From: an uncultured Lachnospiraceae bacterium
Lineage (GTDB): Bacteria; Bacillota; Clostridia; Lachnospirales; Lachnospiraceae
Direction: 5' to 3'
Assembly (NCBI GenBank): GCA_900317555.1
Contig: ONHF01000004.1
Coordinates: 1-64,000, forward strand
DNA length: 64,000 nucleotides
In this document: positions 1 to 64,000 of the stretch, one piece after another
How positions within the stretch are numbered: the stretch's first letter is position 1
Layout of the letters: every line of letters begins with the position of its first letter
The notes under the pieces: model-generated
Told to the model about the DNA's origin: nothing
Seen by the model: the letters and a program-made list of their open reading frames with translations, nothing else
Database searches by the model: none
Program-made: the position numbers and the translations under genes

Positions 1-78
1 TGAAGTCAGAATGCAACGAAAAAACCTTTATTTTTAACAAAAACTCACTATCGGCCACCTCATTAATCCGGTCGAGAG

Positions 79-444
79 TTAATTATCTGGAAATCCACAC
101 TCAAAGAACGCCACTGTGGCAAGTGACAGTACCTGACCGGCAAGAACGCTCGCCTTTCTCTCCACACCAACCTTGAACGCATGCATCCATCTTCCGACCA
201 CAAGATAAAGAACCATGTAGATCCCTATCGCCATGCCAAGATTTCCGAGTCCAAGCAGCCAGCCGGTATTGTTGTGATCCTTCACATATTCATGCCAGAA
301 CCAATAAAATGCTGCGGTCGCGAGAAATGTATAAATCAGAACACACACACACCGATACAAATACTTCCGATGCGGTATGTGGACAGATTGATTATTAGTA
401 TTCCGGTTTCTGCCTGAACACCCGTTCTCTTTATCATCACTCAT
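79..444 (-). pseudogene. Truncated N-terminal part of a polyprenyl glycosylphosphotransferase (sugar transferase)
   Basis: The 121-residue product has a polar N-terminus, two hydrophobic membrane segments (about residues 28-48 and 64-85) and then a cytoplasmic-looking segment ending in FPDN. The pattern around GNLGMAIGIYMVLY and the following basic stretch resembles the N-terminal membrane region of WbaP/CpsE-type enzymes, which start polysaccharide repeat units on undecaprenyl phosphate. The same region occurs in the complete enzyme at 19898-22327. The nucleotide-binding-like middle and the catalytic C-terminal domain are missing, so it should be non-functional as a transferase. It sits at the far 3' end of the polysaccharide locus and is probably a leftover from recombination between related loci. 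A small genuine membrane protein is less likely. Confidence 0.6.
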
Positions 445-654
445 AGACTTCTATTTTCCCTGCCAGTCCATTTTTGTAATCCCAGACAACAAAAGTCTTT
501 TGATCATACTACAAAGGCTATTGTACTGCATCTGGCATCTTTCTATTCAAAAATTCTTATCACTAAAACCTTGACGCAGTAATTTCTCTGCTGATCTACA
601 TACACTCCCGTTTCTCAAGCAAGTCACCAATTCCTAATTTCGTCTAAGATATGG

Positions 655-1398
655 TTAGTTTGACTTCAGCAGCAGAAATTTCCCCATCTCCTGCGCCACG
701 CATTCAAACCAGTAAAACCGGCTGTATCCGTTTTCCCGATAGACAGCATATTTCGTAGAAATACGATCCAGCGTATTGCGAAATGATTTCCGGGAGCTCC
801 ACCCTCCAATGACAAAATCAGTCAGCACTTCGTCGGTGATCAGGATCTTTTTTCCCATCTTCACCGCTTTAAGATACCAGCCATAATCGGCGTGAACATT
901 GCTGAGTTTATACTCCCCCACCTCACGGTAACACTGCCTTGTCACAAACATGGCCGGATGATTGAAATGCCTGGATGTCTGGTAATGCGTGTTTTTCGCA
1001 TGCTTGGTGATGATCTGGCTGCTCCCATTGTGGATTCGGATAGCTCCCATCAGAATGTCAAAGTCGTTCTCACTTTGCAGCTTCTCCACGGTCTCAATGG
1101 CACGCGGGTCATAATAATCATCACTATTCAAAATTCCGACAAGATCTCCGGTGGCAATCCGTATTCCTTTATTCATCGCATCATAAGGGCCCTGATCCTT
1201 TTCGGAAAAAACTCTGAGCGCCATCCCGTATTGCTCATATTCATTCCGATAGCGTTCCACAATTTCCAGCGTTTTATCTGTGGACCCGCCATCCATGATC
1301 AAATGTTCCACATGATGACTGCTCTGCCCGACCAGTGAACCCATAGTCCTGTCGATCGTCTCTTCACTGTCGTATGTCACTGTTACTATTGATACCAT
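655..1398 (-). CDS. Glycosyltransferase family 2
   Basis: The 247-residue protein begins MVSIVTVTYDSEETID, the usual first beta strand of a GT-A fold. MDGGSTDKT is the nucleotide-binding stretch and LNSDDYYDP carries the DxD-like motif that binds metal and nucleotide sugar, near residue 93. It resembles WcaA-type transferases that add one sugar to a lipid-linked repeat unit at the inner face of the membrane. The ATG at 1396-1398 is preferred because it starts exactly at the fold and has an AGAGAAG-like site upstream; a start 51 bases further upstream is possible. It is the last complete gene of the cluster. Donor and acceptor cannot be predicted. Confidence 0.88.
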   Translation of the reverse strand: MVSIVTVTYDSEETIDRTMGSLVGQSSHHVEHLIMDGGSTDKTLEIVERYRNEYEQYGMALRVFSEKDQGPYDAMNKGIRIATGDLVGILNSDDYYDPRAIETVEKLQSENDFDILMGAIRIHNGSSQIITKHAKNTHYQTSRHFNHPAMFVTRQCYREVGEYKLSNVHADYGWYLKAVKMGKKILITDEVLTDFVIGGWSSRKSFRNTLDRISTKYAVYRENGYSRFYWFECVAQEMGKFLLLKSN

Positions 1399-1477
1399 CT
1401 CTAAGCTTCTCTGTTCAGAATACTTCCATACGTTTGTCTGTCCAGGCACAAGTGGTCTTTAATTTCAAATCCTTAAT

Positions 1478-2596
1478 TCAGCATGACTCCTTCCACATAT
1501 CCAGATATTCCTGCGCAATACACGGGGGAGCATATCTCCTGATCACATTCTCGCATCCCGGCATCACTTTGGCAGACAATATTTTCTGCTTCCACTCCTC
1601 CGGATCGGTGGCATTGTGCACTGTTTCACACAGATGCTCTGTAACTTCTGGAATACTGGTCTCCTCAGTCGTAACAACCGGAGTTCCAAATGCCATTGCT
1701 TCTACCGGCGGCATACCAAAACCTTCGAAAATACTCGGAAATAAAAAAGCCTTGCATTCTCTGTAAAACAAATTCCGAACATCATTGCCTACAAATCCTG
1801 TCAATCTCACCATTCCATACAGATCACACTTCTTCACCAGATCACAAAGTTCCTCCTCTTGCCCGCCGCCCACACCCGACACCAGAAGTGGTAAAAATCC
1901 GGATGAATTGGCGTCCTTCAGACGCTTAAGCGCGTGGATCAATACGGACAAATTTTTGTGAGGCAGCAGCGAAGAGACGGTATAGTAGAATTGTTTGTGC
2001 TTCACGCCGTATTTTTGCAGCACGCTGACGTTCGCGCAGGCGTTTACATCAATACCTACCGCGTCGTAAATTCGTTTGATTTTTGAAGGATCCACGTGAT
2101 ACTCCGCAACGATATCGTCCTTCACATAATCGGATATCGCTATAACGCGATATGACTTTCTTACAGCATTTTTCCAGGAACACTTCATCCAAAGCACGCG
2201 TGCCGCACTGAAATACTCCGGGTAGTGGATGGCCTGAAGATCATGAATCACAGTATAAAACCGAATATTACCGACCTTGGTAAACGGCATGCTGTATGTA
2301 GGTTCCAGACATTGATCTATCCCGTTCTGACGTAAGAGATGACATAGCTTTGTATTCTGCCAAAATACGCGCCTCCTCTGGTCAGCGCAACATGTGTCAG
2401 CAACCAAAACGTGAAAATGTTTCATGCTCCAAAAGGATTGGAATAATTGAGCATTATCTCTTGCGGCAATCAGATAAAACTCCACCTCAGCACAACTAAT
2501 TTCCATCAGTCCATGAAGAAGATTGAAAATGCTGGATTCGGTTCCTCCCACCTTGCCGTGTCGTACCCATGTTAAATCTATTGCTACTTTTTTCAT
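1478..2596 (-). CDS. Glycosyltransferase family 4 (GT-B fold)
   Basis: The 372-residue protein has two Rossmann domains. The N-terminal half starts KKVAIDLTWVRHGKVGGTES, a glycine-rich donor/acceptor loop. The C-terminal half contains SSLLPHKN followed by the signature FPSIFEGFGMPPVEAMAFGTPVV, with the EX7E-type glutamates that bind the nucleotide-sugar phosphate, and TSIPEV after it. It should add one sugar to the growing repeat unit in the cytoplasm. The ATG at 2594-2596 has AAGAGAAG upstream; a GTG seven codons earlier is an alternative. It lies between the polytopic membrane protein and the GT2 on the same strand. Sugar specificity is not visible. Confidence 0.9.
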   Translation of the reverse strand: MKKVAIDLTWVRHGKVGGTESSIFNLLHGLMEISCAEVEFYLIAARDNAQLFQSFWSMKHFHVLVADTCCADQRRRVFWQNTKLCHLLRQNGIDQCLEPTYSMPFTKVGNIRFYTVIHDLQAIHYPEYFSAARVLWMKCSWKNAVRKSYRVIAISDYVKDDIVAEYHVDPSKIKRIYDAVGIDVNACANVSVLQKYGVKHKQFYYTVSSLLPHKNLSVLIHALKRLKDANSSGFLPLLVSGVGGGQEEELCDLVKKCDLYGMVRLTGFVGNDVRNLFYRECKAFLFPSIFEGFGMPPVEAMAFGTPVVTTEETSIPEVTEHLCETVHNATDPEEWKQKILSAKVMPGCENVIRRYAPPCIAQEYLDMWKESC

Positions 2597-2668
2597 GCTT
2601 CTCTTAATTGCAGGCACAACTTATCACCTTAGACTTGCACAAAAAGCACTTAAATAATATCCCAAAAA

Positions 2669-4141
2669 CTATCTGGCCAAATATTTAAAAAAAACACTCC
2701 CGTCCACCACTCCTGCCGCATTATTATAAGGGTCAAATACTTCTTCATCAGAAGCTGTTCTTTGCATAATAGCTTGACCTGCCTCTGCTGACCTATATGT
2801 CTCGGTAATTGTCCTCCCTATTTCAAAGCATGGGGTCCATGCCCCGATCAGAAAAAGGATGGAAATGAAAATAACCGTCAGCCTGTCCCTCTGTTTTCTC
2901 GCTTCTCTCCAAGATGTATATACAAGGTACCACAACACCATCAGTGCCGGTATTGAGGCTCGCATACAAAAATCCATGCTATGTCCTACATGGATCCATG
3001 GGCAAACCAGAAGAATCACGAGAGTAAGTGCGAATAATGGATTATTCTTCTGATAATGATAAATACTCAGAAAATACACGCCCACTTCCAAGATGATGAA
3101 TACAATATAATACATCAGCTGCGCTTTGGAAAACTCATTAACCGTTTCAGTTGTATACCCAAGAGAACCATTTGAGAGGAGGAACAGTCCACATAATAAA
3201 CCGACGCTACCACCTCCCAGAATATTCTCCTTCGTCAGGAAGCTGCAAAGCCATCCTCTCCCTTTCTGATTAAAGATTGATCTGTAAATCAAATATGGCA
3301 GCATCCCAATAAACGGCAGAGTACATGTCAGAACTCCGAAACTCCACAAAAAGACCACGTGGTCATTCTCTTTTTGGCGCATGATCAATAAAAATATGAC
3401 CCATGCATAAATTGCCTGATTAAAGACCCAGAAAAGCTGTGCCATGGGACTTGTATATTGAAACGATCCCCACCATTCCAAATGTTGGAATCCTTCAATA
3501 ACATGCCAGAGATTTTGATCCATTAGTGCTTTTCCAATAATATCCAATCCACTGAAGAACATAAAGCCCAGAAGAGGCCATACAGACAATTTCTGGAGTT
3601 TTTCGCAGATCAGTTGATAGAAAATGGCAACTCCGATAAATGCCCATACCATCTGGAAGAGATAGCCTGCAAGCAATCCAAAAACCTTCCCAACCAAAGC
3701 TGCAGGTAGCCAAAACCCAATGTAATAGACGATTCCTATATTAACTGCGCCCCCGTCAATATGGATGCTTCTTACAACCGGCCAGCGATAATTCACGAGG
3801 GTCTGGAAAACGCCGTTTCGCATGACATGATCAGGATTTTGATAGACCATCCCGCCAACTCCCGAGAAGTAGACCCATAAAGCAATAATAAGAAAAATCA
3901 GAAGCAGTTTTCGTATATTATCAGCATTCCACGCCGGACGCCAGAGTTCTTTCTCGCGATTTATGGACCCAGACAGCATCCATACAACAATTGCCACCGC
4001 CGGAATTCCGAAGTACAGTTTTATCCATCCCAGGAAAAAGATCATCACCGGCAACGATAAATAAAGATAAATTCCGAGAATATCCCATCGTATCGAGTTC
4101 GCAAAACGTTTCATATCATATACCACTTTATTTTGAATCAT
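2669..4141 (-). CDS. Polytopic membrane protein of the polysaccharide locus (possible polymerase or membrane glycosyltransferase)
   Basis: The 490-residue protein is strongly hydrophobic, with about ten or more predicted membrane segments (for example the stretches starting YLSLPVMIFFLGW, LLLIFLIIALWVYF and YIVFIILEVGVYFL). A soluble C-terminal tail ends in DGSVFFKYLAR. I do not recognise a family motif. Its position between rfbG and a GT4, and its size, fit a repeat-unit polymerase (Wzy-like) or a C-type membrane glycosyltransferase; such proteins diverge too far to assign by eye. It is the only obvious Wzy candidate apart from the 806-residue membrane protein at 8014-10434. Starts at 4141 and 4114 are both possible. 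Confidence 0.8.
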   Translation of the reverse strand: MIQNKVVYDMKRFANSIRWDILGIYLYLSLPVMIFFLGWIKLYFGIPAVAIVVWMLSGSINREKELWRPAWNADNIRKLLLIFLIIALWVYFSGVGGMVYQNPDHVMRNGVFQTLVNYRWPVVRSIHIDGGAVNIGIVYYIGFWLPAALVGKVFGLLAGYLFQMVWAFIGVAIFYQLICEKLQKLSVWPLLGFMFFSGLDIIGKALMDQNLWHVIEGFQHLEWWGSFQYTSPMAQLFWVFNQAIYAWVIFLLIMRQKENDHVVFLWSFGVLTCTLPFIGMLPYLIYRSIFNQKGRGWLCSFLTKENILGGGSVGLLCGLFLLSNGSLGYTTETVNEFSKAQLMYYIVFIILEVGVYFLSIYHYQKNNPLFALTLVILLVCPWIHVGHSMDFCMRASIPALMVLWYLVYTSWREARKQRDRLTVIFISILFLIGAWTPCFEIGRTITETYRSAEAGQAIMQRTASDEEVFDPYNNAAGVVDGSVFFKYLAR

Positions 4142-4218
4142 CCACTAAAGTGATTCCTGCTTCCAAAAAAGGAAAAATTCATCAAACATTGCATGCCGGA
4201 CTAACAGCGATTTAGGAA

Positions 4219-5400
4219 TCATTCAAAAAATTCTGCAATTTCCCGATCCATTTCCTCCGGTATGTTCTTCAGTTCAGCCAGATAAATCTGGCTGAACACC
4301 ACTATTTTTTCCATACACTCATCTATATGCCAGCGGGGATGATACCCCAGCATCACTTTAATCTTGGTGCTATCCAATTTCAGGAAGTTTGACTCATGAG
4401 GAGCATGCATTTCCGCCCGGTTCTCCCAATGTGCCATAGGTAATTTCAGCTCTGTTCCAACATGATTCTGATCATTCCACTTACTGCAAAACAGAGTCAC
4501 CAAATCTCCTGTTGTTACACAATCCTCATCGTCCGGCCCTACATTATAGCAAGAGGCCTTTGATCGATCCTCCCATTGTGCCTTTGCCATTGTAAGATAC
4601 ATAGCAAGGGGCTCCAATACATGCTGGTAAGGTCTGGTAGAATATGGGTTGCGCACCCCAATCACTGCCTCTTCCAGGCCTTCATGCAAAGCCTTTTCAC
4701 ATGCCCTGACACAATCCGGAATGATCCGATCATTGGCAAAATCTCCGCCGCCAATCACATTTCCTGCTCTTGCCGTGCTGACAGCCAGATACCGTTTCTG
4801 TTTTCCCGTGACTTCATCGTCCGTTCCATCCATGGAAGAGAAGAACGAATTGCAATACGAATGCACTGCTAACTCCGCACACGATTTAGAATTTGAATAT
4901 GGATCAAATCCATCCAAAGGTTCATCCTCCCGATAGCCCCAGATCCACTCATTATTCTTATACACCTTGTCTGTCGTAATCATGACAGCCGACCGGACAG
5001 ACTCAGTCTGCCGTATGCATTCCAAAACATTAACTGTCCCCATTACGTTAGTTTCATAGGTATAGACCGGCTCTTTATAAGAATCTCTTACTATCGGCTG
5101 AGCCGCCAGGTGAATTACAATCTGAGGCTGGTACTCTTGAAAAATCTTTTTCAATTCTTGCAGATCCCGGACATCTCCGACAGCATTAACAAACTTTCCA
5201 CTTCTCTGGTATTTCTCGAACCCGGCCATGGAAAACAGATTTGGATTCGTCGGTGCAGGAAGTGAATACCCGATGACCTTTGCCCCTGCATTCAGCAGAA
5301 TTCGTGTCAGCCAGGTTCCTTTGAATCCCGTGTGTCCAGTCACGAGAACTATTTTATCCTTGTAAAACTGTAGTAATATATCTCTTGATTCGGTCTTCAT
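4219..5400 (-). CDS. rfbG: CDP-glucose 4,6-dehydratase
   Basis: This 393-residue short-chain dehydratase converts CDP-D-glucose to CDP-4-keto-6-deoxy-D-glucose, the second step to CDP-3,6-dideoxyhexoses. The NAD-binding loop is GHTGFKGTWL near residue 23, the typical RfbG form. Next come HLAAQPIVRDSY, TTDKVYKN, and the catalytic YxxxK as YSNSK in DPYSNSKSC. YSTRPYQHVLEPL further on is also characteristic of the family. The ATG at 5398-5400 is chosen because GGAG lies eight bases upstream; an in-frame start 19 codons earlier lacks a site. It is separated from rfbF and rfbH by a scar region, so the pathway genes are split within one strand-consistent locus. Confidence 0.94.
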   Translation of the reverse strand: MKTESRDILLQFYKDKIVLVTGHTGFKGTWLTRILLNAGAKVIGYSLPAPTNPNLFSMAGFEKYQRSGKFVNAVGDVRDLQELKKIFQEYQPQIVIHLAAQPIVRDSYKEPVYTYETNVMGTVNVLECIRQTESVRSAVMITTDKVYKNNEWIWGYREDEPLDGFDPYSNSKSCAELAVHSYCNSFFSSMDGTDDEVTGKQKRYLAVSTARAGNVIGGGDFANDRIIPDCVRACEKALHEGLEEAVIGVRNPYSTRPYQHVLEPLAMYLTMAKAQWEDRSKASCYNVGPDDEDCVTTGDLVTLFCSKWNDQNHVGTELKLPMAHWENRAEMHAPHESNFLKLDSTKIKVMLGYHPRWHIDECMEKIVVFSQIYLAELKNIPEEMDREIAEFFE

Positions 5401-5481
5401 CGCATTTCTCCATTCCTGATTGCTAAAATTTCCTTTGATACTGATAATACTTTTCATATCCTTGTCCTATTGCCCGTAATC

Positions 5482-6822
5482 TCATTGAACGTTTTTATTG
5501 CCCAAATAAGCCTCTTCTTTCTCTGTCTGATGGCTCTTTTTTCTTACTCCCCAGAGAAACAAGCCTAAAAAAGCTGCCGATAGCACTGCCATCAGAATCA
5601 GGTATAGGACAGCCGCACCTCGAATTTCATAAACACGGACTACCGGATTGGAAAGCAATAAAGCAAGCAGAGCAATGATCCCATATCCGAATGCCAGATA
5701 TCTCTGCATTCGAATAATTGTAATCAACGTCTGCAGAAGACCTGACAGCCCCAGGTAACCGCCACCCAGCAAAAGGATCAGAAGGTCTGCTTTATACGGC
5801 GTCAGATCTGTCGAATAAATCCATGACAGGACCGGAATTCCGATCAGCCATCCTCCAGCCAGACATAAGGCTGTGATCATAAATACAATTCCCATCTGCA
5901 CAAAGGATCGCTTGATGAATCCTCTAATATCCCGCTCACCCCACATAAAAGAGAGCTCAGTTATCATAGGATTGAATATAAAATTATTAAGCAGTCCAAC
6001 TACAAAAACCGGCATCGCAATAAAACCATAGCAAGCCTGCATCTGATCGCTCAGTTCTGCATCAATTGCATACTTTTGTGCATTGCCAATATAGAATGAT
6101 AAAAAAGTACTGATGAACAAAGGAAATGTAACTCTTAGAAGGCTCCCCACGGAATTGCAATACTGGCCCGTCCTATCCGCTAATTTTCCTATGCAATCCA
6201 TTGTTGCATCTGCTCCGGGATGCAAGCAATCGCTTACAAGCCACATCATCCAAAGAAAACAGAGGCAGGTGTAAATTGTTCCAATAGCAGTGGCCCACAT
6301 TTGATCATCCGTAATAATCAGTACTGCTGTCCAGACTAAAATTGTCGAAAATGTTCGGAGTGTCAGCATCTTTGATGCAATGTCCAGCCTCCCTTCCTGC
6401 TGCAGTCTGCCATGGAATACATCCTCAATGGAATCTACCATTTTAAACAGACACATCCACAGAATTACAAGGGATTTGTGCATCGAATAGCTATTTACAT
6501 TCGCCGTATAAAGCAGAAAGAGCAGCGATACAATAAACATCAGAAGCGTTGTGATATATCGGGATCTTTTATAGGCATTGAAACTGTACTGCTGTTTAAC
6601 ATCCGATACCTGATAATACCGCATTCCGTATTTCCCAATATTAAGGAACAAATTTGCATCTGCATATGCAATGGTGAATACCCCCGCTTCCATCAGTCCG
6701 ACGACTCTCGTCAGGATCATCAAAAAAATAACAGACTGGAAAGCATTCAGCATGCTGCCAGCCATGTTCCAGATATAACTGGACCGGTCTATGTCATTCG
6801 AACACTCTAGGAATTTTTTCAC
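5482..6822 (-). CDS. Polysaccharide flippase (Wzx/MATE-like)
   Basis: The 446-residue protein has about twelve membrane segments and starts in the manner of oligosaccharide flippases: SSYIWNMAGSMLNAFQSVIFLMILTR followed by GVFTIAYADANLFLNIGKYGMR. It should move lipid-linked repeat units across the cytoplasmic membrane. It is full length, in contrast to the N-terminally truncated flippase half of the chimera at 19898-22327, so it is the likely working Wzx of the locus. It precedes rfbG by about 80 bases. The C-terminus is a charged cytoplasmic tail ending GNKNVQ. The exporter assignment is firm; the exact substrate is unknown. Confidence 0.9.
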   Translation of the reverse strand: MKKFLECSNDIDRSSYIWNMAGSMLNAFQSVIFLMILTRVVGLMEAGVFTIAYADANLFLNIGKYGMRYYQVSDVKQQYSFNAYKRSRYITTLLMFIVSLLFLLYTANVNSYSMHKSLVILWMCLFKMVDSIEDVFHGRLQQEGRLDIASKMLTLRTFSTILVWTAVLIITDDQMWATAIGTIYTCLCFLWMMWLVSDCLHPGADATMDCIGKLADRTGQYCNSVGSLLRVTFPLFISTFLSFYIGNAQKYAIDAELSDQMQACYGFIAMPVFVVGLLNNFIFNPMITELSFMWGERDIRGFIKRSFVQMGIVFMITALCLAGGWLIGIPVLSWIYSTDLTPYKADLLILLLGGGYLGLSGLLQTLITIIRMQRYLAFGYGIIALLALLLSNPVVRVYEIRGAAVLYLILMAVLSAAFLGLFLWGVRKKSHQTEKEEAYLGNKNVQ

Positions 6823-7064
6823 TTCGCACCTTCACAGTATATTTTATAAGACTTTTCATTGTGATTTGAACTGTTCCAGCCAGTTATCAATCTTTTTTGT
6901 ATTCATCATTAATCTGGAACTGTAATTTCTCTCGCTTCTATTTGCTTTGTTTATAAACAAATGTGATAAGTTTCGTACGCTGCCGTATCTGTATTATCTG
7001 AACCAGACTGTTACTACTGTCTATCTGATTATTTGTTGCCAAAGTGTTGCCAACAAACTTACAT

Positions 7065-7280
7065 TTATTCTTCTGGATCTTCCTCAACAGAAACAGATGC
7101 AGCTTTCATTTTATCAAGCAGTGTTTTCTCGGCTGCGCTTAATTCGCTCGTCATCCCGAACATAAAGTCCTTCATGACATTGAAACGAATCATTCGATTG
7201 GTATGCTTATTCAAGCCCTCAGAAGATGCAAGTTTATATCTTTTGAGCCAATCGTATAGTGTCTTTTCATTTTCATCCAC
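7065..7280 (-). CDS. Small hypothetical protein or remnant
   Basis: A GTG-started frame encodes 71 residues rich in Lys and Glu (DENEKTLYDWLKRYKLASS at the start, VEEDPEE at the end). No family is recognised. The frame stays open for some codons upstream of the GTG, and it lies directly beyond the broken IS30 transposase in the same orientation, so it may be the tail of a truncated gene. No convincing ribosome site was seen. Confidence 0.3.
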   Translation of the reverse strand: MDENEKTLYDWLKRYKLASSEGLNKHTNRMIRFNVMKDFMFGMTSELSAAEKTLLDKMKAASVSVEEDPEE

Positions 7281-7364
7281 ATCCCCCGTTAGATCGATAT
7301 CATTACTGAAAACAGCATATGAGTCTTCTCAGACATTTCAAGCTCGGGATGAGCCTGGAGGATC

Positions 7365-7832
7365 TCATAGGGGGGACTGGCCCTGTTTGAGAAGGGGTTT
7401 TATCACCTCTGCTTTCCGGGCGGCTTCCGCTGCAGTCATATTTACCCCTGCGCGGGAGTCGGAAAGAGTTTCCCTGTACTCATGGTCTGCTTCCTGCGGA
7501 TCGTAGAAGTACTTATTGAAGCGGCAATGGGAATAATAGCTGCATCCGTTGCAGGCTCCCGGTGAGCGGTCCCTGCGTCCGCAGTGAAAGGGAAAATAGC
7601 CGGGGCAGTCGGATGTACAGCTGCGGCCGTACGGGCATTTCTTATACACTGCGCATTCCAATGGCAGTGGGCATTTATACCTCAGTGTCCTGTGCAGCCT
7701 TATTTCTTTTCCGACAGTGGATTTGTCCTTGCCAATGATAGAGGCAATAGCGGTCTTGGTGGAATTATTACGGATTCCTGCTTCAATAATCACCCTGTCC
7801 TGCAGTGTAAGATGGGACATTTCCTTGCCCAT
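7365..7832 (-). pseudogene. Truncated and frameshifted IS30-family transposase
   Basis: The 155-residue fragment begins MGKEMSHLTLQDRVIIEAGI, the usual helix-turn-helix start of IS30 transposases. The Cys-rich stretch found in Firmicutes members follows (CPYGRSC, then CGRRDRSPGACNGC). The frame closes just after KQGQSP at a run of six C. Reading one base differently continues with YEILQAHPELEMSEKT, which matches the family, so one extra C has broken the gene. The catalytic DDE domain is absent altogether. Both the frameshift and the deletion show that the element is dead. It sits in the scar between the flippase and the large membrane glycosyltransferase. Confidence 0.85.
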
Positions 7833-8013
7833 ATATGTCACCTGCCTTTTCACAGACAGGCACCGGATAACAATCATTGTAGGGCAAAAGTGAAAGAGTT
7901 AATGCAACATCTGAAGAAGTGGAATTCCGTGAAAGACTTACTTCCACATGACCTCCCACAGAGTGGAAGTTAACTTTTCACTTCAGACATGAAATCTCTC
8001 AAATATATAGGCT

Positions 8014-10434
8014 TTATTCGCAATACATACAAATACTATAATTATAGTGATTGTCATTAATGTAAGAATAGCTTAAAGGTGTAGCTGTCCCATCACTACT
8101 TCTGTACATATGAATTGTATATCCTAAATATCTAAATTCTATTTCACAAGTGTACCCCACTCCAACATTTACCCTAACCGGCTTGTCTGTTTCTACATAA
8201 TAATATCCGTCTTCTGCTTTCTTTAGCTTTTTTTCCACCTTATTAATAATTTTGTCTTTATCATCACGAAGCGTAATTTTAATCAGTTGTTGGTCTATTA
8301 ACCCATCTTCATCAGCGAACATTTTAAATACATATTTTCGAAATGAATTTTTACTAAAATGTAACAACTGAAAGATAAATGCATGCTTTGGATCAAAATC
8401 TCGTATTTCTTCTCCGTTTCCACCAGAGAAAGCTGTTCTATGCCATATAGAAATAAAATCATCCTCCCCTTCATTATTATCATATTGTCCCAGACACCGA
8501 TAGTTTTCTTTTACATATGAATCAAACCAATCTTGAATATCTCTCTGTCCACTACGGTTCCCGTTTCTGTACTGATTTTCATGGGCAACCCAGCGATTCT
8601 CATTTAAATTCGACCAAACAACCATTTCCGGCGGTTCGGATATTAGCTGCTCTACACTACTTCGTGCCTCGTCATCTGGACAAACATCAAAATATGGGAT
8701 TGCATTATAAATCGTCTTGCGTTCCGTTAAAACATTAAAAAGCATAACATTTGGAAACTGATACACAATGTCATTTGTGTCGGAATACTCTTCAATTGAA
8801 GACACTATCTTTTCGTATTTTTCTTCATCGCTTTTAGGTAAAAATATTCCTTTTAAGCCACTGATTGACGAAGCAACCATTGGATTGTCTTTATCATATA
8901 ATGGAGGTACACGCCACGAATGCCATTCATATGGGATAGTTATTTTTTCAACAAAACATAAGAATCCACAGATAAGACATAATAGTATTCCTCCCCATGT
9001 TTTTATCCTGTTATAACTTATTTTCACATTAAATAATTCTGCGACGAAAAAGGGGACAAAAACCACTGCATATAACTCCTCTAAAGGAGCAGACGTAAAG
9101 GATATGGCAAGATATATAAGCACTCCTGTGAAACCAATATAATAAGGGAAATTATAAGGTGTCCTTTTATCAATAAAAATTATTTTTGTATAACGAAGCC
9201 ATATAAAAATTTCCAAGTAGGCTATGATATAAATAACTCCTCTCCTAAGCTCAAACATGTCAAGTGTATGATATAAGAAGTTTCTTTCAGCAACTGTTAA
9301 TCTTGTTCCAAAGAATAATCCTCCCGTCAGTGTGATCCAGAAAAAAACAAAAAGAATTTTATCCTGATAGCGTAAAGCTATATGACTTTTTTTGATAAAA
9401 ACAACAAAAAATACAGATAATAATAAATAACCTATAAGAATTACACTTAACTCAGGGACGCTGTTGCTATTCAAAAAATTCCACAACGGGGTCGTATAAA
9501 TCGAATAATCTACTCCTAAAGCTATAGCTCCCAACGCGAAAAGTATGGCCCGTGTATAATTCGGATGATGTATTTCGTGAATAATGTAATAAAACGCCAA
9601 TATGAGAAATGCAATAGCCAGATAATTGGGGCGCCATGCATTGCGAAAAGTCGTAATTAAAAATCCATTGCCTACACCTTTTGCCTCCATTGCAGAGTTG
9701 ATGCAACGCAGGCACTCTCGAAATGCATGGTGATAAAGAAGATATATTATTCCTGGCATAATACCAATTATAAAGCCGCAAAGAGCAACAATAATATTAT
9801 TAACAAAATGGTATTGTCTATTATTCCAAAAACAAAGCACAGCAAAAAAGACAATCATGGCAGGAGTTGCAAGACCAATATTTTGTTTAGTCATTAACAG
9901 CATTCCACATAGTAATCCTGCAAATAGCATCCATATAGCCTGTGATTTCCTTACTGATATACTATCAACAGATTTGATCAGAAGATAAACAATGAAAACA
10001 AAAAGCAATGATACAAGAGGATTATAATCATATGTAAGATCCATAGAATAAACCGAATTAAGCGCCATACCAGCAAAGACACTTATTGCGGAATATAAAG
10101 GTTTGATCTTACGAAGAAGCAGGCTGTACATTAATATCCACATGGGCATTTTATTAATTAAAAGTCCATAGAGAGTATAAAATGCAATATTATTACGAAA
10201 TATTTTATATAGAAAACCGCAATAAAGGACATGATATGGTGGAAGGTATAAATAAAAATCCACATAGGGAATATCTCCTTTGACGATTCTCCACCCGTAA
10301 TATTGCCACCAACCCATTTGCGGCATTGCAATACAAAAAGCAAACAGGAGATAATATAAAGAACAAGTTAACAGTAAGAAGAACAGCATAATTTTCTGCT
10401 GTTGCCTCGTTGCTTCGTAAATTTGATTTTTCAT
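8014..10434 (-). CDS. Large polytopic membrane glycosyltransferase-like protein
   Basis: The 806-residue protein has roughly twelve to fourteen membrane segments over the first 510 residues and a soluble C-terminal domain of about 300 residues. The first periplasmic loop carries acidic and aromatic residues (GWWQYYGWRIVKGDIPYVDFYLY), which resembles GT-C enzymes such as the PMT/ArnT group that use polyprenyl-phosphate sugars. No specific family motif could be fixed, so a polymerase role is also possible. The ATG at 10432-10434 has CAGAGG upstream; an earlier in-frame ATG exists. The gene is visibly more AT-rich than even its neighbours and lies between two mobile-element remnants, suggesting separate acquisition. 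Confidence 0.75.
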   Translation of the reverse strand: MKNQIYEATRQQQKIMLFFLLLTCSLYYLLFAFCIAMPQMGWWQYYGWRIVKGDIPYVDFYLYLPPYHVLYCGFLYKIFRNNIAFYTLYGLLINKMPMWILMYSLLLRKIKPLYSAISVFAGMALNSVYSMDLTYDYNPLVSLLFVFIVYLLIKSVDSISVRKSQAIWMLFAGLLCGMLLMTKQNIGLATPAMIVFFAVLCFWNNRQYHFVNNIIVALCGFIIGIMPGIIYLLYHHAFRECLRCINSAMEAKGVGNGFLITTFRNAWRPNYLAIAFLILAFYYIIHEIHHPNYTRAILFALGAIALGVDYSIYTTPLWNFLNSNSVPELSVILIGYLLLSVFFVVFIKKSHIALRYQDKILFVFFWITLTGGLFFGTRLTVAERNFLYHTLDMFELRRGVIYIIAYLEIFIWLRYTKIIFIDKRTPYNFPYYIGFTGVLIYLAISFTSAPLEELYAVVFVPFFVAELFNVKISYNRIKTWGGILLCLICGFLCFVEKITIPYEWHSWRVPPLYDKDNPMVASSISGLKGIFLPKSDEEKYEKIVSSIEEYSDTNDIVYQFPNVMLFNVLTERKTIYNAIPYFDVCPDDEARSSVEQLISEPPEMVVWSNLNENRWVAHENQYRNGNRSGQRDIQDWFDSYVKENYRCLGQYDNNEGEDDFISIWHRTAFSGGNGEEIRDFDPKHAFIFQLLHFSKNSFRKYVFKMFADEDGLIDQQLIKITLRDDKDKIINKVEKKLKKAEDGYYYVETDKPVRVNVGVGYTCEIEFRYLGYTIHMYRSSDGTATPLSYSYINDNHYNYSICMYCE

Positions 10435-10712
10435 GTCAGCCTCTGTTCTTATAAGCATTTTGATTAATTACTCAGATTCTCCACACTTTACATTATCTAA
10501 AACTCAATCATTTAGGTTTTTACCAATATATTGTCAGATTCATTATAAATCCGTTACCGTGATCTTCGGTTCAAAACCAAGCTGTCTCAGCATCTGGAGT
10601 TCCCGTTATCAATTGCGGTCCCGCTATTCCATTCTCATACATCTTGCCATCAGCAGGATGTCATGAACAGAAATGACATTGTTGTCGAGTTTCTTTACTG
10701 CGGCAATCTTTT

Positions 10713-11049
10713 TTGATGGATCTGCCCGGTGATAACCTTCCGATAAGCTGCTATCCTCATATGGTAAGAAGAACAAGAGCTACAAATATGTATCAGGATG
10801 GCACCGAACTTGAACTTATTTCCAGGATCCTCGGACACTCATCAACAGAAACGACCAGAATCTATGCCGTCCCATCAATAGATATGACGCGGGGCAGTGA
10901 TGGAAAATGGAAATCTTGCATCTCATGAAAAGCAGGCTTGGCCTGACGATGAAACCGAAATGGCACGATTGTGTGGATTGAGGTATAAATGTTATCCTCA
11001 TCTTTTTGAGATACATTCCATGAAAATGAGCGTTATAGAGAAAAGATGA
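10713..11049 (+). pseudogene. C-terminal remnant of a tyrosine recombinase (integrase), frameshifted
   Basis: The plus-strand frame gives CYPHMVRRTRATNMYQDG, then ISRILGHSSTETTRIYAVPS. This is the end of the catalytic domain of XerC-like integrases, with the R of the HxxR box, the LGHSS box and the catalytic Tyr of TRIYA. After IDMTR the frame is lost near 10890 at a run of four G. Another frame continues AVMENGNLASHEKQAWPDD and ends ...EMARLCGLR, a C-terminus I associate with Clostridial integrases. The N-terminal and core-binding domains are absent. It is the only gene remnant facing right in the locus and marks a past integration or excision. Confidence 0.85.
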
Positions 11050-11161
11050 GGATAAAAAATTCTGAGCATAAGTCGGCTGCGATCACGATCATCCGGACGT
11101 TATACGCTTCACTCAGCATGGCGGATCTCCTCCATGATCCGGTGAAGAAGTTTCTTTGAGA

Positions 11162-11198
11162 GTAACTGTTCAGAACCCCTGGGGTTCTGAACAGTTAC
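11162..11198. repeat. Perfect 18-bp-arm palindrome
   Basis: The arm GTAACTGTTCAGAACCCC is followed by one T and its exact reverse complement. A further near-complete copy, GGGTTCTGAACAGTTAC, lies at 11335-11351 inside the 3' end of the neighbouring GT2 gene, in the orientation of the right arm. The arms lack a flanking T-run, so a simple terminator is unlikely. A MITE or insertion-sequence end is the better guess. Confidence 0.7.
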
Positions 11199-11320
11199 GA
11201 TGCCTTTTCAATTTTTATCTTTCTCGGGCATTCTCCCCTAAAAATCATTACCTCTTTCGAAAAATCCGATGCTATCCTGCTTCTCTTAACTAACTGACAT
11301 TGCCCGTGAACTGTAACAAA

Positions 11321-12283
11321 CTATGAACAGCTTGAGGGTTCTGAACAGTTACAAAAATTTATTCTTTCTTCTTCAATCACCAACGGTCTATTCATCACCC
11401 GCTTATTTATGCTCATTACATACTCGCCCAATAAACCAATGAAAAACAACTGCAGTGAGCCGAAAAAGAAAATGCCAATCACCGCAGGAGCTATTCCAAG
11501 CGGAAATGCTTCCCAATGTGTCAGTTTCATGACAAAATAAACAATTGCTATAACCAAAGAAATAAGAGCAACCATAAATCCACCAATCGTTGCTACCCGT
11601 AACCCTGTCTTTGTATATGAGGTAAAACTCAGCATGGCTGCATCATATAAAGTGGCCCAGTTATTATGAGTCTTCCCCGCCTTTCTCTTTTGCTGTTCAT
11701 ACGGAATATCTTTCCTTTTAAATCCAAGCTCCGCAACGATTCCACGCAAAAAAGGTGTTGGATCATGAAGATTTCGCAATACATCAATAAATGCTTTGTC
11801 ATAAAGCCCAAACCCAGTAAATTGCTCAATCTGTTCTATGTCTGACATTTTCTTGATCAATTTATAGTATATCGTTCTGAGGAATCTCATGAACGGATTT
11901 TCTTTACTAGTTGTTTTTATTGCTGATACGATCTTATAGCCTTGTTCCCATTCATGCACCAGCTTCGGAATCATTTCTACCGGGTCTTGGAAATCACAGC
12001 ACATGCTGATCGTGCAGTCTCCAGTGGTTTGGCACATCCCATAATATGGAGAATTAAACTGTCCGAAATTTTTCGCGTTTAAAATTGCTTTTACTTTTTT
12101 ATTGTTAGCGCAGATAGCCCTAAGATATTCTCTGGTATGATCCTGCGAATCATTATCAATAAAGACTATTTCATAATCATATTGGGGCAGTTTATCCTTA
12201 ATAATTTTCTCTACTGCCTGAGACATAGGTATCACATTATCTTCTTCATTATAACAAGGGATAAGGACACTGATTTTTTTCAC
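11321..12283 (-). CDS. Membrane-anchored glycosyltransferase family 2 (DPM1/GtrB-like)
   Basis: The 320-residue protein has a GT-A domain with ISVLIPCYNEEDNV at the start, FIDNDSQDHT, and the DxD region as CCDFQDP near residue 98. Two C-terminal membrane segments follow (GGFMVALISLVIAIVYFVMK and GIFFFGSLQLFFIGLLGEYV). This architecture is typical of enzymes that transfer a sugar from a nucleotide to polyprenyl phosphate, such as GtrB or ArnC, and the product could feed a GT-C enzyme such as the one at 8014-10434. The last eleven residues differ from the usual family end because a repeat copy lies across the 3' end. A 12-base gap separates it from the epimerase gene. Confidence 0.92.
   Translation of the reverse strand: MKKISVLIPCYNEEDNVIPMSQAVEKIIKDKLPQYDYEIVFIDNDSQDHTREYLRAICANNKKVKAILNAKNFGQFNSPYYGMCQTTGDCTISMCCDFQDPVEMIPKLVHEWEQGYKIVSAIKTTSKENPFMRFLRTIYYKLIKKMSDIEQIEQFTGFGLYDKAFIDVLRNLHDPTPFLRGIVAELGFKRKDIPYEQQKRKAGKTHNNWATLYDAAMLSFTSYTKTGLRVATIGGFMVALISLVIAIVYFVMKLTHWEAFPLGIAPAVIGIFFFGSLQLFFIGLLGEYVMSINKRVMNRPLVIEEERINFCNCSEPSSCS
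11335..11351. repeat. Third copy of the palindrome arm inside a coding end
   Basis: This copy matches 17 of the 18 bases of the right arm at 11181-11198. It overlaps the last codons of the GT2 gene and supplies the unusual ending CNCSEPSSCS. The 155 bases between it and the palindrome may belong to the same small mobile unit. Confidence 0.65.
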
Positions 12284-12295
12284 TTTTTTTCTTCC

Positions 12296-13198
12296 TCAAT
12301 AGTTCTCCAATACGGACTGCTTAAACAGCACTTCTGGTTTCCAGCCTGTATCTTTCATGATTTTTCTGACTGATGGCTGTAGCGAAACAAAGGGGACCGG
12401 ATCACTGCCATAATGAATATTAGCTTCATCAATATGATAAATTCTACAGATTTCGGATGTAAAATCCTTCAATCTTCTATAATTTCCATTCGCAACATTA
12501 TATATTTCTCCGTTCCTCCCCCGCTCACCAATGGCAAGAAAAGCAGCTCCGCAATCTGCCGCATCAAGATAATCCCAATATTGCTGACAAGAGGACAACG
12601 TCGCTTTCTCACCATTTTTCAACCTCTTAATCAGATCCGGAAGCATTCTGCCTGACGGTTCATATTTTCCGATCAGACTGAATATTCGCCCCCAAACCCA
12701 TTCAACGCCTAATTGACTCGCCAGATTTTTGGTGAGATAGCATGCTGAAAGTTTGGCAGCGCCGTAAGAAGAAAACGGTGTTGGAAAATCGTCTTCTCGA
12801 ATTACATCTGGCTTTACTCCATACTCAGCCTGCGATCCTGTTCCAACAAATCGCGCTACGTTTAATCTGGCTGCAGTATTAAGAACTTCGATACTCTGAT
12901 CAATATTTTTCTTCTGCTCAAAGAAATTGTCGCGCCCGCCTGTCCATGCCATGTGAAAAAGCAGATCAGCGCCATTAGCCTCCGGAACCATGTCTGGCAG
13001 CTGATTGATTTCGCTCATATCCAGCTCGATCACTTCGAGATTCTGACCCGAGTACTTTGTCAGTCTTTCATTATGTTGAGATCCCGGTCGGCAAATTGCA
13101 AATACATAATAACCTTGATGAACCAGGCACTCCGTTAAATTTACTCCTGCAAATCCTGCTGCACCAGTTACAATGGCTCTTTTATTGTATTTCATCAA
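12296..13198 (-). CDS. NAD(P)-dependent sugar epimerase/dehydratase
   Basis: This 300-residue extended short-chain dehydrogenase has the dinucleotide loop GAAGFAGVNL at the N-terminus, HMAWTGG and a GTGSQAEYG strand. The catalytic YxxxK is SSYGAAKLSA, near residue 155. C-terminal features such as YWDYLDAADCGAAF and YNVANGNYR bind the sugar nucleotide. It probably reduces or epimerises a CDP-keto-sugar made by the RfbH and TPP enzymes, a role like YerF in yersiniose synthesis, but this is an inference from position. The start overlaps the end of the HAD gene by 17 bases, implying translational coupling. A start one codon downstream is equally possible. Confidence 0.88.
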   Translation of the reverse strand: MMKYNKRAIVTGAAGFAGVNLTECLVHQGYYVFAICRPGSQHNERLTKYSGQNLEVIELDMSEINQLPDMVPEANGADLLFHMAWTGGRDNFFEQKKNIDQSIEVLNTAARLNVARFVGTGSQAEYGVKPDVIREDDFPTPFSSYGAAKLSACYLTKNLASQLGVEWVWGRIFSLIGKYEPSGRMLPDLIKRLKNGEKATLSSCQQYWDYLDAADCGAAFLAIGERGRNGEIYNVANGNYRRLKDFTSEICRIYHIDEANIHYGSDPVPFVSLQPSVRKIMKDTGWKPEVLFKQSVLENY

Positions 13199-13835
13199 TC
13201 AGCCTCAATACGTCCAGTGGAGATGATGCCACTCCAATATGTGGATAATCGTCGCAGTCATTCGTGCTCTTGAAACCAAAACCATATGTCACAGCAATAA
13301 ACGGTATTTGAGCTTCGTGAGCCCCCTTTGCATCATGAATTGTATCCCCTATCAAGACACTATTCTCTTTTGTCCCTCTCATTTCAGTCTGACACATAAG
13401 AACAATATCCTCTTTTTTTAGCTTATTCTTATGGTCTGCACCATGCATAGGATTGCAATAGGTGTCAAAATGGAAGTGCCTCAGTAGCGTAAGTGCATAA
13501 TCTTCGCGTTTATAAGTTGCTACTGCCATACAAATACCTTCTTTTTGGAGGCCCTCGCACAACTCATAAATTCCGTCATAAGGTTTCGCTAGCAGAAGCG
13601 CCTTATTCTTATAATAGTCACGAAAAATTTCGGCAGCTTTCTGTGCGTTTACCATGTCGCATCCATAATGACTGGCAAACGAATTCTGTATAGGTGGTCC
13701 AATAAATGTCAGTAATTCATCATGGGGCAATTCTGGGTATTTTAGTGTTCTGATAGTATATTTTACGCTCTCAAGCACTCCCTCTGTTGTATCCAGCAAA
13801 GTGCCATCCAAATCGAAAATGACATTTTTTATCTT
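13182..13835 (-). CDS. HAD-superfamily phosphatase
   Basis: The 217-residue protein has the HAD nucleophile motif DLDGTLLD at residues 8-15, a helical cap of the phosphoglycolate-phosphatase type with GPPIQNSFASHYG, motif II as VATYKRE, and motif IV as IGDTIHDAKGA. It should dephosphorylate a small sugar phosphate or phospho-intermediate in the cytoplasm. Within this cluster it may act on a precursor of the unusual sugar, but no substrate can be read from sequence. The ATG at 13833-13835 is chosen because the domain begins there; the ribosome site is weak. It lies 13 bases beyond the end of the TPP enzyme gene and overlaps the epimerase start. Confidence 0.88.
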   Translation of the reverse strand, partial: KIKNVIFDLDGTLLDTTEGVLESVKYTIRTLKYPELPHDELLTFIGPPIQNSFASHYGCDMVNAQKAAEIFRDYYKNKALLLAKPYDGIYELCEGLQKEGICMAVATYKREDYALTLLRHFHFDTYCNPMHGADHKNKLKKEDIVLMCQTEMRGTKENSVLIGDTIHDAKGAHEAQIPFIAVTYGFGFKSTNDCDDYPHIGVASSPLDVLRLIDEIQ

Positions 13836-13848
13836 CATACAGCACCAT

Positions 13849-15642
13849 CTAATAATGAATCTTGTCAAATTCATTCCGACTGAGAAAAGGTTTCATATCA
13901 TCCAGCGAAGGAGATACAATTCGTCCATCCGGTAATACTTTCGATGATGATTTTGGTTCAAAGTTCTGTTTCGGATCGACTATAACCTCGCATACGCATG
14001 GACCATCACAGTTCAATACATTCTCCAGTTCTTCGTCTGCCCGATTTTCCTTCTCAATTTGATAATACGCTAATCCAAATGAATCCGCTAATTTATGAAA
14101 ATCCGGGAAACAGATCCCACTGGTATTATCAATTCCTATATAAGGAGGTTCGAACAAATTTGACTGCGTCTGACGAATCGAAAGATACCCATTGTTATTC
14201 AGGATCAGCAGCTTAATATTCAGTTTATTATAAGCCACTGTAGCAAGTTCCTGAATATTCATCATCACACTGCCATCGCCATCTATGCATATTGTGCGTT
14301 TTCTGTTGTCTGCCACCGCTACACCTACCGCGGCTGGAAAACCATATCCCATTGCTGCACAGCCAGAATTCGTAAACATCCTCTGCCCTTGCTTTATTTT
14401 GGCTGCTTGAAACGTGACAACACAGGCGGCACCATTGCCACAAACAATACGGTCATCGGGCTTCAAATGGTAAAAAAGTTTATCGATAAATGTATAGGGA
14501 TTAATCTGAGTTGCTCTATATTCATATTCAGGTTTTGCTGCAGGATATCTGATCAACAAATCTCTGCACCAGCTTAACCATTTCTTGTGCTTTTCTTCCA
14601 CCTGATAATCTGCGCCAAGCATCTTATTTAAAAATTCTTTCACGTCTGCATGAATAGGCAGATCCGCATGGATGGTTGGCTTCATGAGTTCCCTGGGGTC
14701 TATATCGACAATTACTTTATATGCATTTTTTGCAAAATCAAAATGTGAATATCCTATCATGCGAATATTTAGACGACACCCAAGACTAATTAATAAATCA
14801 CAATTCTGTACTGCAAAATTTCCGGAACGAATTCCCACTGTCCCCGGCATTCCGACAAAATACGGGTTATCATACGCGACCGTATCATTGGCATTCCACG
14901 CCGTTACAACGGGAACCTGATATTTTTCCAAGAACTGCAGCAATTCACTATCCGCATTCGCAATATCAATACCGGTCCCCGCTAAAATAAGTGGAGCCTT
15001 GGCCTCATGCAGCTTCTTCAGTACCAGCTCAATAGCAGAATCCTTCGTCAAGGGTGCCGGCCAGGGATCCTCTTTGCTTGAATTAAAATGTATTAAATCA
15101 TCCGTATTAATCTTCGCGCCTTGAACATCCAAAGGTATATCCAACCACACCGGACCTTTTCGTCCATGTGTTGCCAGATACAACGCCTTTTCGAGATGGT
15201 ACGCTATCTCTATTGGATTTGTAACCATTTGTGCATACTTGGTCATATTCTTCACAGAATCAATAATATTAAATTCCTGATCTCCAAGTTGCCGTAAATT
15301 AAGATCACTGCATGCCCAAATGGTAGTTTCTCTCTTTACCTGTCCAGAGATCACGAGCATTGGAATAGAGTCTAACCAGCCCCCAATTACTCCGGTAATG
15401 GCATTTGTCCCACCCGGCCCACTTGTCACACATACCGCTGCAATTTTATGTGTCATTCGGGCATACCCTTCAGCAGCAATTGCACAAGCCTGCTCATGAT
15501 GATTAAATGTGCAGTGCATCCCTTTCTGATGTCCAATTGCATCATCCAAGTGCATTGCACCACCCCCCGTTACCATAAAGGTGTCAGTGATCCCATGGTC
15601 AATCAGAAATTGAGAAATATACTTGGCAACTTTTATTTCCAT
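13849..15642 (-). CDS. TPP-dependent acetolactate-synthase-like enzyme (YerE-type candidate)
   Basis: The 597-residue protein has the three-domain layout of TPP enzymes. The N-terminal pyrimidine domain contains TFMVTGGGAMHL and the conserved Glu in FNHHEQACAIAAEGYAR. The central domain has APLILAGTGID. The C-terminal pyrophosphate domain carries GDGS (CIDGDGSVMMN) and the metal-binding NNNGYLS. Acetolactate synthases use pyruvate as an acyl-anion donor. In CDP-3,6-dideoxyhexose loci the homologue YerE adds a two-carbon branch to the keto group. Clustering with rfbF, rfbG and rfbH supports a YerE-like role, but a different keto acceptor is possible. GGAGAAG lies just upstream of the ATG at 15640-15642. 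A second member of the family at 39092-40741 is the likely housekeeping enzyme. Confidence 0.85.
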   Translation of the reverse strand: MEIKVAKYISQFLIDHGITDTFMVTGGGAMHLDDAIGHQKGMHCTFNHHEQACAIAAEGYARMTHKIAAVCVTSGPGGTNAITGVIGGWLDSIPMLVISGQVKRETTIWACSDLNLRQLGDQEFNIIDSVKNMTKYAQMVTNPIEIAYHLEKALYLATHGRKGPVWLDIPLDVQGAKINTDDLIHFNSSKEDPWPAPLTKDSAIELVLKKLHEAKAPLILAGTGIDIANADSELLQFLEKYQVPVVTAWNANDTVAYDNPYFVGMPGTVGIRSGNFAVQNCDLLISLGCRLNIRMIGYSHFDFAKNAYKVIVDIDPRELMKPTIHADLPIHADVKEFLNKMLGADYQVEEKHKKWLSWCRDLLIRYPAAKPEYEYRATQINPYTFIDKLFYHLKPDDRIVCGNGAACVVTFQAAKIKQGQRMFTNSGCAAMGYGFPAAVGVAVADNRKRTICIDGDGSVMMNIQELATVAYNKLNIKLLILNNNGYLSIRQTQSNLFEPPYIGIDNTSGICFPDFHKLADSFGLAYYQIEKENRADEELENVLNCDGPCVCEVIVDPKQNFEPKSSSKVLPDGRIVSPSLDDMKPFLSRNEFDKIHY

Positions 15643-15754
15643 AATGATCTTCTCCAATTCCCGCGAAAAATATAAATGATATTGTACAATGTCGTACATT
15701 CGTAGAGCAGCTCATGCATAGAATAAGCCAGCCATATCTGGCAGGCTTATGTAA

Positions 15755-17113
15755 TTACATCCTTACTGCATCTGTGATGATTTCAGCCATATAATCAATC
15801 TTTTCATCTGTCATTCCCGGATAAACTCCCACCCAGAAAGTATTATTCATAATACGATTTGTGTTGTCCAGTCCTCCAGATACCCTGTAAGCATCTGTTC
15901 CACGTATTGGATTAAAGCACGGATGTTTGATAAGATTACCCGAAAAAAGCAGTCTTGTCTGAATATTCTTTTCTTCAATATAGTGAGTTACCTGGTTTCT
16001 AGATACCCCTGCATTCTCTTTAACAGTAATTAGAAAACCGAACCAGGATGGCCGACTGTTGGCAACAGGTTCAGGAAGAATAATTTTGTCATCAACCGGT
16101 TCCAATGCCTTATGCAGTCGATCCCAGTTATAGCGTCTCCTTTCAATAAATGAAGGGAATTTTTTTAATTGTTCAATTCCGATTGCTGCCTGCAAATCTG
16201 TCACCTTCAGATTGTATCCCAGATGGCTGTATACATATTTGTGATCATAACCATGAGGTAGTTCTCCATAATCCCCATCAAACCGATGACCACAGGTATT
16301 ATCTTGACCAGAAGGGCAGAAGCAATCCCGCCCCCAATCTCGATAAGAAAGGATAAGACGATGAAGTAGAGGATGATTAGTATACACACACCCTCCCTCT
16401 CCCATTGTCATATGATGGGGTGGGTAAAAACTCGATGTTCCTATATCTCCCCATGCTCCTGTATATCGCTTTTCTCCATTAATGGTATATTCTGATCCTA
16501 ACGCATCACAATTATCTTCAACCAACCACAGATTATGCTTTATACAAAATTCCCTTACTATCTTGATATCAAATGGATTTCCCAGAGTATGGGCTATCAT
16601 AACTGCTTTGGTCTTAGGACTAAGGGCCTTCTCAAGCTTTGAAACATCGATATTATATTGCGGAATCGTCACATCTACAAAAACCGGTACCGCGCCATAC
16701 TGTAGCATGGGGGCAACTGTAGTAGGAAATCCGCAGGCCACTGTGATAACTTCATCCCCTCGTTTAATCTGTCTTTCTCCAAGTTCTGGTGCTGTCAATA
16801 CACTGAACGCAATCAAGTTTGCCGAAGAACCAGAATTCACCAAGTGTGCATACTTTACTCCGATCCATTTGGCAAATTGTTTCTCAAATTGATCGGCAAA
16901 CCTTCCCGTTGTAAGCCAAAAATCCAGCATTGCATCCGTTAGACTTTGCATTTCTTTTTCATCATACATACGGGAAGCATACGAAATTCTGTCCCCGGGT
17001 TGAAACACTTTCTCGATCATTGGCTTTTTAAATTGGCGGTAATACTCCCCAACTAATTCTTTAATCTCAGATCGTGCTTCTGCCTCATCTGTCCAATGAT
17101 GGTTATTATTCAT
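15755..17113 (-). CDS. rfbH: CDP-4-keto-6-deoxy-D-glucose 3-dehydrase (E1)
   Basis: This 452-residue PMP- and iron-sulfur-dependent dehydrase removes the 3-OH of CDP-4-keto-6-deoxyglucose. The fold is that of DegT/DnrJ aminotransferases, but the position of the PLP lysine is taken by His in SFYPPHHMTMGEGG, the hallmark of E1 (ColD shares the same replacement). The cysteine set for the [2Fe-2S] cluster is seen in CFCPSGQDNTCGHRF, as in AscC. HTLGNPFDI and GIEQLKKFPSFIERR are also family-like. The start overlaps the aldolase stop by four bases. E1 needs an electron-transfer reductase (AscD/RfbI), and none is visible in the window. Confidence 0.94.
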   Translation of the reverse strand: MNNNHHWTDEAEARSEIKELVGEYYRQFKKPMIEKVFQPGDRISYASRMYDEKEMQSLTDAMLDFWLTTGRFADQFEKQFAKWIGVKYAHLVNSGSSANLIAFSVLTAPELGERQIKRGDEVITVACGFPTTVAPMLQYGAVPVFVDVTIPQYNIDVSKLEKALSPKTKAVMIAHTLGNPFDIKIVREFCIKHNLWLVEDNCDALGSEYTINGEKRYTGAWGDIGTSSFYPPHHMTMGEGGCVYTNHPLLHRLILSYRDWGRDCFCPSGQDNTCGHRFDGDYGELPHGYDHKYVYSHLGYNLKVTDLQAAIGIEQLKKFPSFIERRRYNWDRLHKALEPVDDKIILPEPVANSRPSWFGFLITVKENAGVSRNQVTHYIEEKNIQTRLLFSGNLIKHPCFNPIRGTDAYRVSGGLDNTNRIMNNTFWVGVYPGMTDEKIDYMAEIITDAVRM

Positions 17114-18738
17114 CTTTCGATATTTCCTCCCTCATATAATGACGGCGTGACAAAGTTTATTTCCAAATCTATTGTATGGTCACTGATAAATTTTCTGGCA
17201 TCCGAGTTAAATGCGTCAGCCATCTTTTTTACAAAGCTATACTCCATGTTTTCTTGTACGTAATTCACGTCATTTGGAGTATACCCGTCAAAACCTGCTA
17301 ACGCCACATGGCAAATACCAATTCTAAGGAAAAGGCGAAGCAGCATCAGAAGTGAATTATCCGGACATTCCTTATTGGATTCGTCAATCAGATGGCTATA
17401 GTTCAGGACATAATCAAAACCAGCTGTTCTCTCTTCCATTCTGGTTACATTTGATGTGGCAATGATCCTCAAATTCTTGTTCTGCTGCTCATAGAGCCTT
17501 GTAGCCATCATCAGATAACGGGAGGAATGGGAAACAAACACATAATCCGGTTTGCATATGTGCGGAATAAAATTAATAGAAATAACTACCGGATGATTAT
17601 TTTTGATATAAGTATCAATGTTCTCCTGCTTATCCCGAATGGTTTTCCCGGGACCCAGAACCAGGATCGGTTTTCCTGTCAGTTCTGTCTTCAGGCCGGA
17701 AACCGCCACCGAATCATCACACTCCCGCTTCTGATAATCAAGGTATATTTGTTCCAGAAGTTTCATGTTTTTTCCAAGCTTATCTTTCTCAGGAATTCTG
17801 GAGAGAATTTCATTTATTTCTGTCACGGAAAGCGTCCCCTTGTTCATCAGATATGATACATAATTCGGATGAACATGCTTCTCCGCCGCTATATAGAAGA
17901 AAAGCTTGTAGCCCCACGATTTCTTACGATATATGTCCATGAGACTTGTCGTGATCGCTTCCTGCATATCAGTGATACAGTAATGCTTTCCGTAGTGCTC
18001 ATTCATATACATAGCAATAAGCTCAGATGGAGCATTTCCTGCGCTCTTTCCCATGCCATATAAAGTTCCATCCACCAGGATATCGCGCTTCAGCCCACTG
18101 TTCAGCGCAGTCATTGCATTAGCAAAGGCTAGCTGAAAATTATTATGCGCATGAAAACCAAGAATGATATCAGATGCCAGGAAAGAATCAATCACGTGAA
18201 TGATGTGAGTTAACTGCTCCGGATCCAGAAGCCCATACGTATCGACCATCGACAGGGCATAGGGATGCACATCATTCACTGTTTCGATCAATTCCTTAAA
18301 ATCTTCATCACTGTATGTTGTTACAGATACCAACTGCGCAAATACCTTGTACCCCTTTGCTTTAACCTGTCGGCAAAATTCCAACGCCTCTCTGGCAACA
18401 GGCTGCTTGAAAATCACCCTAATCCCATCCAGCCAAGAATCACTGCACTCCTGAAGATGGTCGATGCTGCACGTACCATAATCAATCATGCCTACAACCA
18501 TCGCATTGCCGCGATCCAGCCTTCCAAATATCTTCTCTGCATCTGCAGTACAAGGCATTATCGTCCGATTAATATCAAATGGACGGCGATCATCAAGAAA
18601 ACCGATTTCAATGGCATCAACGCCGGAGCTCACCAGTCTTTCAAAAACATTAGTGATGTTGTCCCGTCCAAATTCCCAGTCGTTGACATATCCTCCGTCA
18701 CGCAAAGTACAGTCCAACAAATAGCGCTTACCCGACAT
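17110..18738 (-). CDS. Two-domain HMGL-like aldolase with C-terminal Rossmann-like domain
   Basis: The N-terminal part of this 542-residue protein (about residues 1-290) is a TIM-barrel of the HMG-CoA-lyase/4-hydroxy-2-oxovalerate-aldolase group. It shows LLDCTLRDGGYVNDW with the metal-binding Asp, SMVDTYGLL, and LGFHAHNNFQLA, whose two His are metal ligands. The C-terminal part from about residue 350 begins GKPILVLGPGKTIRD and looks like a Rossmann-type domain related to DUF115/MptE-like proteins. The enzyme probably makes or breaks a carbon-carbon bond using a 2-keto acid. Position directly before rfbH suggests a role in making or branching the CDP-sugar. The start at 18736-18738 has GGGAGG at good spacing; ATGs two and ten codons earlier are possible. 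Confidence 0.85.
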   Translation of the reverse strand: MSGKRYLLDCTLRDGGYVNDWEFGRDNITNVFERLVSSGVDAIEIGFLDDRRPFDINRTIMPCTADAEKIFGRLDRGNAMVVGMIDYGTCSIDHLQECSDSWLDGIRVIFKQPVAREALEFCRQVKAKGYKVFAQLVSVTTYSDEDFKELIETVNDVHPYALSMVDTYGLLDPEQLTHIIHVIDSFLASDIILGFHAHNNFQLAFANAMTALNSGLKRDILVDGTLYGMGKSAGNAPSELIAMYMNEHYGKHYCITDMQEAITTSLMDIYRKKSWGYKLFFYIAAEKHVHPNYVSYLMNKGTLSVTEINEILSRIPEKDKLGKNMKLLEQIYLDYQKRECDDSVAVSGLKTELTGKPILVLGPGKTIRDKQENIDTYIKNNHPVVISINFIPHICKPDYVFVSHSSRYLMMATRLYEQQNKNLRIIATSNVTRMEERTAGFDYVLNYSHLIDESNKECPDNSLLMLLRLFLRIGICHVALAGFDGYTPNDVNYVQENMEYSFVKKMADAFNSDARKFISDHTIDLEINFVTPSLYEGGNIER

Positions 18739-18912
18739 TTCCATGTTCCTCCCGTTAAAACCGACCAAAACAGCTTATTCACAATTCAAAAGCCATACCG
18801 TTCCAGGTTTTCAACATATACAACTCTCCCTTGACGGCTGTGATTACTGCAGATTTCTCATTTAGATTCACAGTATGGTCATTATTGAATAACTTAGCCA
18901 CGCTGCGCATGA

Positions 18913-19695
18913 TCAATAATCCCATTTGATCCATGGTGCTTTGTGAAGGCGTATTCTTTTCTCGAGAAGCTCCCTTTCCCGCAAATTATCCATACACTGC
19001 CAAAAACCCCTGTGTTGATAGGACATAAGCTCTCCCTCCTCTGCAAGCTTTTGAAGGGGTTCTTGCTCCAGGACAGTATTATCTCCTCCCAGATAGTCAA
19101 AAATCTGAGGCTCAAACACCATGTAGCCGGCATTAATCGGTACCTGATCGGTGATATTCTTTTCACGGAATGCTTTAACGGTGTTGTCCTCGCCAATGTC
19201 CAGCACCCCTTTGCTCTGATCCTGCAGAACTGCTGTCAATGTCGCAATTCTGCCATGCTCCTGGTGGAATCTCACAGTATCTGCAATATTTACATCGCAG
19301 ACCGCATCGCCATATGTAAGCAGAAAAGTCTCATTCCCAATGTATTTCTGCACTCTCTTCAGACGTCCGCCAGTCATAGTATCAAGACCAGTATCAACGA
19401 TAGTCACCTTCCAGGGCTCCACATGAGCCTCATGGACCGTCACTTCATTCTTTCCATGTGTATAATCGAAGGTCACATCGCTGACTCTACGGAAATAATC
19501 GCCGAACCAGTCCTTAATAAATTGCTGCTTATAACCCGCACATATGACAAATTCATTAAACCCATACCAGGAATACTCTTTCATGATGTGCCACATAATC
19601 GGCATTCCCCCAATATCAATCATCGGTTTTGGTCTGGAATTTGATTCTTCTGATATGCGGGTTCCTCTGCCTCCCGCCAGAATAACAACCTTCAT
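18913..19695 (-). CDS. rfbF: Glucose-1-phosphate cytidylyltransferase
   Basis: The 260-residue nucleotidyltransferase makes CDP-glucose from CTP and glucose-1-phosphate, the first committed step to CDP-dideoxyhexoses. VILAGGRGTRISEESNSRPKPM is the signature loop of sugar-phosphate nucleotidyltransferases, and the RfbF-type form has EESN before RPKPM. MWHIMKEYSWYGFNEFVIC, the GDAVCDVNI metal site and INAGYMVFEPQIFDYL agree. AGGAGAGG lies just upstream of the ATG. The gene heads the rfbF-aldolase-rfbH-TPP-HAD-epimerase-GT2 run. A gap of about 170 bases without a clear gene separates it from the aldolase. Confidence 0.95.
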   Translation of the reverse strand: MKVVILAGGRGTRISEESNSRPKPMIDIGGMPIMWHIMKEYSWYGFNEFVICAGYKQQFIKDWFGDYFRRVSDVTFDYTHGKNEVTVHEAHVEPWKVTIVDTGLDTMTGGRLKRVQKYIGNETFLLTYGDAVCDVNIADTVRFHQEHGRIATLTAVLQDQSKGVLDIGEDNTVKAFREKNITDQVPINAGYMVFEPQIFDYLGGDNTVLEQEPLQKLAEEGELMSYQHRGFWQCMDNLRERELLEKRIRLHKAPWIKWDY

Positions 19696-19897
19696 CTTCT
19701 TCCCCCTCTCCTAAGATCCTACTAAAGCAAATGCAGGGCCAAGCCTCCATCGCAAAGATGGAGAATCTCCCCCAGCCGTCATTTCAAAATTTATCCCTAT
19801 GAATGTGATTTTTTGTCTTCTAACCTTACACTAATACAAAATGCAAAAACAGTATAACACAGGCATCTACCTTTATCCTATCTTTTATTTGACCTGT
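19696..19897. other. Intergenic gap between the chimera and rfbF
   Basis: No gene is seen. A hairpin CTCCATC-GCAAA-GATGGAG lies at about 19747-19765 without a T-run. The rest is AT-rich. Confidence 0.4.
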
Positions 19898-22327
19898 TCA
19901 AATGTTCTCCTTTGTACAAAAAGTCTTACAGCTTATTAGCTTTACAAAAATTTCATCCCGAATGATATGCATTTCAAAGGCATATATTGTAAAGAATGCT
20001 CCCACTGTAATAATCAGGCGAAGTATTACGTAAGGAATAGGCAATAACGTAAGGAGTGCCGTCAGAAAAGCAGCGATCGCCGTGGCAAAGATATACCTCT
20101 TATACTTAACTCGTTTTAACGCTTTCCCCACCACATCCCTTCCTAGCAGCAATTGGGCCAGCAATACAATATATTCTGCGCAGGTCGTTGCCAGGGCCGC
20201 GCCTGATGCTCCCCATATCGGAATCATAAAGAGATTCAGAATTAAGTCAGACAACGCTCCACACAAAACTGAAACCAGCACCTGATTTTCCCGATCAAGT
20301 GATGTTAATGCCTGAACTCCTATCACCCCAGTGAGTCCAATTGGAACAACCGCCAGATTGATTATCTGCATCGTAAGTGTCGCTCTCAGATATTCCTGCC
20401 CGGCTAAAAATAACAAAGTATCTTTTGCTTCAATTCCGAAATATGCTGTCAACGGAAGAGCCATGAATAACTCAACGTTTAGTGCCAGCACCAGTAATTG
20501 ATAAAATTCACCCTTTTTCTTTCTTTCCACAAAAAAAGACATTCTGGGAAGCAGTACGCTCCCGAGAGAATTAACAACAGCTACCAATATACCTTTTACT
20601 TTTACCGCTGCTGTATAAAGCCCTACATCCGTATCTGTTTTCATGAATCCCAGCATGACAGTGTCAAGGTTTGTATAAATACTGACAGCTGCAGATTGTG
20701 CAAATAAAACAAAAATCGGCTTAAGATGTCTTTTGAAATGATATCGGCCTGTCTTATGAAAACTAATGTATTCCCGTAGGCGGAAAAAATTTAAAATATT
20801 GGAGCCTGCCGAGGCAATTACCGTCGTAGCGGCATATACCCTGTAATCCGATTCCTGATGAACCATCATGAAAATAAGAAAGACTGATACAGTCTTAAAT
20901 AGTACAGACCTTGCTGTGATGTAATCATATTGCTCCAATGCTTGATAAAGCCAGTTGGCTCCCAACATATTAAGAACAATATTAATTCCCTCTATAAAAA
21001 AAAGCGTCTTAATCGTCGCTAAACAGATCCTGAAATCCTCGGCGAGGCTCGGTTTTGCGATATACATAAGGTCCATCAGAAGCTTGTCATAAGGCGTGCT
21101 GTTGTATTTGCCGTAGACCTGCGCGAGGCCGGTCAGACCGCACTTGCACTGCAGACGCAGATCGAACTCCGGCAGCTCCTTCCGGTACTGCGCCGCGATC
21201 TCCGGACGTTCCGGCCTTGGCCCGACAATGGACATGTCGCCTTTCAGGATGTTGATGAGCTGCGGCAGCTCATCCATTCTGCATGCGCGGATAAAGTGGC
21301 CGACCTTCGTGATCCGGTCGTCATTTTCTCCGGTCGAAAGTCTGGCAACGCCGTCTTTTTCCGCGTCCATGCGCATGGAGCGGAATTTCAGAACTTCAAA
21401 CTTCTTTCCGTCCTTTGTAAGTCTCGTCTGTCTGTAGAACGCCGTGCCGCCGTCAGAGCGGATGATCAGCGCAAGGACAATCATCAGCGGACTGAGAATG
21501 ATGAGTGCGGCTGCGGAAAGCACAATGTCAAAAAGGCGCTTGAAAAAGAGATACTCGGGGACCGGGCTGTAGCGCCGTACCAGCAGCATCGGCAGGTGCA
21601 TCAGGTTCATTTCCTCGGCGCTGCTCATAATCATGTCCCCGATTCTGGGAATTACGTAGGAATTAACATCGTGCAGCACGCAGAATTTAAGGATCTGGTT
21701 CCGTTCATGGCTGTGCAGACTGCAAAGGAATACGAAATCAGCCTTTGCGACCTCCTGCTCCATAAACTCCTGTGTCAGTTCGCGGACATGCACTGTTTTC
21801 CGCACATCGTAGCGGACATTCAACCCGTGCTCCTGAATCAGTCTTTCCAGCCCTTCCATCTCGTCATAGATGATGATGGTTTTCTTCCGCGCAAAACATC
21901 TGCTATGCCAGGTATGCGCAAGCGTCGTCCATAAGATGATCACGGCAAGATCCAATATTAGACACAGCAGCATCGGCAGCAGCGCCGGAAGTTTTCTGAT
22001 TAAAAGGTAGAGTACGATGTAGATCAGCGCATTGGCGAGCACCGCGGCCAGAAATTGGGAATAGATTAATTCAGAGATACGGCTAAGATGCAGAAGAAAT
22101 CCCCGGTAGACTCTGGTCAGATAGAAATACAGCACAGCATAGAGCAGGATAACCGCCCAGTTGCCCCAATAGTAAAAGGGCACGCCGTATACATGGTTTT
22201 GATAGAATTTTGTCCAGATAAACGCAAAAACAGCCGCGACCGCCACCACATCAAGCAGTTTGACAAAACGGATCAGCACGCGGTGTTCCACATACTGTCC
22301 GGACGAAGTTACAGTTTCATTTCGCAT
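19898..22327 (-). CDS. Chimeric protein: polyprenyl glycosylphosphotransferase fused to N-terminally truncated flippase
   Basis: Up to about residue 440 this 809-residue protein is a complete WbaP/CpsE-type initiating transferase. It has membrane segments, a central Rossmann-like part, a further membrane segment, and the catalytic domain with FKRLFDIVLSAAAL, KFRSM, RMDELPQLINILKGDMSIVGPRPE and GLTGLAQVYGKYN. Without a stop it continues as a flippase, beginning within what is normally about residue 110 of the family (NMLGANWLYQALEQYDY), and gives some ten more membrane segments to the end. The junction lies at a run of eight T in the coding strand (plus-strand 20996-21003). GC content drops there. 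The ATG at 22325-22327 is preferred because an upstream ATG at 22394-22396 falls inside a leader hairpin; neither has a good ribosome site. Confidence 0.85.
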   Translation of the reverse strand: MRNETVTSSGQYVEHRVLIRFVKLLDVVAVAAVFAFIWTKFYQNHVYGVPFYYWGNWAVILLYAVLYFYLTRVYRGFLLHLSRISELIYSQFLAAVLANALIYIVLYLLIRKLPALLPMLLCLILDLAVIILWTTLAHTWHSRCFARKKTIIIYDEMEGLERLIQEHGLNVRYDVRKTVHVRELTQEFMEQEVAKADFVFLCSLHSHERNQILKFCVLHDVNSYVIPRIGDMIMSSAEEMNLMHLPMLLVRRYSPVPEYLFFKRLFDIVLSAAALIILSPLMIVLALIIRSDGGTAFYRQTRLTKDGKKFEVLKFRSMRMDAEKDGVARLSTGENDDRITKVGHFIRACRMDELPQLINILKGDMSIVGPRPERPEIAAQYRKELPEFDLRLQCKCGLTGLAQVYGKYNSTPYDKLLMDLMYIAKPSLAEDFRICLATIKTLFFIEGINIVLNMLGANWLYQALEQYDYITARSVLFKTVSVFLIFMMVHQESDYRVYAATTVIASAGSNILNFFRLREYISFHKTGRYHFKRHLKPIFVLFAQSAAVSIYTNLDTVMLGFMKTDTDVGLYTAAVKVKGILVAVVNSLGSVLLPRMSFFVERKKKGEFYQLLVLALNVELFMALPLTAYFGIEAKDTLLFLAGQEYLRATLTMQIINLAVVPIGLTGVIGVQALTSLDRENQVLVSVLCGALSDLILNLFMIPIWGASGAALATTCAEYIVLLAQLLLGRDVVGKALKRVKYKRYIFATAIAAFLTALLTLLPIPYVILRLIITVGAFFTIYAFEMHIIRDEIFVKLISCKTFCTKENI

Positions 22328-22348
22328 AGCGGAATTATTAACGGAAAA

Positions 22349-22425
22349 AGAGCCTCTTCCCCGCTCTCTTTTCCCTCTGCAGGAGTTCACCTGCATCGAG
22401 GAAATTCAAACAGGGAAAAGGCTCT
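22349..22425 (-). promoter_or_regulatory. Attenuator-like leader with alternative hairpins
   Basis: On the minus strand an upstream element AGAGCCTTTTCCCTG can pair with CGGGGAAGAGGCTCT. That stem is followed at once by TTTTT, as in an intrinsic terminator. The same upstream element contains TTTTCCCT, which alternatively pairs with AGGGAAAA (22369-22376) and would prevent the terminator. A small hairpin GCAGG-loop-CCTGC (22379-22394) lies between. The arrangement fits regulated read-through into the polysaccharide operon. Confidence 0.5.
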
Positions 22426-22434
22426 GCACTCCTA

Positions 22435-22443
22435 CCCCCCCCC
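22435..22443. repeat. Nine-C homopolymer
   Basis: A run of nine C (plus strand) lies between the secreted-protein gene and the leader of the glycosylphosphotransferase gene. Such tracts slip during replication and could change read-through or transcription. Confidence 0.6.
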
Positions 22444-22468
22444 ATATAAAAATCGGAAGATTTGGTAA

Positions 22469-23014
22469 TTACAGGACTACGTAGAACGTTCCCATATCCA
22501 TTACGGATACATCAACCTTTCCTCCTGTAACTACAGCCGAGGTTGTCGTAATAGAACCGTCTTTATGGATCTGGTAGATGGTAGCTGTCTTTCCGTTATA
22601 TTTTGTTCCGACACCGACAGAGAACTTGAATGTTCCAAAACCATCCCAGATCGAAACACCTTTTCTGTACATACGGATCTTGTAAGGTCCGAACTTCTGC
22701 GCTGCAGGCGCTGCAGCATCTACATAGTTCTGAAGTACTGTCGTTGCCAGTTCCTTCTTGGATGCCGCATAAGCTGTAGCAAGTACGTCTTTGTCGGCTT
22801 CCTTGTAATCAGAAGTGAATCTGACCTGATTTACGGCCTGAAAACTGTGCTCTCTGGGAATCCAGTTTTCGGTAACAGCGGTAGTCTGTATGCCGGATTT
22901 GTTAGAAGTTACAGATGTCGCTGTAGAGCTCGGGCTGCCAGCAGCCATCGCGGAAGTGCCTGCAATCATGAATGATGTCATTACGGCAACTGCGGATATA
23001 CTCAATCTTTTCAT
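22469..23014 (-). CDS. Small secreted protein of unknown function
   Basis: The 181-residue protein starts with a signal peptide: MKR, then a hydrophobic core, then AMAAG with likely cleavage after AMA. The mature part has a Ser/Thr-rich segment, an Ala-rich helical part and a C-terminal beta-rich part ending in ITTTSAVVTGGKVDVSVMDM and GTFYVVL. That ending resembles small beta-sandwich repeats found at the end of Clostridial surface proteins. No catalytic motif is seen. GGGAGG lies upstream of the ATG and a near-consensus promoter lies 30-60 bases upstream, so it is probably well expressed. Its stop is close to the leader of the polysaccharide operon on the same strand, and transcription may continue into that leader. 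Confidence 0.75.
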   Translation of the reverse strand: MKRLSISAVAVMTSFMIAGTSAMAAGSPSSTATSVTSNKSGIQTTAVTENWIPREHSFQAVNQVRFTSDYKEADKDVLATAYAASKKELATTVLQNYVDAAAPAAQKFGPYKIRMYRKGVSIWDGFGTFKFSVGVGTKYNGKTATIYQIHKDGSITTTSAVVTGGKVDVSVMDMGTFYVVL

Positions 23015-23044
23015 ATCATTTTCCTCCCTGTCTATCGAAACAAC

Positions 23045-23073
23045 ATTATATCAATCGATACATGTTATATCAA
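23045..23073 (-). promoter_or_regulatory. Sigma-A-type promoter of the secreted-protein gene
   Basis: On the minus strand TTGATA and TATAAT are separated by 17 bases. The -10 box ends about 30 bases before the ATG of the secreted-protein gene. It may also drive the polysaccharide locus by read-through. Confidence 0.75.
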
Positions 23074-23175
23074 GAATATAGTACATTAAACGGAACTTTA
23101 ACACTTGAATAATCCCCCAAACCTCACAAACCGCTCAACGGCGGTCTTTTTTGTGTCAAATATTTTTCGTTTTAC

Positions 23176-25113
23176 TGTTGTATGTGTTGTATTTTGTGCT
23201 ATAATAAGGGATCAGATCAGGGAGGCGCGCCATGAAGCTCTACTACGACAAGCGAATCAAAGATCCTACCTACTACGTTCAACAGGGATTCCGCAACACC
23301 AACGGGGTCGCTACTACCAGAAACGTCAAAAAGATAGGCAAGCACTCTGAATTGCTGAAGATAACCGATGACCCTATTACCTACTGCCGCGAGATTGTTC
23401 AGCAGATGAACGAGGATTACGAGTCCGGCAAGGCTTCCGTACAGATCACAGTGGACTTCAACGAGAAGGTCTCTGATTCCGACGCGGAATGCTCCCGCTC
23501 CAACCAGCTCAACGTGGGATATTTCTATCTACAGTCCATCTACCAGAAGCTGGAACTAAAACAGTTCTTTGCCGATCTTGCGAAGAAAAGAAAGGTCAGC
23601 TTCGACTGCAACGACATCAACCGTTTCCTGACGTATGCAAGGATCCTGGATCCCCGCTCCAAATACGGTACCTTCGATCATCTGGATACGTATTTCGAAA
23701 AGCCTTCCTTCGATTACCAGCATATCCTGCGCTTCATGGATATCCTGGAAGAGAATCAGACAGCTTACCTGCGATGGCTTTACCAAAAGAGCAGCAACGT
23801 CATTCCCAGAGACTCTTCCGTGATTTACTACGACTGCACCAACTATTACTTCGAATCAGAGAGACCCGATGATGACGTAGTTGACGAGGTGACGGGAGAA
23901 ATCCTCTCTTTCGGTCTCCGGAACCATGGCATCAGCAAAGAGCATCGCACCAGTCCGATCGTAGAAATGGGATTGTTCATGGACCAGCGGGGAATTCCGA
24001 TCTCCATGTGCATTCATCCGGGAAATACCAGCGAACAGGTGACAGCTATTCCATTGGAAAACGAGATCCTCGGCATGCTGGATAAATCAGAGCTCATTTA
24101 CTGCGCAGATGCAGGACTTGGTTCCTACAACATCAGGAAGTTCAACTCCATGGGCGGCAGATCCTTTATCGTCACCCAGTCTGTCAAGAAGCTTTCCGAT
24201 GTCATGAAACAGGCTGTCTTTAACGACTACGACTACCGACTTCTCTCGAACGATCTTCCCTGTTCCATTGAGGCAATGAAAAGTTTTGATCGCTTCGATT
24301 CTGAGAACAGAGCCCTGTACAACGATCGTGTGTACAAGGTGATTCCGGCCGATAAAGCGGTAGACCTGGGATTGTACGACTACGTCCCTCTGAAAAACGG
24401 CAGGCAGGTCAAAAGAAAAGCAAAAGGTATGATTCCACAGAACATCATCATTACCTTCTCGAGAAAGATGATGGAATACCAGCGCGCCGTCAGACAGCGT
24501 CAGATAGAACGCGCAAAGAAGCTGGCAAAAATGACGGATCCGGAAGAGGTCAAAAAGGGTCCCAATGACATCCACCGATTCCTGAAGAGAACTGCTAAGA
24601 CAAACGATGGGAAAGATGTGAACGTAACGTATGAACTGGATCTGGATAAGATCCGGAAAGAGGAGAAATACGACGGCTACTACGCTATCGCAACGAATCT
24701 CAAAGAAGATAAGGTAAAAGACATCCTTGATGTGATGCACAAGCGTTACCAGATCGAAGACTGTTTCCGCATCATGAAAACTAACTTTGAGGCCAGACCG
24801 GTATTCCACAGCAAAGAGGAACGCATCAAAGCACACTTCATGATCTGCTACACGGCTCTTCTGGTATATCGGCTCCTGGAGTGCAAGCTGGATGACAATG
24901 GCACACATATCACCACAGACAACCTGATCAATACCCTGAAGAATATGAGTATCGTTGACGATGGAATGTTTTATCTGGCAGGCTATACAGACAGTAAGAC
25001 ACTGAAGGCGCTCACGGCGCTGCAGGACCTTACGTTAGACAGAAAGCGGCACAAGCCCGCCGACATGAGAAAGCAGATCAAAAATCTTTTGAGGTAGAAC
25101 CCAACATACAACA
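23176..25113 (+). mobile_element. IS1634-type insertion sequence
   Basis: The transposase gene is bracketed by TGTTGTATGT at 23176-23185 and its exact reverse complement ACATACAACA at 25104-25113, which are probably parts of the terminal inverted repeats. The outer limits and the target duplication could not be fixed by eye. The element carries its own promoter (TTGTAT, 16 bases, TATAAT at 23200-23205) and lies in the gap between the SH3b gene and the secreted-protein gene, so it breaks no recognised gene. Confidence 0.75.
23232..25097 (+). CDS. IS1634/IS1549-family transposase
   Basis: The 621-residue transposase starts MKLYYDKRIKDPTYYVQQG after a GGGAGG site. The DDE triad can be placed in conserved settings: IYYDCTNYYFE near residue 200, CADAGLGSYNIRKF near 295, and YQIEDCFRIMKTNFEARPVFH near 515, where the Glu of the YREK-like box lies. 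HPGNTSEQ is also typical of the family. No frameshift or stop is present, so the element may be active. Its base composition is close to the surrounding GC-rich region. It faces opposite to the flanking genes. Confidence 0.93.
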   Translation: MKLYYDKRIKDPTYYVQQGFRNTNGVATTRNVKKIGKHSELLKITDDPITYCREIVQQMNEDYESGKASVQITVDFNEKVSDSDAECSRSNQLNVGYFYLQSIYQKLELKQFFADLAKKRKVSFDCNDINRFLTYARILDPRSKYGTFDHLDTYFEKPSFDYQHILRFMDILEENQTAYLRWLYQKSSNVIPRDSSVIYYDCTNYYFESERPDDDVVDEVTGEILSFGLRNHGISKEHRTSPIVEMGLFMDQRGIPISMCIHPGNTSEQVTAIPLENEILGMLDKSELIYCADAGLGSYNIRKFNSMGGRSFIVTQSVKKLSDVMKQAVFNDYDYRLLSNDLPCSIEAMKSFDRFDSENRALYNDRVYKVIPADKAVDLGLYDYVPLKNGRQVKRKAKGMIPQNIIITFSRKMMEYQRAVRQRQIERAKKLAKMTDPEEVKKGPNDIHRFLKRTAKTNDGKDVNVTYELDLDKIRKEEKYDGYYAIATNLKEDKVKDILDVMHKRYQIEDCFRIMKTNFEARPVFHSKEERIKAHFMICYTALLVYRLLECKLDDNGTHITTDNLINTLKNMSIVDDGMFYLAGYTDSKTLKALTALQDLTLDRKRHKPADMRKQIKNLLR

Positions 25114-25131
25114 ATTCCGAAGCCCATAAAT

Positions 25132-25169
25132 AATGCCAGAAATCCCTTGGTTGAGGGATTCCTGGCATT
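25132..25169 (+). terminator. Hairpin downstream of the transposase gene
   Basis: AATGCCAG-A-AATCCCT pairs with AGGGATT-C-CTGGCATT with one mismatch around a short loop. It is followed by ATTGTCTTCTT, a weak T-rich tail. It lies between converging genes. Confidence 0.55.
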
Positions 25170-25244
25170 ATTGTCTTCTTCAACTGTCAAAGATGAGATT
25201 AAATGCAATAATTCAATAGTATTATATATTGAATTGGTAATATT

Positions 25245-25808
25245 TTACGGCTGCTGCTTGCTCAGCAGGTCGCTGCGGACAAAGCCTCTCGTTCCGTCAG
25301 GAAGAGCAATCTCGTACCAGACGGGTGATATTTCCTCGCCATCCAGTTCTTTGACTTCTCCGGAGACGGTCACTTTTTCACCTGTTTTCAGCGAACCCGC
25401 AAGCTCATAGGACGCCGCAGGGCCGGAGCGCACATTGGAGTCACGCGCGGCGATGCTGTCTTTTGTATCCGTGTACCGCATGACTTCATAGCGGCCATCC
25501 GCCGATTTTATATTTACCGGCAGCGGTGTGGTTGTTATGGACTTCGCAGCAGAAGATTTCTCCTGCTTTGGGGCTGTAGCGCTCTTATCTTCTTTTTTCT
25601 TTGCGGCGGAGGTTGTGGCCGCGGCTGTTTTGTCTGATGCAGACTTGGAAGCTTTGTCCGCAGTCTGTGCAGTTGTTCCATCCTCCGGTGATTCCGCGGC
25701 CGAAACTGCAGGCCGGGCATAAACGCGTCCCGTCGGAACGAGGTATGCCGTCACCGCTGCCGCGATAACAACTGCGTATGCGATTATAACTAGCAGTTTT
25801 TTCCTCAT
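25245..25808 (-). CDS. Membrane-anchored SH3b-domain protein
   Basis: The 187-residue protein begins MRKKLLVIIAYAVVIAAAVTAYL, an N-terminal anchor or uncleaved signal. A long Ala/Lys/Thr-rich linker follows, then a C-terminal bacterial SH3 domain: AARDSNVRSGPAASYELAGSLKTG, then VTVSGEVKELDG and the closing RGFVRSDLL. SH3b domains usually bind peptidoglycan, so it should act at the outer face near the wall. The ATG at 25806-25808 overlaps the stop of the sortase-like gene by four bases, showing coupling. It is the last gene of the CapA-CpsD operon, which suggests a link between the tyrosine-kinase polysaccharide machinery and the wall. Confidence 0.82.
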   Translation of the reverse strand: MRKKLLVIIAYAVVIAAAVTAYLVPTGRVYARPAVSAAESPEDGTTAQTADKASKSASDKTAAATTSAAKKKEDKSATAPKQEKSSAAKSITTTPLPVNIKSADGRYEVMRYTDTKDSIAARDSNVRSGPAASYELAGSLKTGEKVTVSGEVKELDGEEISPVWYEIALPDGTRGFVRSDLLSKQQP

Positions 25809-26593
25809 TGGATACTCCCGGCGCCTGTCAGCGTAGCCTGCACAATGTAATCTCTGCCATCTGACATGGAGGCCTGTATTGTCAGGACGCACCATGTCTG
25901 AAGAATCTGATCCTGCATCCCGGCATCTGTCACAGACGACATGTTACGCTGGGAAAGGATTTCCTGGATGTACGAGCTGAAAGTTGAAAAATCATAGCAG
26001 TCATGCTGCTCCAGAATATTTTCAGAGGGCTGTGTGTAGGCTGCGAAGACTTTGTATTCAAGGACTGTTTTATCCGGCAGATAAAGGTAAAGATACGGAT
26101 GCTTCCCGAAAAAGGAGGAATCGCCGTAGGCAAGAAGTCCATGAAGGGCAGCATCGTTCGTATCTGCCTCCCCATGCAGCACAGTATTGGGGTCATTGAA
26201 GCCGGTGCTGTTCGAAGGGTCAAGGTAAACCGTGTGTTCCGCCTTTGCGGTCTGCACCCGGGTATCAACGTCTGTTCCGGGGATCAAAAGCCGCGCTACC
26301 ATTCCGGGTTCTACGGAAATTTTCTCTTTCGGAACGGGCCCCTCGAAGTGCGCTTCGCCATTCGTGGCGCCCCCCAGTACAACCTCTCCGTTTTCCATGG
26401 AATCCGGCAATGCGCTCTGAATCGTACTGCCGGTTGTGGCAGCGGCAGGCGCCTCCGCGGATGGCGTATCCGCAGCAGGGGCTTTCGCTGTTTTGCCGCA
26501 CGCACTTAATAAAACGGCAAGTATCATTGCGGACGCTGTGACTGCAGCTTTAAATGCCTTCCTTTTCGCTGTCTTTCCCGTAATATTTTCCAT
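25805..26593 (-). CDS. Lipoprotein with diverged sortase-B fold
   Basis: The 262-residue protein has a lipobox (LLSACGK, Cys 32) and then a low-complexity linker. From about residue 85 it follows the class B sortase pattern: PGMVARLLIPGTDVDTRV, YLDPSNSTGFNDPNTVLHG, SSFFGKHPYLYLYLPDKTVLEYKVFAAY, and a final strand pair with GRDYIVQATL, whose Arg fits the catalytic Arg. The usual YGHN box is LHGEAD and the usual TLSTC box is not present; Cys 235 or Ser 242 lie near that position. It may be inactive or have a changed mechanism. Its ATG lies inside the Tyr-rich 3' repeat of cpsD, overlapping by 44 bases. Confidence 0.78.
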   Translation of the reverse strand: MENITGKTAKRKAFKAAVTASAMILAVLLSACGKTAKAPAADTPSAEAPAAATTGSTIQSALPDSMENGEVVLGGATNGEAHFEGPVPKEKISVEPGMVARLLIPGTDVDTRVQTAKAEHTVYLDPSNSTGFNDPNTVLHGEADTNDAALHGLLAYGDSSFFGKHPYLYLYLPDKTVLEYKVFAAYTQPSENILEQHDCYDFSTFSSYIQEILSQRNMSSVTDAGMQDQILQTWCVLTIQASMSDGRDYIVQATLTGAGSIQ

Positions 26594-27287
26594 AATACTT
26601 TCCGTAGTATTTCCCGTAGTAGCCTTTGCTGTCCATATGGACTTTGTTCAAAACAGTCCCGAGTATATGACAGTCCGCCTTGACAAGCTGCTCTTTCACG
26701 CCCTGCGCGAAAGTATAGCTGACAGAACCGCTTCCGATCACAAGAATCACGCCGTCGCATTTCTTTCCGATAATCGCGGAATCGATGACACTGCCAAGCG
26801 GCGGCGTATCCACGACTATATAATCATAGAGCTTGCGGCACTCGGAAAGTAGCTGGTCGAAAGCTTCGCTGCCAAGAAGTTCGCTCGGTGTCGGCGTTGA
26901 AGGACCGGAAAAGATCATGTACAAGCCATCCAGATTTGTCCGGCAGATGCACTGCTCAAGTGTGCACTGGCCGATCAGAAAGTTTGAAAGGCCATATCGG
27001 ATCTTGCCTTTCTGAACAACAGAAGCCATTACTGATTTCCGCATGTCCGCGTCGATCAGGAGCACACGCTGCTTGTTCTGCGCAAAGGAACGCGAGAGTT
27101 CAAAACTAACCTCGGACTTTCCCTCGTTGGGTGTGCAGCTGGTGACCGCGATAGTGCGCACATCCTTTCCGCTGAACTCAATATTCGAGCGCAGGGTTCT
27201 GTATGCCTCGCGGGAGCGATAGGAAAGGTCTTTATCCTGTAAAATAATATCCTGCATCGTCAGGTTCTCCAAAATAATGTCCTGCAT
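26550..27287 (-). CDS. cpsD: BY-family tyrosine kinase, CpsD/CapB type
   Basis: This 245-residue ATPase controls polysaccharide chain length and export together with a CapA-type membrane activator. Walker A is SCTPNEGKSE near residue 50, Walker A' is VLLIDADMR, and Walker B is YDYIVVDTPPLG. The C-terminus has the autophosphorylation cluster YYGKYYGKYYGKYYGK, a fourfold degenerate 12-base repeat. The N-terminus contains a short internal duplication (MQDIILENLT then MQDIILQDKD), so either Met could start translation. The first ATG lies two bases after the capA stop, which favours coupling. Kinase and activator are separate polypeptides, the usual Firmicutes arrangement. Confidence 0.94.
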   Translation of the reverse strand: MQDIILENLTMQDIILQDKDLSYRSREAYRTLRSNIEFSGKDVRTIAVTSCTPNEGKSEVSFELSRSFAQNKQRVLLIDADMRKSVMASVVQKGKIRYGLSNFLIGQCTLEQCICRTNLDGLYMIFSGPSTPTPSELLGSEAFDQLLSECRKLYDYIVVDTPPLGSVIDSAIIGKKCDGVILVIGSGSVSYTFAQGVKEQLVKADCHILGTVLNKVHMDSKGYYGKYYGKYYGKYYGKDSEKEGI

Positions 27288-27289
27288 AA

Positions 27290-28120
27290 TCAGTTTCTGC
27301 CGCTCTTCTTTCTAAATCTTTTATGCCGCAATCCTTTAGATGAATCTTCACTCTGCGCCATAACCGATTCATCAAGCGGGATCAGCGCAAGGTTGCTGAG
27401 TCCGAGGTATTTCTCAACGTCATCGCTTGTCTTGATCGTATCATCCAGAAGATACCGGACAATCACGACCGCCGAAACGGCCAGCGCGCCGATCAGAGCG
27501 GCCATGACAGCCCAGCGACCGCAGCTGGGAGCGGACTTCCTGTCAGGATAATTCGCTTTTTCATATGTATTGACCGCGTCGATCTGCATCGTTTTGATGA
27601 TCAGTTCGCCGGATCTCTTCCGGATATCATCCGCAAGCTTCTGCGCGAGCGCCGGATCATGGTTCGTTACTGTAATCGTGACGATACGCGTATCTGCCGG
27701 CGTCTGGACATTTACCATTCCGGCAAAATTTTCATACGTATAAGTCTGATCGAGGTGATTGTCTTTCATGACGGCTTCCAGAACTGTACGGGACTTGATC
27801 AGTTCAACGTAGTCCTTGGTCAGCTGCATGCCGACCTGCAGGTCGCTGTAGGTTGACTGACTGTTCGTTCCTCCGGCACCGCTTTTATCCAGAACATAAA
27901 TCTTGGTTGTGGACTCAAATTCTTCGGGGAGCACAAACTTGCTGAACGCGTATGCGGCAGTTCCGCAGGCAAGCGCAACAAGAACAATCAGCCAAAGCCA
28001 GTGCCGGATCACCTGAAAAACCTCGACAAGATCAATGGTCATGACATCAGCGTCCCGGTCTGCACGGGTAATATTTTCAGCCCATGCTTCGGGCCGTGCC
28101 TGTCTTGTTTGTTCATTCAT
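27290..28120 (-). CDS. Wzz/CapA-type chain-length determinant and kinase activator
   Basis: The 276-residue protein has a cytoplasmic start, a first membrane segment (HWLWLIVLVALACGTAAYAF, about residues 40-60), an extracellular region of about 150 residues including YTYENFAGMVNVQTPADTR, a second membrane segment (AVMAALIGALAVSAVVIVRYLL) and a cytoplasmic tail with many Lys and Arg. This is the YveK/CapA layout. The tail should switch on the CpsD kinase. The ATG at 28118-28120 has GCAGGAG upstream; the frame is open further upstream but has no ribosome site there. It heads the capA-cpsD-sortase-like-SH3b operon. Confidence 0.9.
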   Translation of the reverse strand: MNEQTRQARPEAWAENITRADRDADVMTIDLVEVFQVIRHWLWLIVLVALACGTAAYAFSKFVLPEEFESTTKIYVLDKSGAGGTNSQSTYSDLQVGMQLTKDYVELIKSRTVLEAVMKDNHLDQTYTYENFAGMVNVQTPADTRIVTITVTNHDPALAQKLADDIRKRSGELIIKTMQIDAVNTYEKANYPDRKSAPSCGRWAVMAALIGALAVSAVVIVRYLLDDTIKTSDDVEKYLGLSNLALIPLDESVMAQSEDSSKGLRHKRFRKKSGRN

Positions 28121-28179
28121 AAATCCGCGTACTCCTGCGTATGTCTTATTTGCAATATGATATAGATCAGAATTGGCTA

Positions 28180-28863
28180 TCATCTTATCATAATACAATT
28201 CGTCAATTTTTCAATCCCGCAATTGCAAAGTACGTCTCCCGCATTCATGCAGGCTCCCCCCGCAAGCAATTTGTCGAGCGCCTCCGCCAGCATCGCCCGC
28301 CCGGTCACACGTACCGCGCGTATCCCGCATTCGATCGCCGCCGCGACATTCTCCTCGCGGTCATCGAAGAAAATGCAGTCCTCTCTTGTAAGGTTGTACC
28401 GGCGGATCAGCTCTTCATAGATTGCGCGATCCGGCTTTACCAGATGCACCGCATAGGACACGATTTTGCCGTCGATATCTTTCATGAAATCCGCATATTG
28501 CGTATGTTTGCGGAAAAGGTCTTCCGAATAATTCGAAAGCAGATAGATCCCGTACCCTCTCTTTTTCAGCTCATGGACACGGTCCCAGATCTCCGGCCGC
28601 GCGACCGGCATATATTCGCCGTGGCGCAGAAACCATGCCATAACTTTTCCATCTTCTTTGTATTTGCGAAGGTAATCCGAGATGATTTCATCCTGTGTTC
28701 TTACGCCAAGGTCCAGTTCGTTCCAGAGCGGATCGTTCAGCATCAAGTGGCCTACGCGCTCCGCCTCCTCTTCCGAAAGGCCGTAGTCGATCAGTACATA
28801 TTTCCATCTGTACTGCAGCAAAACACCGCCCACATCAAAGATTACAGTACGAATTTCATGCAT
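28180..28863 (-). CDS. HAD-superfamily phosphatase, YihX-like
   Basis: The 227-residue protein carries all HAD motifs: VIFDVGGVLL (nucleophile Asp), LLSNYSE, VKPDRAIYEEL with the conserved Lys, and FFDDREENVAAA. The DVGGV start and the small helical cap match subfamily IA members such as YihX, which release glucose from alpha-glucose-1-phosphate. A sugar-phosphate substrate would suit the neighbouring galT and polysaccharide genes, but this is inferred. The C-terminal 25 residues hold four Cys (ACMNAG, VLCNCG, NCIMIR), which is unusual. A TATAAT box lies at 28919-28924 on the minus strand. The gene ends 60 bases before capA on the same strand and may share its transcript. Confidence 0.87.
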   Translation of the reverse strand: MHEIRTVIFDVGGVLLQYRWKYVLIDYGLSEEEAERVGHLMLNDPLWNELDLGVRTQDEIISDYLRKYKEDGKVMAWFLRHGEYMPVARPEIWDRVHELKKRGYGIYLLSNYSEDLFRKHTQYADFMKDIDGKIVSYAVHLVKPDRAIYEELIRRYNLTREDCIFFDDREENVAAAIECGIRAVRVTGRAMLAEALDKLLAGGACMNAGDVLCNCGIEKLTNCIMIR

Positions 28864-28918
28864 TGAGAGCCTCCATAATTCGTCTTTTCCATTGAAACAA
28901 CATCACTGAAATGTCATT

Positions 28919-28924
28919 ATTATA
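28919..28924 (-). promoter_or_regulatory. -10 box (TATAAT) upstream of the HAD gene
   Basis: An exact TATAAT lies on the minus strand about 55 bases before the HAD start codon. The -35 region is poor, so only the -10 is given. Confidence 0.45.
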
Positions 28925-29031
28925 GCATAGCTTTTACCTGGCTTAATAAGCCGGTGTTCCGTTCGTAGATGTCTCCGTGTCAGCGGGGCTGCACCGGGGG
29001 CCGGCAATCATAAGGGGGAAAACAAACATCC

Positions 29032-30591
29032 ATGAACCAGTCATCCGTAGAAGAAAATGTTCTGAATCTGTGCGGCTACGCTTTGTCCAAACAGCTGATC
29101 ACCGAAGATGATCTTTTTTACGCCGCAAATACGCTGTCTGACATTCTTAAATTCACGCCTTCTTCCGGTTTTTCACCGCTCTCCGCGGCAAAGCCGGAGC
29201 ACTGCGGCAAACCGCTCGAGGAGATTCTGGAGCAGCTTTTGGACTACGCTGTTTCGGAGGGCGTCATCAGCGACGGCATCGCGACACGGGATCTTTTCGA
29301 CACGCGCCTGATGAGTGCTCTGACGCCGCGGCCGTCCGAAGTGATCCGCGAGTTCCGCAGCAGGTACAGTAAGTCACCCGAAGCCGCGACAGACTACTTC
29401 TATAAGCTTTCCTGCGACAGCGACTATATCCGCACCTACCGCGTCCGCAAGGACCGCAAATGGGTCGCGAAGACGCCTTACGGAGATCTTGATATCACAA
29501 TCAATCTTTCGAAGCCGGAAAAAGATCCCCGCGCAATCGCGGCGGCGCTCACCTCCAGGCAGGACAAGTACCCGAAATGTCTGCTCTGCCCGGAAAATGA
29601 GGGTTATGCAGGCAGGCTCGACCATCCGGCGCGGCAGACGATCCGTCTGATTCCTCTGACGCTTGCGGGCGAGCGCTGGTACATGCAGTATTCGCCGTAT
29701 GTGTATTATAATGAGCATTGTATTGTTTTGTCGGGAAAACATGAGCCGATGAAAATCGAACCCGCAACCTTCACGCGGCTGTTCGATTTTATAACGCTCT
29801 TCCCGCACTACACGATCGGATCGAACGCGGATCTTCCGATTGTGGGCGGTTCCATTCTGACGCATCAGCATTTCCAGGGCGGGCGGTATACGTTCGCGAT
29901 GGCCCGCGCAGGGATCAGGGAAGCGCTGCATTTCAAAGGCTTCGAGGATGTTTCGGCCGGAATCGTCGAGTGGCCGCTGTCTGTGATCCGTCTGGACGGA
30001 GATAATCCTGCAAGGATCTGCGAGCTCGCGGGTAAGATTCTCTCTGTGTGGCGCGGCTATTCGGACGAGAGCGCGGACATTCTCGCGCAGACAGACGGAA
30101 CGCCGCATAACACGATCACGCCGATCGCGCGGCGCCGCGGCAGTCAGTATGAACTTGATCTGGTGCTTCGCAACAATCGGACAACAGAGCAGTATCCGCT
30201 TGGCATCTTCCATCCGCATGCGGAGCTGCATCATATTAAGAAGGAAAATATCGGGCTGATTGAGGTGATGGGGCTTGCTGTTTTGCCGGCTAGACTCCTC
30301 GGAGAAATGTCGCAGCTGCGTGACGCAGTGCTGGCAGGAGCGAATATCCACGAGATACCGGAACTCTCCTCGCACGCGGACTGGGCGGATGAGATTGAAA
30401 GAAAGCACCCGGAAATCGCGAGGCTGCGTGAATCCGGTGATTCAGCTGATTCCGCCGAGGCGATGGATAAGGTTCTGCGCGACGAAATCGGGCTTGTCTT
30501 CGCAAAGGTGCTGGAGTGCTGCGGCGTCTTCAAGAATACGCCGGAAGGAATGGCGCAGTTCAGGAAATTTGCGGATGCGGTGATGGGGTGA
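29032..30591 (+). CDS. galT: Galactose-1-phosphate uridylyltransferase, class II
   Basis: The 519-residue protein is the long Firmicutes-type GalT of the Leloir pathway, which exchanges UMP between UDP-glucose and galactose-1-phosphate. The HxH nucleophile region is GGSILTHQHFQGG near residue 280, and the second His-rich block is FHPHAELHHIKKENIGLIEVMG. KCLLCPENEGYAGR fits the nucleotide-binding and metal region. AAGGGGG lies upstream of the ATG. galK and galE are not adjacent. The product UDP-galactose could supply the polysaccharide transferases encoded to the left. Confidence 0.95.
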   Translation: MNQSSVEENVLNLCGYALSKQLITEDDLFYAANTLSDILKFTPSSGFSPLSAAKPEHCGKPLEEILEQLLDYAVSEGVISDGIATRDLFDTRLMSALTPRPSEVIREFRSRYSKSPEAATDYFYKLSCDSDYIRTYRVRKDRKWVAKTPYGDLDITINLSKPEKDPRAIAAALTSRQDKYPKCLLCPENEGYAGRLDHPARQTIRLIPLTLAGERWYMQYSPYVYYNEHCIVLSGKHEPMKIEPATFTRLFDFITLFPHYTIGSNADLPIVGGSILTHQHFQGGRYTFAMARAGIREALHFKGFEDVSAGIVEWPLSVIRLDGDNPARICELAGKILSVWRGYSDESADILAQTDGTPHNTITPIARRRGSQYELDLVLRNNRTTEQYPLGIFHPHAELHHIKKENIGLIEVMGLAVLPARLLGEMSQLRDAVLAGANIHEIPELSSHADWADEIERKHPEIARLRESGDSADSAEAMDKVLRDEIGLVFAKVLECCGVFKNTPEGMAQFRKFADAVMG

Positions 30592-30661
30592 TGTTTCGCC
30601 GCTTACTTCTGGAGCGGCCTGCATCTGGCGCGGTGACTGATTGACGCAGTATTAGCAAACT

Positions 30662-30703
30662 AAAAGGCTGTCCGGGAAGTGTATCGCCTCCCGGGCAGCC
30701 TTT
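30662..30703. terminator. Bidirectional terminator between galT and superoxide reductase
   Basis: AAAGGCTG-CCGGG pairs with CCCGG-CAGCCTTT across a short loop. A-rich and T-rich ends allow use from both sides, as expected for two converging genes. Confidence 0.8.
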
Positions 30704-30727
30704 GTACTATCTTATGCAATTGTCAGA

Positions 30728-31105
30728 TCAGATATCTGCCTTCCAGAGTCCGTGCAGGTTGCAATATTCATATGCAGCCTTCGGCTCTTCGCCCTCTGCC
30801 AGCATGAAAACTGCTTCCGGCTTCATCCCCGGCTTCAGGTCCTTCTTCTGGAAGCCCTGGCTGGTTTCAAGAATGATGAACTGGATGAAATGATTCTCAA
30901 GCATCGGATGTTCTACGGAGCCGATCTTCACTGTTACCTTGTTTCCTTCTACGGAAACAACCGGTACGTGCTTCTCGGTAGCAGCATCTGTTGTGTTCGG
31001 AACAAGTTCCGTCATTGTCTCGCCGCAGCATTTCGGCGTGCAGGAAGTCTTCTCTCCGAGAAATGTAATAAAATTACCGCAACTCTCACATCTGTAAAAC
31101 AGCAT
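30728..31105 (-). CDS. Desulfoferrodoxin/superoxide reductase
   Basis: The 125-residue protein reduces superoxide to peroxide without making oxygen, as strict anaerobes do. The N-terminal desulforedoxin-like domain holds CESCG and CTPKCC, which together give the four Cys that bind one iron. The catalytic iron centre has His in EKHVPVV, in EHPMLENHFIQFI, and the Cys/His pair in YEYCNLHGLW. The two-centre layout corresponds to 2Fe-SOR. The ATG at 31103-31105 is chosen because the Cys domain starts there and GAAAGGAG lies upstream on the minus strand. It is a single-gene unit. Confidence 0.94.
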   Translation of the reverse strand: MLFYRCESCGNFITFLGEKTSCTPKCCGETMTELVPNTTDAATEKHVPVVSVEGNKVTVKIGSVEHPMLENHFIQFIILETSQGFQKKDLKPGMKPEAVFMLAEGEEPKAAYEYCNLHGLWKADI

Positions 31106-31293
31106 GGCAACTCCTTTCTGTGGCTTCTGCAAGTTGGATGATGTCCGGCCGCCAACCATATTCTGCGGCTTTAAAATTATTATACTTGTTTTTGCAGGCG
31201 CGGCATAGTTAAAAAAGAATTAAAAAAGTCTTGCTTTTACCTTATGGATTCCGTATAATAACTCTTGCGCTTGAAAGCGTACAAATCAATAGC

Positions 31294-31367
31294 CGGGGTG
31301 TAGCGCAGTTGGCTAGCGCGCCACGTTAGGGACGTGGAGGCCGCGAGTTCGAGTCTCGCCACTCCGA
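31294..31367 (+). tRNA. tRNA-Pro, anticodon AGG
   Basis: The cloverleaf folds fully. The acceptor stem CGGGGTG pairs with CACTCCG, the D stem GCGC with GCGC, the anticodon stem CCACG with CGTGG, and the T stem GCGAG with CTCGC around TTCGAGT. The anticodon loop TTAGGGA gives AGG at positions 34-36. A C1-G72 pair is usual for bacterial tRNA-Pro. CCA is not encoded. A34 is uncommon for proline tRNAs in bacteria. Confidence 0.93.
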
Positions 31368-31373
31368 TGGATG

Positions 31374-31406
31374 GGAATTCCTGTGTGAGCAGGGATTCCT
31401 TTTTTT
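31374..31406 (+). terminator. Terminator of the tRNA-Pro gene
   Basis: GGAATTCCTG pairs with CAGGGATTCC with one mismatch and is followed by seven T. Confidence 0.85.
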
Positions 31407-31639
31407 GTTGCAGTTTTCCAGTACAGCTTGTATATTCCGAGTCTTCCTTAGCAGGGTTTCTGATCAGTGTTTGTCTATTCAGACTGATGCACCCGCTGTT
31501 TCTCGGGGCAGCAAAAGCTGTGCACGGGCTTGCTGTTATTCCGGCCGGGATCATGGTGTGGCTGATCGCCACAGGCGTGTCAGCGATCAGCGCCAAAACA
31601 CCTCTCTCGAATGTACTTCTCGGTGTTAAACAATAGATC
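31407..31639 (+). other. Possible gene remnant after tRNA-Pro
   Basis: A plus-strand frame ending at 31636 reads LFRLMHPLFLGAAKAVHGLA and then VIPAGIMVWLIATGVSAIS, a likely membrane segment, before ending in VLLGVKQ. It has no ribosome site, and upstream it runs into the tRNA and terminator. It may be the tail of a lost membrane-protein gene. No family is recognised. Confidence 0.3.
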
Positions 31640-31701
31640 TCTGCTTGTTATAATGGGTGCTATAAAAAGGCATGCAATAGCCGGGAAGTGAGTCCAAAGA
31701 C

Positions 31702-32268
31702 ATGAATACAGATCAGAATTCATCCAATAACAATAGTTCGGTTCGCCCGCAGACGGAAAGCAGCCGCGCAGGACGCGAGCTGGCCGGAAGCGATCGCGTG
31801 AACCGCTCCTTACCGCCGGAAACGATCTCGCGCCTGATCCACACGGCACTGGACGCCCGCCGATTTTCCTACGCCCCATATTCACACTACTGCGTAGGCG
31901 CCGCGGTTCTTACCGAAGACGGCACTGTATTTGATGGCTGCAATATTGAAAACGCCAGCTACGGCGCAACCATCTGCGCGGAGCGGACAGCCATTTTCAC
32001 GGCCGTCCGCAAAGGGCACCGCCGCCTTATTGCTCTTGCGCTTGCAGCCGCGCCCGAGGGCGTGGAGCCTTCTGCCATCAGGGACTATCCCTCTCCCTGC
32101 GGCATCTGCCGGCAGGTGATGCGCGAATTTGCAGACCCTTCCGGGTTTAAAGTGATTCTGGCGAAAAGCCCCGAAGATTACAGAATCCTGACGCTCACAG
32201 AGCTTCTGCCGGAAAGCTTCGGGCCTTCTTTTCTGCAGGAGCAGGCGGACACAGGCGCGGAACAATAA
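31702..32268 (+). CDS. cdd: Cytidine deaminase
   Basis: This 188-residue zinc enzyme deaminates cytidine and deoxycytidine for pyrimidine salvage. CNIENASYGATICAERTA holds the zinc Cys-Ala-Glu motif with the proton-shuttle Glu, and PSPCGICRQVMREF holds the other two zinc Cys. FSYAPYSHYCVGAAV begins the conserved core. There is an N-terminal extension of about 40 polar residues and a longer C-terminus than the 130-residue norm. A start closer to the core cannot be excluded, but no better ATG with a ribosome site was seen. It stands alone, 44 bases from the converging cytidylate-kinase-like gene. Confidence 0.93.
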   Translation: MNTDQNSSNNNSSVRPQTESSRAGRELAGSDRVNRSLPPETISRLIHTALDARRFSYAPYSHYCVGAAVLTEDGTVFDGCNIENASYGATICAERTAIFTAVRKGHRRLIALALAAAPEGVEPSAIRDYPSPCGICRQVMREFADPSGFKVILAKSPEDYRILTLTELLPESFGPSFLQEQADTGAEQ

Positions 32269-32311
32269 TCACAGCCGAACCCTTTACAGGCGGGCTTTTA
32301 CAGGCAGTCCT

Positions 32312-32911
32312 TTACAGATTGAACCTTGCGCGTGCCATGGCCGCAATCAGCGCCGCGGTTCCTTCAACGCCGAAGGCCGAGCTGTCCATAATGATATCGC
32401 GGTCCGTAAATTCATCTTTCAGCTCATACACATACCGCTCGCGGTACCGTTCTCTCGCAAGATCAACATCATGAATCATGCGCTCCGCTGTCGAATAATC
32501 CATTTCCAGACTTTCGATACAGTTGCGCAGCCTCGCTTCATATGGAGCGCGGATATAGATGGAAAGCCGCCTTGTTCTGTTTCTTAGAACCGACTCCGCG
32601 CATCTGCCGACAATAATGCAATCTCTGCTGGCAGCGGTGTCCTGAATGATGTTGCTCTGCACCTGAAAAATCTCATCTTCCAGCGTCTTCGGCGCGCGTC
32701 CCAGCGGGAATTTTCTGTAAAGGAAGCGGTTGCTGACCCGCTCCTCGCTTTCACCGATCTCCGAAACCGGCAGTCCCAGACGCTTTGCGGTCTCTTCAAC
32801 GATGTCGCGGTCCATGTAGTAGATTCCGAGTTCCTTCGCGGTCAGCTGCGCGATAGATCTTCCAAGGCTGGCAAACTCTCTTGAAATTGTGATGACGTAG
32901 TGATTATCCAT
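32312..32911 (-). CDS. Cytidylate-kinase-like protein
   Basis: The 199-residue protein matches the 'cytidylate kinase-like' family common in Clostridia. It begins YVITISREFASLGRSIAQLTAKELGI, where the phosphate-binding loop is SREFASLGRSI rather than a classical GxxGxGKS. It continues with YYMDRDIVEETAKRLG and IIVGRCAESVLRNR. The true substrate of this family is not established. The ATG lies inside the end of the upstream permease gene (eight-base overlap), so it is the last gene of the amino-acid ABC operon. That context does not fit a plain nucleotide-salvage role, although cdd converges on it. Confidence 0.85.
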   Translation of the reverse strand: MDNHYVITISREFASLGRSIAQLTAKELGIYYMDRDIVEETAKRLGLPVSEIGESEERVSNRFLYRKFPLGRAPKTLEDEIFQVQSNIIQDTAASRDCIIVGRCAESVLRNRTRRLSIYIRAPYEARLRNCIESLEMDYSTAERMIHDVDLARERYRERYVYELKDEFTDRDIIMDSSAFGVEGTAALIAAMARARFNL

Positions 32912-33647
32912 GACTGTTTTTCCTGATTCTGCGGACGGCAAGCGACAACGCAAAGTTAATGATGAAGTAGATTGCAAAGGCAAATCCGAACAGAACAAAA
33001 ACATCACTGACATTCACCTGTCCGGTTCCGTTATACTGGTAAGCTGCCGACAGCACCTGTCTGGTCCTTGCCATCAGCTCGATCACCGCGATGTTTGCAA
33101 GGTACGAGCTGTCCTTGATCGTTGTAATCACCTGCGAAAGGAGGGTCGGCACGATATGCCGGAATGCCTGCGGCAGAATGATAAGCCGCATCGTCTGCAC
33201 TGTCCCGAATCCCTGCGAATGCGCAGCTTCAAACTGACCTTTGGGGATGGCGTTCAATCCGCCCCGCACAATCTCCGCTATAATCGAAGATGTGAACAGG
33301 ATCAGGGCAACCGCTCCCTTGAACAGCAGTCCTGTCTCAACGGAGGTCAGACCGAACAGCTTCTTCTTAAAGACCGGTGGCACCGGAATCAGAACAAGAG
33401 CAACGAAAATCCACAAAAGCAGAGGCGTGTTCCGGAACACTTCAATGTAAACAGAGGCCAGAAAGCCGAAGATTTTGTTCCGGCGGGTAGTGCAGTAATT
33501 GCGGACAAGCGCAAGCACAGATCCGAACGCGATACCGATCAGAACCGCAACCGCAGAGATGATCAATGTAAAAACAAGCCCCTTCAACAGATACACCAGC
33601 ACATGCGGATTTGATATGATCTGAAAGCTTCCCTGTAACTGTGTCAT
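32904..33647 (-). CDS. Amino-acid ABC transporter permease
   Basis: The 247-residue permease has five or so membrane segments and the HisM/GlnP-type coupling loop: FEAAHSQGFGTVQTMRLIILPQAFRHIVP near residue 150. YIEVFRNTPLLLWIF is the conserved segment of polar amino-acid permeases. It overlaps the partner permease by four bases (ATGA), so the two form the membrane dimer of one importer. The binding protein at 34459-35409 and the ATPase at 35454-36185 complete the system. Confidence 0.93.
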   Translation of the reverse strand: MTQLQGSFQIISNPHVLVYLLKGLVFTLIISAVAVLIGIAFGSVLALVRNYCTTRRNKIFGFLASVYIEVFRNTPLLLWIFVALVLIPVPPVFKKKLFGLTSVETGLLFKGAVALILFTSSIIAEIVRGGLNAIPKGQFEAAHSQGFGTVQTMRLIILPQAFRHIVPTLLSQVITTIKDSSYLANIAVIELMARTRQVLSAAYQYNGTGQVNVSDVFVLFGFAFAIYFIINFALSLAVRRIRKNSHG

Positions 33648-34348
33648 TTCCTTCTCCCCGCCGTAATGGCTTCTCTTCTCTTAAGCTGCTTCTCCCAGCT
33701 TCCCGCGAGTTTCGACAAAGGATAACACATCAGGAAGAAAAGCAGACCGCAAACGAGGTATGCCGGAGCGTATGCGCCGCCGGTTGTAGCTCCGGTCACA
33801 AAACTATAGGTGAGCGAGATCAGGTCAGAACCGCCGATCAGGTAAAGGCAGGATGTGTTTTTCATCAGATTTACGATCTGATTGACCATCGGAGGCAATA
33901 TAATCTTGATCGTCTGCGGCAGGATGATGTACCACATTTCTTCAAAATAAGTAAATCCCTGCGATCTTGCCGCTTCAAACTGTCCTTTCGGTACCGATTC
34001 AATGCCCGCGCGGAACACTTCGGACATATATGCGCCGTGATAAATGCCGAGGGCGATGATACCGGTCGGTATAATGCCGATCGAATTACCGGAAAAGGCG
34101 AGCGCATAATAGAGGAAACACAGCTGCAGCAGAACAGGCGTGTTCTGGATAAATTCGACATATACTCTGGAAATAGCACGAAGCGCCTTTTTTTCTCCGG
34201 CGGCCATCAGTCCGAAAACCGCTCCGAGCACCAGCGCCAGAAGTATTCCAAATGCCGCCGTGAGCAGGGTATTGCCAAATCCGAGCGCAAATGCGGATCT
34301 GTATTTCCAGACGGTCTCCCATGACCCTGCGCTAAAAAGTCCGCTCAT
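33644..34348 (-). CDS. Amino-acid ABC transporter permease
   Basis: This 234-residue membrane protein is the first of two permeases. It has FGNTLLTAAFGILLALVLGAVFGLM, VYVEFIQNTPVLLQLCFLYY and the EAA loop FEAARSQGFTYFEEMWYIILPQTIKIILPP. TSCLYLIGGSDL is also typical. It is preceded by a large stem-loop after the binding-protein gene, which should lower its expression compared with that gene. Confidence 0.93.
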   Translation of the reverse strand: MSGLFSAGSWETVWKYRSAFALGFGNTLLTAAFGILLALVLGAVFGLMAAGEKKALRAISRVYVEFIQNTPVLLQLCFLYYALAFSGNSIGIIPTGIIALGIYHGAYMSEVFRAGIESVPKGQFEAARSQGFTYFEEMWYIILPQTIKIILPPMVNQIVNLMKNTSCLYLIGGSDLISLTYSFVTGATTGGAYAPAYLVCGLLFFLMCYPLSKLAGSWEKQLKRREAITAGRRK

Positions 34349-34368
34349 CCGTGTTCCTCCTTGCCGCA

Positions 34369-34436
34369 GCAGAGCCTGAAATCATACAGCCGGCCGCTGC
34401 TGCTTTGGCTGGCTGTTGAGGGCAATCAGGCTCTGC
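34369..34436 (-). promoter_or_regulatory. Intercistronic stem-loop between binding protein and permease
   Basis: GCAGAGCCTGA (34369-34379) pairs perfectly with TCAGGCTCTGC (34426-34436), and an inner ACAGCC/GGCTGT stem is nested inside. No T-run follows. Such structures commonly protect the 3' end of the abundant binding-protein mRNA. Confidence 0.65.
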
Positions 34437-34458
34437 AAAAGTCTGTTTCAATCTGTCC

Positions 34459-35409
34459 TTACTCAAGTCCGTTCTCTTTGATGAAGCCTTCGATCGTTCC
34501 ATCGCCGAGCATCTTTTCGATTTCCGCTTCGCAGTAAGTTGAAAAATCAGAACCTTTCTTTGTGGCAATGCCATAGTCCTGCGGTGCGAACTCATCGCTG
34601 ATATACTCACGGCCATCCGTGTGATAAATCGCAAGTATGGACTTGTCTACAGAGAAGGCATCAACTTCACCGGCTGAAAGCGCTGTGGAAATTGCGGGAT
34701 AATCTTCGTACTGCTGGAAAGTTACGCCCTCTTTCCATGTTGCCGGATCGAACGTATCCGCATTGTAGTCCTTACCGGTGATAATTCCTTTGTCAATCAT
34801 GGCTTCAACGACCGACTTGGCTGAAGTAGAGCCGGAGGATACGCCGATCTTCTTTCCGACAAGTCCGCTCAGATCCTTGATTCCGGAGTCCTTGTTGACC
34901 AGAACGGTTACATGGTCTGTATAATATGGTGTCGTGAAATCCCAGCTCTTCTTCCGTTCATCCGTGATTGTGAAAGTCGCGAGCACGCAGTCGATATCGC
35001 CCGCGTCCAGAAGTTCTGTTCTGGTTGCCGCCGTTACGGTTGTGAACTCAACATCAACGCCAAGGTCTTCCGCAATCTTCTTTGCGATGGAGATCTCCAT
35101 GCCGGAATATTCACCGGTCAGCGTGTCCTGGAAGCCGAAACCTTTCACGGCATTTTTAACGCCTACGCGGAGCACGCCTCTGTCTTTGATCGCCTGTGTA
35201 TCAGGCCCGATTTCCGCTTCCGCGGCCGCGGCTGCTGTAGTCGCTGCCGCTGCTTCCGTGGCTGCAGCAGTTGTTTCGGCTGCTGCCGTCGTTGCCGCGG
35301 CCGGTGCAGCGGATGACGCGGCAGGTGTCGAAGATGATCCGCAGGCCGCAAGTCCAACAACCATTGCAGCCGCCGCAATTACGCTCAGTGCCTTGTGAAA
35401 TTTTTTCAT
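34459..35409 (-). CDS. Amino-acid ABC transporter substrate-binding lipoprotein
   Basis: The 316-residue protein has a signal peptide with lipobox GLAACG, then an Ala/Thr-rich linker of about 50 residues, then a type II periplasmic-binding-protein fold. GVLRVGVKNAVKGFGFQD, YSGMEISIAKKIAEDLGV, and DCVLATFTITDERKKSWDFTTPYYTD belong to the group that binds glutamate, aspartate or similar (PEB1/GlnH-like). Glu/Asp is a guess; the exact ligand is not readable. It is anchored in the outer leaflet of the membrane. It follows the ATPase gene by about 45 bases. Confidence 0.92.
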   Translation of the reverse strand: MKKFHKALSVIAAAAMVVGLAACGSSSTPAASSAAPAAATTAAAETTAAATEAAAATTAAAAAEAEIGPDTQAIKDRGVLRVGVKNAVKGFGFQDTLTGEYSGMEISIAKKIAEDLGVDVEFTTVTAATRTELLDAGDIDCVLATFTITDERKKSWDFTTPYYTDHVTVLVNKDSGIKDLSGLVGKKIGVSSGSTSAKSVVEAMIDKGIITGKDYNADTFDPATWKEGVTFQQYEDYPAISTALSAGEVDAFSVDKSILAIYHTDGREYISDEFAPQDYGIATKKGSDFSTYCEAEIEKMLGDGTIEGFIKENGLE

Positions 35410-35453
35410 AACCTAATCCTCCTCTTTTACAGCCTTCCGGCTGATCTATGCAC

Positions 35454-36185
35454 TCATCGAATGATCTTCCCCAGAAATTCTTTCACTCTGGGGCTGTCCG
35501 GCGACGTGAAGAAATGTTCCGGCGTCCCCTCTTCGATGATTCTGCCATCTTCCATAAAAACGATTCTGTCCGCGACCTGTCTTGCGAACCCCATTTCATG
35601 TGTGACGACTACCATAGTGATATTATCTTCATGTGCGAGTCGTACCATAACGTCCAGAACTTCCTGAATCGTCTCGGGATCCAGCGCGGATGTCGGCTCA
35701 TCGAACAGGATAATCGGCGTCTTGCAGCAAAGAGCCCGCGCGATCGCGATTCTCTGCTGCTGTCCTCCCGAAAGAGCCGGGGGATATACATGTGCCTTGT
35801 CCCGAAGACCTACGACATCAAGATAATGATACGCAAGCTCTTCCGCTTCCTGCTCTGACATTCCGTGGAGCTTCGTCGGCGCCAGTGTCAGATTCCGCAG
35901 CACGGTCAGGTGCGGATACAGGTTGAACTGCTGGAATACCATCGAGATTTTCTCCCGCACGATCTTTCTCTGGTTCTTTTCCGTCATCTCCTGACCATCG
36001 ATCAGAACCCTGCCGCTGGTCGGCACTTCCAGAAAGTTCATACACCTGACAGTTGTGGATTTGCCGGAACCGGAAGGACCGATGATGACGAGTTTCTCGC
36101 CCTCCTTCACTTCCAGATTCACGTTCTTGAGAACATGCAGATCACCGAAATTCTTGTTGATATTCTCAAGCTTGATCATTGCCAT
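35454..36185 (-). CDS. Amino-acid ABC transporter ATP-binding protein
   Basis: This 243-residue ATPase has Walker [13 protein letters not shown]-loop [11 protein letters not shown], signature [15 protein letters not shown], Walker [14 protein letters not shown] and the H-loop [16 protein letters not shown]. These are the hallmarks of GlnQ/HisP-type ATPases for polar amino acids. It is the first gene of the operon ATPase, binding protein, two permeases, cytidylate-kinase-like gene. An alternative start is two codons downstream. Confidence 0.94.
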
Positions 36186-36211
36186 GGGTTTGCCTCCTGC
36201 GAACGAATAAC

Positions 36212-36246
36212 AAAAAGGGCGCCATAGATTTCTCTATGACGCCCTT
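36212..36246 (-). terminator. Terminator after marR, ahead of the amino-acid ABC operon
   Basis: On the minus strand AAGGGCG-T-CATAGA pairs with TCTATG-G-CGCCCTT and is followed by TTTTTG. It ends the MarR transcript 25 bases before the ABC operon starts, so it could also act as an attenuator for that operon. Confidence 0.8.
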
Positions 36247-36295
36247 GCCATGTATTCGTGTATACAATTTATAAAAAACATTCTAGCATGGATTT

Positions 36296-36748
36296 TCAGG
36301 AATGCAAGTCTTTTTTTGCGAAGTCACTGCCGTCCATCGAGGCATACAATGCATCCCGCACATACGGCCGGTACTGCGGCGGTATCTTCTGAAAATGCTC
36401 GAACATCGGCGAAAAATGCCATGCGCAGATCTTCTCCGAGTAGGCGTTATAAAGAGATTTTCCGTTTTTGTTAACTGTTACAGTCATTGATTTCCGGTTG
36501 CCGGACAGATACTTTTTCTCGACCAGTCCTTTCTCTTCGAGCCGCTTGACAATCTTGGTAAAGTTACTTCTGGTAATACCGAGGCGCTTCGCGATAGCCG
36601 TCATATTATCCCTGCGCTCTTCGTTCTCGAGCAGGTATTCCACAACCTGAATCTGCGCGTAAGAGTAGGTTATTCCTTCATATTCCATTTTTTCGGTTTT
36701 ATAAACTGCCGCGTAAATATTTAAGTATACTTTAGTTATTGTTTCCAT
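36296..36748 (-). CDS. MarR-family transcriptional regulator
   Basis: The 150-residue protein has the winged helix typical of MarR: YSYAQIQVVEYLLENEER, NMTAIAKRLGITRSNFTKIVKRLEEKGLVEKKY (recognition helix), and SGNRKSMTVTVNKNGKSL (wing). The first and last helices should form the dimer interface. The proposed ATG at 36746-36748 lies in the middle of a 12-bp-arm palindrome and has no good ribosome site, so a later start is possible. It is divergent from the hydrolase gene at 36878 and probably controls it and itself. The ligand is unknown. Confidence 0.87.
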   Translation of the reverse strand: METITKVYLNIYAAVYKTEKMEYEGITYSYAQIQVVEYLLENEERRDNMTAIAKRLGITRSNFTKIVKRLEEKGLVEKKYLSGNRKSMTVTVNKNGKSLYNAYSEKICAWHFSPMFEHFQKIPPQYRPYVRDALYASMDGSDFAKKDLHS

Positions 36749-36761
36749 TGGAAACAATAAC
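36735..36761. promoter_or_regulatory. Palindromic MarR-type operator
   Basis: GTTATTGTTTCC and GGAAACAATAAC are perfect inverted arms around ATT. The size and symmetry fit a MarR dimer. It covers the proposed marR start codon and lies about 115 bases upstream of the divergent hydrolase gene. Confidence 0.7.
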
Positions 36762-36877
36762 TTTGTATTCTGCTTCCTGCGGCCGGGGAAACAGGAACTC
36801 AGACGCACAATTTGGGGAGACAGGGGGCGGAAACCGGCGGCCGGAGTTTCCGTAAGATGTATTATGGAGGAGTTTGT

Positions 36878-38917
36878 ATGAAACATTCAAAACGCAGGGT
36901 CATGGCTTTGCTGATTGCAATCGTCATGATACTGGCAGGCAGCATTGGCGCGCATTTCGTCAATACATCTGGCGGCACGGTGAAGGTATCGCGCATCGCC
37001 TTCGACACAGATCAAGGTAAACTCAGCGGTCTGCTATACCTTCCCAAAGGTGCGTCGCAGAGCAGTCCGCGGCCGGCTGTTGTTTTGACGCACGGATATC
37101 TGAATTCCGCGGAAATGCAGGATGCCAACGCGATTGAACTCTCACGGAGAGGGTACGTCGTACTCGACATCGATATGTATGACCACGGACATTCCAGGAT
37201 CAATCGCGACAAGTATTCGGGTACGGATTTCTTCAGCCTGTGGAGTGCGTTCTGGACAAATTCAATCTATGATGCCGTGCAGTATATCTATGAGCAGCCG
37301 TATGTTTTGAAAGACGCGGACGGCAACGGTATCATCGGCGTAACAGGACATTCGATGGGCGGCTTCTCGACAACCGTCGCTCTTGCGAAGGACGAAGCCG
37401 ACTACGCGGCGAACGGATTCAGAAAGATCAGCTGCGGCCTTTCCGAAGGCTCTGATTTCTCGTATTCCGGTATCGTCGGTGTAACCGCAGAAGCGGCAGA
37501 CAAGGCAGGCGGCGGCCGGATTATGGGCAAGGTCGCGGCAAGGTATGATGAATTTTTCTTCAATGATCCCGAAACCACGGGCGGCACAGTACGCCGCAAA
37601 GACTATGTGGCGACGCCGGACGCGAAAACTTTCCTTGAGCAGGAGTCCCCGGCTGCGGATACCTGGTATGACACTAGCGACGGCGGAAAGAGAATAATCT
37701 ATGAGCCTTCGCAGACGCATCCCTGGAATCATTTCTCCAAAACAACGACAGCCGATGCCATTGACTTCTACCAGACCGCTTTCTCCGGTTATACAGATGG
37801 CATCTCAAATATTCCGTCCTCTTCCCAGACATGGATGTGGAAGGAAGCACTGGAATGTCTTGCTCTGATCGGATTTGTACTTCTGATTGTTCCGCTCGCA
37901 GGCCTTGTACTGAAACTGCCTTTCTTCTCAAAGTCTGTTACGGGTGAGCCTGTTCCGCAGCGGCAGGAAGCAGGAACCGGTACGAAATTCGCGGGATTTG
38001 CATCTCTGGTATTTATGATTCTGCTTCCGGCGCTGTTTTTCACATCCCTCTGGGATGCGGATCATACAGAAACCGGCATGAATATTCTCTTCTTTGCCGG
38101 TATAATTTTCTGCGTCAGCGGTATCTATGCGGTCATATCATCGCGCAAAGAAACCGCGTATCAGAAGAATTTCCGGACCGGCGGAATCTTCGTCGCAGTT
38201 TCCGGTGCCTTACTTTCACTTGTAATAAGGACGCCGATGTATCAGGATCTGACAAAATGGACGGCACCGGCCGTAAATAATATCGCGTACTGGACCATTG
38301 CCTGCGCGCTCATTTCTCTTCTCGGTATGAGTGTGATCTATGTCAGCAGTAAGGCGAAAAACGGTACCGGCTTCGATGCCTACGGAATCACTTTCCGCCC
38401 GGCCGTAATCGTTTCCTCATTTGCGGCAGCACTTCTGACCGTAGTGGTCAGCTATGCGGTTCTGTTCCTTGTAGACAAGCTCCTTCTTACGGATTTCCGT
38501 ATCTGGACTTTTGCCTTCAAGACCTTTGACGCTAACATTCTGCGTGCGGTGTTCAGGTACTGGCCGACGTTCTTTGTATACTATCTGATCTCCGGCGCAG
38601 CTATCTTCGTGAATACGAACACGGAAAAGCTGCAGGGAATCAAGGGTTATCTGCTCGCGATTGCTCTGAACGCCGGCGGAATCTTCCTGTGGCTGATCCG
38701 TCAATACGGTACTCTGTTTGCGACGGGTACAGCGGCTCATCCGGGTGCTTCTCTCTCCGGCATTGTGCTGATTGCCATGGTGCCGACACTGTCGATTGCG
38801 GCCTGCTTCAGCCGGGCGCTTTATAAGCGAACCGGTAATGTCTGGCTGCCGGCATTTCTGAATTCGATGCTCATGACGGTGATGACAATCGCTAACACGA
38901 CGGTTTATTTCCGGTAA
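36878..38917 (+). CDS. Alpha/beta hydrolase with C-terminal polytopic membrane domain
   Basis: The 679-residue protein starts with a membrane anchor (MALLIAIVMILAGSIGAHFV) followed by an extracytoplasmic hydrolase domain. RPAVVLTHGYLNSAEMQ is the oxyanion strand and ITGHSMGG-like GVTGHSMGGFSTT holds the nucleophile Ser near residue 157. HPWNHFSK probably holds the catalytic His near residue 285. From about residue 325 nine or so membrane segments follow (for example LECLALIGFVLLIVPLAGLV). The enzyme class is not clear; an esterase or acyl hydrolase is likely. GGAGGAG lies before the ATG. The divergent MarR gene probably regulates it. Confidence 0.82.
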   Translation: MKHSKRRVMALLIAIVMILAGSIGAHFVNTSGGTVKVSRIAFDTDQGKLSGLLYLPKGASQSSPRPAVVLTHGYLNSAEMQDANAIELSRRGYVVLDIDMYDHGHSRINRDKYSGTDFFSLWSAFWTNSIYDAVQYIYEQPYVLKDADGNGIIGVTGHSMGGFSTTVALAKDEADYAANGFRKISCGLSEGSDFSYSGIVGVTAEAADKAGGGRIMGKVAARYDEFFFNDPETTGGTVRRKDYVATPDAKTFLEQESPAADTWYDTSDGGKRIIYEPSQTHPWNHFSKTTTADAIDFYQTAFSGYTDGISNIPSSSQTWMWKEALECLALIGFVLLIVPLAGLVLKLPFFSKSVTGEPVPQRQEAGTGTKFAGFASLVFMILLPALFFTSLWDADHTETGMNILFFAGIIFCVSGIYAVISSRKETAYQKNFRTGGIFVAVSGALLSLVIRTPMYQDLTKWTAPAVNNIAYWTIACALISLLGMSVIYVSSKAKNGTGFDAYGITFRPAVIVSSFAAALLTVVVSYAVLFLVDKLLLTDFRIWTFAFKTFDANILRAVFRYWPTFFVYYLISGAAIFVNTNTEKLQGIKGYLLAIALNAGGIFLWLIRQYGTLFATGTAAHPGASLSGIVLIAMVPTLSIAACFSRALYKRTGNVWLPAFLNSMLMTVMTIANTTVYFR

Positions 38918-38987
38918 AACAATTCTGCCCGGGACTTGATTTTTTATCCCGATGAGATTATTCTCTTTTTTAAATATTCGCGGAAGC

Positions 38988-39027
38988 AAAGGCGTTTCGG
39001 TAATGCATTTTACCGGAGCGCCTTTTT
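38988..39027 (+). terminator. Terminator between hydrolase and acetolactate synthase
   Basis: AAAGGCG-tt-TCGGTAA pairs with TTACCGG-a-GCGCCTTT with small bulges and a T-rich tail. It separates the two plus-strand genes, or attenuates the second. Confidence 0.7.
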
Positions 39028-39091
39028 CAATTGGCAGCGTCTGTTTTGTAGCTTCCGCAGTGCCGCAGCCGCCGGGGAGGAACAAACAACA

Positions 39092-40741
39092 ATGAATACA
39101 GCGGAATTACTTGTAAGGTGTCTGGAAAATGAAGGCGTTCGTTTTGTCTTCGGAATTCCGGGAGAAGAAAATCTGGAAATCATGAAAGCTCTGCACCACT
39201 CGAAGATCCGGTTCATCACGACAAGGCATGAGCAGGGAGCGGCTTTTATGGCCGACGTTTACGGACGGCTGACCGGAAAAGCAGGTGTCTGCCTTTCCAC
39301 CCTCGGTCCCGGCGCCACAAATCTGGTGACCGGCGTTGCCGACGCGAACAGCGACGGAGCGCCTCTCATTGCAATCACGGGACAGGTCGGTACCGAACGG
39401 ATGCACCTGACCAGTCACCAGTATCTTGATCTTGTCGGCATGTTCGAGCCGATTACAAAAAGGAGCAAGCAGATCGTCCGCCCGGATACGACGAACGAAA
39501 TCGTCCGGATCGCTTTTAAATACGCGGAGTCGGAAAAGCCCGGCGCCAGTTATATTGACCTCCCCTGTGATATCGCGGCGATGGAAGTGCCGGAAGGGCC
39601 GGGGCGTCTCATGCTGACACACCACCGCGCGGCTCTGGAACTTCCGGATGAAGACAGTGTCGCGCAGGCGGCATCCATGATCCGGGAGGCAAAGCATCCT
39701 CTGATCCTCGCCGGTCACTCGGCGGTCCGCAACAACGCGTCCGGAGCGCTCCGCATGTTTGCGGATAAGCTCTCTGTCCCTGTCGTAACGACGATGATGG
39801 CTAAGGGCGTCGTTCCGGACTCCGATCAGAACTGCGTCGGCACGATCGGCATCCCGGAGACGGATTATCCGGATAAGGCGCTCGCGCAGGCAGATCTTGT
39901 GATCGCCGTAGGATACGATATCGTAGAATTCGCGCCGCGCAAGTGGAACGGGGATTCCTCTCACAGAATTATCCACATCGATGAACGCGCCACGCATGTG
40001 AATAAACTTTATCAGCCCGAAATCGAAGTCATCGGGGATATCAGCGCCTGTCTTGAAAAGATCGCGGAGCAGTGCAGTCCCTGTCCGGAGCCTCTCTGGG
40101 CTTACAACATCCGGAGGGAAAGACTTGAAGACGCAGGGCGTTTTACAGACGATGTCTCCTATCCCGTGAAGCCGCAGAAGGTCATCTCCGATATCCGCCG
40201 CGTTCTCGCGGATGATGACATTCTGCTCTGCGACGTCGGCGCGCACAAGATGTGGGTTGCGCGGGATTACCCCTGTGAAGAGCCGAAAACCTGTATCATC
40301 TCGAACGGTTTTGCGACGATGGGCATTGCGGTTCCGGGCGCTGTCGCGGCAAAACTGATCTACCCTGACAAAAAGATTCTCGCGGTCACAGGAGACGGCG
40401 GTTTTCTGATGAACTGTCAGGAACTGGAAACCGCCGTGCGCATCGGCACAAATTTTGTCACGCTGATTTTCCATGACGGCAGCTATGGTCTCATCAAGTG
40501 GAAGCAGGAAAACCGCTATCATGAAAGCTACGATGTCGATTTCGGCAACCCGGATTTTGTAAAGCTTGCGGAAAGCTTCGGCTGCAAGGGTTACCGGATC
40601 AGCCGTACGGAGGATCTTCTTCCGGTGCTAGAGGATGCGTTCCGGCAGAAGGTACCGTCTGTTATCGACTGCCCTGTGGATTACCGCGAGAATCTGAAGC
40701 TAGCGGAGCAGCTGCAGGCTCTTTCGGCCTCTTTAAGGTAA
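39092..40741 (+). CDS. alsS: Acetolactate synthase, catabolic (AlsS-like)
   Basis: The 549-residue TPP enzyme condenses two pyruvates to acetolactate. FVFGIPGEENLEIMKAL and the catalytic Glu in TTRHEQGAAFMADVYGR are in the pyrimidine domain. HPLILAGHSAVRN is in the central domain, and VTGDGGFLMNCQELETAVR with FHDGSYGLIKWKQ is in the pyrophosphate domain. The sequence resembles the FAD-independent AlsS group more than IlvB, and no small regulatory subunit gene is adjacent. alsD is not next to it either. GGGGAGG lies upstream of the ATG at 39092-39094; the frame is open further upstream but without a ribosome site. Confidence 0.88.
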   Translation: MNTAELLVRCLENEGVRFVFGIPGEENLEIMKALHHSKIRFITTRHEQGAAFMADVYGRLTGKAGVCLSTLGPGATNLVTGVADANSDGAPLIAITGQVGTERMHLTSHQYLDLVGMFEPITKRSKQIVRPDTTNEIVRIAFKYAESEKPGASYIDLPCDIAAMEVPEGPGRLMLTHHRAALELPDEDSVAQAASMIREAKHPLILAGHSAVRNNASGALRMFADKLSVPVVTTMMAKGVVPDSDQNCVGTIGIPETDYPDKALAQADLVIAVGYDIVEFAPRKWNGDSSHRIIHIDERATHVNKLYQPEIEVIGDISACLEKIAEQCSPCPEPLWAYNIRRERLEDAGRFTDDVSYPVKPQKVISDIRRVLADDDILLCDVGAHKMWVARDYPCEEPKTCIISNGFATMGIAVPGAVAAKLIYPDKKILAVTGDGGFLMNCQELETAVRIGTNFVTLIFHDGSYGLIKWKQENRYHESYDVDFGNPDFVKLAESFGCKGYRISRTEDLLPVLEDAFRQKVPSVIDCPVDYRENLKLAEQLQALSASLR

Positions 40742-40853
40742 GCACGCAAAACAAGCCTCTTCATCTTAATACAATCTTAACATTGCAGCATGGATACCCT
40801 GTTTCCTTTTCATCGCAATAAGGTACAATAACAGGATGGAAGGGAGCCATCCT

Positions 40854-42182
40854 ATGTTCAGGAACAAATATTTGTACCGGTTATCCACGTTCCGGATTAT
40901 TCTGTTATCCTTTGCGGGAGCTATTCTGACCGGTGCGTTTCTTCTGTGCCTTCCATTCGCAAGAAGAGGCGCGCCTGTCAGTTTTCTTGACGCTTTATTT
41001 ACCGCGACGAGCGCGGTCTGCGTGACCGGCCTTGTCGTGCGCGACACTTACCTTGGCTGGAGTATTTTCGGCCGTGTCGTGATCATTTCTCTGATTCAGA
41101 TCGGCGGCATGGGCGTTGTGACCATAGCCATTCTGCTGGCGATTGTCTCCGGCAAAAAGATTTCGCTGCGCCAGCGAACGCTCCTGAAAGACGCGATATC
41201 AGAAGACCGCGTGGGCGGAATCTTACGGCTGACGTCGTTTATTCTGCGGTTTACGCTGTTTTGCGAGCTGGTCGGAACTCTTCTGATGCTGCCTGTCTTC
41301 AGTGCAACTTACGGCATCCGGCGGGGGCTGGGTTATGCTGTTTTCCATTCCATCTCTGCGTTCTGCAACGCCGGGTTTGACCTGTCGGGCGGCAGAAGTC
41401 CTTACTCGTCTCTTACATGGTACGCGTCAAATCCGCTGATGAACCTGACCATCATGGGACTGATTGTGATCGGCGGGCTTGGTTTTGGCGTCATCGCGGA
41501 TATCGGCCACCGGAAACTGAAAATGCACCGTTACCGCCTGCAGACAAAGGTAGTTCTTTTTCAGACGGCAGTCCTGATTCTTTTGCCGGCGCTCTACTTT
41601 TTCCTGTTTGAATGCACAACAGGCCCTGTCGGCACAAGACTTCTGGAAGCCTTTTTTCAGTCCGTGACGACCAGAACCGCCGGCTTCAACACGATCGATC
41701 TGACGAAGCTCAGTGATTCCGGCATTATGCTCATGATTGTTCTGATGCTGATCGGCGGCGCGCCGGGTTCCACGGCAGGCGGCATGAAGACAACGACCTT
41801 CTTTGTCCTCCTGGTCTCTACATTCGCGGTATTCGGCTCGAAGCGATCCGCTTCGGTTTTTCACCGGCGCATTTCCGCGGAAACGATCCGGAAGGCGGCC
41901 GCTCTGTTCATGACATATATTACCTTGTTTTTACTTGCGGCGATGATCATCAGCAGGATCGAGGGGCTGCCGCTTCTTACCTGTATGTTTGAAACCGCGT
42001 CCGCGATCGGCACGGTCGGTCTGACGCTCGGCATAACGCCGCAGCTTGGCGCCGTGTCGCATCTGATTCTGATCTTCCTGATGTTTTTCGGCAGGGTCGG
42101 CTGTCTTACGCTGATATTTGCGGCGATCCGCGGTCATCAGGAAACCGGTTTGTATCCTGAAGAAGATCTTGCTATCGGTTGA
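40854..42182 (+). CDS. ktrB: Potassium channel subunit KtrB (TrkH family)
   Basis: This 442-residue membrane protein forms the K+ path of Ktr. It has four repeated membrane-pore-membrane units whose selectivity-filter glycines are visible: TSAVCVTGLVV, SISAFCNAGFDLSG, SVTTRTAGFNTIDL and ETASAIGTVGLTLG. Basic and glycine-rich segments (GGAPGSTAGGMKTTT) match the family. The ATG at 40854-40856 has GAAGGGAG seven bases upstream; another ATG six codons earlier is possible. It is the first gene of a ktrB-ktrA-kdpD-kdpE operon. Confidence 0.94.
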   Translation: MFRNKYLYRLSTFRIILLSFAGAILTGAFLLCLPFARRGAPVSFLDALFTATSAVCVTGLVVRDTYLGWSIFGRVVIISLIQIGGMGVVTIAILLAIVSGKKISLRQRTLLKDAISEDRVGGILRLTSFILRFTLFCELVGTLLMLPVFSATYGIRRGLGYAVFHSISAFCNAGFDLSGGRSPYSSLTWYASNPLMNLTIMGLIVIGGLGFGVIADIGHRKLKMHRYRLQTKVVLFQTAVLILLPALYFFLFECTTGPVGTRLLEAFFQSVTTRTAGFNTIDLTKLSDSGIMLMIVLMLIGGAPGSTAGGMKTTTFFVLLVSTFAVFGSKRSASVFHRRISAETIRKAAALFMTYITLFLLAAMIISRIEGLPLLTCMFETASAIGTVGLTLGITPQLGAVSHLILIFLMFFGRVGCLTLIFAAIRGHQETGLYPEEDLAIG

Positions 42183-42267
42183 TATAACGGGAAATTCCGT
42201 GCATTGTTTGAAGGAACGGGTAATCCCCTGCCATCGATTGGCGAAACGGGAAATGGAGGTATCAATA

Positions 42268-42915
42268 ATGAAATCAATTCTGCTTATCGGACTCGGCCGT
42301 TTCGGCCGCCACACGGCAATGAAGCTGCAGTCGCTCGGCCATGAAGTCATGGCTGTCGACAAGCAGGAAGGGCGCGTATCCGCAATTCTGCCTTTTGTAA
42401 CAAACGCTCTGATCGGTGACAGCACGAGGCAGGATTTTCTGGAGTCGCTGGGCGTGCGCGACTATGATCTTTGCATTGTCGCGATCGGCGACGACTTTCA
42501 GAGCTCGCTCGAGACGACATCTCTGTTAAAGGAACTTGGCGCAAAGAAGGTCGTCTCCCGCGCTTCCCGCGACGTTCACGCAAAGTTTCTTCTGCGCAAC
42601 GGCGCGGATGAGGTCGTCTACCCGGAAAAACAGGTCGCGGAGTGGACTGCTCTGCGCTACAGCTCGGATCATCTGTTCGATTACTTCTCGATGGGCGACG
42701 GGTACGCGGTCATGGAAATCGAGGTTCCGCTTGCATGGATCGGCAAAACCATCGGCGAGCTCGACATACGCAACCGCTTCCGCATCAATATTATGGCGGC
42801 CAAAACAGACGGTAAGCTCGACATGCAAATCACAAACAATACGGAATTCACCGGCAGGGAAAAACTGCTTGTACTCGGAAAGGATGCGGACATTCAGAAA
42901 TGTTTTCACGACTGA
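42268..42915 (+). CDS. ktrA: Potassium uptake regulator KtrA (RCK protein)
   Basis: The 215-residue cytosolic ring subunit gates KtrB. The RCK_N domain has SILLIGLGRFGRHTA and the acidic VMAVDKQEGRV strand; DRDIV-like loops give way to a TrkA_C domain from about residue 135 (EIEVPLAWIGKTIGELDIR). It should bind ATP/ADP, and possibly c-di-AMP in the C-terminal part as in Firmicutes relatives. TGGAGG lies upstream of the ATG at 42268-42270. Its end overlaps the histidine-kinase start by 16 bases. Confidence 0.94.
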   Translation: MKSILLIGLGRFGRHTAMKLQSLGHEVMAVDKQEGRVSAILPFVTNALIGDSTRQDFLESLGVRDYDLCIVAIGDDFQSSLETTSLLKELGAKKVVSRASRDVHAKFLLRNGADEVVYPEKQVAEWTALRYSSDHLFDYFSMGDGYAVMEIEVPLAWIGKTIGELDIRNRFRINIMAAKTDGKLDMQITNNTEFTGREKLLVLGKDADIQKCFHD

Positions 42916-44486
42916 CCACGTGGCTTCTGGGAAATACGCTGTGCCGGGAAAACGCTCCGGTAAAGGCGCATGTCAGATATAAGGACGTGTTTTCGATCGC
43001 CGGCATTATCGGCATGGTTACCCTTCTCGGTCTTCTGATCCATTATCTCGGATTTTCCGATGTTTCGGTGATCACGCTGTATATTCTGGCCGTGCAGATC
43101 ATCGCGGTCCGCGTCAGCGGCCGGATCAGCAATGCCGTCGTATCCCTTCTGTGCGTCGCGATTTACAACTTTTTCTTTACGGATCCCAAGTATACGCTCC
43201 TTGCTTACGATCCCGATTATCCGATGACGTTTGTCATCATGTTTATCGTTTCTTTCCTCGCGGGTTCCCTCGCCGACAGGCTCAAGCGTATGGCAGGACA
43301 GTCCGAGCGCAACCGCTACCGCACGCAGATTCTGTATGATACAAGTCAGCTTTTAAACAAAGCGCTGGTATCACAGGAGGCAGCCGAAGTACTGGGCGTA
43401 CAGCTGCACAAGCTCCTCGACAGAGACACAGTGGTGGCCTGCATCGATGAAGAAGGAAAAATCGCCTGCCGCTATTATCCGGACACCTGCCGCTCTACCT
43501 TTGAAGGGCAGGCGGATCAGGACGCGCTTGTCTGGTCAGTCAGAAGCCGCGCAAAGTCCGGCGCGGGGACGTCCGTCTATCCCGGCGCCCGCTGCAGCTA
43601 CGCTCCGCTTTATCAGGGAAGTCATACGTATGGGGCGGTCGGTGTTTTGCCGGGCGATGCCGGACTCGATGAGTTCTCGGAAAGCATCATGAGCGCGATC
43701 ATCAGCCAGTGCGAGCTTGCGATGGAAAACATCCGCTCCGTCAAAGATAAAGAAGAGGCGGCAATGAAAGCGCAGAATGAGAAGCTGCGCGCCGATCTTC
43801 TGCGTTCGATTTCTCATGATCTGCGAACGCCTCTGACTTCCATTTCCGGAAACGCGAGCATGCTGATGAATTCGGAGCAGACTTTTGATGAAGCGACACG
43901 CCGTCAGCTCTATACCGACATTTATGACGATTCGATCTGGCTGGTCAATCTGGTCGAGAATCTGCTTGCCATCAGCCGTGTGCAGAACGGGACTATGCAG
44001 CTGAGAACGACGACAGAGGTGCTGGACGATGTAATCGACGAAGCGCTGCGTCATATTGACAGGCATGTGCAGGAGCATACGCTGACCGTCCGTAAAAGTC
44101 CCGATATCATTCTGGCGAAGATGGATGTCCATCTGATCGTGCAGGTCATCATCAATATCGTTAACAACGCGGTCAAATATACACCGGCAGGATCGGAGAT
44201 CATCGTTTCCACAAGCCAGAAACAGAACATGGCCTACATCACCATTCAGGATAACGGCGGCGGTATTCCGGAAGAAGAGCGGCCGCATCTGTTCGAAATG
44301 TTTTACAATGGAAGCAAAGAAGTAGCAGACGCAAGAAAGAGCATGGGGCTCGGGCTCGCGCTCTGCAAATCCATTGTGGAAGCGCATGGCGGCAGCATCT
44401 TTGAGAAGAATGTTGTACCGCATGGGGCTGCGTTTGTTTTCACGCTTCCTACGGAGGAATTACCGGATGGCGAACAGAAAGTGTAA
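42900..44486 (+). CDS. kdpD: KdpD-like sensor histidine kinase without the N-terminal KdpD/Usp domain
   Basis: The 528-residue kinase starts directly with the DUF4118 four-helix membrane unit (VSVITLYILAVQIIAVRVSGR, then SNAVVSLLCVAIYNFFFTDPKYTL), the middle part of KdpD. A GAF-like part follows (residues 140-275), then the HisKA box LRSISHDLRTPLTSISGNASML with the phospho-His near residue 305. The HATPase boxes are NIVNNAVKYTPAG, DNGGGIPEE and GLGLALCKSIVEAHGG. The cytoplasmic KdpD/Usp domains that bind ATP or c-di-AMP in E. coli and staphylococci are missing. It probably senses K+ status or turgor and controls the ktr genes with KdpE. Confidence 0.92.
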   Translation: MFSRLTTWLLGNTLCRENAPVKAHVRYKDVFSIAGIIGMVTLLGLLIHYLGFSDVSVITLYILAVQIIAVRVSGRISNAVVSLLCVAIYNFFFTDPKYTLLAYDPDYPMTFVIMFIVSFLAGSLADRLKRMAGQSERNRYRTQILYDTSQLLNKALVSQEAAEVLGVQLHKLLDRDTVVACIDEEGKIACRYYPDTCRSTFEGQADQDALVWSVRSRAKSGAGTSVYPGARCSYAPLYQGSHTYGAVGVLPGDAGLDEFSESIMSAIISQCELAMENIRSVKDKEEAAMKAQNEKLRADLLRSISHDLRTPLTSISGNASMLMNSEQTFDEATRRQLYTDIYDDSIWLVNLVENLLAISRVQNGTMQLRTTTEVLDDVIDEALRHIDRHVQEHTLTVRKSPDIILAKMDVHLIVQVIINIVNNAVKYTPAGSEIIVSTSQKQNMAYITIQDNGGGIPEEERPHLFEMFYNGSKEVADARKSMGLGLALCKSIVEAHGGSIFEKNVVPHGAAFVFTLPTEELPDGEQKV

Positions 44487-45177
44487 CATACTTGTCATAG
44501 AAGATGATCCGCAGATCCGCAAACTGATGGCGACATCGCTGACCGCGGAAGGGTACGGCGTCGAAACGGCCTACAACGGGACGCACGGGCTGCAGGCTCT
44601 GCGCCTCGGCCATGTCGACATCTGTCTGCTGGATCTGGGCCTTCCGGATATGGACGGAGTTTCAATTATCAGCAAAGTACGCAGTTTCAGCAATCTGCCG
44701 ATCATCGTCGTCAGCGCGCGGAGTGAGGATTCGGACAAAATCGGCGCACTCGACGCCGGAGCGGACGATTATCTGACGAAACCTTTTTCCGTAGAAGAAC
44801 TGATGGCGCGGATCCGGGTTGCGCAGCGCAGAATTGCCGCGCAGATACAGTCCGGCGGCGGGAATGAGGGAAACGCGGTCTTTCATAACGGCGATCTGAC
44901 GATCGACTATGTCTCCGGCTGCGTTTATCTGTCCGGTAAAGAACTGCAGCTGACGCCGATCGAATACAAGCTTTTGTGTCTCCTTGCGAGGAACGAGGGG
45001 CGCGTGCTGACGCACACTTATATCACGGATCATATCTGGGGCAATTCACTGGATTCGGATGTGGCTTCGCTCCGGGTTTTCATGGCTTCACTTCGCAAGA
45101 AAATCGAGAAGGACACCTCCCATCCCCGCTACATTCAAACGCATGTCGGGATTGGGTACAGGATGATGAAGCAGTAG
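44467..45177 (+). CDS. kdpE: KdpE-like response regulator (OmpR family)
   Basis: The 236-residue regulator has a receiver domain with the acidic pair EDD, the phospho-Asp in CLLDLGLPDMDG, Thr/Ser in IIVVSARSED and Lys in DYLTKPFSV. An OmpR-type winged helix follows: LTPIEYKLLCLLARNEGRVLTH, then DSDVASLRVFMASLRKKIEKD and the wing GIGYRMM. The ATG lies inside the end of the kinase gene (20-base overlap) with ACGGAGG upstream, so the pair are made together. The likely target is its own operon, since no kdpFABC genes are in the window. Confidence 0.93.
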   Translation: MANRKCNILVIEDDPQIRKLMATSLTAEGYGVETAYNGTHGLQALRLGHVDICLLDLGLPDMDGVSIISKVRSFSNLPIIVVSARSEDSDKIGALDAGADDYLTKPFSVEELMARIRVAQRRIAAQIQSGGGNEGNAVFHNGDLTIDYVSGCVYLSGKELQLTPIEYKLLCLLARNEGRVLTHTYITDHIWGNSLDSDVASLRVFMASLRKKIEKDTSHPRYIQTHVGIGYRMMKQ

Positions 45178-45475
45178 GGGGCGGCGTGAGCGTTCGCGGT
45201 GGCGCCGTGAGCGGCGAGCGGAGCGGGCGCAGGCAGCGTTCGCGGTGGCGCCGTGAGCGTTTGCGGTGGCTCGTGAGCGGCGAGCGCAGGCAGAGCCGGG
45301 CTGCGGCGGCGCCCGCAGCTGGCTCGTCTGCCTGCGGCGTTTTCCGCGGCTGTCGCTGCCTCGTGCCGACGGGCTGCCGGGCATCTTTGCGAAATCTTAA
45401 TACGACCGGGTTCAATCCTTATGCAGGCTTTATCTCCTCTGTGTGACAATGTGACCATAAGAGGAGGAAATAGCA
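45178..45475. repeat. GC-rich tandem repeats after kdpE
   Basis: Three imperfect copies of a unit of about 24 bases lie at 45190-45213, 45236-45259 and 45257-45279. They share GCGGTGG and GTGAGCG cores; the first two are identical. Further GGCGAGCG and GCAGGCAG motifs are interspersed to about 45300. The stretch is far more GC-rich than its surroundings and has no coding gene with a ribosome site. It is followed by the leader of the 26-residue peptide gene. Confidence 0.7.
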
Positions 45476-45556
45476 ATGGGTAACGTTCTATTATTAGTTA
45501 TGGTTGTTGCATGCGGGATCTGGATGTATTCGGTTGTGGCACGCATTTTTCATTGA
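45476..45556 (+). CDS. 26-residue hydrophobic peptide, KdpF-like in size
   Basis: A strong AGAGGAGG ribosome site lies before an ATG that opens a 26-codon frame: MGNVLLLVMVVACGIWMYSV, then VARIFH and stop. It is a single membrane-spanning helix with a polar N-terminus and a basic C-terminus. Size and nature recall KdpF (about 29 residues), the small stabilising subunit of the KdpABC pump. Placement just after kdpDE supports a link to potassium, but no homology is proven and kdpABC is absent here. Confidence 0.65.
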   Translation: MGNVLLLVMVVACGIWMYSVVARIFH

Positions 45557-46148
45557 AATAAAACACCGAATTTCAGAATAGAAGATTTTCTCCCCGCCTC
45601 CCGGAGTATTTCGGGAGGCGGACTTGTATTCAGGAGCTGGCCGCCAGCTCTTTTTTTATTGTCACGGCGATGGCATTAGCCTTCTGCGTGGTGATTTTTT
45701 CATCCGGATGGCACTTGTTTGTCTGACGCCTGTCTTCTGCATCTTACTTTTTCGTAAATTTGCCATCCGCCTGAAAATTTTATCCTCTGGAATGAAATTT
45801 TAGCAGGGATTTCTTTGAAATTTCCTTCCGTCGAACAAATCTCCGATGTGGGAGGAAGATAATTCTTGCCGGCACAAGAAAATTTCTCCAAGGATGCCAT
45901 CTGCATACAGGATTTCTGCTTCGGGAGGAAAGTGCGTTCCTTCCGCAATTACAAATTCATCTACGGATGGAAAGTATCATATATTCATTGTAATTCTGTG
46001 CCGGAAGTATTACAGATAGAAGGAAATTCCAGCTGGAGACAAATATCTTTGCTCCATCTGTTTTGCCATTTCACTTAACAGATAGAATCCTGTATAATAT
46101 TTCCGATCTGTTGTTACGAAAAAGATTCACAAAGGAGACAATTAATAA
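45557..46148. other. Intergenic stretch with terminators and no recognised gene
   Basis: A perfect hairpin (CCGCCTCCCG and CGGGAGGCGG, 45594-45621) without a T-run comes first, then a strong terminator (45634-45657). From 45700 to 46080 the DNA is AT-richer, with several GGAGGAA/TTCCTTCC motifs of both polarities; open frames of about 80 codons exist on both strands but look non-coding. A TATAAT box lies at 46094-46099, before the NifX-FKBP gene. Confidence 0.5.
45634..45657 (+). terminator. Terminator of the ktr-kdp-peptide unit
   Basis: GAGCTGG-CCG-CCAGCTC is followed by seven T. Confidence 0.9.
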
Positions 46149-47108
46149 ATGAGAATCGCAGTACCCTATGAAGACGGCAGGATCTTCCAGCATTTCGGAA
46201 GAACGCAGCAATTCAAGATCTATGATACAGATGGCAGCACTGTCCTCCATGCAGAGGTTATGAGCACAGATGGCGTAATGCATGAGGCGCTGGCTGTGGT
46301 TCTGGCTGGAAATGGTGTCGATGTGCTTGTCTGCGGCGGCCTTGGAGCCGGCGCGATGTCCGCGCTGCAGGAAGCCGGGATCCGGGTCGTTTCCGGCGCA
46401 TCCGGAGATGCCGATACTGCTGTAGCTGCATTTCTTGATGGCAGCCTGAGAAGTGAAGGCGTCAATTGCAATCACGACGAGGATAACGCGGAAGAATACC
46501 GCGGCTGCTCCGATGACTGTGAAGGTGGCTGCTGCGGCGGCCGCGGTAATATTGCGAGCTGTGACTGCGGCGGGGACTCCTGCGGGTGCGGCGGCTGCGG
46601 CGACGATGAATCCTGCGGCTGCGGCGATGACTGCGAAGGCGGCTGCTGCGGCAGCTGCGGACACTATGAGCCGGACTTTGACGGCCCTAACATCGGCAAA
46701 ACAGTTCGCGTCCACTACGAAGGTACGCTGGATGATGGCACTTGTTTTGACTCCTCGTATGAGAGAAACGAGCCCCTGTCTTTCGTCTGCGGAAGCGGAA
46801 GAATGATCCACGGATTTGATAAGGCTGTCGCGCTCATGAATGCGGGCGATATCATCAACATCCACCTCACACCGGATGAGGCCTACGGCGAGGCAGATCC
46901 TTCTGCAATTATGAAGATGCCGATCGCGAATCTGCCCGGCTCGGAAGAGATCGGTGTCGGCGAGCATGTGTATCTTTCCGCGCCGGACGGACAGAGCTTT
47001 CCGGTAACCGTTGTCGCAAAAGATGAAACGTATATCACTTTCGACGCGAACCACGAGCTTGCCGGCAAAGCTTTAAACTTCAAGATCGAGTTGCTGGACG
47101 TCGAGTGA
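46149..47108 (+). CDS. Fusion of NifX/NafY-like metallocofactor domain, Cys-rich linker and SlyD-like FKBP
   Basis: The 319-residue protein joins three parts. Residues 1-103 are a dinitrogenase iron-molybdenum-cofactor-binding (NifX/NafY/MTH1175-like) domain: MRIAVPYEDGRIFQHFGR and VDVLVCGGLGAGAMSALQEAGI. Residues 107-170 form a linker with 16 Cys, including the repeated unit DDCEGGCCG. Residues 176-319 are an FKBP-type prolyl isomerase with the insert typical of SlyD: VRVHYEGTLDDGTCFDSSY, GSGRMIHGFDKAV, TPDEAYGEAD, then GEHVYLSAPDG. SlyD-type proteins bind metals and assist metalloenzyme maturation, so a metal chaperone is plausible. AAAGGAG lies before the ATG. No nif genes are in the window. 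Confidence 0.92.
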   Translation: MRIAVPYEDGRIFQHFGRTQQFKIYDTDGSTVLHAEVMSTDGVMHEALAVVLAGNGVDVLVCGGLGAGAMSALQEAGIRVVSGASGDADTAVAAFLDGSLRSEGVNCNHDEDNAEEYRGCSDDCEGGCCGGRGNIASCDCGGDSCGCGGCGDDESCGCGDDCEGGCCGSCGHYEPDFDGPNIGKTVRVHYEGTLDDGTCFDSSYERNEPLSFVCGSGRMIHGFDKAVALMNAGDIINIHLTPDEAYGEADPSAIMKMPIANLPGSEEIGVGEHVYLSAPDGQSFPVTVVAKDETYITFDANHELAGKALNFKIELLDVE

Positions 47109-47213
47109 TACGCAAGCCGCCAAAGCCAATGCCGGCGAAACGCGCCCGGGCCGAATGCTGTGAAAAACGCCGAGGCTGAATGCCGGCGAATTCATCGCCA
47201 GATAATTTAAAAT

Positions 47214-47261
47214 GCGGAGCGTGCTGACCGAAATAGAAATATTTCTTGCAGCATGCTCCGC
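47214..47261. terminator. Bidirectional terminator between the NifX-FKBP gene and the LUD gene
   Basis: GCGGAGCGTGCTG pairs with CAGCATGCTCCGC (one G-T/A mismatch) around a loop, with AAAA on one side and CTTTTT on the other. The two genes converge here. Confidence 0.85.
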
Positions 47262-47266
47262 GCTTT

Positions 47267-47917
47267 TTAAAATCCCAGTGTTTCGCCAATCAGGATAACC
47301 TTGATTCTTCCGTTTTTCGAGTCATTTCTTGTAATGACAATGTTGTTGCATATGGAGTCCGGGCTATTGCAGTTGCCGCACATGCCGGTTACCTTGCAGG
47401 GAGTGTGAATATCAAATCTCTGCGCATTGATCGGCGCGGCTGTATGTCTCGCCCGTGCGATCGCGTCTTCCAGCGTGGCCGCTGCTTTGTCCATGGACGC
47501 CAGCACAATGACGCTCTTCGGTCCATAGAGCAGTGCCGCGAGCCGGTTTCCATTGCCATCGATGTTCACAAGCTGTCCGTCTTCACTGAAAGCGTTGGTT
47601 CCCATGATGTAAACATCTGTGTCAAAAGCCTGCAGATAAACTGTTCTGCGTTCTTCGGGCGTAACAGCTTTGGATCTGTCGATAAATGTTACTTCGCCGC
47701 GCTTCTCTCGCTCCCGCAGCGCATCAAACACGCCGATCTGCGCCGCCGTCATTGTGCCTCCGTTCGCCACCTTTGCACCGTCCGGGATCAGCTCCATAAC
47801 TTTTGTAAGCGCCTGCCTGCCGTCCCTGGCATAGAAAGCCTTCATGTGCCGGCGTTCGAATGCTTTGATGAGGGATGCCGCATACTTTTCATTTCTTGTT
47901 TCCATAAATTCGTTCAT
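47267..47917 (-). CDS. LUD-domain (LutC/YkgG-like) protein
   Basis: The 216-residue protein has the LUD/DUF162 fold: IPDGAKVANGGTMTAAQIGVFDAL, FDTDVYIMGTNAFSEDGQLVNIDGNGNRLAALLYGPKSVIVL, and the C-terminal Cys cluster CKVTGMCGNCNSPDSICN. Relatives form part of lactate-oxidation complexes (LutABC) or stand alone. The four closely spaced Cys could hold an iron-sulfur cluster. No lutA or lutB gene is adjacent. It is divergent from the MEMO-AMMECR1 gene; TATAATTT-like boxes lie in the gap of 121 bases. A start four codons downstream is possible. Confidence 0.9.
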   Translation of the reverse strand: MNEFMETRNEKYAASLIKAFERRHMKAFYARDGRQALTKVMELIPDGAKVANGGTMTAAQIGVFDALREREKRGEVTFIDRSKAVTPEERRTVYLQAFDTDVYIMGTNAFSEDGQLVNIDGNGNRLAALLYGPKSVIVLASMDKAAATLEDAIARARHTAAPINAQRFDIHTPCKVTGMCGNCNSPDSICNNIVITRNDSKNGRIKVILIGETLGF

Positions 47918-48038
47918 GCTGAAGAATCTCCTTTACAGATGCCTGTATAATTTCAAGTGCGATCATTTATCCCATTATAAACCCAAAGCTGTTCTATAAT
48001 ATATTTATCTGTATTTCACTCAAATCGGAGGTGATCCT

Positions 48039-49472
48039 ATGTCCATCGTCGGAAGCATCCTGGTTCCGCATCCTCCCCTGATTATTCCCGAAGTCGGGAA
48101 AGGGGAAGAGAAGTCGATTGCACAGACAACCGCAGCATACGAAGAAGCGGCTTCATTTGCGGCCTCTCTGCAGCCCGAAACGCTCATCATCTCATCCCCG
48201 CACAGCACCATGTACAGGGATTATTTCCACATTTCCAAAGGCGAGTCCGCGAAAGGAAATCTGTCGGCGTTCGGCGCTCCGGGCGTTCGTTTTTACGAAG
48301 AATATGACACAGAATTAGTGCGGGAAATCTGCCGTCTTGCGGATCAGGAAAACTTTCCCGCAGGCATCCTCAGTGAACGTGATCCCCTTCTGGATCACGG
48401 CACGATGATCCCTCTGTATTTTCTGCACCGGCAGTGGTCTTCCGGCAAACAGCCGCCTTTCCGCATCATCCGCATCGGTCTGTCCGGCCTTTCCCTGGAA
48501 GACCACTATCGTTTCGGCATGCTGATCCGGAAAGCCGTAGACAGTTTAGGCCGGCGCGCCGTTTATGTCGCAAGCGGAGATCTCTCCCACAAGCTCAAAT
48601 CTTACGGCCCGTATGGCTACGCAAAGGAAGGCCCTGCCTATGACGAACAGGTTATGAAAGTGTGCGGCGGGGGATGTTTTGGCGGCCTGTTTGACTTTGC
48701 GCCCGCATTCCTTGAAAAAGCAGCAGAATGCGGGCACCGGAGCTTCGTCATCATGGCAGGCGCGCTCGACGGCCGCAGTGTCGAGGCAAAGGAGCTTTCC
48801 CATCAGGATATTACCGGCGTCGGATACGGCGTCTGCACGTTCAGCGTCCGCGGAGAGGACGGGTCGCGCCACTTCCTTGAACGGCGCCTGCAGGCAGAGC
48901 AGGCGCGGACAGAAAGCGCCCGCAAAGAGGAAGATCCATGGACGTCGCTCGCGCGCTTTACCATCGAAAGCTTTGTGCGGGAAGGTGTCATTCCGTCCGT
49001 GTCCGGGAACGCGGCCATTTGCGGAGCGGTAAAACATCCCATTCCGGACGCGCTTCTCTCGGAAAGCGCCGGTGTATTTGTTTCGATCCATGAACACGGC
49101 GAACTGCGCGGCTGTATCGGAACGATTCTCCCTACGCGGAAAAACATCGCCGAAGAGATCATTCAGAACGCGGTCAGCGCCTGCTCGGAAGATCCGCGCT
49201 TTTCTCCGGTTACACAGCGCGAGCTCCCGTATCTTGAACTGTCGGTCGATGTCCTTGGAAAGCCGGAGAACATCAAAGGACCGGAGGAGCTGGATGTGCA
49301 CCGGTATGGTGTCATTGTCAGCAAAGGTGCCCGGCGCGGGCTCCTGCTTCCTGATCTGGACAGTGTTGACTCTATCGATCAACAGATCCGCATCGCAAAA
49401 CAGAAAGCAGGTATTGATCCCTCTGAAAAGGATGTGACATTGCAACGGTTCGAAGTCATCCGCCACCATTGA
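48039..49472 (+). CDS. AmmeMemoRadiSam system protein: MEMO1-AMMECR1 fusion
   Basis: The 477-residue protein begins with a MEMO domain (about 1-265). It shows SILVPHPPLIIPEVGKGEE, SPHSTMYRDYFHI, LLDHGTMIPLYFLHR and VASGDLSHKLKSYG, with His and Cys residues that bind metal in MEMO1. MEMO is related to LigB extradiol dioxygenases. From about residue 305 an AMMECR1 domain follows, with GVFVSIHEHGELRGCIGTILP, DPRFSPVTQRELPYLELSVDVL and the RGLLLPDLD ending. GGAGGTGATC is a near-perfect ribosome site. The radical SAM gene follows at once. The three parts co-occur in many anaerobes; their reaction is unknown. Confidence 0.94.
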   Translation: MSIVGSILVPHPPLIIPEVGKGEEKSIAQTTAAYEEAASFAASLQPETLIISSPHSTMYRDYFHISKGESAKGNLSAFGAPGVRFYEEYDTELVREICRLADQENFPAGILSERDPLLDHGTMIPLYFLHRQWSSGKQPPFRIIRIGLSGLSLEDHYRFGMLIRKAVDSLGRRAVYVASGDLSHKLKSYGPYGYAKEGPAYDEQVMKVCGGGCFGGLFDFAPAFLEKAAECGHRSFVIMAGALDGRSVEAKELSHQDITGVGYGVCTFSVRGEDGSRHFLERRLQAEQARTESARKEEDPWTSLARFTIESFVREGVIPSVSGNAAICGAVKHPIPDALLSESAGVFVSIHEHGELRGCIGTILPTRKNIAEEIIQNAVSACSEDPRFSPVTQRELPYLELSVDVLGKPENIKGPEELDVHRYGVIVSKGARRGLLLPDLDSVDSIDQQIRIAKQKAGIDPSEKDVTLQRFEVIRHH

Positions 49473-49507
49473 GCGCGGCTTGCTGCAGAGCTGTGAAGGA
49501 GCTGGAA

Positions 49508-50338
49508 ATGAGATGTCAGGTTTGTTTTCACGGATGTGATCTTGAAGAAGGTCAAACCGGTCTGTGCCGCGCCAGAACGAACATCGGCGGCCGGATCGTA
49601 TGTACCAGTTACGGGAAGGTGACTGCGCTTGCGCTCGATCCCGTCAGTAAAAAACCGCTGGCGCAGTTTCATCCGGGAATGAATGTGCTGTCGGCCGGAA
49701 GCTTCGGCTGCAACCTCTCCTGCCCGTTCTGCCAGAATCACGAGATTTCCATGGCGGACGAATCTTTTCCGGCAAAGCAAGCTTCGCCCGAAGAATTGGC
49801 AGCACTCGCAAAGCGCCTGGTTCCGCAGCGGAATATCGGCATTGCTTTCACATATAACGAACCATTGATCGGCTGGGAATTTGTGCGCGACACAGCGGCT
49901 CTTATTCATAAAGAGGGACTGCTGAACATTCTTGTAACGAACGGAACCGCGTCGCCGCAGGTGCTGGAACAAATCCTGCCCTACGTCGACGCGATGAATA
50001 TAGATCTGAAAACTTTTGATGAAACGATATATCGCCGCGTGCTCGGCGGCGATCTGCAGATGACACTGGACTTCATCCGACGTTCCGCGGCCGCCTGCCA
50101 TGTGGAGCTGACGACCCTGATCGTGCCCGGCATCAGTGACAGCGTAGAACAGATGCGCAGAGAAGCTGCCTGGATTCACGATCTGGAAATCTCACTTGGC
50201 AAAACAATTCCGCTCCATGTCACCCGCTATTTTCCGGCTTACCGGATGGAGGCGGAAGCGCTGCCGGTCCGGACAATAAGACAGCTTGCCGCAGCCGCGC
50301 GGGAACAGTTATCTGCTGTGTATCTGGGGAATTGTTGA
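49508..50338 (+). CDS. AmmeMemoRadiSam system radical SAM enzyme
   Basis: The 276-residue protein has the radical SAM cluster motif in GCNLSCPFCQNHEIS (CX3CX2C) near residue 70, preceded by a Cys-containing N-terminus MRCQVCFHGCDLEEGQTGLC, the usual form in this PflA-like group. FTYNEPLIGWEFVRD and MNIDLKTFDETIYR are SAM-binding strands, and LTTLIVPGISDS is near the end. The ATG at 49508-49510 has AAGGAG upstream; a TTG overlapping the previous stop region is less likely. It is co-transcribed with the MEMO-AMMECR1 gene. Confidence 0.93.
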   Translation: MRCQVCFHGCDLEEGQTGLCRARTNIGGRIVCTSYGKVTALALDPVSKKPLAQFHPGMNVLSAGSFGCNLSCPFCQNHEISMADESFPAKQASPEELAALAKRLVPQRNIGIAFTYNEPLIGWEFVRDTAALIHKEGLLNILVTNGTASPQVLEQILPYVDAMNIDLKTFDETIYRRVLGGDLQMTLDFIRRSAAACHVELTTLIVPGISDSVEQMRREAAWIHDLEISLGKTIPLHVTRYFPAYRMEAEALPVRTIRQLAAAAREQLSAVYLGNC

Positions 50339-50473
50339 TTGCCTCCTGTAGCGCGAACAGCTGCGATACAGAAGGCTACTTGTCTTCCGCACCGTGCGAA
50401 CAGCTGCTCCCGCTAAGAAACGGGCCGCCGCACTTACCTGCGACAGCCCGCTTCCGCTTCCTGACTATTTAAA

Positions 50474-51415
50474 TCACAGCACCATCTTGACCGCGCCATA
50501 CATTCCGGCATCATTGCCAAGCTCCGCAAGCTTGATGACACAGGTTCTGCACGCGTGAAATGCATTCGGCTTGTAATACCTGGACACTACATCCGTCACA
50601 ATGTCGCCAGCCTTGGAAACACCGCCGCCGATGACAATCGCCTCCGGGTCCGTGACCGCCGTAATATTGGCAAGCGCCCTGCCGAGAATCTCTCCGAACT
50701 CTTCGACAATTTCCTTCGCGACCTCGTCTCCCTCTTTCGCGGCGTCAAAAATTGTCTTCGCACTCAGCTCCTCATTGTTGACCAGAATAGTTGACTTCTT
50801 CGTCTTTTCAAGCCTTTTCCGCCCGATTCTGACAATACCCGTCGCTGAGCAGTACTGCTCAAGACAGCCCTTCTTGCCGCAGCCGCAGGTCTCTTCTTCA
50901 TGCGGATTCACCGGCATATGCCCGATTTCCGCGCCTGCGCCATGCGAGCCGTTCACGATCTTCCCGTTGATGATGAGGCCCCCGCCGACGCCGGTTCCAA
51001 GTGTTACCATCAGCATGCTCTTAAATCCGCGGCCGCCGCCCTTCCACTGCTCTCCAAGCGCCGCCGCGTTCGCGTCGTTGACCGCTTCCACCTTGATGCC
51101 TCCCAGCATGCCGGAAAGCTCCTGCGGTACATTGACAACGCCCCAGCCGAGATTGACGCAGTTATTGACAATGCCGCCGTCCAGAACCGGTCCCGGCACA
51201 TCGATGCCGATTCCCAGAATATCCGAAGGATCCAGCTTCTTCTCTTTGATCTTATCCTTGAGAGACTTCGCGATGTCCGGCAGAATATTCTTGCCGTTTT
51301 CCTCTGTTCTCGTAGGGATCTCCCATTTCTCGAGAACCTCTCCCTTTTCATTAAAAAGGCCTTCCTTGACCGTCGTGCCGCCAAGATCAATGCCGAATGC
51401 GTATTTCCCCGCCAT
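50474..51415 (-). CDS. glcK: ROK-family glucokinase
   Basis: This 313-residue sugar kinase phosphorylates glucose with ATP. The phosphate loop is FGIDLGGTTVKEG. VKAVNDANAAALGE-like VEAVNDANAAALGE carries the catalytic Asp. LGTGVGGGLIINGKIV binds ATP/sugar, and GHMPVNPHEEETCGCGKKGCLEQYCS has the ROK zinc motif. The ATG at 51413-51415 is chosen because the fold begins at KYAFGIDLGG; the frame continues upstream without a good ribosome site. It converges on the radical SAM gene and appears monocistronic. Confidence 0.94.
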   Translation of the reverse strand: MAGKYAFGIDLGGTTVKEGLFNEKGEVLEKWEIPTRTEENGKNILPDIAKSLKDKIKEKKLDPSDILGIGIDVPGPVLDGGIVNNCVNLGWGVVNVPQELSGMLGGIKVEAVNDANAAALGEQWKGGGRGFKSMLMVTLGTGVGGGLIINGKIVNGSHGAGAEIGHMPVNPHEEETCGCGKKGCLEQYCSATGIVRIGRKRLEKTKKSTILVNNEELSAKTIFDAAKEGDEVAKEIVEEFGEILGRALANITAVTDPEAIVIGGGVSKAGDIVTDVVSRYYKPNAFHACRTCVIKLAELGNDAGMYGAVKMVL

Positions 51416-51626
51416 AGCTGCTATCCTCCGCTGTTCAATAATAGTTACACGGGCCGTAATAAGCCTATCCATGTCTTGTGGATAGAAAGGTCACGTGTTT
51501 TAACGTAATTAGAATACCGTTTTGGCGGCAGGAAATCAATGCCGGAGGCGCCGGTCGACGCGCAGCCGCCGGAAAGGCAATGCCGGAGACGCCCGGACGC
51601 CGCAAAGGCAGCACCGCCCGCGTCAT

Positions 51627-52406
51627 CTATACCCCGCTGCAGCTGGCAAGAAACTGCTTCGTCCGCTCGTTTTTCGGATTCCCGAAAACTTCCTCCGGCG
51701 TTCCCTGCTCCGCAATGACGCCGTCATCCATAAAGATGACCTGATCCGAAACGTCCCGCGCGAAGGCCATTTCGTGCGTGACAATGATCATCGTCGTGCG
51801 GTTCCTCGCGAGCGAGCGGATGACCTTCAGCACCTCCCCCGTAAGTTCAGGGTCCAGCGCGGACGTCGGCTCGTCAAAACATAAGATATCCGGATGCAGC
51901 GCAAGAGCCCTCGCGATCGCGACCCGCTGCTGCTGTCCGCCCGAAAGCTGATGCGGATAATTCTGCATGCGGTTGGCGAGTCCCATCTGATCGAGGAGTT
52001 CTTCGGCATGTCTTTTGATCCCGGGAAGATCAGCATCGCCTCGAGCCTTCGCGGCGACCACCGGCGCGAGCATGACATTCTCGAGAGCCGTATACTGCGG
52101 AAACAGATTGAACTGCTGGAAAACCATACCGAAATGCAGCCGCTTTCTGCGGATCTCCTCTTCCGAATCGCTCTTCTGCCGCGCGGCGTCAAAGATCGTC
52201 TCGCCTTTAATCAGAAACGAACCGGCATCCGGCGTTTCGAGGAAGTTCAGGCATCGCAGGAGCGTTGTTTTGCCGCTGCCGGAGGAGCCGATGATCGAAA
52301 GTGCGGTCCCCTCCTGCATCGTAAACGAGATGCCCTTAAGCACCTGCGTGTTCTCAAAATTCTTTCTGATATCTCTGACTTCCAGTATCGGTGTGCTTGC
52401 TGTCAT
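51627..52406 (-). CDS. Amino-acid ABC transporter ATP-binding protein
   Basis: The 259-residue ATPase has Walker [13 protein letters not shown]-loop [11 protein letters not shown], signature [15 protein letters not shown], Walker [14 protein letters not shown] and H-loop [15 protein letters not shown]. It belongs to the GlnQ type and is the last gene of the binding-protein, permease, ATPase operon on the minus strand. It is distinct from the ATPase at 35454-36185. Confidence 0.94.
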
Positions 52407-52434
52407 GTATAATCCTTCATTCGTGTTGCTTCTG

Positions 52435-53091
52435 TCAGCGGAAGTAACTCAGTCTCTTTTCAATATAGCCGAACAGCAGGGTCAGGAGTCCGCTGAATAC
52501 AAGATAGAACGCACCGGTGTAAAACAGCGGCCAGATGATGCCCGCGCTCTTGATAAACGCCTGCCCGTTCCAGATAATTTCATAGACTGCGATTACCCGC
52601 GCGAGCGATGTGTCTTTTACAAGTGTTATGATTTCGTTTGACATCGGCGGGACAATTCGTTTAATTACCTGCAGCAGTACGATTTTGCGAAAAATCTGGC
52701 CTTTCGTGAGGCCGAGAACCTGTCCTGCTTCATACTGCCCGACCGGAATCGACTGAATACCTCCGCGGTAAATTTCCGCAAAATAGCACGCATAGTTAAT
52801 CACAAAAGAAACGAGCGCCGCAATAAAGCGCCCGTTGTCTCCGGATCCCCATATATTTGATTTCAGCAGAATGCCCGGCCCGTAATAGATGACGAGCAGC
52901 TGCAGCAGCAGCGGCGTTCCGCGGATGATCCAGATGATGAATTTGATGGGATAACGCAGAACATGCGCCCTGCTCATCGATCCCAGACTGATCAAAAGTC
53001 CGAGAGGAAGAGCGAAGACGAGTGTCAGTGCGAACAGCTTGACCGTTCCGAGGAACCCTTCAAGCAAAGATAACGTAACTGTCCAGAACAT
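52435..53091 (-). CDS. Amino-acid ABC transporter permease
   Basis: This 218-residue permease of the HisM/GlnP type has [42 protein letters not shown] and the coupling loop [37 protein letters not shown] lies just upstream of the ATG. Only one permease gene is present, so it should act as a homodimer, unlike the heterodimeric system at 32904-34348. Confidence 0.93.
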
Positions 53092-53118
53092 GTATCTCTC
53101 CAGTACTCTTGCGGCGGC

Positions 53119-53919
53119 TTACTTCTGTTCTACCAGCGCATCCTGCACGCCGTATTTTTCCGCGATCTTCTGCATGGTGCCGTCCGCGTAATACTTCTTG
53201 AACTCATCATTGATGTAGGCGGCGAGATCCGAGCCTTTGCGGCAGCCGACACCGTACTCCTCTGTTGTAAGTTCCAGCGTGTGTGTCAGATCCGGATAAT
53301 CGGTTCCGTCGCCGATCATGGCACCGGCCATTAACAGGTCGATGATCGAAGCATCCGACGTTCCCGCGCTGATTTCCATCAGCGTATCTGCCTGCGCAGT
53401 CAGTGCCGTATAGTCAAAGCCGTTTGCCTTGGCGGCATCCTCGCCGGCAGAACCGGCTTCCACCGCGAAATGAAGGCTCTTCATGCTCTCCGCGTCCTTG
53501 TACTGATCCGCCTTATCTTTGGGCAGTACGACAACCTGCGCGTTGTTGCAGTAGGCATTCGTACACTCCATGGAATTTTTAACTTCATCGATCAATGTCA
53601 TGCCGTTCCAGACAACGTCAATGCTCTTGTTATTAAGCTCAAGGATCTTGTTGTCCCAGTCGATTTCAACAAACTGCGCTTCAACGCCGAGATCTTCTGC
53701 TACCTTCTTCGCCATATCCGCGTCAAAACCGATCCAGTTGCCGTCATCATCCTTATAATCCATCGGGGCAAAATCCGTGATCCCCACAATCAGCGTCTTC
53801 TTCCCTTTAATGTAATCTACGTCACTGTCCGCCGACGCGGATCCCGATTTCGCGCCGCACCCTGCCAGTGACGCGCCAAGGAGAACAGCCATAAATCCTG
53901 CCAGAATTTGTTTTTTCAT
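53119..53919 (-). CDS. Amino-acid ABC transporter substrate-binding lipoprotein
   Basis: The 266-residue lipoprotein has a signal peptide with lipobox SLAGCGA. The binding fold has TLIVGITDFAPMDYKDDDGNWIGFDADMA, VVWNGMTLIDEVKNSMECT and TEEYGVGCRKGSDLA. It resembles binding proteins for cystine or polar amino acids; the ligand cannot be fixed. The ATG at 53917-53919 has AGGAGC upstream. It heads a three-gene operon and lies beyond the rplT terminator. Confidence 0.92.
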   Translation of the reverse strand: MKKQILAGFMAVLLGASLAGCGAKSGSASADSDVDYIKGKKTLIVGITDFAPMDYKDDDGNWIGFDADMAKKVAEDLGVEAQFVEIDWDNKILELNNKSIDVVWNGMTLIDEVKNSMECTNAYCNNAQVVVLPKDKADQYKDAESMKSLHFAVEAGSAGEDAAKANGFDYTALTAQADTLMEISAGTSDASIIDLLMAGAMIGDGTDYPDLTHTLELTTEEYGVGCRKGSDLAAYINDEFKKYYADGTMQKIAEKYGVQDALVEQK

Positions 53920-54037
53920 AATTATGCTCCTCACTGCATTTATTTAGTTGTTTATCACTGTACCACAATAAATTGTTTATGTAAAACAGTTTTTCTGCTG
54001 CAGGGCGCACTGCCCGATGCAATCGGCATATAAAAAA

Positions 54038-54074
54038 GACAGAGCACGCCCGAAAGCATTACTCTGTCTCTACT
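54038..54074 (-). terminator. Terminator of infC-rpmI-rplT
   Basis: On the minus strand GACAGAG and CTCTGTC form the base of a hairpin, and TTTTTT follows immediately. Confidence 0.88.
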
Positions 54075-54098
54075 CTGTATTCTTTACCGGCGAAACGA

Positions 54099-54455
54099 TC
54101 AGGCAAGAGCCTTCTTCGCAGTCTCCGCAAGTGCCGCGAAATCAGCCGCGTTGTTAACAGCCATCTCCGCCAGCATCTTTCTGTTAATATCAATTCCGGC
54201 AACCTTGAGGCCATGCATCAGCTGGCTGTAGGAAAGTCCGCTCAGTCTTGCAGCCGCATTGATACGGGAAATCCAGAGAGATCTCATATCTCTCTTTCTG
54301 AGCTTTCTGCCTGCGAACGCGGAGTTCTGCGCGCGCATAACGGACTGCTTGGCAACTCTGTAATGTCTGCTTCTTGCCTCTCTGTAACCCTTGGCAAGCT
54401 TCAGAACTCTGTTATGTTTCTTCTTGGCATTTAATGCGCCTTTAATTCTAGCCAT
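54099..54455 (-). CDS. rplT: Ribosomal protein L20
   Basis: The 118-residue product begins [37 protein letters not shown] in the usual L20 way, with its long basic N-terminal extension, and ends in the globular domain ([25 protein letters not shown]). L20 is an early 50S assembly protein. In Firmicutes it also represses its own operon by acting on the infC leader. It is the last gene of infC-rpmI-rplT. Confidence 0.98.
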
Positions 54456-54503
54456 TTCAAATCTCCTTCAATTCTCTAAACGTCCCGAATCTGTGCCATC
54501 CGA

Positions 54504-54701
54504 TCAAAGATAAGGCATGATCTTCTTCATCGTCTTTACATTCGTTGCATCCGTTACAGCGGGCTTTCTGAGATTTCTCTTTCTCTTTGTCGTCTTTTTC
54601 GTAAGGATGTGGCTCTTATTCGCTTTATTTCTGATGAGCTTTCCATTCCCGCTGAGCTTAAAGCGCTTTGCAGCTGATCTGTTGGTTTTCATACTAGGCA
54701 T
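54504..54701 (-). CDS. rpmI: Ribosomal protein L35
   Basis: The 65-residue basic protein ([20 protein letters not shown], then [11 protein letters not shown] and [11 protein letters not shown]) is a standard L35 of the 50S subunit. It sits between infC and rplT in the conserved order. Confidence 0.98.
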
Positions 54702-54771
54702 AACATTGACCTCCTGATATAATTTCGGCTTCTGCCTTTTCGTGCCGGTCTGTCAGAACAAGCCCTGCGGC

Positions 54772-55296
54772 TTATTTCTTCTGGACCAGAAACATGGACA
54801 TGCTTCTTCCCTCAACCTTCGGTGCCTTATCCACTACTGCTACGTCTGTAAGGGCATTCGCGAAGTCTGTAAGGATATGAACGCTGGCGCCCATATGCGC
54901 CATCTCGCGTCCGCGGAAACGGAGCGTGATCTTGACGCGGTCTCCTCTTGTCAGAAATTTTCTGGCGTTGTTGACCTTGGTCGTCATATCGTTCGAATCG
55001 ATATTCGGTGACAGACGGATTTCCTTGATTTCGACAATATGCTGCTTCTTCTTCGCCTCTTTCTCGCGGCGGAGCTGCTCGTATCTGAACTTGCCGTAAT
55101 CAATGATCCTGCAGACCGGCGGATTGGCCGTGGCAGCGATCAGAACCAGATCCAGTCCCGCTTCTTCGGCTCTTCTTAAAGCTTCCGCGGTGTCCATGAC
55201 ACCGAGCTGGGTTCCGTCTTCCGCGACAACGCGGACTTCCTTATCCCGGATCTGATTGTTTATCGGAACTTCGTGTCTGCTGCTTCTCGTATTAAT
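54772..55296 (-). CDS. infC: Translation initiation factor IF-3
   Basis: The 174-residue IF-3 has an N-terminal domain (VPINNQIRDKEVRVVAEDG and YGKFRYEQLRREKEAKKKQ) and a C-terminal domain (KEIRLSPNIDSNDMTTKVNNARKFLTRGDRVKITLRFRGREMAH). It prevents premature subunit joining and proofreads the start codon. GGGAGG stands eight bases before the ATT at 55294-55296, and the protein starts there as (Met)NTRSSRHEV. The rare AUU start is the classical autoregulatory feature of infC. An upstream in-frame ATG at 55380 is inside the leader and is rejected. Confidence 0.97.
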   Translation of the reverse strand: MNTRSSRHEVPINNQIRDKEVRVVAEDGTQLGVMDTAEALRRAEEAGLDLVLIAATANPPVCRIIDYGKFRYEQLRREKEAKKKQHIVEIKEIRLSPNIDSNDMTTKVNNARKFLTRGDRVKITLRFRGREMAHMGASVHILTDFANALTDVAVVDKAPKVEGRSMSMFLVQKK

Positions 55297-55566
55297 GGTA
55301 TTGCCCTCCCGTAATGGCCGGACAGGACACCGCCCGTCCGTCTTGCGCACTTCGCCGGAACCATGGCCGGCTGCAAGCACATAAAAAAATTGACCGCAGC
55401 CATCGCAGCCACTGTCAATTCAAACTCTTCCCCTGTGCCTGCAGATTGTAACCTCCGCGAGCCGGAAGAAAGTAATGAACTCTGGAAGCGAACCGTAAAA
55501 CCGTGCCGCCAGGTGAGAGTGGAAACTCTGCTTGATGTCTTATGCAAGGACTTGCCTCACATACGC
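55297..55566 (-). ncRNA. infC-rpmI-rplT leader (L20-leader-type regulatory RNA)
   Basis: The transcript starts about 270 bases before infC. It contains an intrinsic terminator halfway and several potential stems. In Firmicutes such leaders bind L20 and favour the terminator when L20 is in excess. I did not verify the L20-binding consensus, so the assignment rests on position, length and the terminator. Confidence 0.7.
55383..55419 (-). terminator. Attenuator within the infC leader
   Basis: On the minus strand ATTGAC and GTCAAT form the base of a hairpin immediately followed by seven T, about 90 bases before the infC start. Confidence 0.78.
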
Positions 55567-55571
55567 TTGTT

Positions 55572-55600
55572 ACATTAGCATAAATAATTTGCTGCGTCAA
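55572..55600 (-). promoter_or_regulatory. Promoter of infC-rpmI-rplT
   Basis: TTGACG and TAATGT are separated by exactly 17 bases on the minus strand. The expected start of transcription is near 55565. Confidence 0.8.
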
Positions 55601-55606
55601 GGGTTT

Positions 55607-56665
55607 TCACCGCGTCTGCAGAAATTCATACTCGCGTTTGGCGGCACCATCGCCCGGATATGTTTTGACGTAATCCGCCATCAGAACCGACGCGCGCTGG
55701 AAGTTTCCAAGATACTCGTTCGCCACGATTTCGTTGAACGCAAGGCTCTGCTTCATCGTCTCGTCATTCAGCGTCTGTCCCTGCCGGAAAGACTGCAGCG
55801 CATCCTGATATTTTCCCTGCTGCAGCTGACACAGCCCCAGCTGATTGTACACCTGCGCGTGCGACGTGTCCTTTTTCAGAAACGACTCATAGACGCTGGT
55901 CGCGTAATTATAGTCTCCAAGAGCTTCGTAGGTCTGCCCGAGCAGGATCGTCACGTTCCAGTTGTTCTTGTCCGAAATCTTCTCCAGACAGGTTTTCGCC
56001 GTGTCATAATCTCCGGCATAGAAAGACAGGCGGCCCTTATCGTAGTCGCTCATCGAATCCCCGCGTTCTTTAAGCGCTTCCCCAATCAGTTCCTTTCCCT
56101 GTTTATCATAACCGTTTTCCGCAAGCTTCTGGTAGATCCGCACCAGCCGGTCATAGTTTTCCGGGTCCGCCTCCATGGCCTTTTTATAATCCGCCATCAT
56201 TCCGTCCGTATCTTTCTGCGACATCAGAATCGTGCCGCGCATCGAAAGAGCGTCCGGATCTTTCGGGCGAAGGCCGATGATCGCGTCGTAGACGGTTTTC
56301 GCGTCGTCCAGTTTCCCGAGCTTGTAAAAACAAGACCCGAGATAATAGTTAATGTCATATTCCATGGGTCCGGGGATGGCCGGTGCATATTCGAGTGCCT
56401 TCTCAAACGCGTCTGCCGCCTCTTTGTAATCTCCCAGTCCCATATAAGCGATGCCAAGCCCCCGGTATCCGCCCTCTTCATCAAGGCCCGACGAGATCTG
56501 TGTCTGATAATTCGAGACAGCGCTCTCATAATTGCCCGCTTTGAGCGCCTGCTGCGCGGTTCTTGCCGCGGCGGCAGGTGTCCCCGAAACCGCAGGTTCC
56601 CCGGCGCAGCCGGCAAGAAGCAGGCCGCTGATGGTCAGTGTGCAGATGACTTTGCGAACGCTCAT
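55607..56665 (-). CDS. TPR-repeat lipoprotein
   Basis: The 352-residue protein has a signal peptide with lipobox LLAGCAG, then about eight tetratricopeptide repeats. Good examples are YRGLGIAYMGLGDYKEAADAFEKALEYAP, YYLGSCFYKLGKLDDAKTVYDAII and VYNQLGLCQLQQGKYQDALQSFRQG. It should sit on the outer face of the membrane as a scaffold for protein contacts. The ATG at 56663-56665 overlaps the stop of the EamA gene by four bases, so it is translated after it. The partner is unknown; the SGNH and MBOAT genes upstream are candidates by proximity. Confidence 0.92.
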   Translation of the reverse strand: MSVRKVICTLTISGLLLAGCAGEPAVSGTPAAAARTAQQALKAGNYESAVSNYQTQISSGLDEEGGYRGLGIAYMGLGDYKEAADAFEKALEYAPAIPGPMEYDINYYLGSCFYKLGKLDDAKTVYDAIIGLRPKDPDALSMRGTILMSQKDTDGMMADYKKAMEADPENYDRLVRIYQKLAENGYDKQGKELIGEALKERGDSMSDYDKGRLSFYAGDYDTAKTCLEKISDKNNWNVTILLGQTYEALGDYNYATSVYESFLKKDTSHAQVYNQLGLCQLQQGKYQDALQSFRQGQTLNDETMKQSLAFNEIVANEYLGNFQRASVLMADYVKTYPGDGAAKREYEFLQTR

Positions 56666-57729
56666 GAATGTTTCTCCTCCGGTACCTGCAGCTTCCTGCC
56701 CGCGGGAAGCTGCACCAGCACAATGGCCGTGAACATTAACGCACAGCCGAAGATCTCTCTTCCGGTCAGGACCTGATGCAGCAGCACAAAGCCGGAAACC
56801 GCACTGATCACGGATTCCAGCGAAAGAATCAGGGAAGCGATCGCGGGATCGGCTCCCTTTTGCCCCAGAATCTGAAAGGTATACGCGGCACCGCTCGAAA
56901 AGACGCCCGCGTAGAGCAGGGAAAGCCACCCTGCCATTCCAAATGAAGACAGTACGGGTTTTTCCACGATCAGACTGATCAGGGTTCCTGCAAGGCCGCT
57001 GACAAGAAACTGGATACAGGATAATTCTACCGCATCCGTGCCTTTCGAGAAATGGTCAATGCAGAGGATATGCATCGAATAGGCGAAAGCGCAGCCAAGC
57101 AGCATCAGATCCGCCGGTGCGAAACCCTCCGCGGATGAAAAACTCAGGAAATACAGGCCTGCGGCGGCAAGTCCTGCGGCAGTGAAAACGCGGACGCTTC
57201 CTCGCCTTGTAATAAAAAAGGAAAGAACCGGTACTATTATAATATACAGCGCTGTCATAAAGCCGGCCTTGCCGACGTCCACCTGCATGATGCCGATCTG
57301 CTGGAGCGTGGAAGCGACAAGCAGAATCAGGCCGACAAAAATGCCACCCTTTACGGTTCTTTTAAAACTGTAAGGCTCCAGATTGCGGTCTCCCGCCTGT
57401 TCCCGCTCTTTCCTTGCCTTTTTGCGAAGCAGTACGAGCGGCAGCAGCACGAAAAATGCCAGCAGCCCACGGAAGCCGTTCATCGTGAATGGCCCCATAT
57501 GTTCTCCGCCGACTCTCTGCGCGACAAACGCGGTGCCCCAGATAAAGGCCGCCATAAAGCAGAAGAATGCATTTCTTGCCGGAATCCCGGTGCTCCGGCG
57601 GGAGACCGGGCTGCCGCCCGGGATGGTGTTCGCGCCGGAGACGGTGCTGCCGCGGGCGGTTCCCTGATATATTGCTTCGTCCTGTCCGTTCCGGTTATCT
57701 GAAGTATTCATAAGCGGTTCACTCATCAA
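56662..57729 (-). CDS. EamA/DMT-family transporter
   Basis: The 355-residue protein has a polar N-terminus of about 55 residues and then ten membrane segments in two EamA repeats. FCFMAAFIWGTAFVAQRVG starts the first; LLGCAFAYSMHILCIDHFSKG and GVFSSGAAYTFQILGQKGADPAIASLILSLESVISAVSGF belong to the second, with the conserved E-S. Family members export amino acids, metabolites or lipids. The substrate is not readable. Starts at 57729, 57726 and 57711 are possible. It overlaps the preceding 76-residue gene by 11 bases. Confidence 0.92.
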   Translation of the reverse strand: MMSEPLMNTSDNRNGQDEAIYQGTARGSTVSGANTIPGGSPVSRRSTGIPARNAFFCFMAAFIWGTAFVAQRVGGEHMGPFTMNGFRGLLAFFVLLPLVLLRKKARKEREQAGDRNLEPYSFKRTVKGGIFVGLILLVASTLQQIGIMQVDVGKAGFMTALYIIIVPVLSFFITRRGSVRVFTAAGLAAAGLYFLSFSSAEGFAPADLMLLGCAFAYSMHILCIDHFSKGTDAVELSCIQFLVSGLAGTLISLIVEKPVLSSFGMAGWLSLLYAGVFSSGAAYTFQILGQKGADPAIASLILSLESVISAVSGFVLLHQVLTGREIFGCALMFTAIVLVQLPAGRKLQVPEEKHS

Positions 57730-57949
57730 ATTCCGCGAGGACGTAATATCCCCGGTCTGTATGCTCGATCTTCTTCACAACGCCTTCCCTTGCCAGCATC
57801 CTCTGATTAAACGGAACATTGCCGCTCATCGCAAGTGACGGGTCAATTGTATAATAATAGTTGCTGGGCAGCACTCCCTCGGAAACCGTGACTTTGTCTC
57901 CTTCATGCAGAAGGCCCGGCCGCTCCATCTTGAATTCCATTTCCCGCAT
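57719..57949 (-). CDS. Small protein of unknown function (76 residues)
   Basis: The frame MREMEFKMERPGLLHEGDKV... ends VKKIEHTDRGYYVLAEFDE and has AAGGAG six bases before the ATG at 57947-57949. It resembles a small beta-rich domain, with YYYTIDPSLAMSGNVPFNQRML in the middle. It overlaps the end of the SGNH gene by 47 bases and the start of the EamA gene by 11, showing tight coupling. I do not recognise a family. The coding nature is supported by the ribosome site and by its place in the operon. Confidence 0.75.
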   Translation of the reverse strand: MREMEFKMERPGLLHEGDKVTVSEGVLPSNYYYTIDPSLAMSGNVPFNQRMLAREGVVKKIEHTDRGYYVLAEFDE

Positions 57950-59129
57950 TCTGTTCTCCTTCCTGCGCGTCTTCCGCGCTTTTCCAGTCCTCTTTATTTC
58001 GCACAATCGCGTTCTGCAGAAGAAACTGGTGCCAGAGTTCATATGAGCTTGCGGTCAGATGCACACCGTCGTTGGAAAGCTCCGGACGGACGTTTCCGTT
58101 TTCATCGCAGACCGCGCTGTTCATGTCAATATAAAAAATATCGCGGCCGTTTGCCAGTGTAGATACCGCGGTGTTGCGTTCCACGATATTCGTGTTATTG
58201 AATACACTGCTGCTCTTTGCGTACTTCTCGGTCACATGCATCATGCCTTCGATATAGATGATCGAATCCGGCTGAAGCTTGCGCACAACCTCGAGCAGTT
58301 CCTTATACTTGTTATAATATTCGACCGTGGTCGGCATGCCAAGCTCATTAACGCCGATGCAGATGTAGATCTTGCGGTATTGTTTTGCCCCGAGTACATC
58401 CAGCAGTTTTTCACTGGTCGTCTGAGCGTCCGGCGTGTGGAACGGCACTTCCAGATCGAAAATCTTGAAAACCGAGAGAGCGTCTTTGGCGAAGAATGTT
58501 GTTTTGCCGCTCATGTTGCCATAGGTATACAGGCCGTCGGTTCTGGAATCGCCGATGAACAGCGCGTCCGCAAAATAGGAGTCATCAACCTGCTGCAGCT
58601 TGTAATAGGTGCCGTCCGGCGCGAAGATTCCTTCTGTCTGCGTCGGAAAAACAGTCCCCTCCGGAGCCAGAAACCGCTTGTCCATATTGCCGTAGTCTTC
58701 GGCCTGCACTACCGGATTGTTGACACCGTCCGGAATTGTAAGATCGGCAGCCGCGTTCGCGGTGTCATCCTGCGTCTTCGCTGCGGCCTCTGTCTCCTGT
58801 GTGACGCCTTCCTGCGACTCTTCCCTCGCGGCAGAAGCCACTTCCTGCTCTGTCGCCGCCGCGGCAGGCTCCTCTGTGTTCTGCCTGCCGAGAATCGCTT
58901 CCACATCTTTGGAAGAAGCGGAGGTATGCTGCCTTCGAAGAAGCGCGTCAGCAGGTGTCACACCGTCATGGAGTCCCTTGAAGACAAGCGAGAGCTCCGG
59001 CTCTTTTTTAAGATCGTGATCATACTGCGCATAGGCCGTTGTCCGTCCCGCGGCAGCGATGATCGTAAATACCAGGACGCCAAGCAGCAGCACGAAGGCA
59101 AGCGGCGCCTTTTTGATAAAGTTCCACAT
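57903..59129 (-). CDS. SGNH/GDSL-type hydrolase, membrane-anchored
   Basis: The 408-residue protein begins with an N-terminal anchor (MWNFIKKAPLAFVLLLGVLVFTIIAAAG), then an Ala/Glu/Thr-rich linker of about 100 residues, and then the hydrolase domain. FIGDSRTDGL holds the nucleophile Ser near residue 195, ICIGVNELG holds the Asn of block III, and NDGVHLTASSYELW holds the Asp-x-x-His. SGNH proteins next to MBOAT proteins add or remove acetyl groups on wall or exopolysaccharides. It lies 53 bases after the MBOAT gene on the same strand. Confidence 0.9.
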   Translation of the reverse strand: MWNFIKKAPLAFVLLLGVLVFTIIAAAGRTTAYAQYDHDLKKEPELSLVFKGLHDGVTPADALLRRQHTSASSKDVEAILGRQNTEEPAAAATEQEVASAAREESQEGVTQETEAAAKTQDDTANAAADLTIPDGVNNPVVQAEDYGNMDKRFLAPEGTVFPTQTEGIFAPDGTYYKLQQVDDSYFADALFIGDSRTDGLYTYGNMSGKTTFFAKDALSVFKIFDLEVPFHTPDAQTTSEKLLDVLGAKQYRKIYICIGVNELGMPTTVEYYNKYKELLEVVRKLQPDSIIYIEGMMHVTEKYAKSSSVFNNTNIVERNTAVSTLANGRDIFYIDMNSAVCDENGNVRPELSNDGVHLTASSYELWHQFLLQNAIVRNKEDWKSAEDAQEGEQNAGNGIQDGAAGPSA

Positions 59130-59182
59130 CTTCTATACTTTACTTTCCAAATGGCAGAGCCATTCTCTTTCCAATGAAGCGC

Positions 59183-60577
59183 TCAGAACGAGAAATACAT
59201 AAAGGTATTTCCGCCGGATGTCACCATGAAATACACGCAATACCAGAATGCCGCGCCAAGCAGCAGCACAACCGGCACCGATTTTCTGAACCGTACAACT
59301 GCGTCAAAAACAGCAGGAACACACAATACAGCCGCCGCGGCAAACAAAGGCGCGTAAACCGGAAACAGCCGCAGAAAATCCGCGGGATTTCCGGCGCCCG
59401 CCCCGAAGAACGGAAACAGCCGCGTGAAATACGTGCCAAGCTTTGGAAGATCCGGAATTGCGAAAATCACCCAGGTCAGAGGGATAATGACAAGCACCGG
59501 AATTCTTCCTAGGAAAGGAGCTTTTTCCCGCAGTTTCTTCAGCGGAAATTTCTCGAGGATGATCATAAATCCCAGCACAAGTCCCCAGATGACAAAGTTG
59601 AGCGTGCCGCCGTGCCAGAGTCCGGTAATCAGCCATACAATCAACAGATTCCGGATCGTGCCGGCCGTCCCGCACCGCGAACCGCCGAGTGGAATATAAA
59701 TGTAGTCCCGGAACCACGCACCGAGAGTCGCGTGCCAGCGGCGGTAGAAATCGCCGATGCCGGTGGCCGCGTACGGGTGGTGAAAGTTCTCGATGAAATC
59801 AAAGCCCAGCAGCATCGCGGCGCCTGCCGCGATCAGCGAATATCCCCAGAAGTCGTAGTACAGCCGGAAGGTATACCCGTATGCGCCAAGCCATGCGAGA
59901 GGCGTTGAGATACTTTCGTAACCGATCTTATCGATCTCGTTCCAGAGGATCCCGATTCTGTCCGCGAGCAGCACCTTCATGCAAAGTCCGAGCGTAATGT
60001 ACACGAGTCCGTCTTCAAAGCGTTCAAGGCCAGGTTTCCGCAAAAGGCCCTTTCTTCTGAAGCCGTCATTGTAACGCATGATCGGTCCCTGCGTAAGCTG
60101 CGGAAACATCGTAAAGTACGCTGCAGCTGCGGAGAACGGCGGCCGCTGGCGGATGCGCGCCGTGTACATGTCCGCCTGATAGGAAATCATTTTGAAAATG
60201 TAAAACGAAATACCAAGCGGCAGCCAGGACGCATTGTCTGCCAGTGCGAGGGCTTTGAAAGCCGTAAGCACGCCTGCGTCAAGAAGAACCGCGAGGATCA
60301 GACAGGCTTTCTTTTTTCTGTCCGTCGAATCATCGCTTTCCCCGCAGACGCTCAGATAGTTGCATGTGAACATCTGGTTGCCGAGCAGATAATTCAGCAG
60401 CGTCAAAACAAGAAGCACCGCCGTAAATTTCAACGCCCCTGCCGCGTAGAAAAGGATGCTTTCAAGGAAAAGCACCATATTCCTGTATTTTACAGGAGTC
60501 AGCAGATAAACCGCCGCTGCTGCCGGAAGAAAACGGAAAACAAACTCCGTACTGGAAAGTATAACAATGTTCTGCAT
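59183..60577 (-). CDS. MBOAT-family O-acyltransferase (AlgI/PatA-like)
   Basis: The 464-residue membrane protein follows the AlgI pattern: FVFRFLPAAAAVYLLTPVKYRN, LGISFYIFKMISYQADMYTAR, FPQLTQGPIMRY, and the catalytic His region IGDFYRRWHATLGAWFRDYIYIPLGGSR with GLWHGGTLNFVIWG. It should carry acyl groups (usually acetyl) across the membrane to the SGNH partner for transfer to a polysaccharide. The ATG at 60575-60577 is preferred; a TTG seven codons upstream is possible. It follows the zinc-ribbon TPR gene but a hairpin lies between them. Confidence 0.93.
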   Translation of the reverse strand: MQNIVILSSTEFVFRFLPAAAAVYLLTPVKYRNMVLFLESILFYAAGALKFTAVLLVLTLLNYLLGNQMFTCNYLSVCGESDDSTDRKKKACLILAVLLDAGVLTAFKALALADNASWLPLGISFYIFKMISYQADMYTARIRQRPPFSAAAAYFTMFPQLTQGPIMRYNDGFRRKGLLRKPGLERFEDGLVYITLGLCMKVLLADRIGILWNEIDKIGYESISTPLAWLGAYGYTFRLYYDFWGYSLIAAGAAMLLGFDFIENFHHPYAATGIGDFYRRWHATLGAWFRDYIYIPLGGSRCGTAGTIRNLLIVWLITGLWHGGTLNFVIWGLVLGFMIILEKFPLKKLREKAPFLGRIPVLVIIPLTWVIFAIPDLPKLGTYFTRLFPFFGAGAGNPADFLRLFPVYAPLFAAAAVLCVPAVFDAVVRFRKSVPVVLLLGAAFWYCVYFMVTSGGNTFMYFSF

Positions 60578-60599
60578 ATTGATGCCCGTCACCTGCAAA

Positions 60600-60637
60600 G
60601 CGAGCGGATAGTCTCTGTTTGTCCTCTATCCGCTCGC
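60600..60637 (-). terminator. Hairpin between the zinc-ribbon TPR gene and the MBOAT gene
   Basis: GCGAGCGGATAG and CTATCCGCTCGC pair perfectly over 12 bp with a 14-base loop. On the minus strand it is followed by TTTGC, a weak tail, so it may stabilise or partly terminate. Confidence 0.65.
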
Positions 60638-60693
60638 CTTATAAATTGAATATATTCCGGCAGGCGTGCCTGCCGCGCTTCCTGGGTATCTCT

Positions 60694-62631
60694 TTACTGG
60701 CCGTCCTGCGCTGCCTGCTGCTGAGCCGCCGCCTGGGCCGCTGCCTGGGCTGCTGCCTGCTGCTGGGCTGCTGCCTGCGCCGCTGCTGCCGCCTGCGCTG
60801 CCGCTGCCTGCTGCGCTGCTGCCTGCTGCTGCGCTGCTGCCTGTGCCGCCGCTGCTGCCGCGGCCGGATCCTGCGCCGCCGCATTCTGATTCTGCGCTGC
60901 CGCGTTCTGGTCCGCACCGTTTGCGGCTGCTGCATTCTCCGAAGCGTTGTTTTGTCCCGCGCTCGCAGAAGCTGTCGTCTGCGACGAAGTGTTCTGTCCC
61001 GCCGTCGAATTCGATCTGGCTGTTCCCGACACCTCGGGCGACGCTGCGCTCTCTCTTGCCTTTTCCGAAGTGTCTTCTTCCTCACCCGTCGAAGCGAAAA
61101 TCTTCGCCGCGGTTACGGTTTCCGGAATCTGCGTCAGTGTCTTTTCCGCGTCTGCGGCGTAATCGGACTTCGGATAGTCGTGCACCAGCTTTTCCAGATA
61201 TGCCTTCGCGTTCGAAAGGTAGTCTTTCATCTCGCCGCTCCTGGTTTTCTCATCCGCCGCCTCATAACTCTTATAATACGACTGGCCAAGATAAGCGAGC
61301 ATCTGCGGGTAGGATTTGCTCGGATTGTTCTGATCATCAAACTTTACGGCGAGCGTAAGGTTTTTGATCACCGCGGCGTAGTCCGGCTCATCCGCTTCAT
61401 AAGCCTTCGCACCTGCCAGATAGTACTGATCAAGCAAAGTATCCTTGATGTTCGGATACAGCGCATTATACAGCGCCGTATACTCCGTCGACATACCTTC
61501 GGTCGCCGTGGAAGGATCGGTGTCCGCAAACGCGGCCGCAATGGCTTCTCCGTCCTTGGGATCTTTCAGATACGCGGCAGCCGTATTCAGCAGCGCGTTG
61601 ATTTTCGTCTGCTGCTCCTTCGTAATATCCGCTGTATTCTCGCCGGCAGATTTATTCAGCTTATCGACCTGCGCCTGCAGCTTCTCGGCAGCCGCCTTCT
61701 GCTTGTCCAGTTCTTCGCTGACTGTCTGCACCTGCGTCGTGCTCTGCTGCCGCACTGTCTCGACTCTGGCCGGCATGACCAGAAACGCGACTGCCGCCGC
61801 GCCAATAATCAGGCCGATAATGCCGCCTGTCAGCGCCGAGGGAAAACGGAAGCCGTCCACGCCGGGCGTTCTTGTCCCGATCGGCTGGATGATTGTCTCG
61901 TTGTCCTCTTCATATTTGACAATGCCGGCGGCTTTATTGATCTCTTTCTTCGTTCTGCCTTCGGTTTTACGATCCGGCGGATTCTTCCCCTGCTGCTCGG
62001 GTGAAAGCTTCGCCTCCACCTCTTTCATATAACGGAGCGTCGTAGTGTTGTTCGCGTCCAGAAGCCTGCACCTGCGCAGCTCCTTCTCCGCCCGGCTCCA
62101 CTGATGGTTCTCGATATACAAAAGCGCGAGCAGCTGCCGTGCGCGCAGATAATGCGTATTGAGCTGCAGTACCTTCTTGAGCTGGAGAATCGCGACATCG
62201 AGATTGTCGGTATAGCAGCACTCGAGCGCGTGATTATAGCGTCTGATCGCCGCTGTAATATTCGAGACCATCTGCGAGCCTTCATCGAACATCCGCAGAT
62301 AACTGTCCGCAAGATTGTCCTTTTCATGCAGGCGTTTGTCGTTGATGCTCTTGCTGATGACCCACTCGCTGAAAGCCGCAACGCTTTCCCCGATTTCAAA
62401 ATAGCACAGTCCCAGCAGATTTCTCGCCTGCAGATTGTCCTTGTTGAACCACAGGCTCTGTTTCAGCGCTTCAATCGCGCCGGAAAGGTCACGGACCTGC
62501 GCTCTTTCAAGGCCCGTGTTATACATATAGTTGGAAGTATATATAATTTTCTTGTACTGCGTAACGTCTACACCGCAGTTCGGACAATGGTTCGACTTCG
62601 TAAGCTCGCAGCCGCATTTATAACAATACAT
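60694..62631 (-). CDS. Zinc-ribbon, TPR and coiled-coil membrane protein with Ala/Gln-rich tail
   Basis: The 645-residue protein begins with a zinc ribbon (MYCYKCGCELTKSNHCPNCG; Cys 3, 6, 16 and 19). TPR repeats fill about residues 40-205 (ALKQSLWFNKDNLQARNLLGLCYFEIG). One membrane segment follows (GGIIGLIIGAAAVAFLVMP, about 265-290), then a coiled coil (QTVSEELDKQKAAAEKLQAQVDKLNK) and more helical repeats outside. The last 110 residues are first Ser/Asn/Ala-rich and then almost only Ala and Gln, a low-complexity tail from CTG/GCC repeats. A sensor or scaffold role is possible; no function is known to me. Confidence 0.88.
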   Translation of the reverse strand: MYCYKCGCELTKSNHCPNCGVDVTQYKKIIYTSNYMYNTGLERAQVRDLSGAIEALKQSLWFNKDNLQARNLLGLCYFEIGESVAAFSEWVISKSINDKRLHEKDNLADSYLRMFDEGSQMVSNITAAIRRYNHALECCYTDNLDVAILQLKKVLQLNTHYLRARQLLALLYIENHQWSRAEKELRRCRLLDANNTTTLRYMKEVEAKLSPEQQGKNPPDRKTEGRTKKEINKAAGIVKYEEDNETIIQPIGTRTPGVDGFRFPSALTGGIIGLIIGAAAVAFLVMPARVETVRQQSTTQVQTVSEELDKQKAAAEKLQAQVDKLNKSAGENTADITKEQQTKINALLNTAAAYLKDPKDGEAIAAAFADTDPSTATEGMSTEYTALYNALYPNIKDTLLDQYYLAGAKAYEADEPDYAAVIKNLTLAVKFDDQNNPSKSYPQMLAYLGQSYYKSYEAADEKTRSGEMKDYLSNAKAYLEKLVHDYPKSDYAADAEKTLTQIPETVTAAKIFASTGEEEDTSEKARESAASPEVSGTARSNSTAGQNTSSQTTASASAGQNNASENAAAANGADQNAAAQNQNAAAQDPAAAAAAAQAAAQQQAAAQQAAAAQAAAAAQAAAQQQAAAQAAAQAAAQQQAAQDGQ

Positions 62632-62702
62632 AGGAATCCTCTGTCAGAATATTCAACTGCGCCGGCAGATATCCGGCGCGCCGCACAGTCCGCCGAAGGC
62701 TG

Positions 62703-62864
62703 TCAATGCTGCTTGGAGCTCTCCGTCCCGAACGCGCCGTCCTTGGTCATTTTCAGCATGACATCTACCATATCTTTCATATCCTGATTGTAAATCGCCT
62801 GTTCCGCGTCTTCGAGCTCGAGGCTTGGATGATATTTCTTCAGTTCTTCGTCAAAATTGATCAC
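62703..62864 (-). CDS. Small acidic protein with GTG start (53 residues)
   Basis: AAAGGAG lies seven bases before GTG at 62862-62864. The frame reads (Met)INFDEELKKYHPSLELEDAE, then QAIYNQDMKDMVDVMLKM and ends SSKQH. It overlaps the end of folC by 14 bases and so is translated after it. The helical acidic sequence looks like a conserved small Clostridial protein, but I cannot name a family. Confidence 0.72.
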   Translation of the reverse strand: MINFDEELKKYHPSLELEDAEQAIYNQDMKDMVDVMLKMTKDGAFGTESSKQH

Positions 62865-64000
62865 GGTAATGCTCCTTTATATATTTCCTGAACGAACCGG
62901 CAAGATAAAGCGAACCGGTTACGACAACTTGTTCATGTTCATGCAGAAGACGCAGAACCTGCGCCGCCGCGTTTTCTATACTGTCTGTCAGCTGCAGCTG
63001 CTTCGCCACGCCGCTTTCCAAAGCCGCCTCTTTCGCGGCTGTAAGCAGCTCTCCGGGTGGAAGCGCCCGGCTTCCTTCCATCGGGCACAGAAGGACTCCC
63101 TTAACCGCAGGACTCCTTAGAATATCCTTCAGTTCCCCGCGGTAATCCTTGTCTTTCATTGCAGAGAAAACAATATAGCTCCCCGATCTTCCAGCTTCGT
63201 CTTCCGCAGCGGCGGAAAGACTGCGCAGCAGCTGCCGGATACCGTCCCGGTTGTTTGCGCCGTCCAGCGTAAGTCCCGGCAGAATCTGTTCCATCCTGCA
63301 GGGAAGCTGACCATCTGAAAGCCCGCGCGTAATGCCCTCCGGATTTATCCGGTAACGTCCGCCGGAAAGCTCCTGCACGGCACGGCATGCCTCAACGGCA
63401 AGCGCGGCGTTCTGCGCCTGATAAAGTGCCCCGGTCCGCAGCTTCGCCCGGACTGTAAAAGACTGATTCCCGTTCCGGTTCCCGTTTTCCGGTGCCGGAA
63501 ATTCCGCAGGGATATTCCCGTTTTGTGAACTCTCCCGCTGACCGTTACCATGATAACGGCAAGTGTACGAAAAATCAATGCCTCCGGAGAAGTCTCTTCG
63601 GGCCTGTATATTCTCCACAGGCACGAGGAAAACCGCGCAGTTTTTACGTTTTGCTTCTTGCATGATAACCGAAAATGCCTGCGATTTTTCCGCAGAGAAA
63701 ACGCAGGCTCCGCCTTCGCGGAGTATTCCCGCTTTCTGCGCGGCGATTTTCCCGATCGTCTTGCCAAGAAACTGCTGATGATCTTCGCTGATGCTCGTAA
63801 TCACGGAAAGATCCGTGACGGGCAGCGCATTTGTAGCGTCCTGCAGGCCGCCCATTCCCGCTTCGACAATGAAAAACTCCGGTCTCCTTTCCTGAAACCA
63901 GAAAAGGCCGAGCAGGAACAGAAACTCAAAATACGAAGGATGCAGCTGCTTCCATCTTTCACACAGTTTCCTCGTCTTTTCGAAACATTCCGCGAATGCC
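62851..64000 (-). CDS. folC: Folylpolyglutamate synthase/dihydrofolate synthase, 5' end outside the window
   Basis: The gene runs off the right edge; 383 codons are visible. VEAGMGGLQDATNAL is the Mur-ligase-type metal site. SVITSISEDHQQFLGKTIGKIAAQKAGILREG holds the conserved DH region and the carbamylated-Lys area, and LDGANNRDGIRQLL corresponds to the LDGAHN motif of the C-terminal domain. The enzyme adds glutamate to dihydropteroate or folates in the cytoplasm. The visible insert rich in Asn and Gly (GNGQRESSQNGN, ENGNRNGNQ) is unusual. The ATP-binding P-loop must lie beyond the window. Confidence 0.93.
   Translation of the reverse strand, partial: AFAECFEKTRKLCERWKQLHPSYFEFLFLLGLFWFQERRPEFFIVEAGMGGLQDATNALPVTDLSVITSISEDHQQFLGKTIGKIAAQKAGILREGGACVFSAEKSQAFSVIMQEAKRKNCAVFLVPVENIQARRDFSGGIDFSYTCRYHGNGQRESSQNGNIPAEFPAPENGNRNGNQSFTVRAKLRTGALYQAQNAALAVEACRAVQELSGGRYRINPEGITRGLSDGQLPCRMEQILPGLTLDGANNRDGIRQLLRSLSAAAEDEAGRSGSYIVFSAMKDKDYRGELKDILRSPAVKGVLLCPMEGSRALPPGELLTAAKEAALESGVAKQLQLTDSIENAAAQVLRLLHEHEQVVVTGSLYLAGSFRKYIKEHYRDQF

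Follow-up and report, generated by a model that had tools for sequence, protein, structure and literature searches.

Locus Organization and Gene Content

The window analyzed here, a 64,000-nucleotide stretch of contig ONHF01000004.1 from an uncultured Lachnospiraceae bacterium, carries on its minus strand a series of consecutive genes in the order RfbF, aldolase, RfbH, TPP enzyme, HAD phosphatase, SDR and GT2, with overlaps in three gene pairs (that of RfbH and the aldolase included) when the ORFs are taken from their first start codon. RfbG lies outside of the operon's transcription unit, approximately 6 kb beyond the rest, with a membrane protein, an IS fragment and a flippase in between. 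The features are as follows:

18913..19695, minus strand: RfbF, glucose-1-phosphate cytidylyltransferase (TIGR02623, 337.8 bits, cutoff 300.25)
17110..18768, minus strand: two-domain aldolase (PF00682; 3dxi, 1nvm, 8ih7)
15755..17113, minus strand: RfbH, CDP-6-deoxy-4-hexulose-3-dehydrase, E1 (NF011936, 706 bits, cutoff 423)
13849..15699, minus strand: TPP carboligase, YerE-like (all three TPP domains)
13182..13874, minus strand: HAD phosphatase, phosphoglycolate-phosphatase-like (PF13419; 3mc1, 118.6 bits)
12296..13198, minus strand: extended SDR, NAD-dependent epimerase/reductase (PF01370)
11321..12283, minus strand: GT2 of the PgfS/ArnC type (NF047588, 186 bits, cutoff 500; PRK10714, 122 bits, cutoff 529; both scores under the family cutoffs)
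11162..11198, no strand: 17-bp perfect inverted repeat directly past the GT2 gene (terminator scan)
4219..5457, minus strand: RfbG, CDP-glucose 4,6-dehydratase (TIGR02622, 407 bits, cutoff 278.45)

The inverted repeat might mark the operon end, the total of the terminator scan being close to chance (14 found vs. 10.9 expected). The ORFs and family matches confirm the gene set of the original prediction, with two adjustments: RfbG was named correctly, its ORF extending to 5457 rather than to 5400, and the epimerase/reductase gene is indeed there, only mostly beyond the interval first assigned to the pathway.

Since RfbF, RfbG and RfbH each score above their curated family cutoffs, the CDP-3,6-dideoxyhexose pathway set is complete, in agreement with the synthesis of CDP-4-keto-3,6-dideoxyglucose that had been predicted from these three genes. 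RfbH matches the E1 structures 3bcx and 3bb8 with 511 and 507 bits, respectively, and the alignment to 3bcx bears out the E1-type residues predicted for it: the SFYPxHH motif places a His at the position of E1's His (which we take to be the replacement for the PLP Lys), and a Cys is found at all positions equivalent to E1 C193, C251, C253 and C261, presumably the cluster ligands.

The best solved match of the SDR is the GDP-6-deoxy-D-lyxo-4-hexulose reductase 2pk3 (77.8 bits), and it is a candidate for the reductase of a new branch ketone. The GT2, to whose family an ORF was assigned at 36 of the 80 loci surveyed below, probably transfers the sugar to undecaprenyl phosphate.

The TPP Enzyme and the Two-Domain Aldolase

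The YerE-like assignment originally given to the TPP enzyme was upheld by the presence of all three TPP domains and by its nearest solved relative, 8rph, which is JanthE according to PMC12188165. JanthE, the one sequence on which this YerE-like comparison is based, scored 394 bits in phmmer (243 for the next chain) and 556 bits with the TPP profile A3 (348 for the next), and was alone among the 24 chains listed in reaching profile position 595 of 597. The catalytic Glu69 (HEQ) and the GDG/NN cofactor motif are invariant in 21/21 aligned sequences, most of the homologues starting at residue 20 (about 15642). Against TIGR00118, the biosynthetic acetolactate synthase family, the enzyme reaches 366.7 bits, which is below the cutoff of 538.35, while two separate genes of the same genome pass it with 713 and 587 bits; as JanthE is also far closer, a role as the acetolactate synthase of branched-chain amino-acid synthesis was rejected, and, as far as sequence comparison goes, the enzyme is nearer to YerE-like carboligases than to acetolactate synthases. 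Among plasmids, 15 records matched the TPP protein, 12 of them annotated as acetolactate synthase and three unannotated under the match.

The aldolase, whose true start is likely the ATG near 18744, matches PF00682 over residues 16-258; its N-terminal domain (~16-305) is a DRE-TIM metal aldolase of a DmpG-like kind, and its C-terminal domain (~306-552, ~250 residues) matched no Pfam family. The closest characterized relative is 4-hydroxy-2-oxovalerate aldolase (DmpG), and the nearest solved chains are one unnamed aldolase and DmpG types, so that "HMGL-like", as it was initially called, holds at the superfamily level and "DmpG-like" fits better. Isopropylmalate, citramalate and homocitrate synthases were discarded, their profiles scoring below those of 4-hydroxy-2-oxovalerate aldolase. 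The metal ligands of the DmpG type (Asp, His, His) are present, as is the neighboring Arg, Arg23 and Asp24 being kept in 74/75 aligned sequences (the remaining row is cut there) and His206 and His208 in 75/75. The His of the DmpG TLRDGxH motif, presumably catalytic, is Tyr27 here, and this position holds Tyr in 71 and Phe in three of the 75 aligned aldolases, with one row cut. Because of this replacement, the protein is labeled DmpG-like and not DmpG; it also missed the TIGR03217 equivalog cutoff of 286 with 80.6 bits.

A faint MptE/SteA-like similarity, to a fold class which we assume to include nucleotide-sugar enzymes, was seen for the C-terminal domain: its match to PF01973 (MptE-like) is collinear and weak, with an hhalign probability of 18% and an E of 0.0013 (one pair) vs. 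2% and 0.022 for the control against A3. A PF06002 search made for the idea of a GT42-like (sialyltransferase-like) domain matched nowhere, controls included, and so carries no weight for or against it; no residues convincingly telling HAD-linked from HAD-free aldolases were found in the alignment.

Gene Neighborhoods of the Aldolase and TPP Families

A TPP gene is present at 67 of the 80 closest aldolase loci, on the same strand as the aldolase in all of these except L076. The two genes are adjacent in 34 of the 67, separated by only a HAD-sized gap in 25 (including L076, with its opposite strands), by a HAD gene plus an ORF of ~940 residues in two (L131 and L132) and by other genes in six. 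A usable TPP gene was available for 63 genome-contig loci, of which 44 carry RfbF, G or H in the same stretch; the genomes of the other 19 encode RfbG (17) or RfbH (15) elsewhere, RfbF/G/H nearby or RfbG elsewhere thus being found for 61/63. An aldolase and TPP enzyme occurring mainly without rfbF/G/H, the pattern named at the outset as speaking against the prediction, is therefore not what is seen, and the grouping of these genes is not due to chance.

The pairing of aldolase and TPP enzyme, whose constancy was the check suggested with the original prediction, is near-constant within this subfamily and not in each family at large. At the order level, an aldolase lies within 4 kb in 6/40 TPP loci (two through weak matches), and 19 of the 23 two-domain aldolase loci have no TPP gene within reach; the pairing is confined to one part of each family. 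On the TPP tree, the window enzyme falls within a 24-row clade (SH-aLRT 100) that has an aldolase in every row and spans Bacillota, Fibrobacterota and Chloroflexota, and there are 13 label changes vs. 31.9 in shuffles. The gene set together with the TPP enzyme was also found in assemblies of Spirochaetota and Bacteroidota, in addition to those three phyla; going by their titles, many of the carrier assemblies are gut and rumen samples. Cultured carriers of sister operons include Lachnospiraceae bacterium AC2029 (L068), Robinsoniella peoriensis (L084, KdsB form) and, for the AroB-like cyclase, Clostridium thailandense (L073).

What accompanies the pair is just as patterned. Across 103 two-domain aldolase loci, a TPP gene is present in 71 and a CMP-Kdo-synthetase-like (KdsB-like) gene in 13, never both, which places the latter in 13 of the 32 TPP-less loci; no KdsB match was found within the window's first 26 kb. 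A HAD gene is present at 36 of the 63 loci (six more have a weaker HAD match) and an AroB-like cyclase, at the place of the phosphatase, at eight, again never both, and all seven nearest members of the TPP clade have a HAD gene near the TPP gene, as in the window. The 4-kb surroundings of the TPP gene showed neither a HAD match or motif nor a cyclase in 13/63, so phosphate removal would not be universal in the family. CDP-sugar genes also occur at two TPP-less loci, L140 (RfbG and RfbH) and L144 (RfbF and RfbG), in whose genomes no YerE-like TPP enzyme was detected at the scores seen (best 303.6 bits for L140, none for L144).

Proposed Pathway and Its Alternatives

On balance, we favor as the product of the locus a CDP-activated 3,6-dideoxyhexose bearing a long, polyhydroxylated branch at C4. 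By homology, RfbF, RfbG and RfbH would provide CDP-4-keto-3,6-dideoxyglucose. The aldolase would join pyruvate to a phosphorylated aldehyde (our guess being a C4 sugar phosphate, e.g., erythrose-4-phosphate, with a C3 one as the second choice), giving a 2-keto-3-deoxy acid phosphate, from which the HAD enzyme would take off the phosphate. Going by its family, the YerE-like TPP enzyme would then decarboxylate the acid and place the acyl unit onto the C4 ketone, creating a tertiary alcohol; the SDR might reduce the new ketone, by likeness to the yersiniose proposal, and the GT2 would load the sugar onto undecaprenyl phosphate, to be displayed at the surface. The final product would be a caryophyllose-like C11-C12 sugar, the calculated free sugar being C12H24O9 (C4 aldehyde) or C11H22O8 (C3 aldehyde); caryophyllose itself is C12H24O8.

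The donor of the TPP enzyme is, by analogy, probably the dephosphorylated pyruvate aldol product and not pyruvate itself. Hydroxylated 2-oxo acids are the preferred donors of ErwE and MMAR_2332, and pyruvate, which YerE uses, is not used by ErwE (PMC12247030), so that pyruvate alone may give no product in an assay of the window enzyme. Donors of such a type having already been published for these two enzymes, the locus would appear, from its genes, to be a variant thereof. The idea of a donor made locally, put forward originally, gains independent support from the KdsB-like gene of the TPP-less aldolase loci, which also suggests that the aldolase product may have two fates. Points against the pathway are the Tyr in place of the DmpG catalytic His, the separation of RfbG from the operon's transcription unit, the loci having neither HAD nor cyclase, the order-level aldolases lacking TPP genes, the failure to find residues that convincingly set HAD-linked aldolases apart from HAD-free ones, and L140 and L144.

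An unlikely alternative is a yersiniose-type route in which the TPP enzyme uses pyruvate for a two-carbon branch, and the aldolase and HAD make a separate acidic sugar of the same glycan. Pyruvate is YerE's own donor, 34 of the 40 order-level YerE-like loci have no aldolase within 4 kb, and a KdsB-like gene does stand beside related aldolases (13/103); however, aldolase and TPP enzyme are near-constant neighbors in the subfamily and follow each other along the TPP tree, KdsB-like and TPP genes are never together beside an aldolase (0/103), and the window's first 26 kb are without a KdsB match. It is distinctly improbable that the branch is short and hydroxylated, as in erwiniose, with acetaldehyde as the acceptor, 4-hydroxy-2-oxopentanoate as the donor and a HAD with an unrelated task: DmpG makes exactly this acid, ErwE uses donors of such a kind, and the 13/63 loci without HAD or cyclase would fit, whereas the proximity of HAD and TPP genes throughout the seven nearest clade members and the mutual exclusion of HAD and cyclase, fitting two routes of losing one phosphate, argue otherwise. 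Very improbable is a direct aldol branch, with pyruvate put by the aldolase onto the CDP-sugar's C4 ketone and the resulting 2-keto acid decarboxylated or further elongated by the TPP enzyme. Ketone-accepting aldolases are known (PMC7610986), and the C-terminal domain's faint resemblance to the fold class mentioned above and the TPP-less CDP-sugar loci L140 and L144 would fit, but the HAD phosphatase between or beside both genes would be left jobless, and the aldolase's occurrence next to KdsB-like genes at TPP-less loci fits a free 2-keto-3-deoxy acid better.

Wider Implications

Returning to the long-branch pathway, its product might, as a tentative and somewhat doubtful extension, be one of three kinds of surface sugar fed by one aldolase with an extra domain: the open-chain branch made with HAD and TPP partners, as in the window; a CMP-activated ulosonic acid made with HAD and KdsB-like partners via a pyruvate aldolase, not a PEP synthase; and a carbocycle in those sister operons that have, instead of the HAD, a FabG-like reductase and an AroB-related "cyclizing phospholyase". 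The cyclase substrate would be the TPP product with its side chain CO-CH2-CHOH-CHOH-CHOH-CH2-OP, mimicking the dehydroquinate synthase substrate with the sugar replacing the carboxylate, and the outcome would be a sugar with a cyclohexane ring at C4.

For long-branched sugars, the donors are known through in vitro substrate preference; a set of genes predicted to produce a donor of this kind offers named enzymes to test and predicted glycan structures, and would explain the origin of the unusual side chains on some bacterial surface sugars. The reading also predicts where two more sugar classes should occur (CMP-ulosonates via a pyruvate aldolase and carbocycle-bearing sugars), and it supplies carboligase/aldolase pairs with which tertiary alcohols could be made.

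Comparison with Known Systems

The Kdo pathway (KdsA, the HAD KdsC and KdsB) is mirrored by some of the TPP-less relatives, which group aldolase, HAD and KdsB-like genes by the same logic, but it relies on a PEP-dependent KdsA where a pyruvate aldolase is found here, with no KdsB in the window's first 26 kb. With DmpG, the window aldolase shares the DRE-TIM fold, the metal-binding Asp and His-x-His and the expected pyruvate aldol chemistry, whereas the extra C-terminal domain, the Tyr of the TLRDGxH position and the lack of an aldehyde dehydrogenase among the operon genes set it apart. Yersiniose A (YerE/YerF) is alike in RfbF/G/H, the TPP carboligase and the SDR reductase that its pathway has, and differs in its pyruvate donor; we know of no aldolase or HAD step in it, and its aldolase-free operon type is not matched by the window, where the aldolase gene sits between RfbF and RfbH. 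The claim that the aldolase has no yersiniose counterpart thus stands for yersiniose, but the erwiniose and caryophyllose pathways have a conceptual one. Erwiniose (ErwE, Pectobacterium atrosepticum) shares the acceptor, CDP-4-keto-3,6-dideoxyglucose, and differs in its branch, which is short. Its donor is likewise a 4-hydroxy-2-oxo acid, with no use of pyruvate (PMC12247030).

Caryophyllose of the Mycobacterium marinum LOS (MMAR_2332) is made with a YerE-like carboligase and a hydroxylated 2-oxo acid donor as well, the word "aldolase" not being found in the main text of the M. marinum and M. kansasii papers searched. Its six-carbon branch on C4 of a 3,6-dideoxyhexose, described in PMC5706390 as 1,3,4,5-tetrahydroxyhexyl, is deoxy at C2', which is exactly what a 2-keto-3-deoxy acid donor predicts. 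It differs from the proposed product in the methyl end of the branch, owing to which no phosphate removal would be needed for caryophyllose.

Operon layout and surroundings

The family names given to the operon genes in the original prediction agree with family searches of the window proteins, and these genes, together with neighbouring features, are arranged as follows:

11321-19695, minus strand: RfbF, two-domain aldolase, RfbH, TPP enzyme, HAD phosphatase, extended SDR and GT2 (in transcription order)
4219-5457, minus strand (as the operon): RfbG
19898-22396, minus strand: 832-residue ORF, a bacterial sugar transferase (PF02397) joined to a flippase match
10713-10928, plus strand: tyrosine recombinase fragment (PF00589), within the glycan cluster
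7365-7877, minus strand: short transposase-type HTH protein (PF13936), within the glycan cluster
23232-25097: DDE transposase

Against the E1 dehydrase 3bcx, RfbH scores 511 bits, His occupying the Lys position and Cys being present at all four positions that we take to be the cluster ligands of E1. RfbG is set apart from the operon by a membrane protein of 814 residues, an IS fragment and a flippase, and a perfect inverted repeat of 17 bp (11162-11198) is found directly downstream of the GT2 gene. As the flippase match in the 832-residue ORF starts at model position 116 of 274, this part seemingly lacks its N-terminal portion, and the ORF looks like an in-frame deletion fusion. Over its first 24 kb the window has a G+C content of 34-47%, against 48-56% in the remainder, which is compatible with horizontal gain.

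The TPP enzyme and the two-domain aldolase

Among solved chains, the TPP enzyme scores best against 8rph (394 bits; an acetolactate synthase follows at 243), which is JanthE, a YerE-like carboligase (PMC12188165, excerpt); a profile of 21 relatives gives 556 bits for 8rph versus 348 for the next chain, and 8rph alone, among the 24 chains listed, reaches profile position 595 of 597. The enzyme falls below the acetolactate-synthase cutoff (TIGR00118, 367 bits versus 538), and a search of its own genome returned itself at 1084 bits and two other genes at 327 and 317 bits, both of which exceed that cutoff (713 and 587 bits). Across 295 genomes of the order (at most four candidates scored per genome), 41 matches reached at least 409 bits, its own included, and a second body of scores begins at 369 bits downward among the matches listed.

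Residues 1-305 of the aldolase form a DRE-TIM metal aldolase domain, whose closest solved chains are 3dxi (an unnamed aldolase) and 1nvm or 8ih7 (4-hydroxy-2-oxovalerate aldolases). By the alignments, active-site residues of both enzymes are intact: the catalytic Glu69 and GDG/NN motif of the TPP enzyme are invariant (21/21), as are His206 and His208 of the aldolase (75/75, window included), its Arg23 and Asp24 being present in 74 of 75 rows, the remaining one being cut there. The His of the TLRDGxH motif of DmpG is replaced by Tyr in 71 of these 75 and by Phe in 3, and since the window protein both differs at this one catalytic residue and falls under the DmpG equivalog cutoff, it is classed as DmpG-like only.

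No Pfam family matched the last 250 residues of the window aldolase, and none was found in more than 2 of the 32 proteins scanned for this C-terminal part. Faint matches to 9hmz (E 0.037) and 8sd5 (E 0.76), and an hhalign comparison with 10 MptE-like domains (E 0.0013, at a probability of only 18%), are weak hints that it may resemble the SteA/MptE class.

Linkage of the aldolase, the TPP enzyme and the CDP-sugar genes

All of the best 80 of 582 confirmed aldolase relatives in genome_contigs were examined, neighbours being found by tblastn with window proteins. A TPP gene is present in 67 of these 80 loci, and in 66 it shares the aldolase's strand; the two genes are at most 250 bp apart in 34 of the 67, separated by less than 1 kb that holds the HAD gene in 25, by HAD and an ORF of about 940 residues in 2 (L131, L132), and by other genes in 6. 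Families called from DNA in the same 80 were TPP (59), SDR (50), HAD (45), RfbH (38), GT2 (36), RfbG (32), RfbF (31) and GtrA-like (17). The constant pairing that the original prediction proposed to look for is thus near-constant in this subfamily.

The outcome named there as refuting, that the pair would occur mainly without rfbF/G/H, is not what was seen. Sixty-three TPP genes were usable (L069, L086 and L090, short pieces, and L130, with an internal stop, were dropped), and RfbF, G or H lies within the stretch in 44 of these loci. In whole-genome searches for the other 19, RfbG exceeded its curated cutoff in 17 and RfbH was found at 63-73% identity in 15 (RfbG matched in 2 of 14 control genomes, only 1 above the cutoff); the two for which RfbG was not found genome-wide, L117 and L126, are metagenome assemblies.

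L094, L100 and L115 carry two tandem RfbF-like genes (35-41% identity to window RfbF for the first copy, 46-51% for the second), which L107 resembles, its second copy running off the end of the stretch. A Desulfobaculum bizertense plasmid (L145, 8998-13166) carries RfbH, a split transketolase and a one-domain aldolase relative consecutively, pairing another TPP enzyme class with an aldolase, and the Methylovirgula plasmid pHY1 (L147) has a split transketolase with RfbF/G/H.

Viewed from all 40 order-level YerE-like TPP places of at least 409 bits (window excluded; about 8-9 kb read to either side, or as far as the contig extends), RfbF, G or H occurs at 30, whereas the aldolase lies within 4 kb at 6, two of these by weak matches (L169, 65 bits; L172, 52 bits), so that the carboligase is general to CDP-sugar clusters and the aldolase an added module. 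In a tree built by a quick method from 106 TPP proteins, with SH-aLRT as its sole support measure and flags on several long branches, 13 changes of the aldolase label are needed versus a shuffled mean of 31.9; the label partly reflects locus sampling, as 63 rows came from the aldolase search. The window enzyme falls within a clade of 24 rows (support 100), all with the aldolase, and Bacillota, Fibrobacterota and Chloroflexota are among its members.

Two mutual exclusions around the aldolase product

Of the 63 loci, 36 have a HAD gene (at least 60 bits) and 8 an AroB-like gene (L071, L073, L075, L081, L087, L094, L119, L129) no more than 4 kb from the TPP gene, and no locus has the two together (Fisher p 6e-4, not corrected for relatedness); six more (L097, L098, L103, L120, L122, L127) have a HAD match of lower score (39-58 bits) adjoining the pair, and neither was found there in 13. 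The L073 protein, the only one scanned, scores 437.6 against TIGR04425, 'AroB-related putative sugar phosphate phospholyase (cyclizing)' (cutoff 400). All 7 AroB-like members called as ORFs have Glu, His and His at what are presumably AroB's metal-ligand positions, and a FabG-like reductase is near 7 of the 8 loci. The exclusion would make sense if the aldolase product bears a phosphate; as AroB-type ring closure would require a six-carbon side chain, our guess is a C4 aldehyde phosphate.

Near 103 two-domain aldolases (the 80 loci plus 23 order-level ones; L035 and L142 appear to be a single contig entered twice), a TPP gene is found in 71, a KdsB-like gene in 13 and both in none (Fisher p 3e-8, relatedness ignored), 19 of the 32 TPP-less loci, some on short contigs, also being without a KdsB-like gene. 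KdsB-like cytidylyltransferases accompany the aldolase, mostly with HAD, in L084, L136, L137, L138, L144 and, outside the 103, the more distant L148 (Leisingera caerulea plasmid), their identity being confirmed by NCBIfam for L136 and L148 and based on tblastn otherwise:

L148, 7007-10009: two-domain aldolase with KdsB-like cytidylyltransferase (annotated as adjoining aldolase, CMP-Kdo synthetase and HAD)

Such loci possibly encode a CMP-ulosonate route with a pyruvate aldolase, and as a free 2-keto-3-deoxy acid is what an enzyme of KdsB type requires, this linkage is the best independent evidence for the aldolase product. L140 and L144, with aldolase, HAD and CDP-sugar genes, run against this simple picture: a YerE-like TPP enzyme is absent from their stretches and, at these scores, from their genomes. 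L140, a Methanomassiliicoccaceae archaeon assembly, has the aldolase with HAD, RfbG and RfbH.

Comparison with known branched-sugar pathways

The donor of YerE is pyruvate, and MMAR_2332 (caryophyllose) has a donor preference similar to that of ErwE, for hydroxylated 2-oxo acids (PMC12247030, excerpt). Caryophyllose, 3,6-dideoxy-4-C-[D-altro-1,3,4,5-tetrahydroxyhexyl]-D-xylo-hexopyranose (PMC5706390, excerpt), is a C12 sugar whose C4 bears a hydroxylated C6 chain (PMC7821131, excerpt); C4-branched sugars of natural glycans also include erwiniose and an R. palustris sugar (PMC9912281, excerpt). The deoxy C2' of caryophyllose is as expected were its chain to originate from a 2-keto-3-deoxy acid, with CO2 lost and the ketone reduced. 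Given these donor preferences and this structure, the idea of an aldol-product donor was already close at hand in the literature, as far as the excerpts go; added here are a conserved gene set for making the donor and two alternative fates. Every reaction after RfbH, the chain length, the stereochemistry and undecaprenyl phosphate transfer are predictions. Our reading of the operon is a pathway like those of caryophyllose and erwiniose, carrying its own attached donor module.
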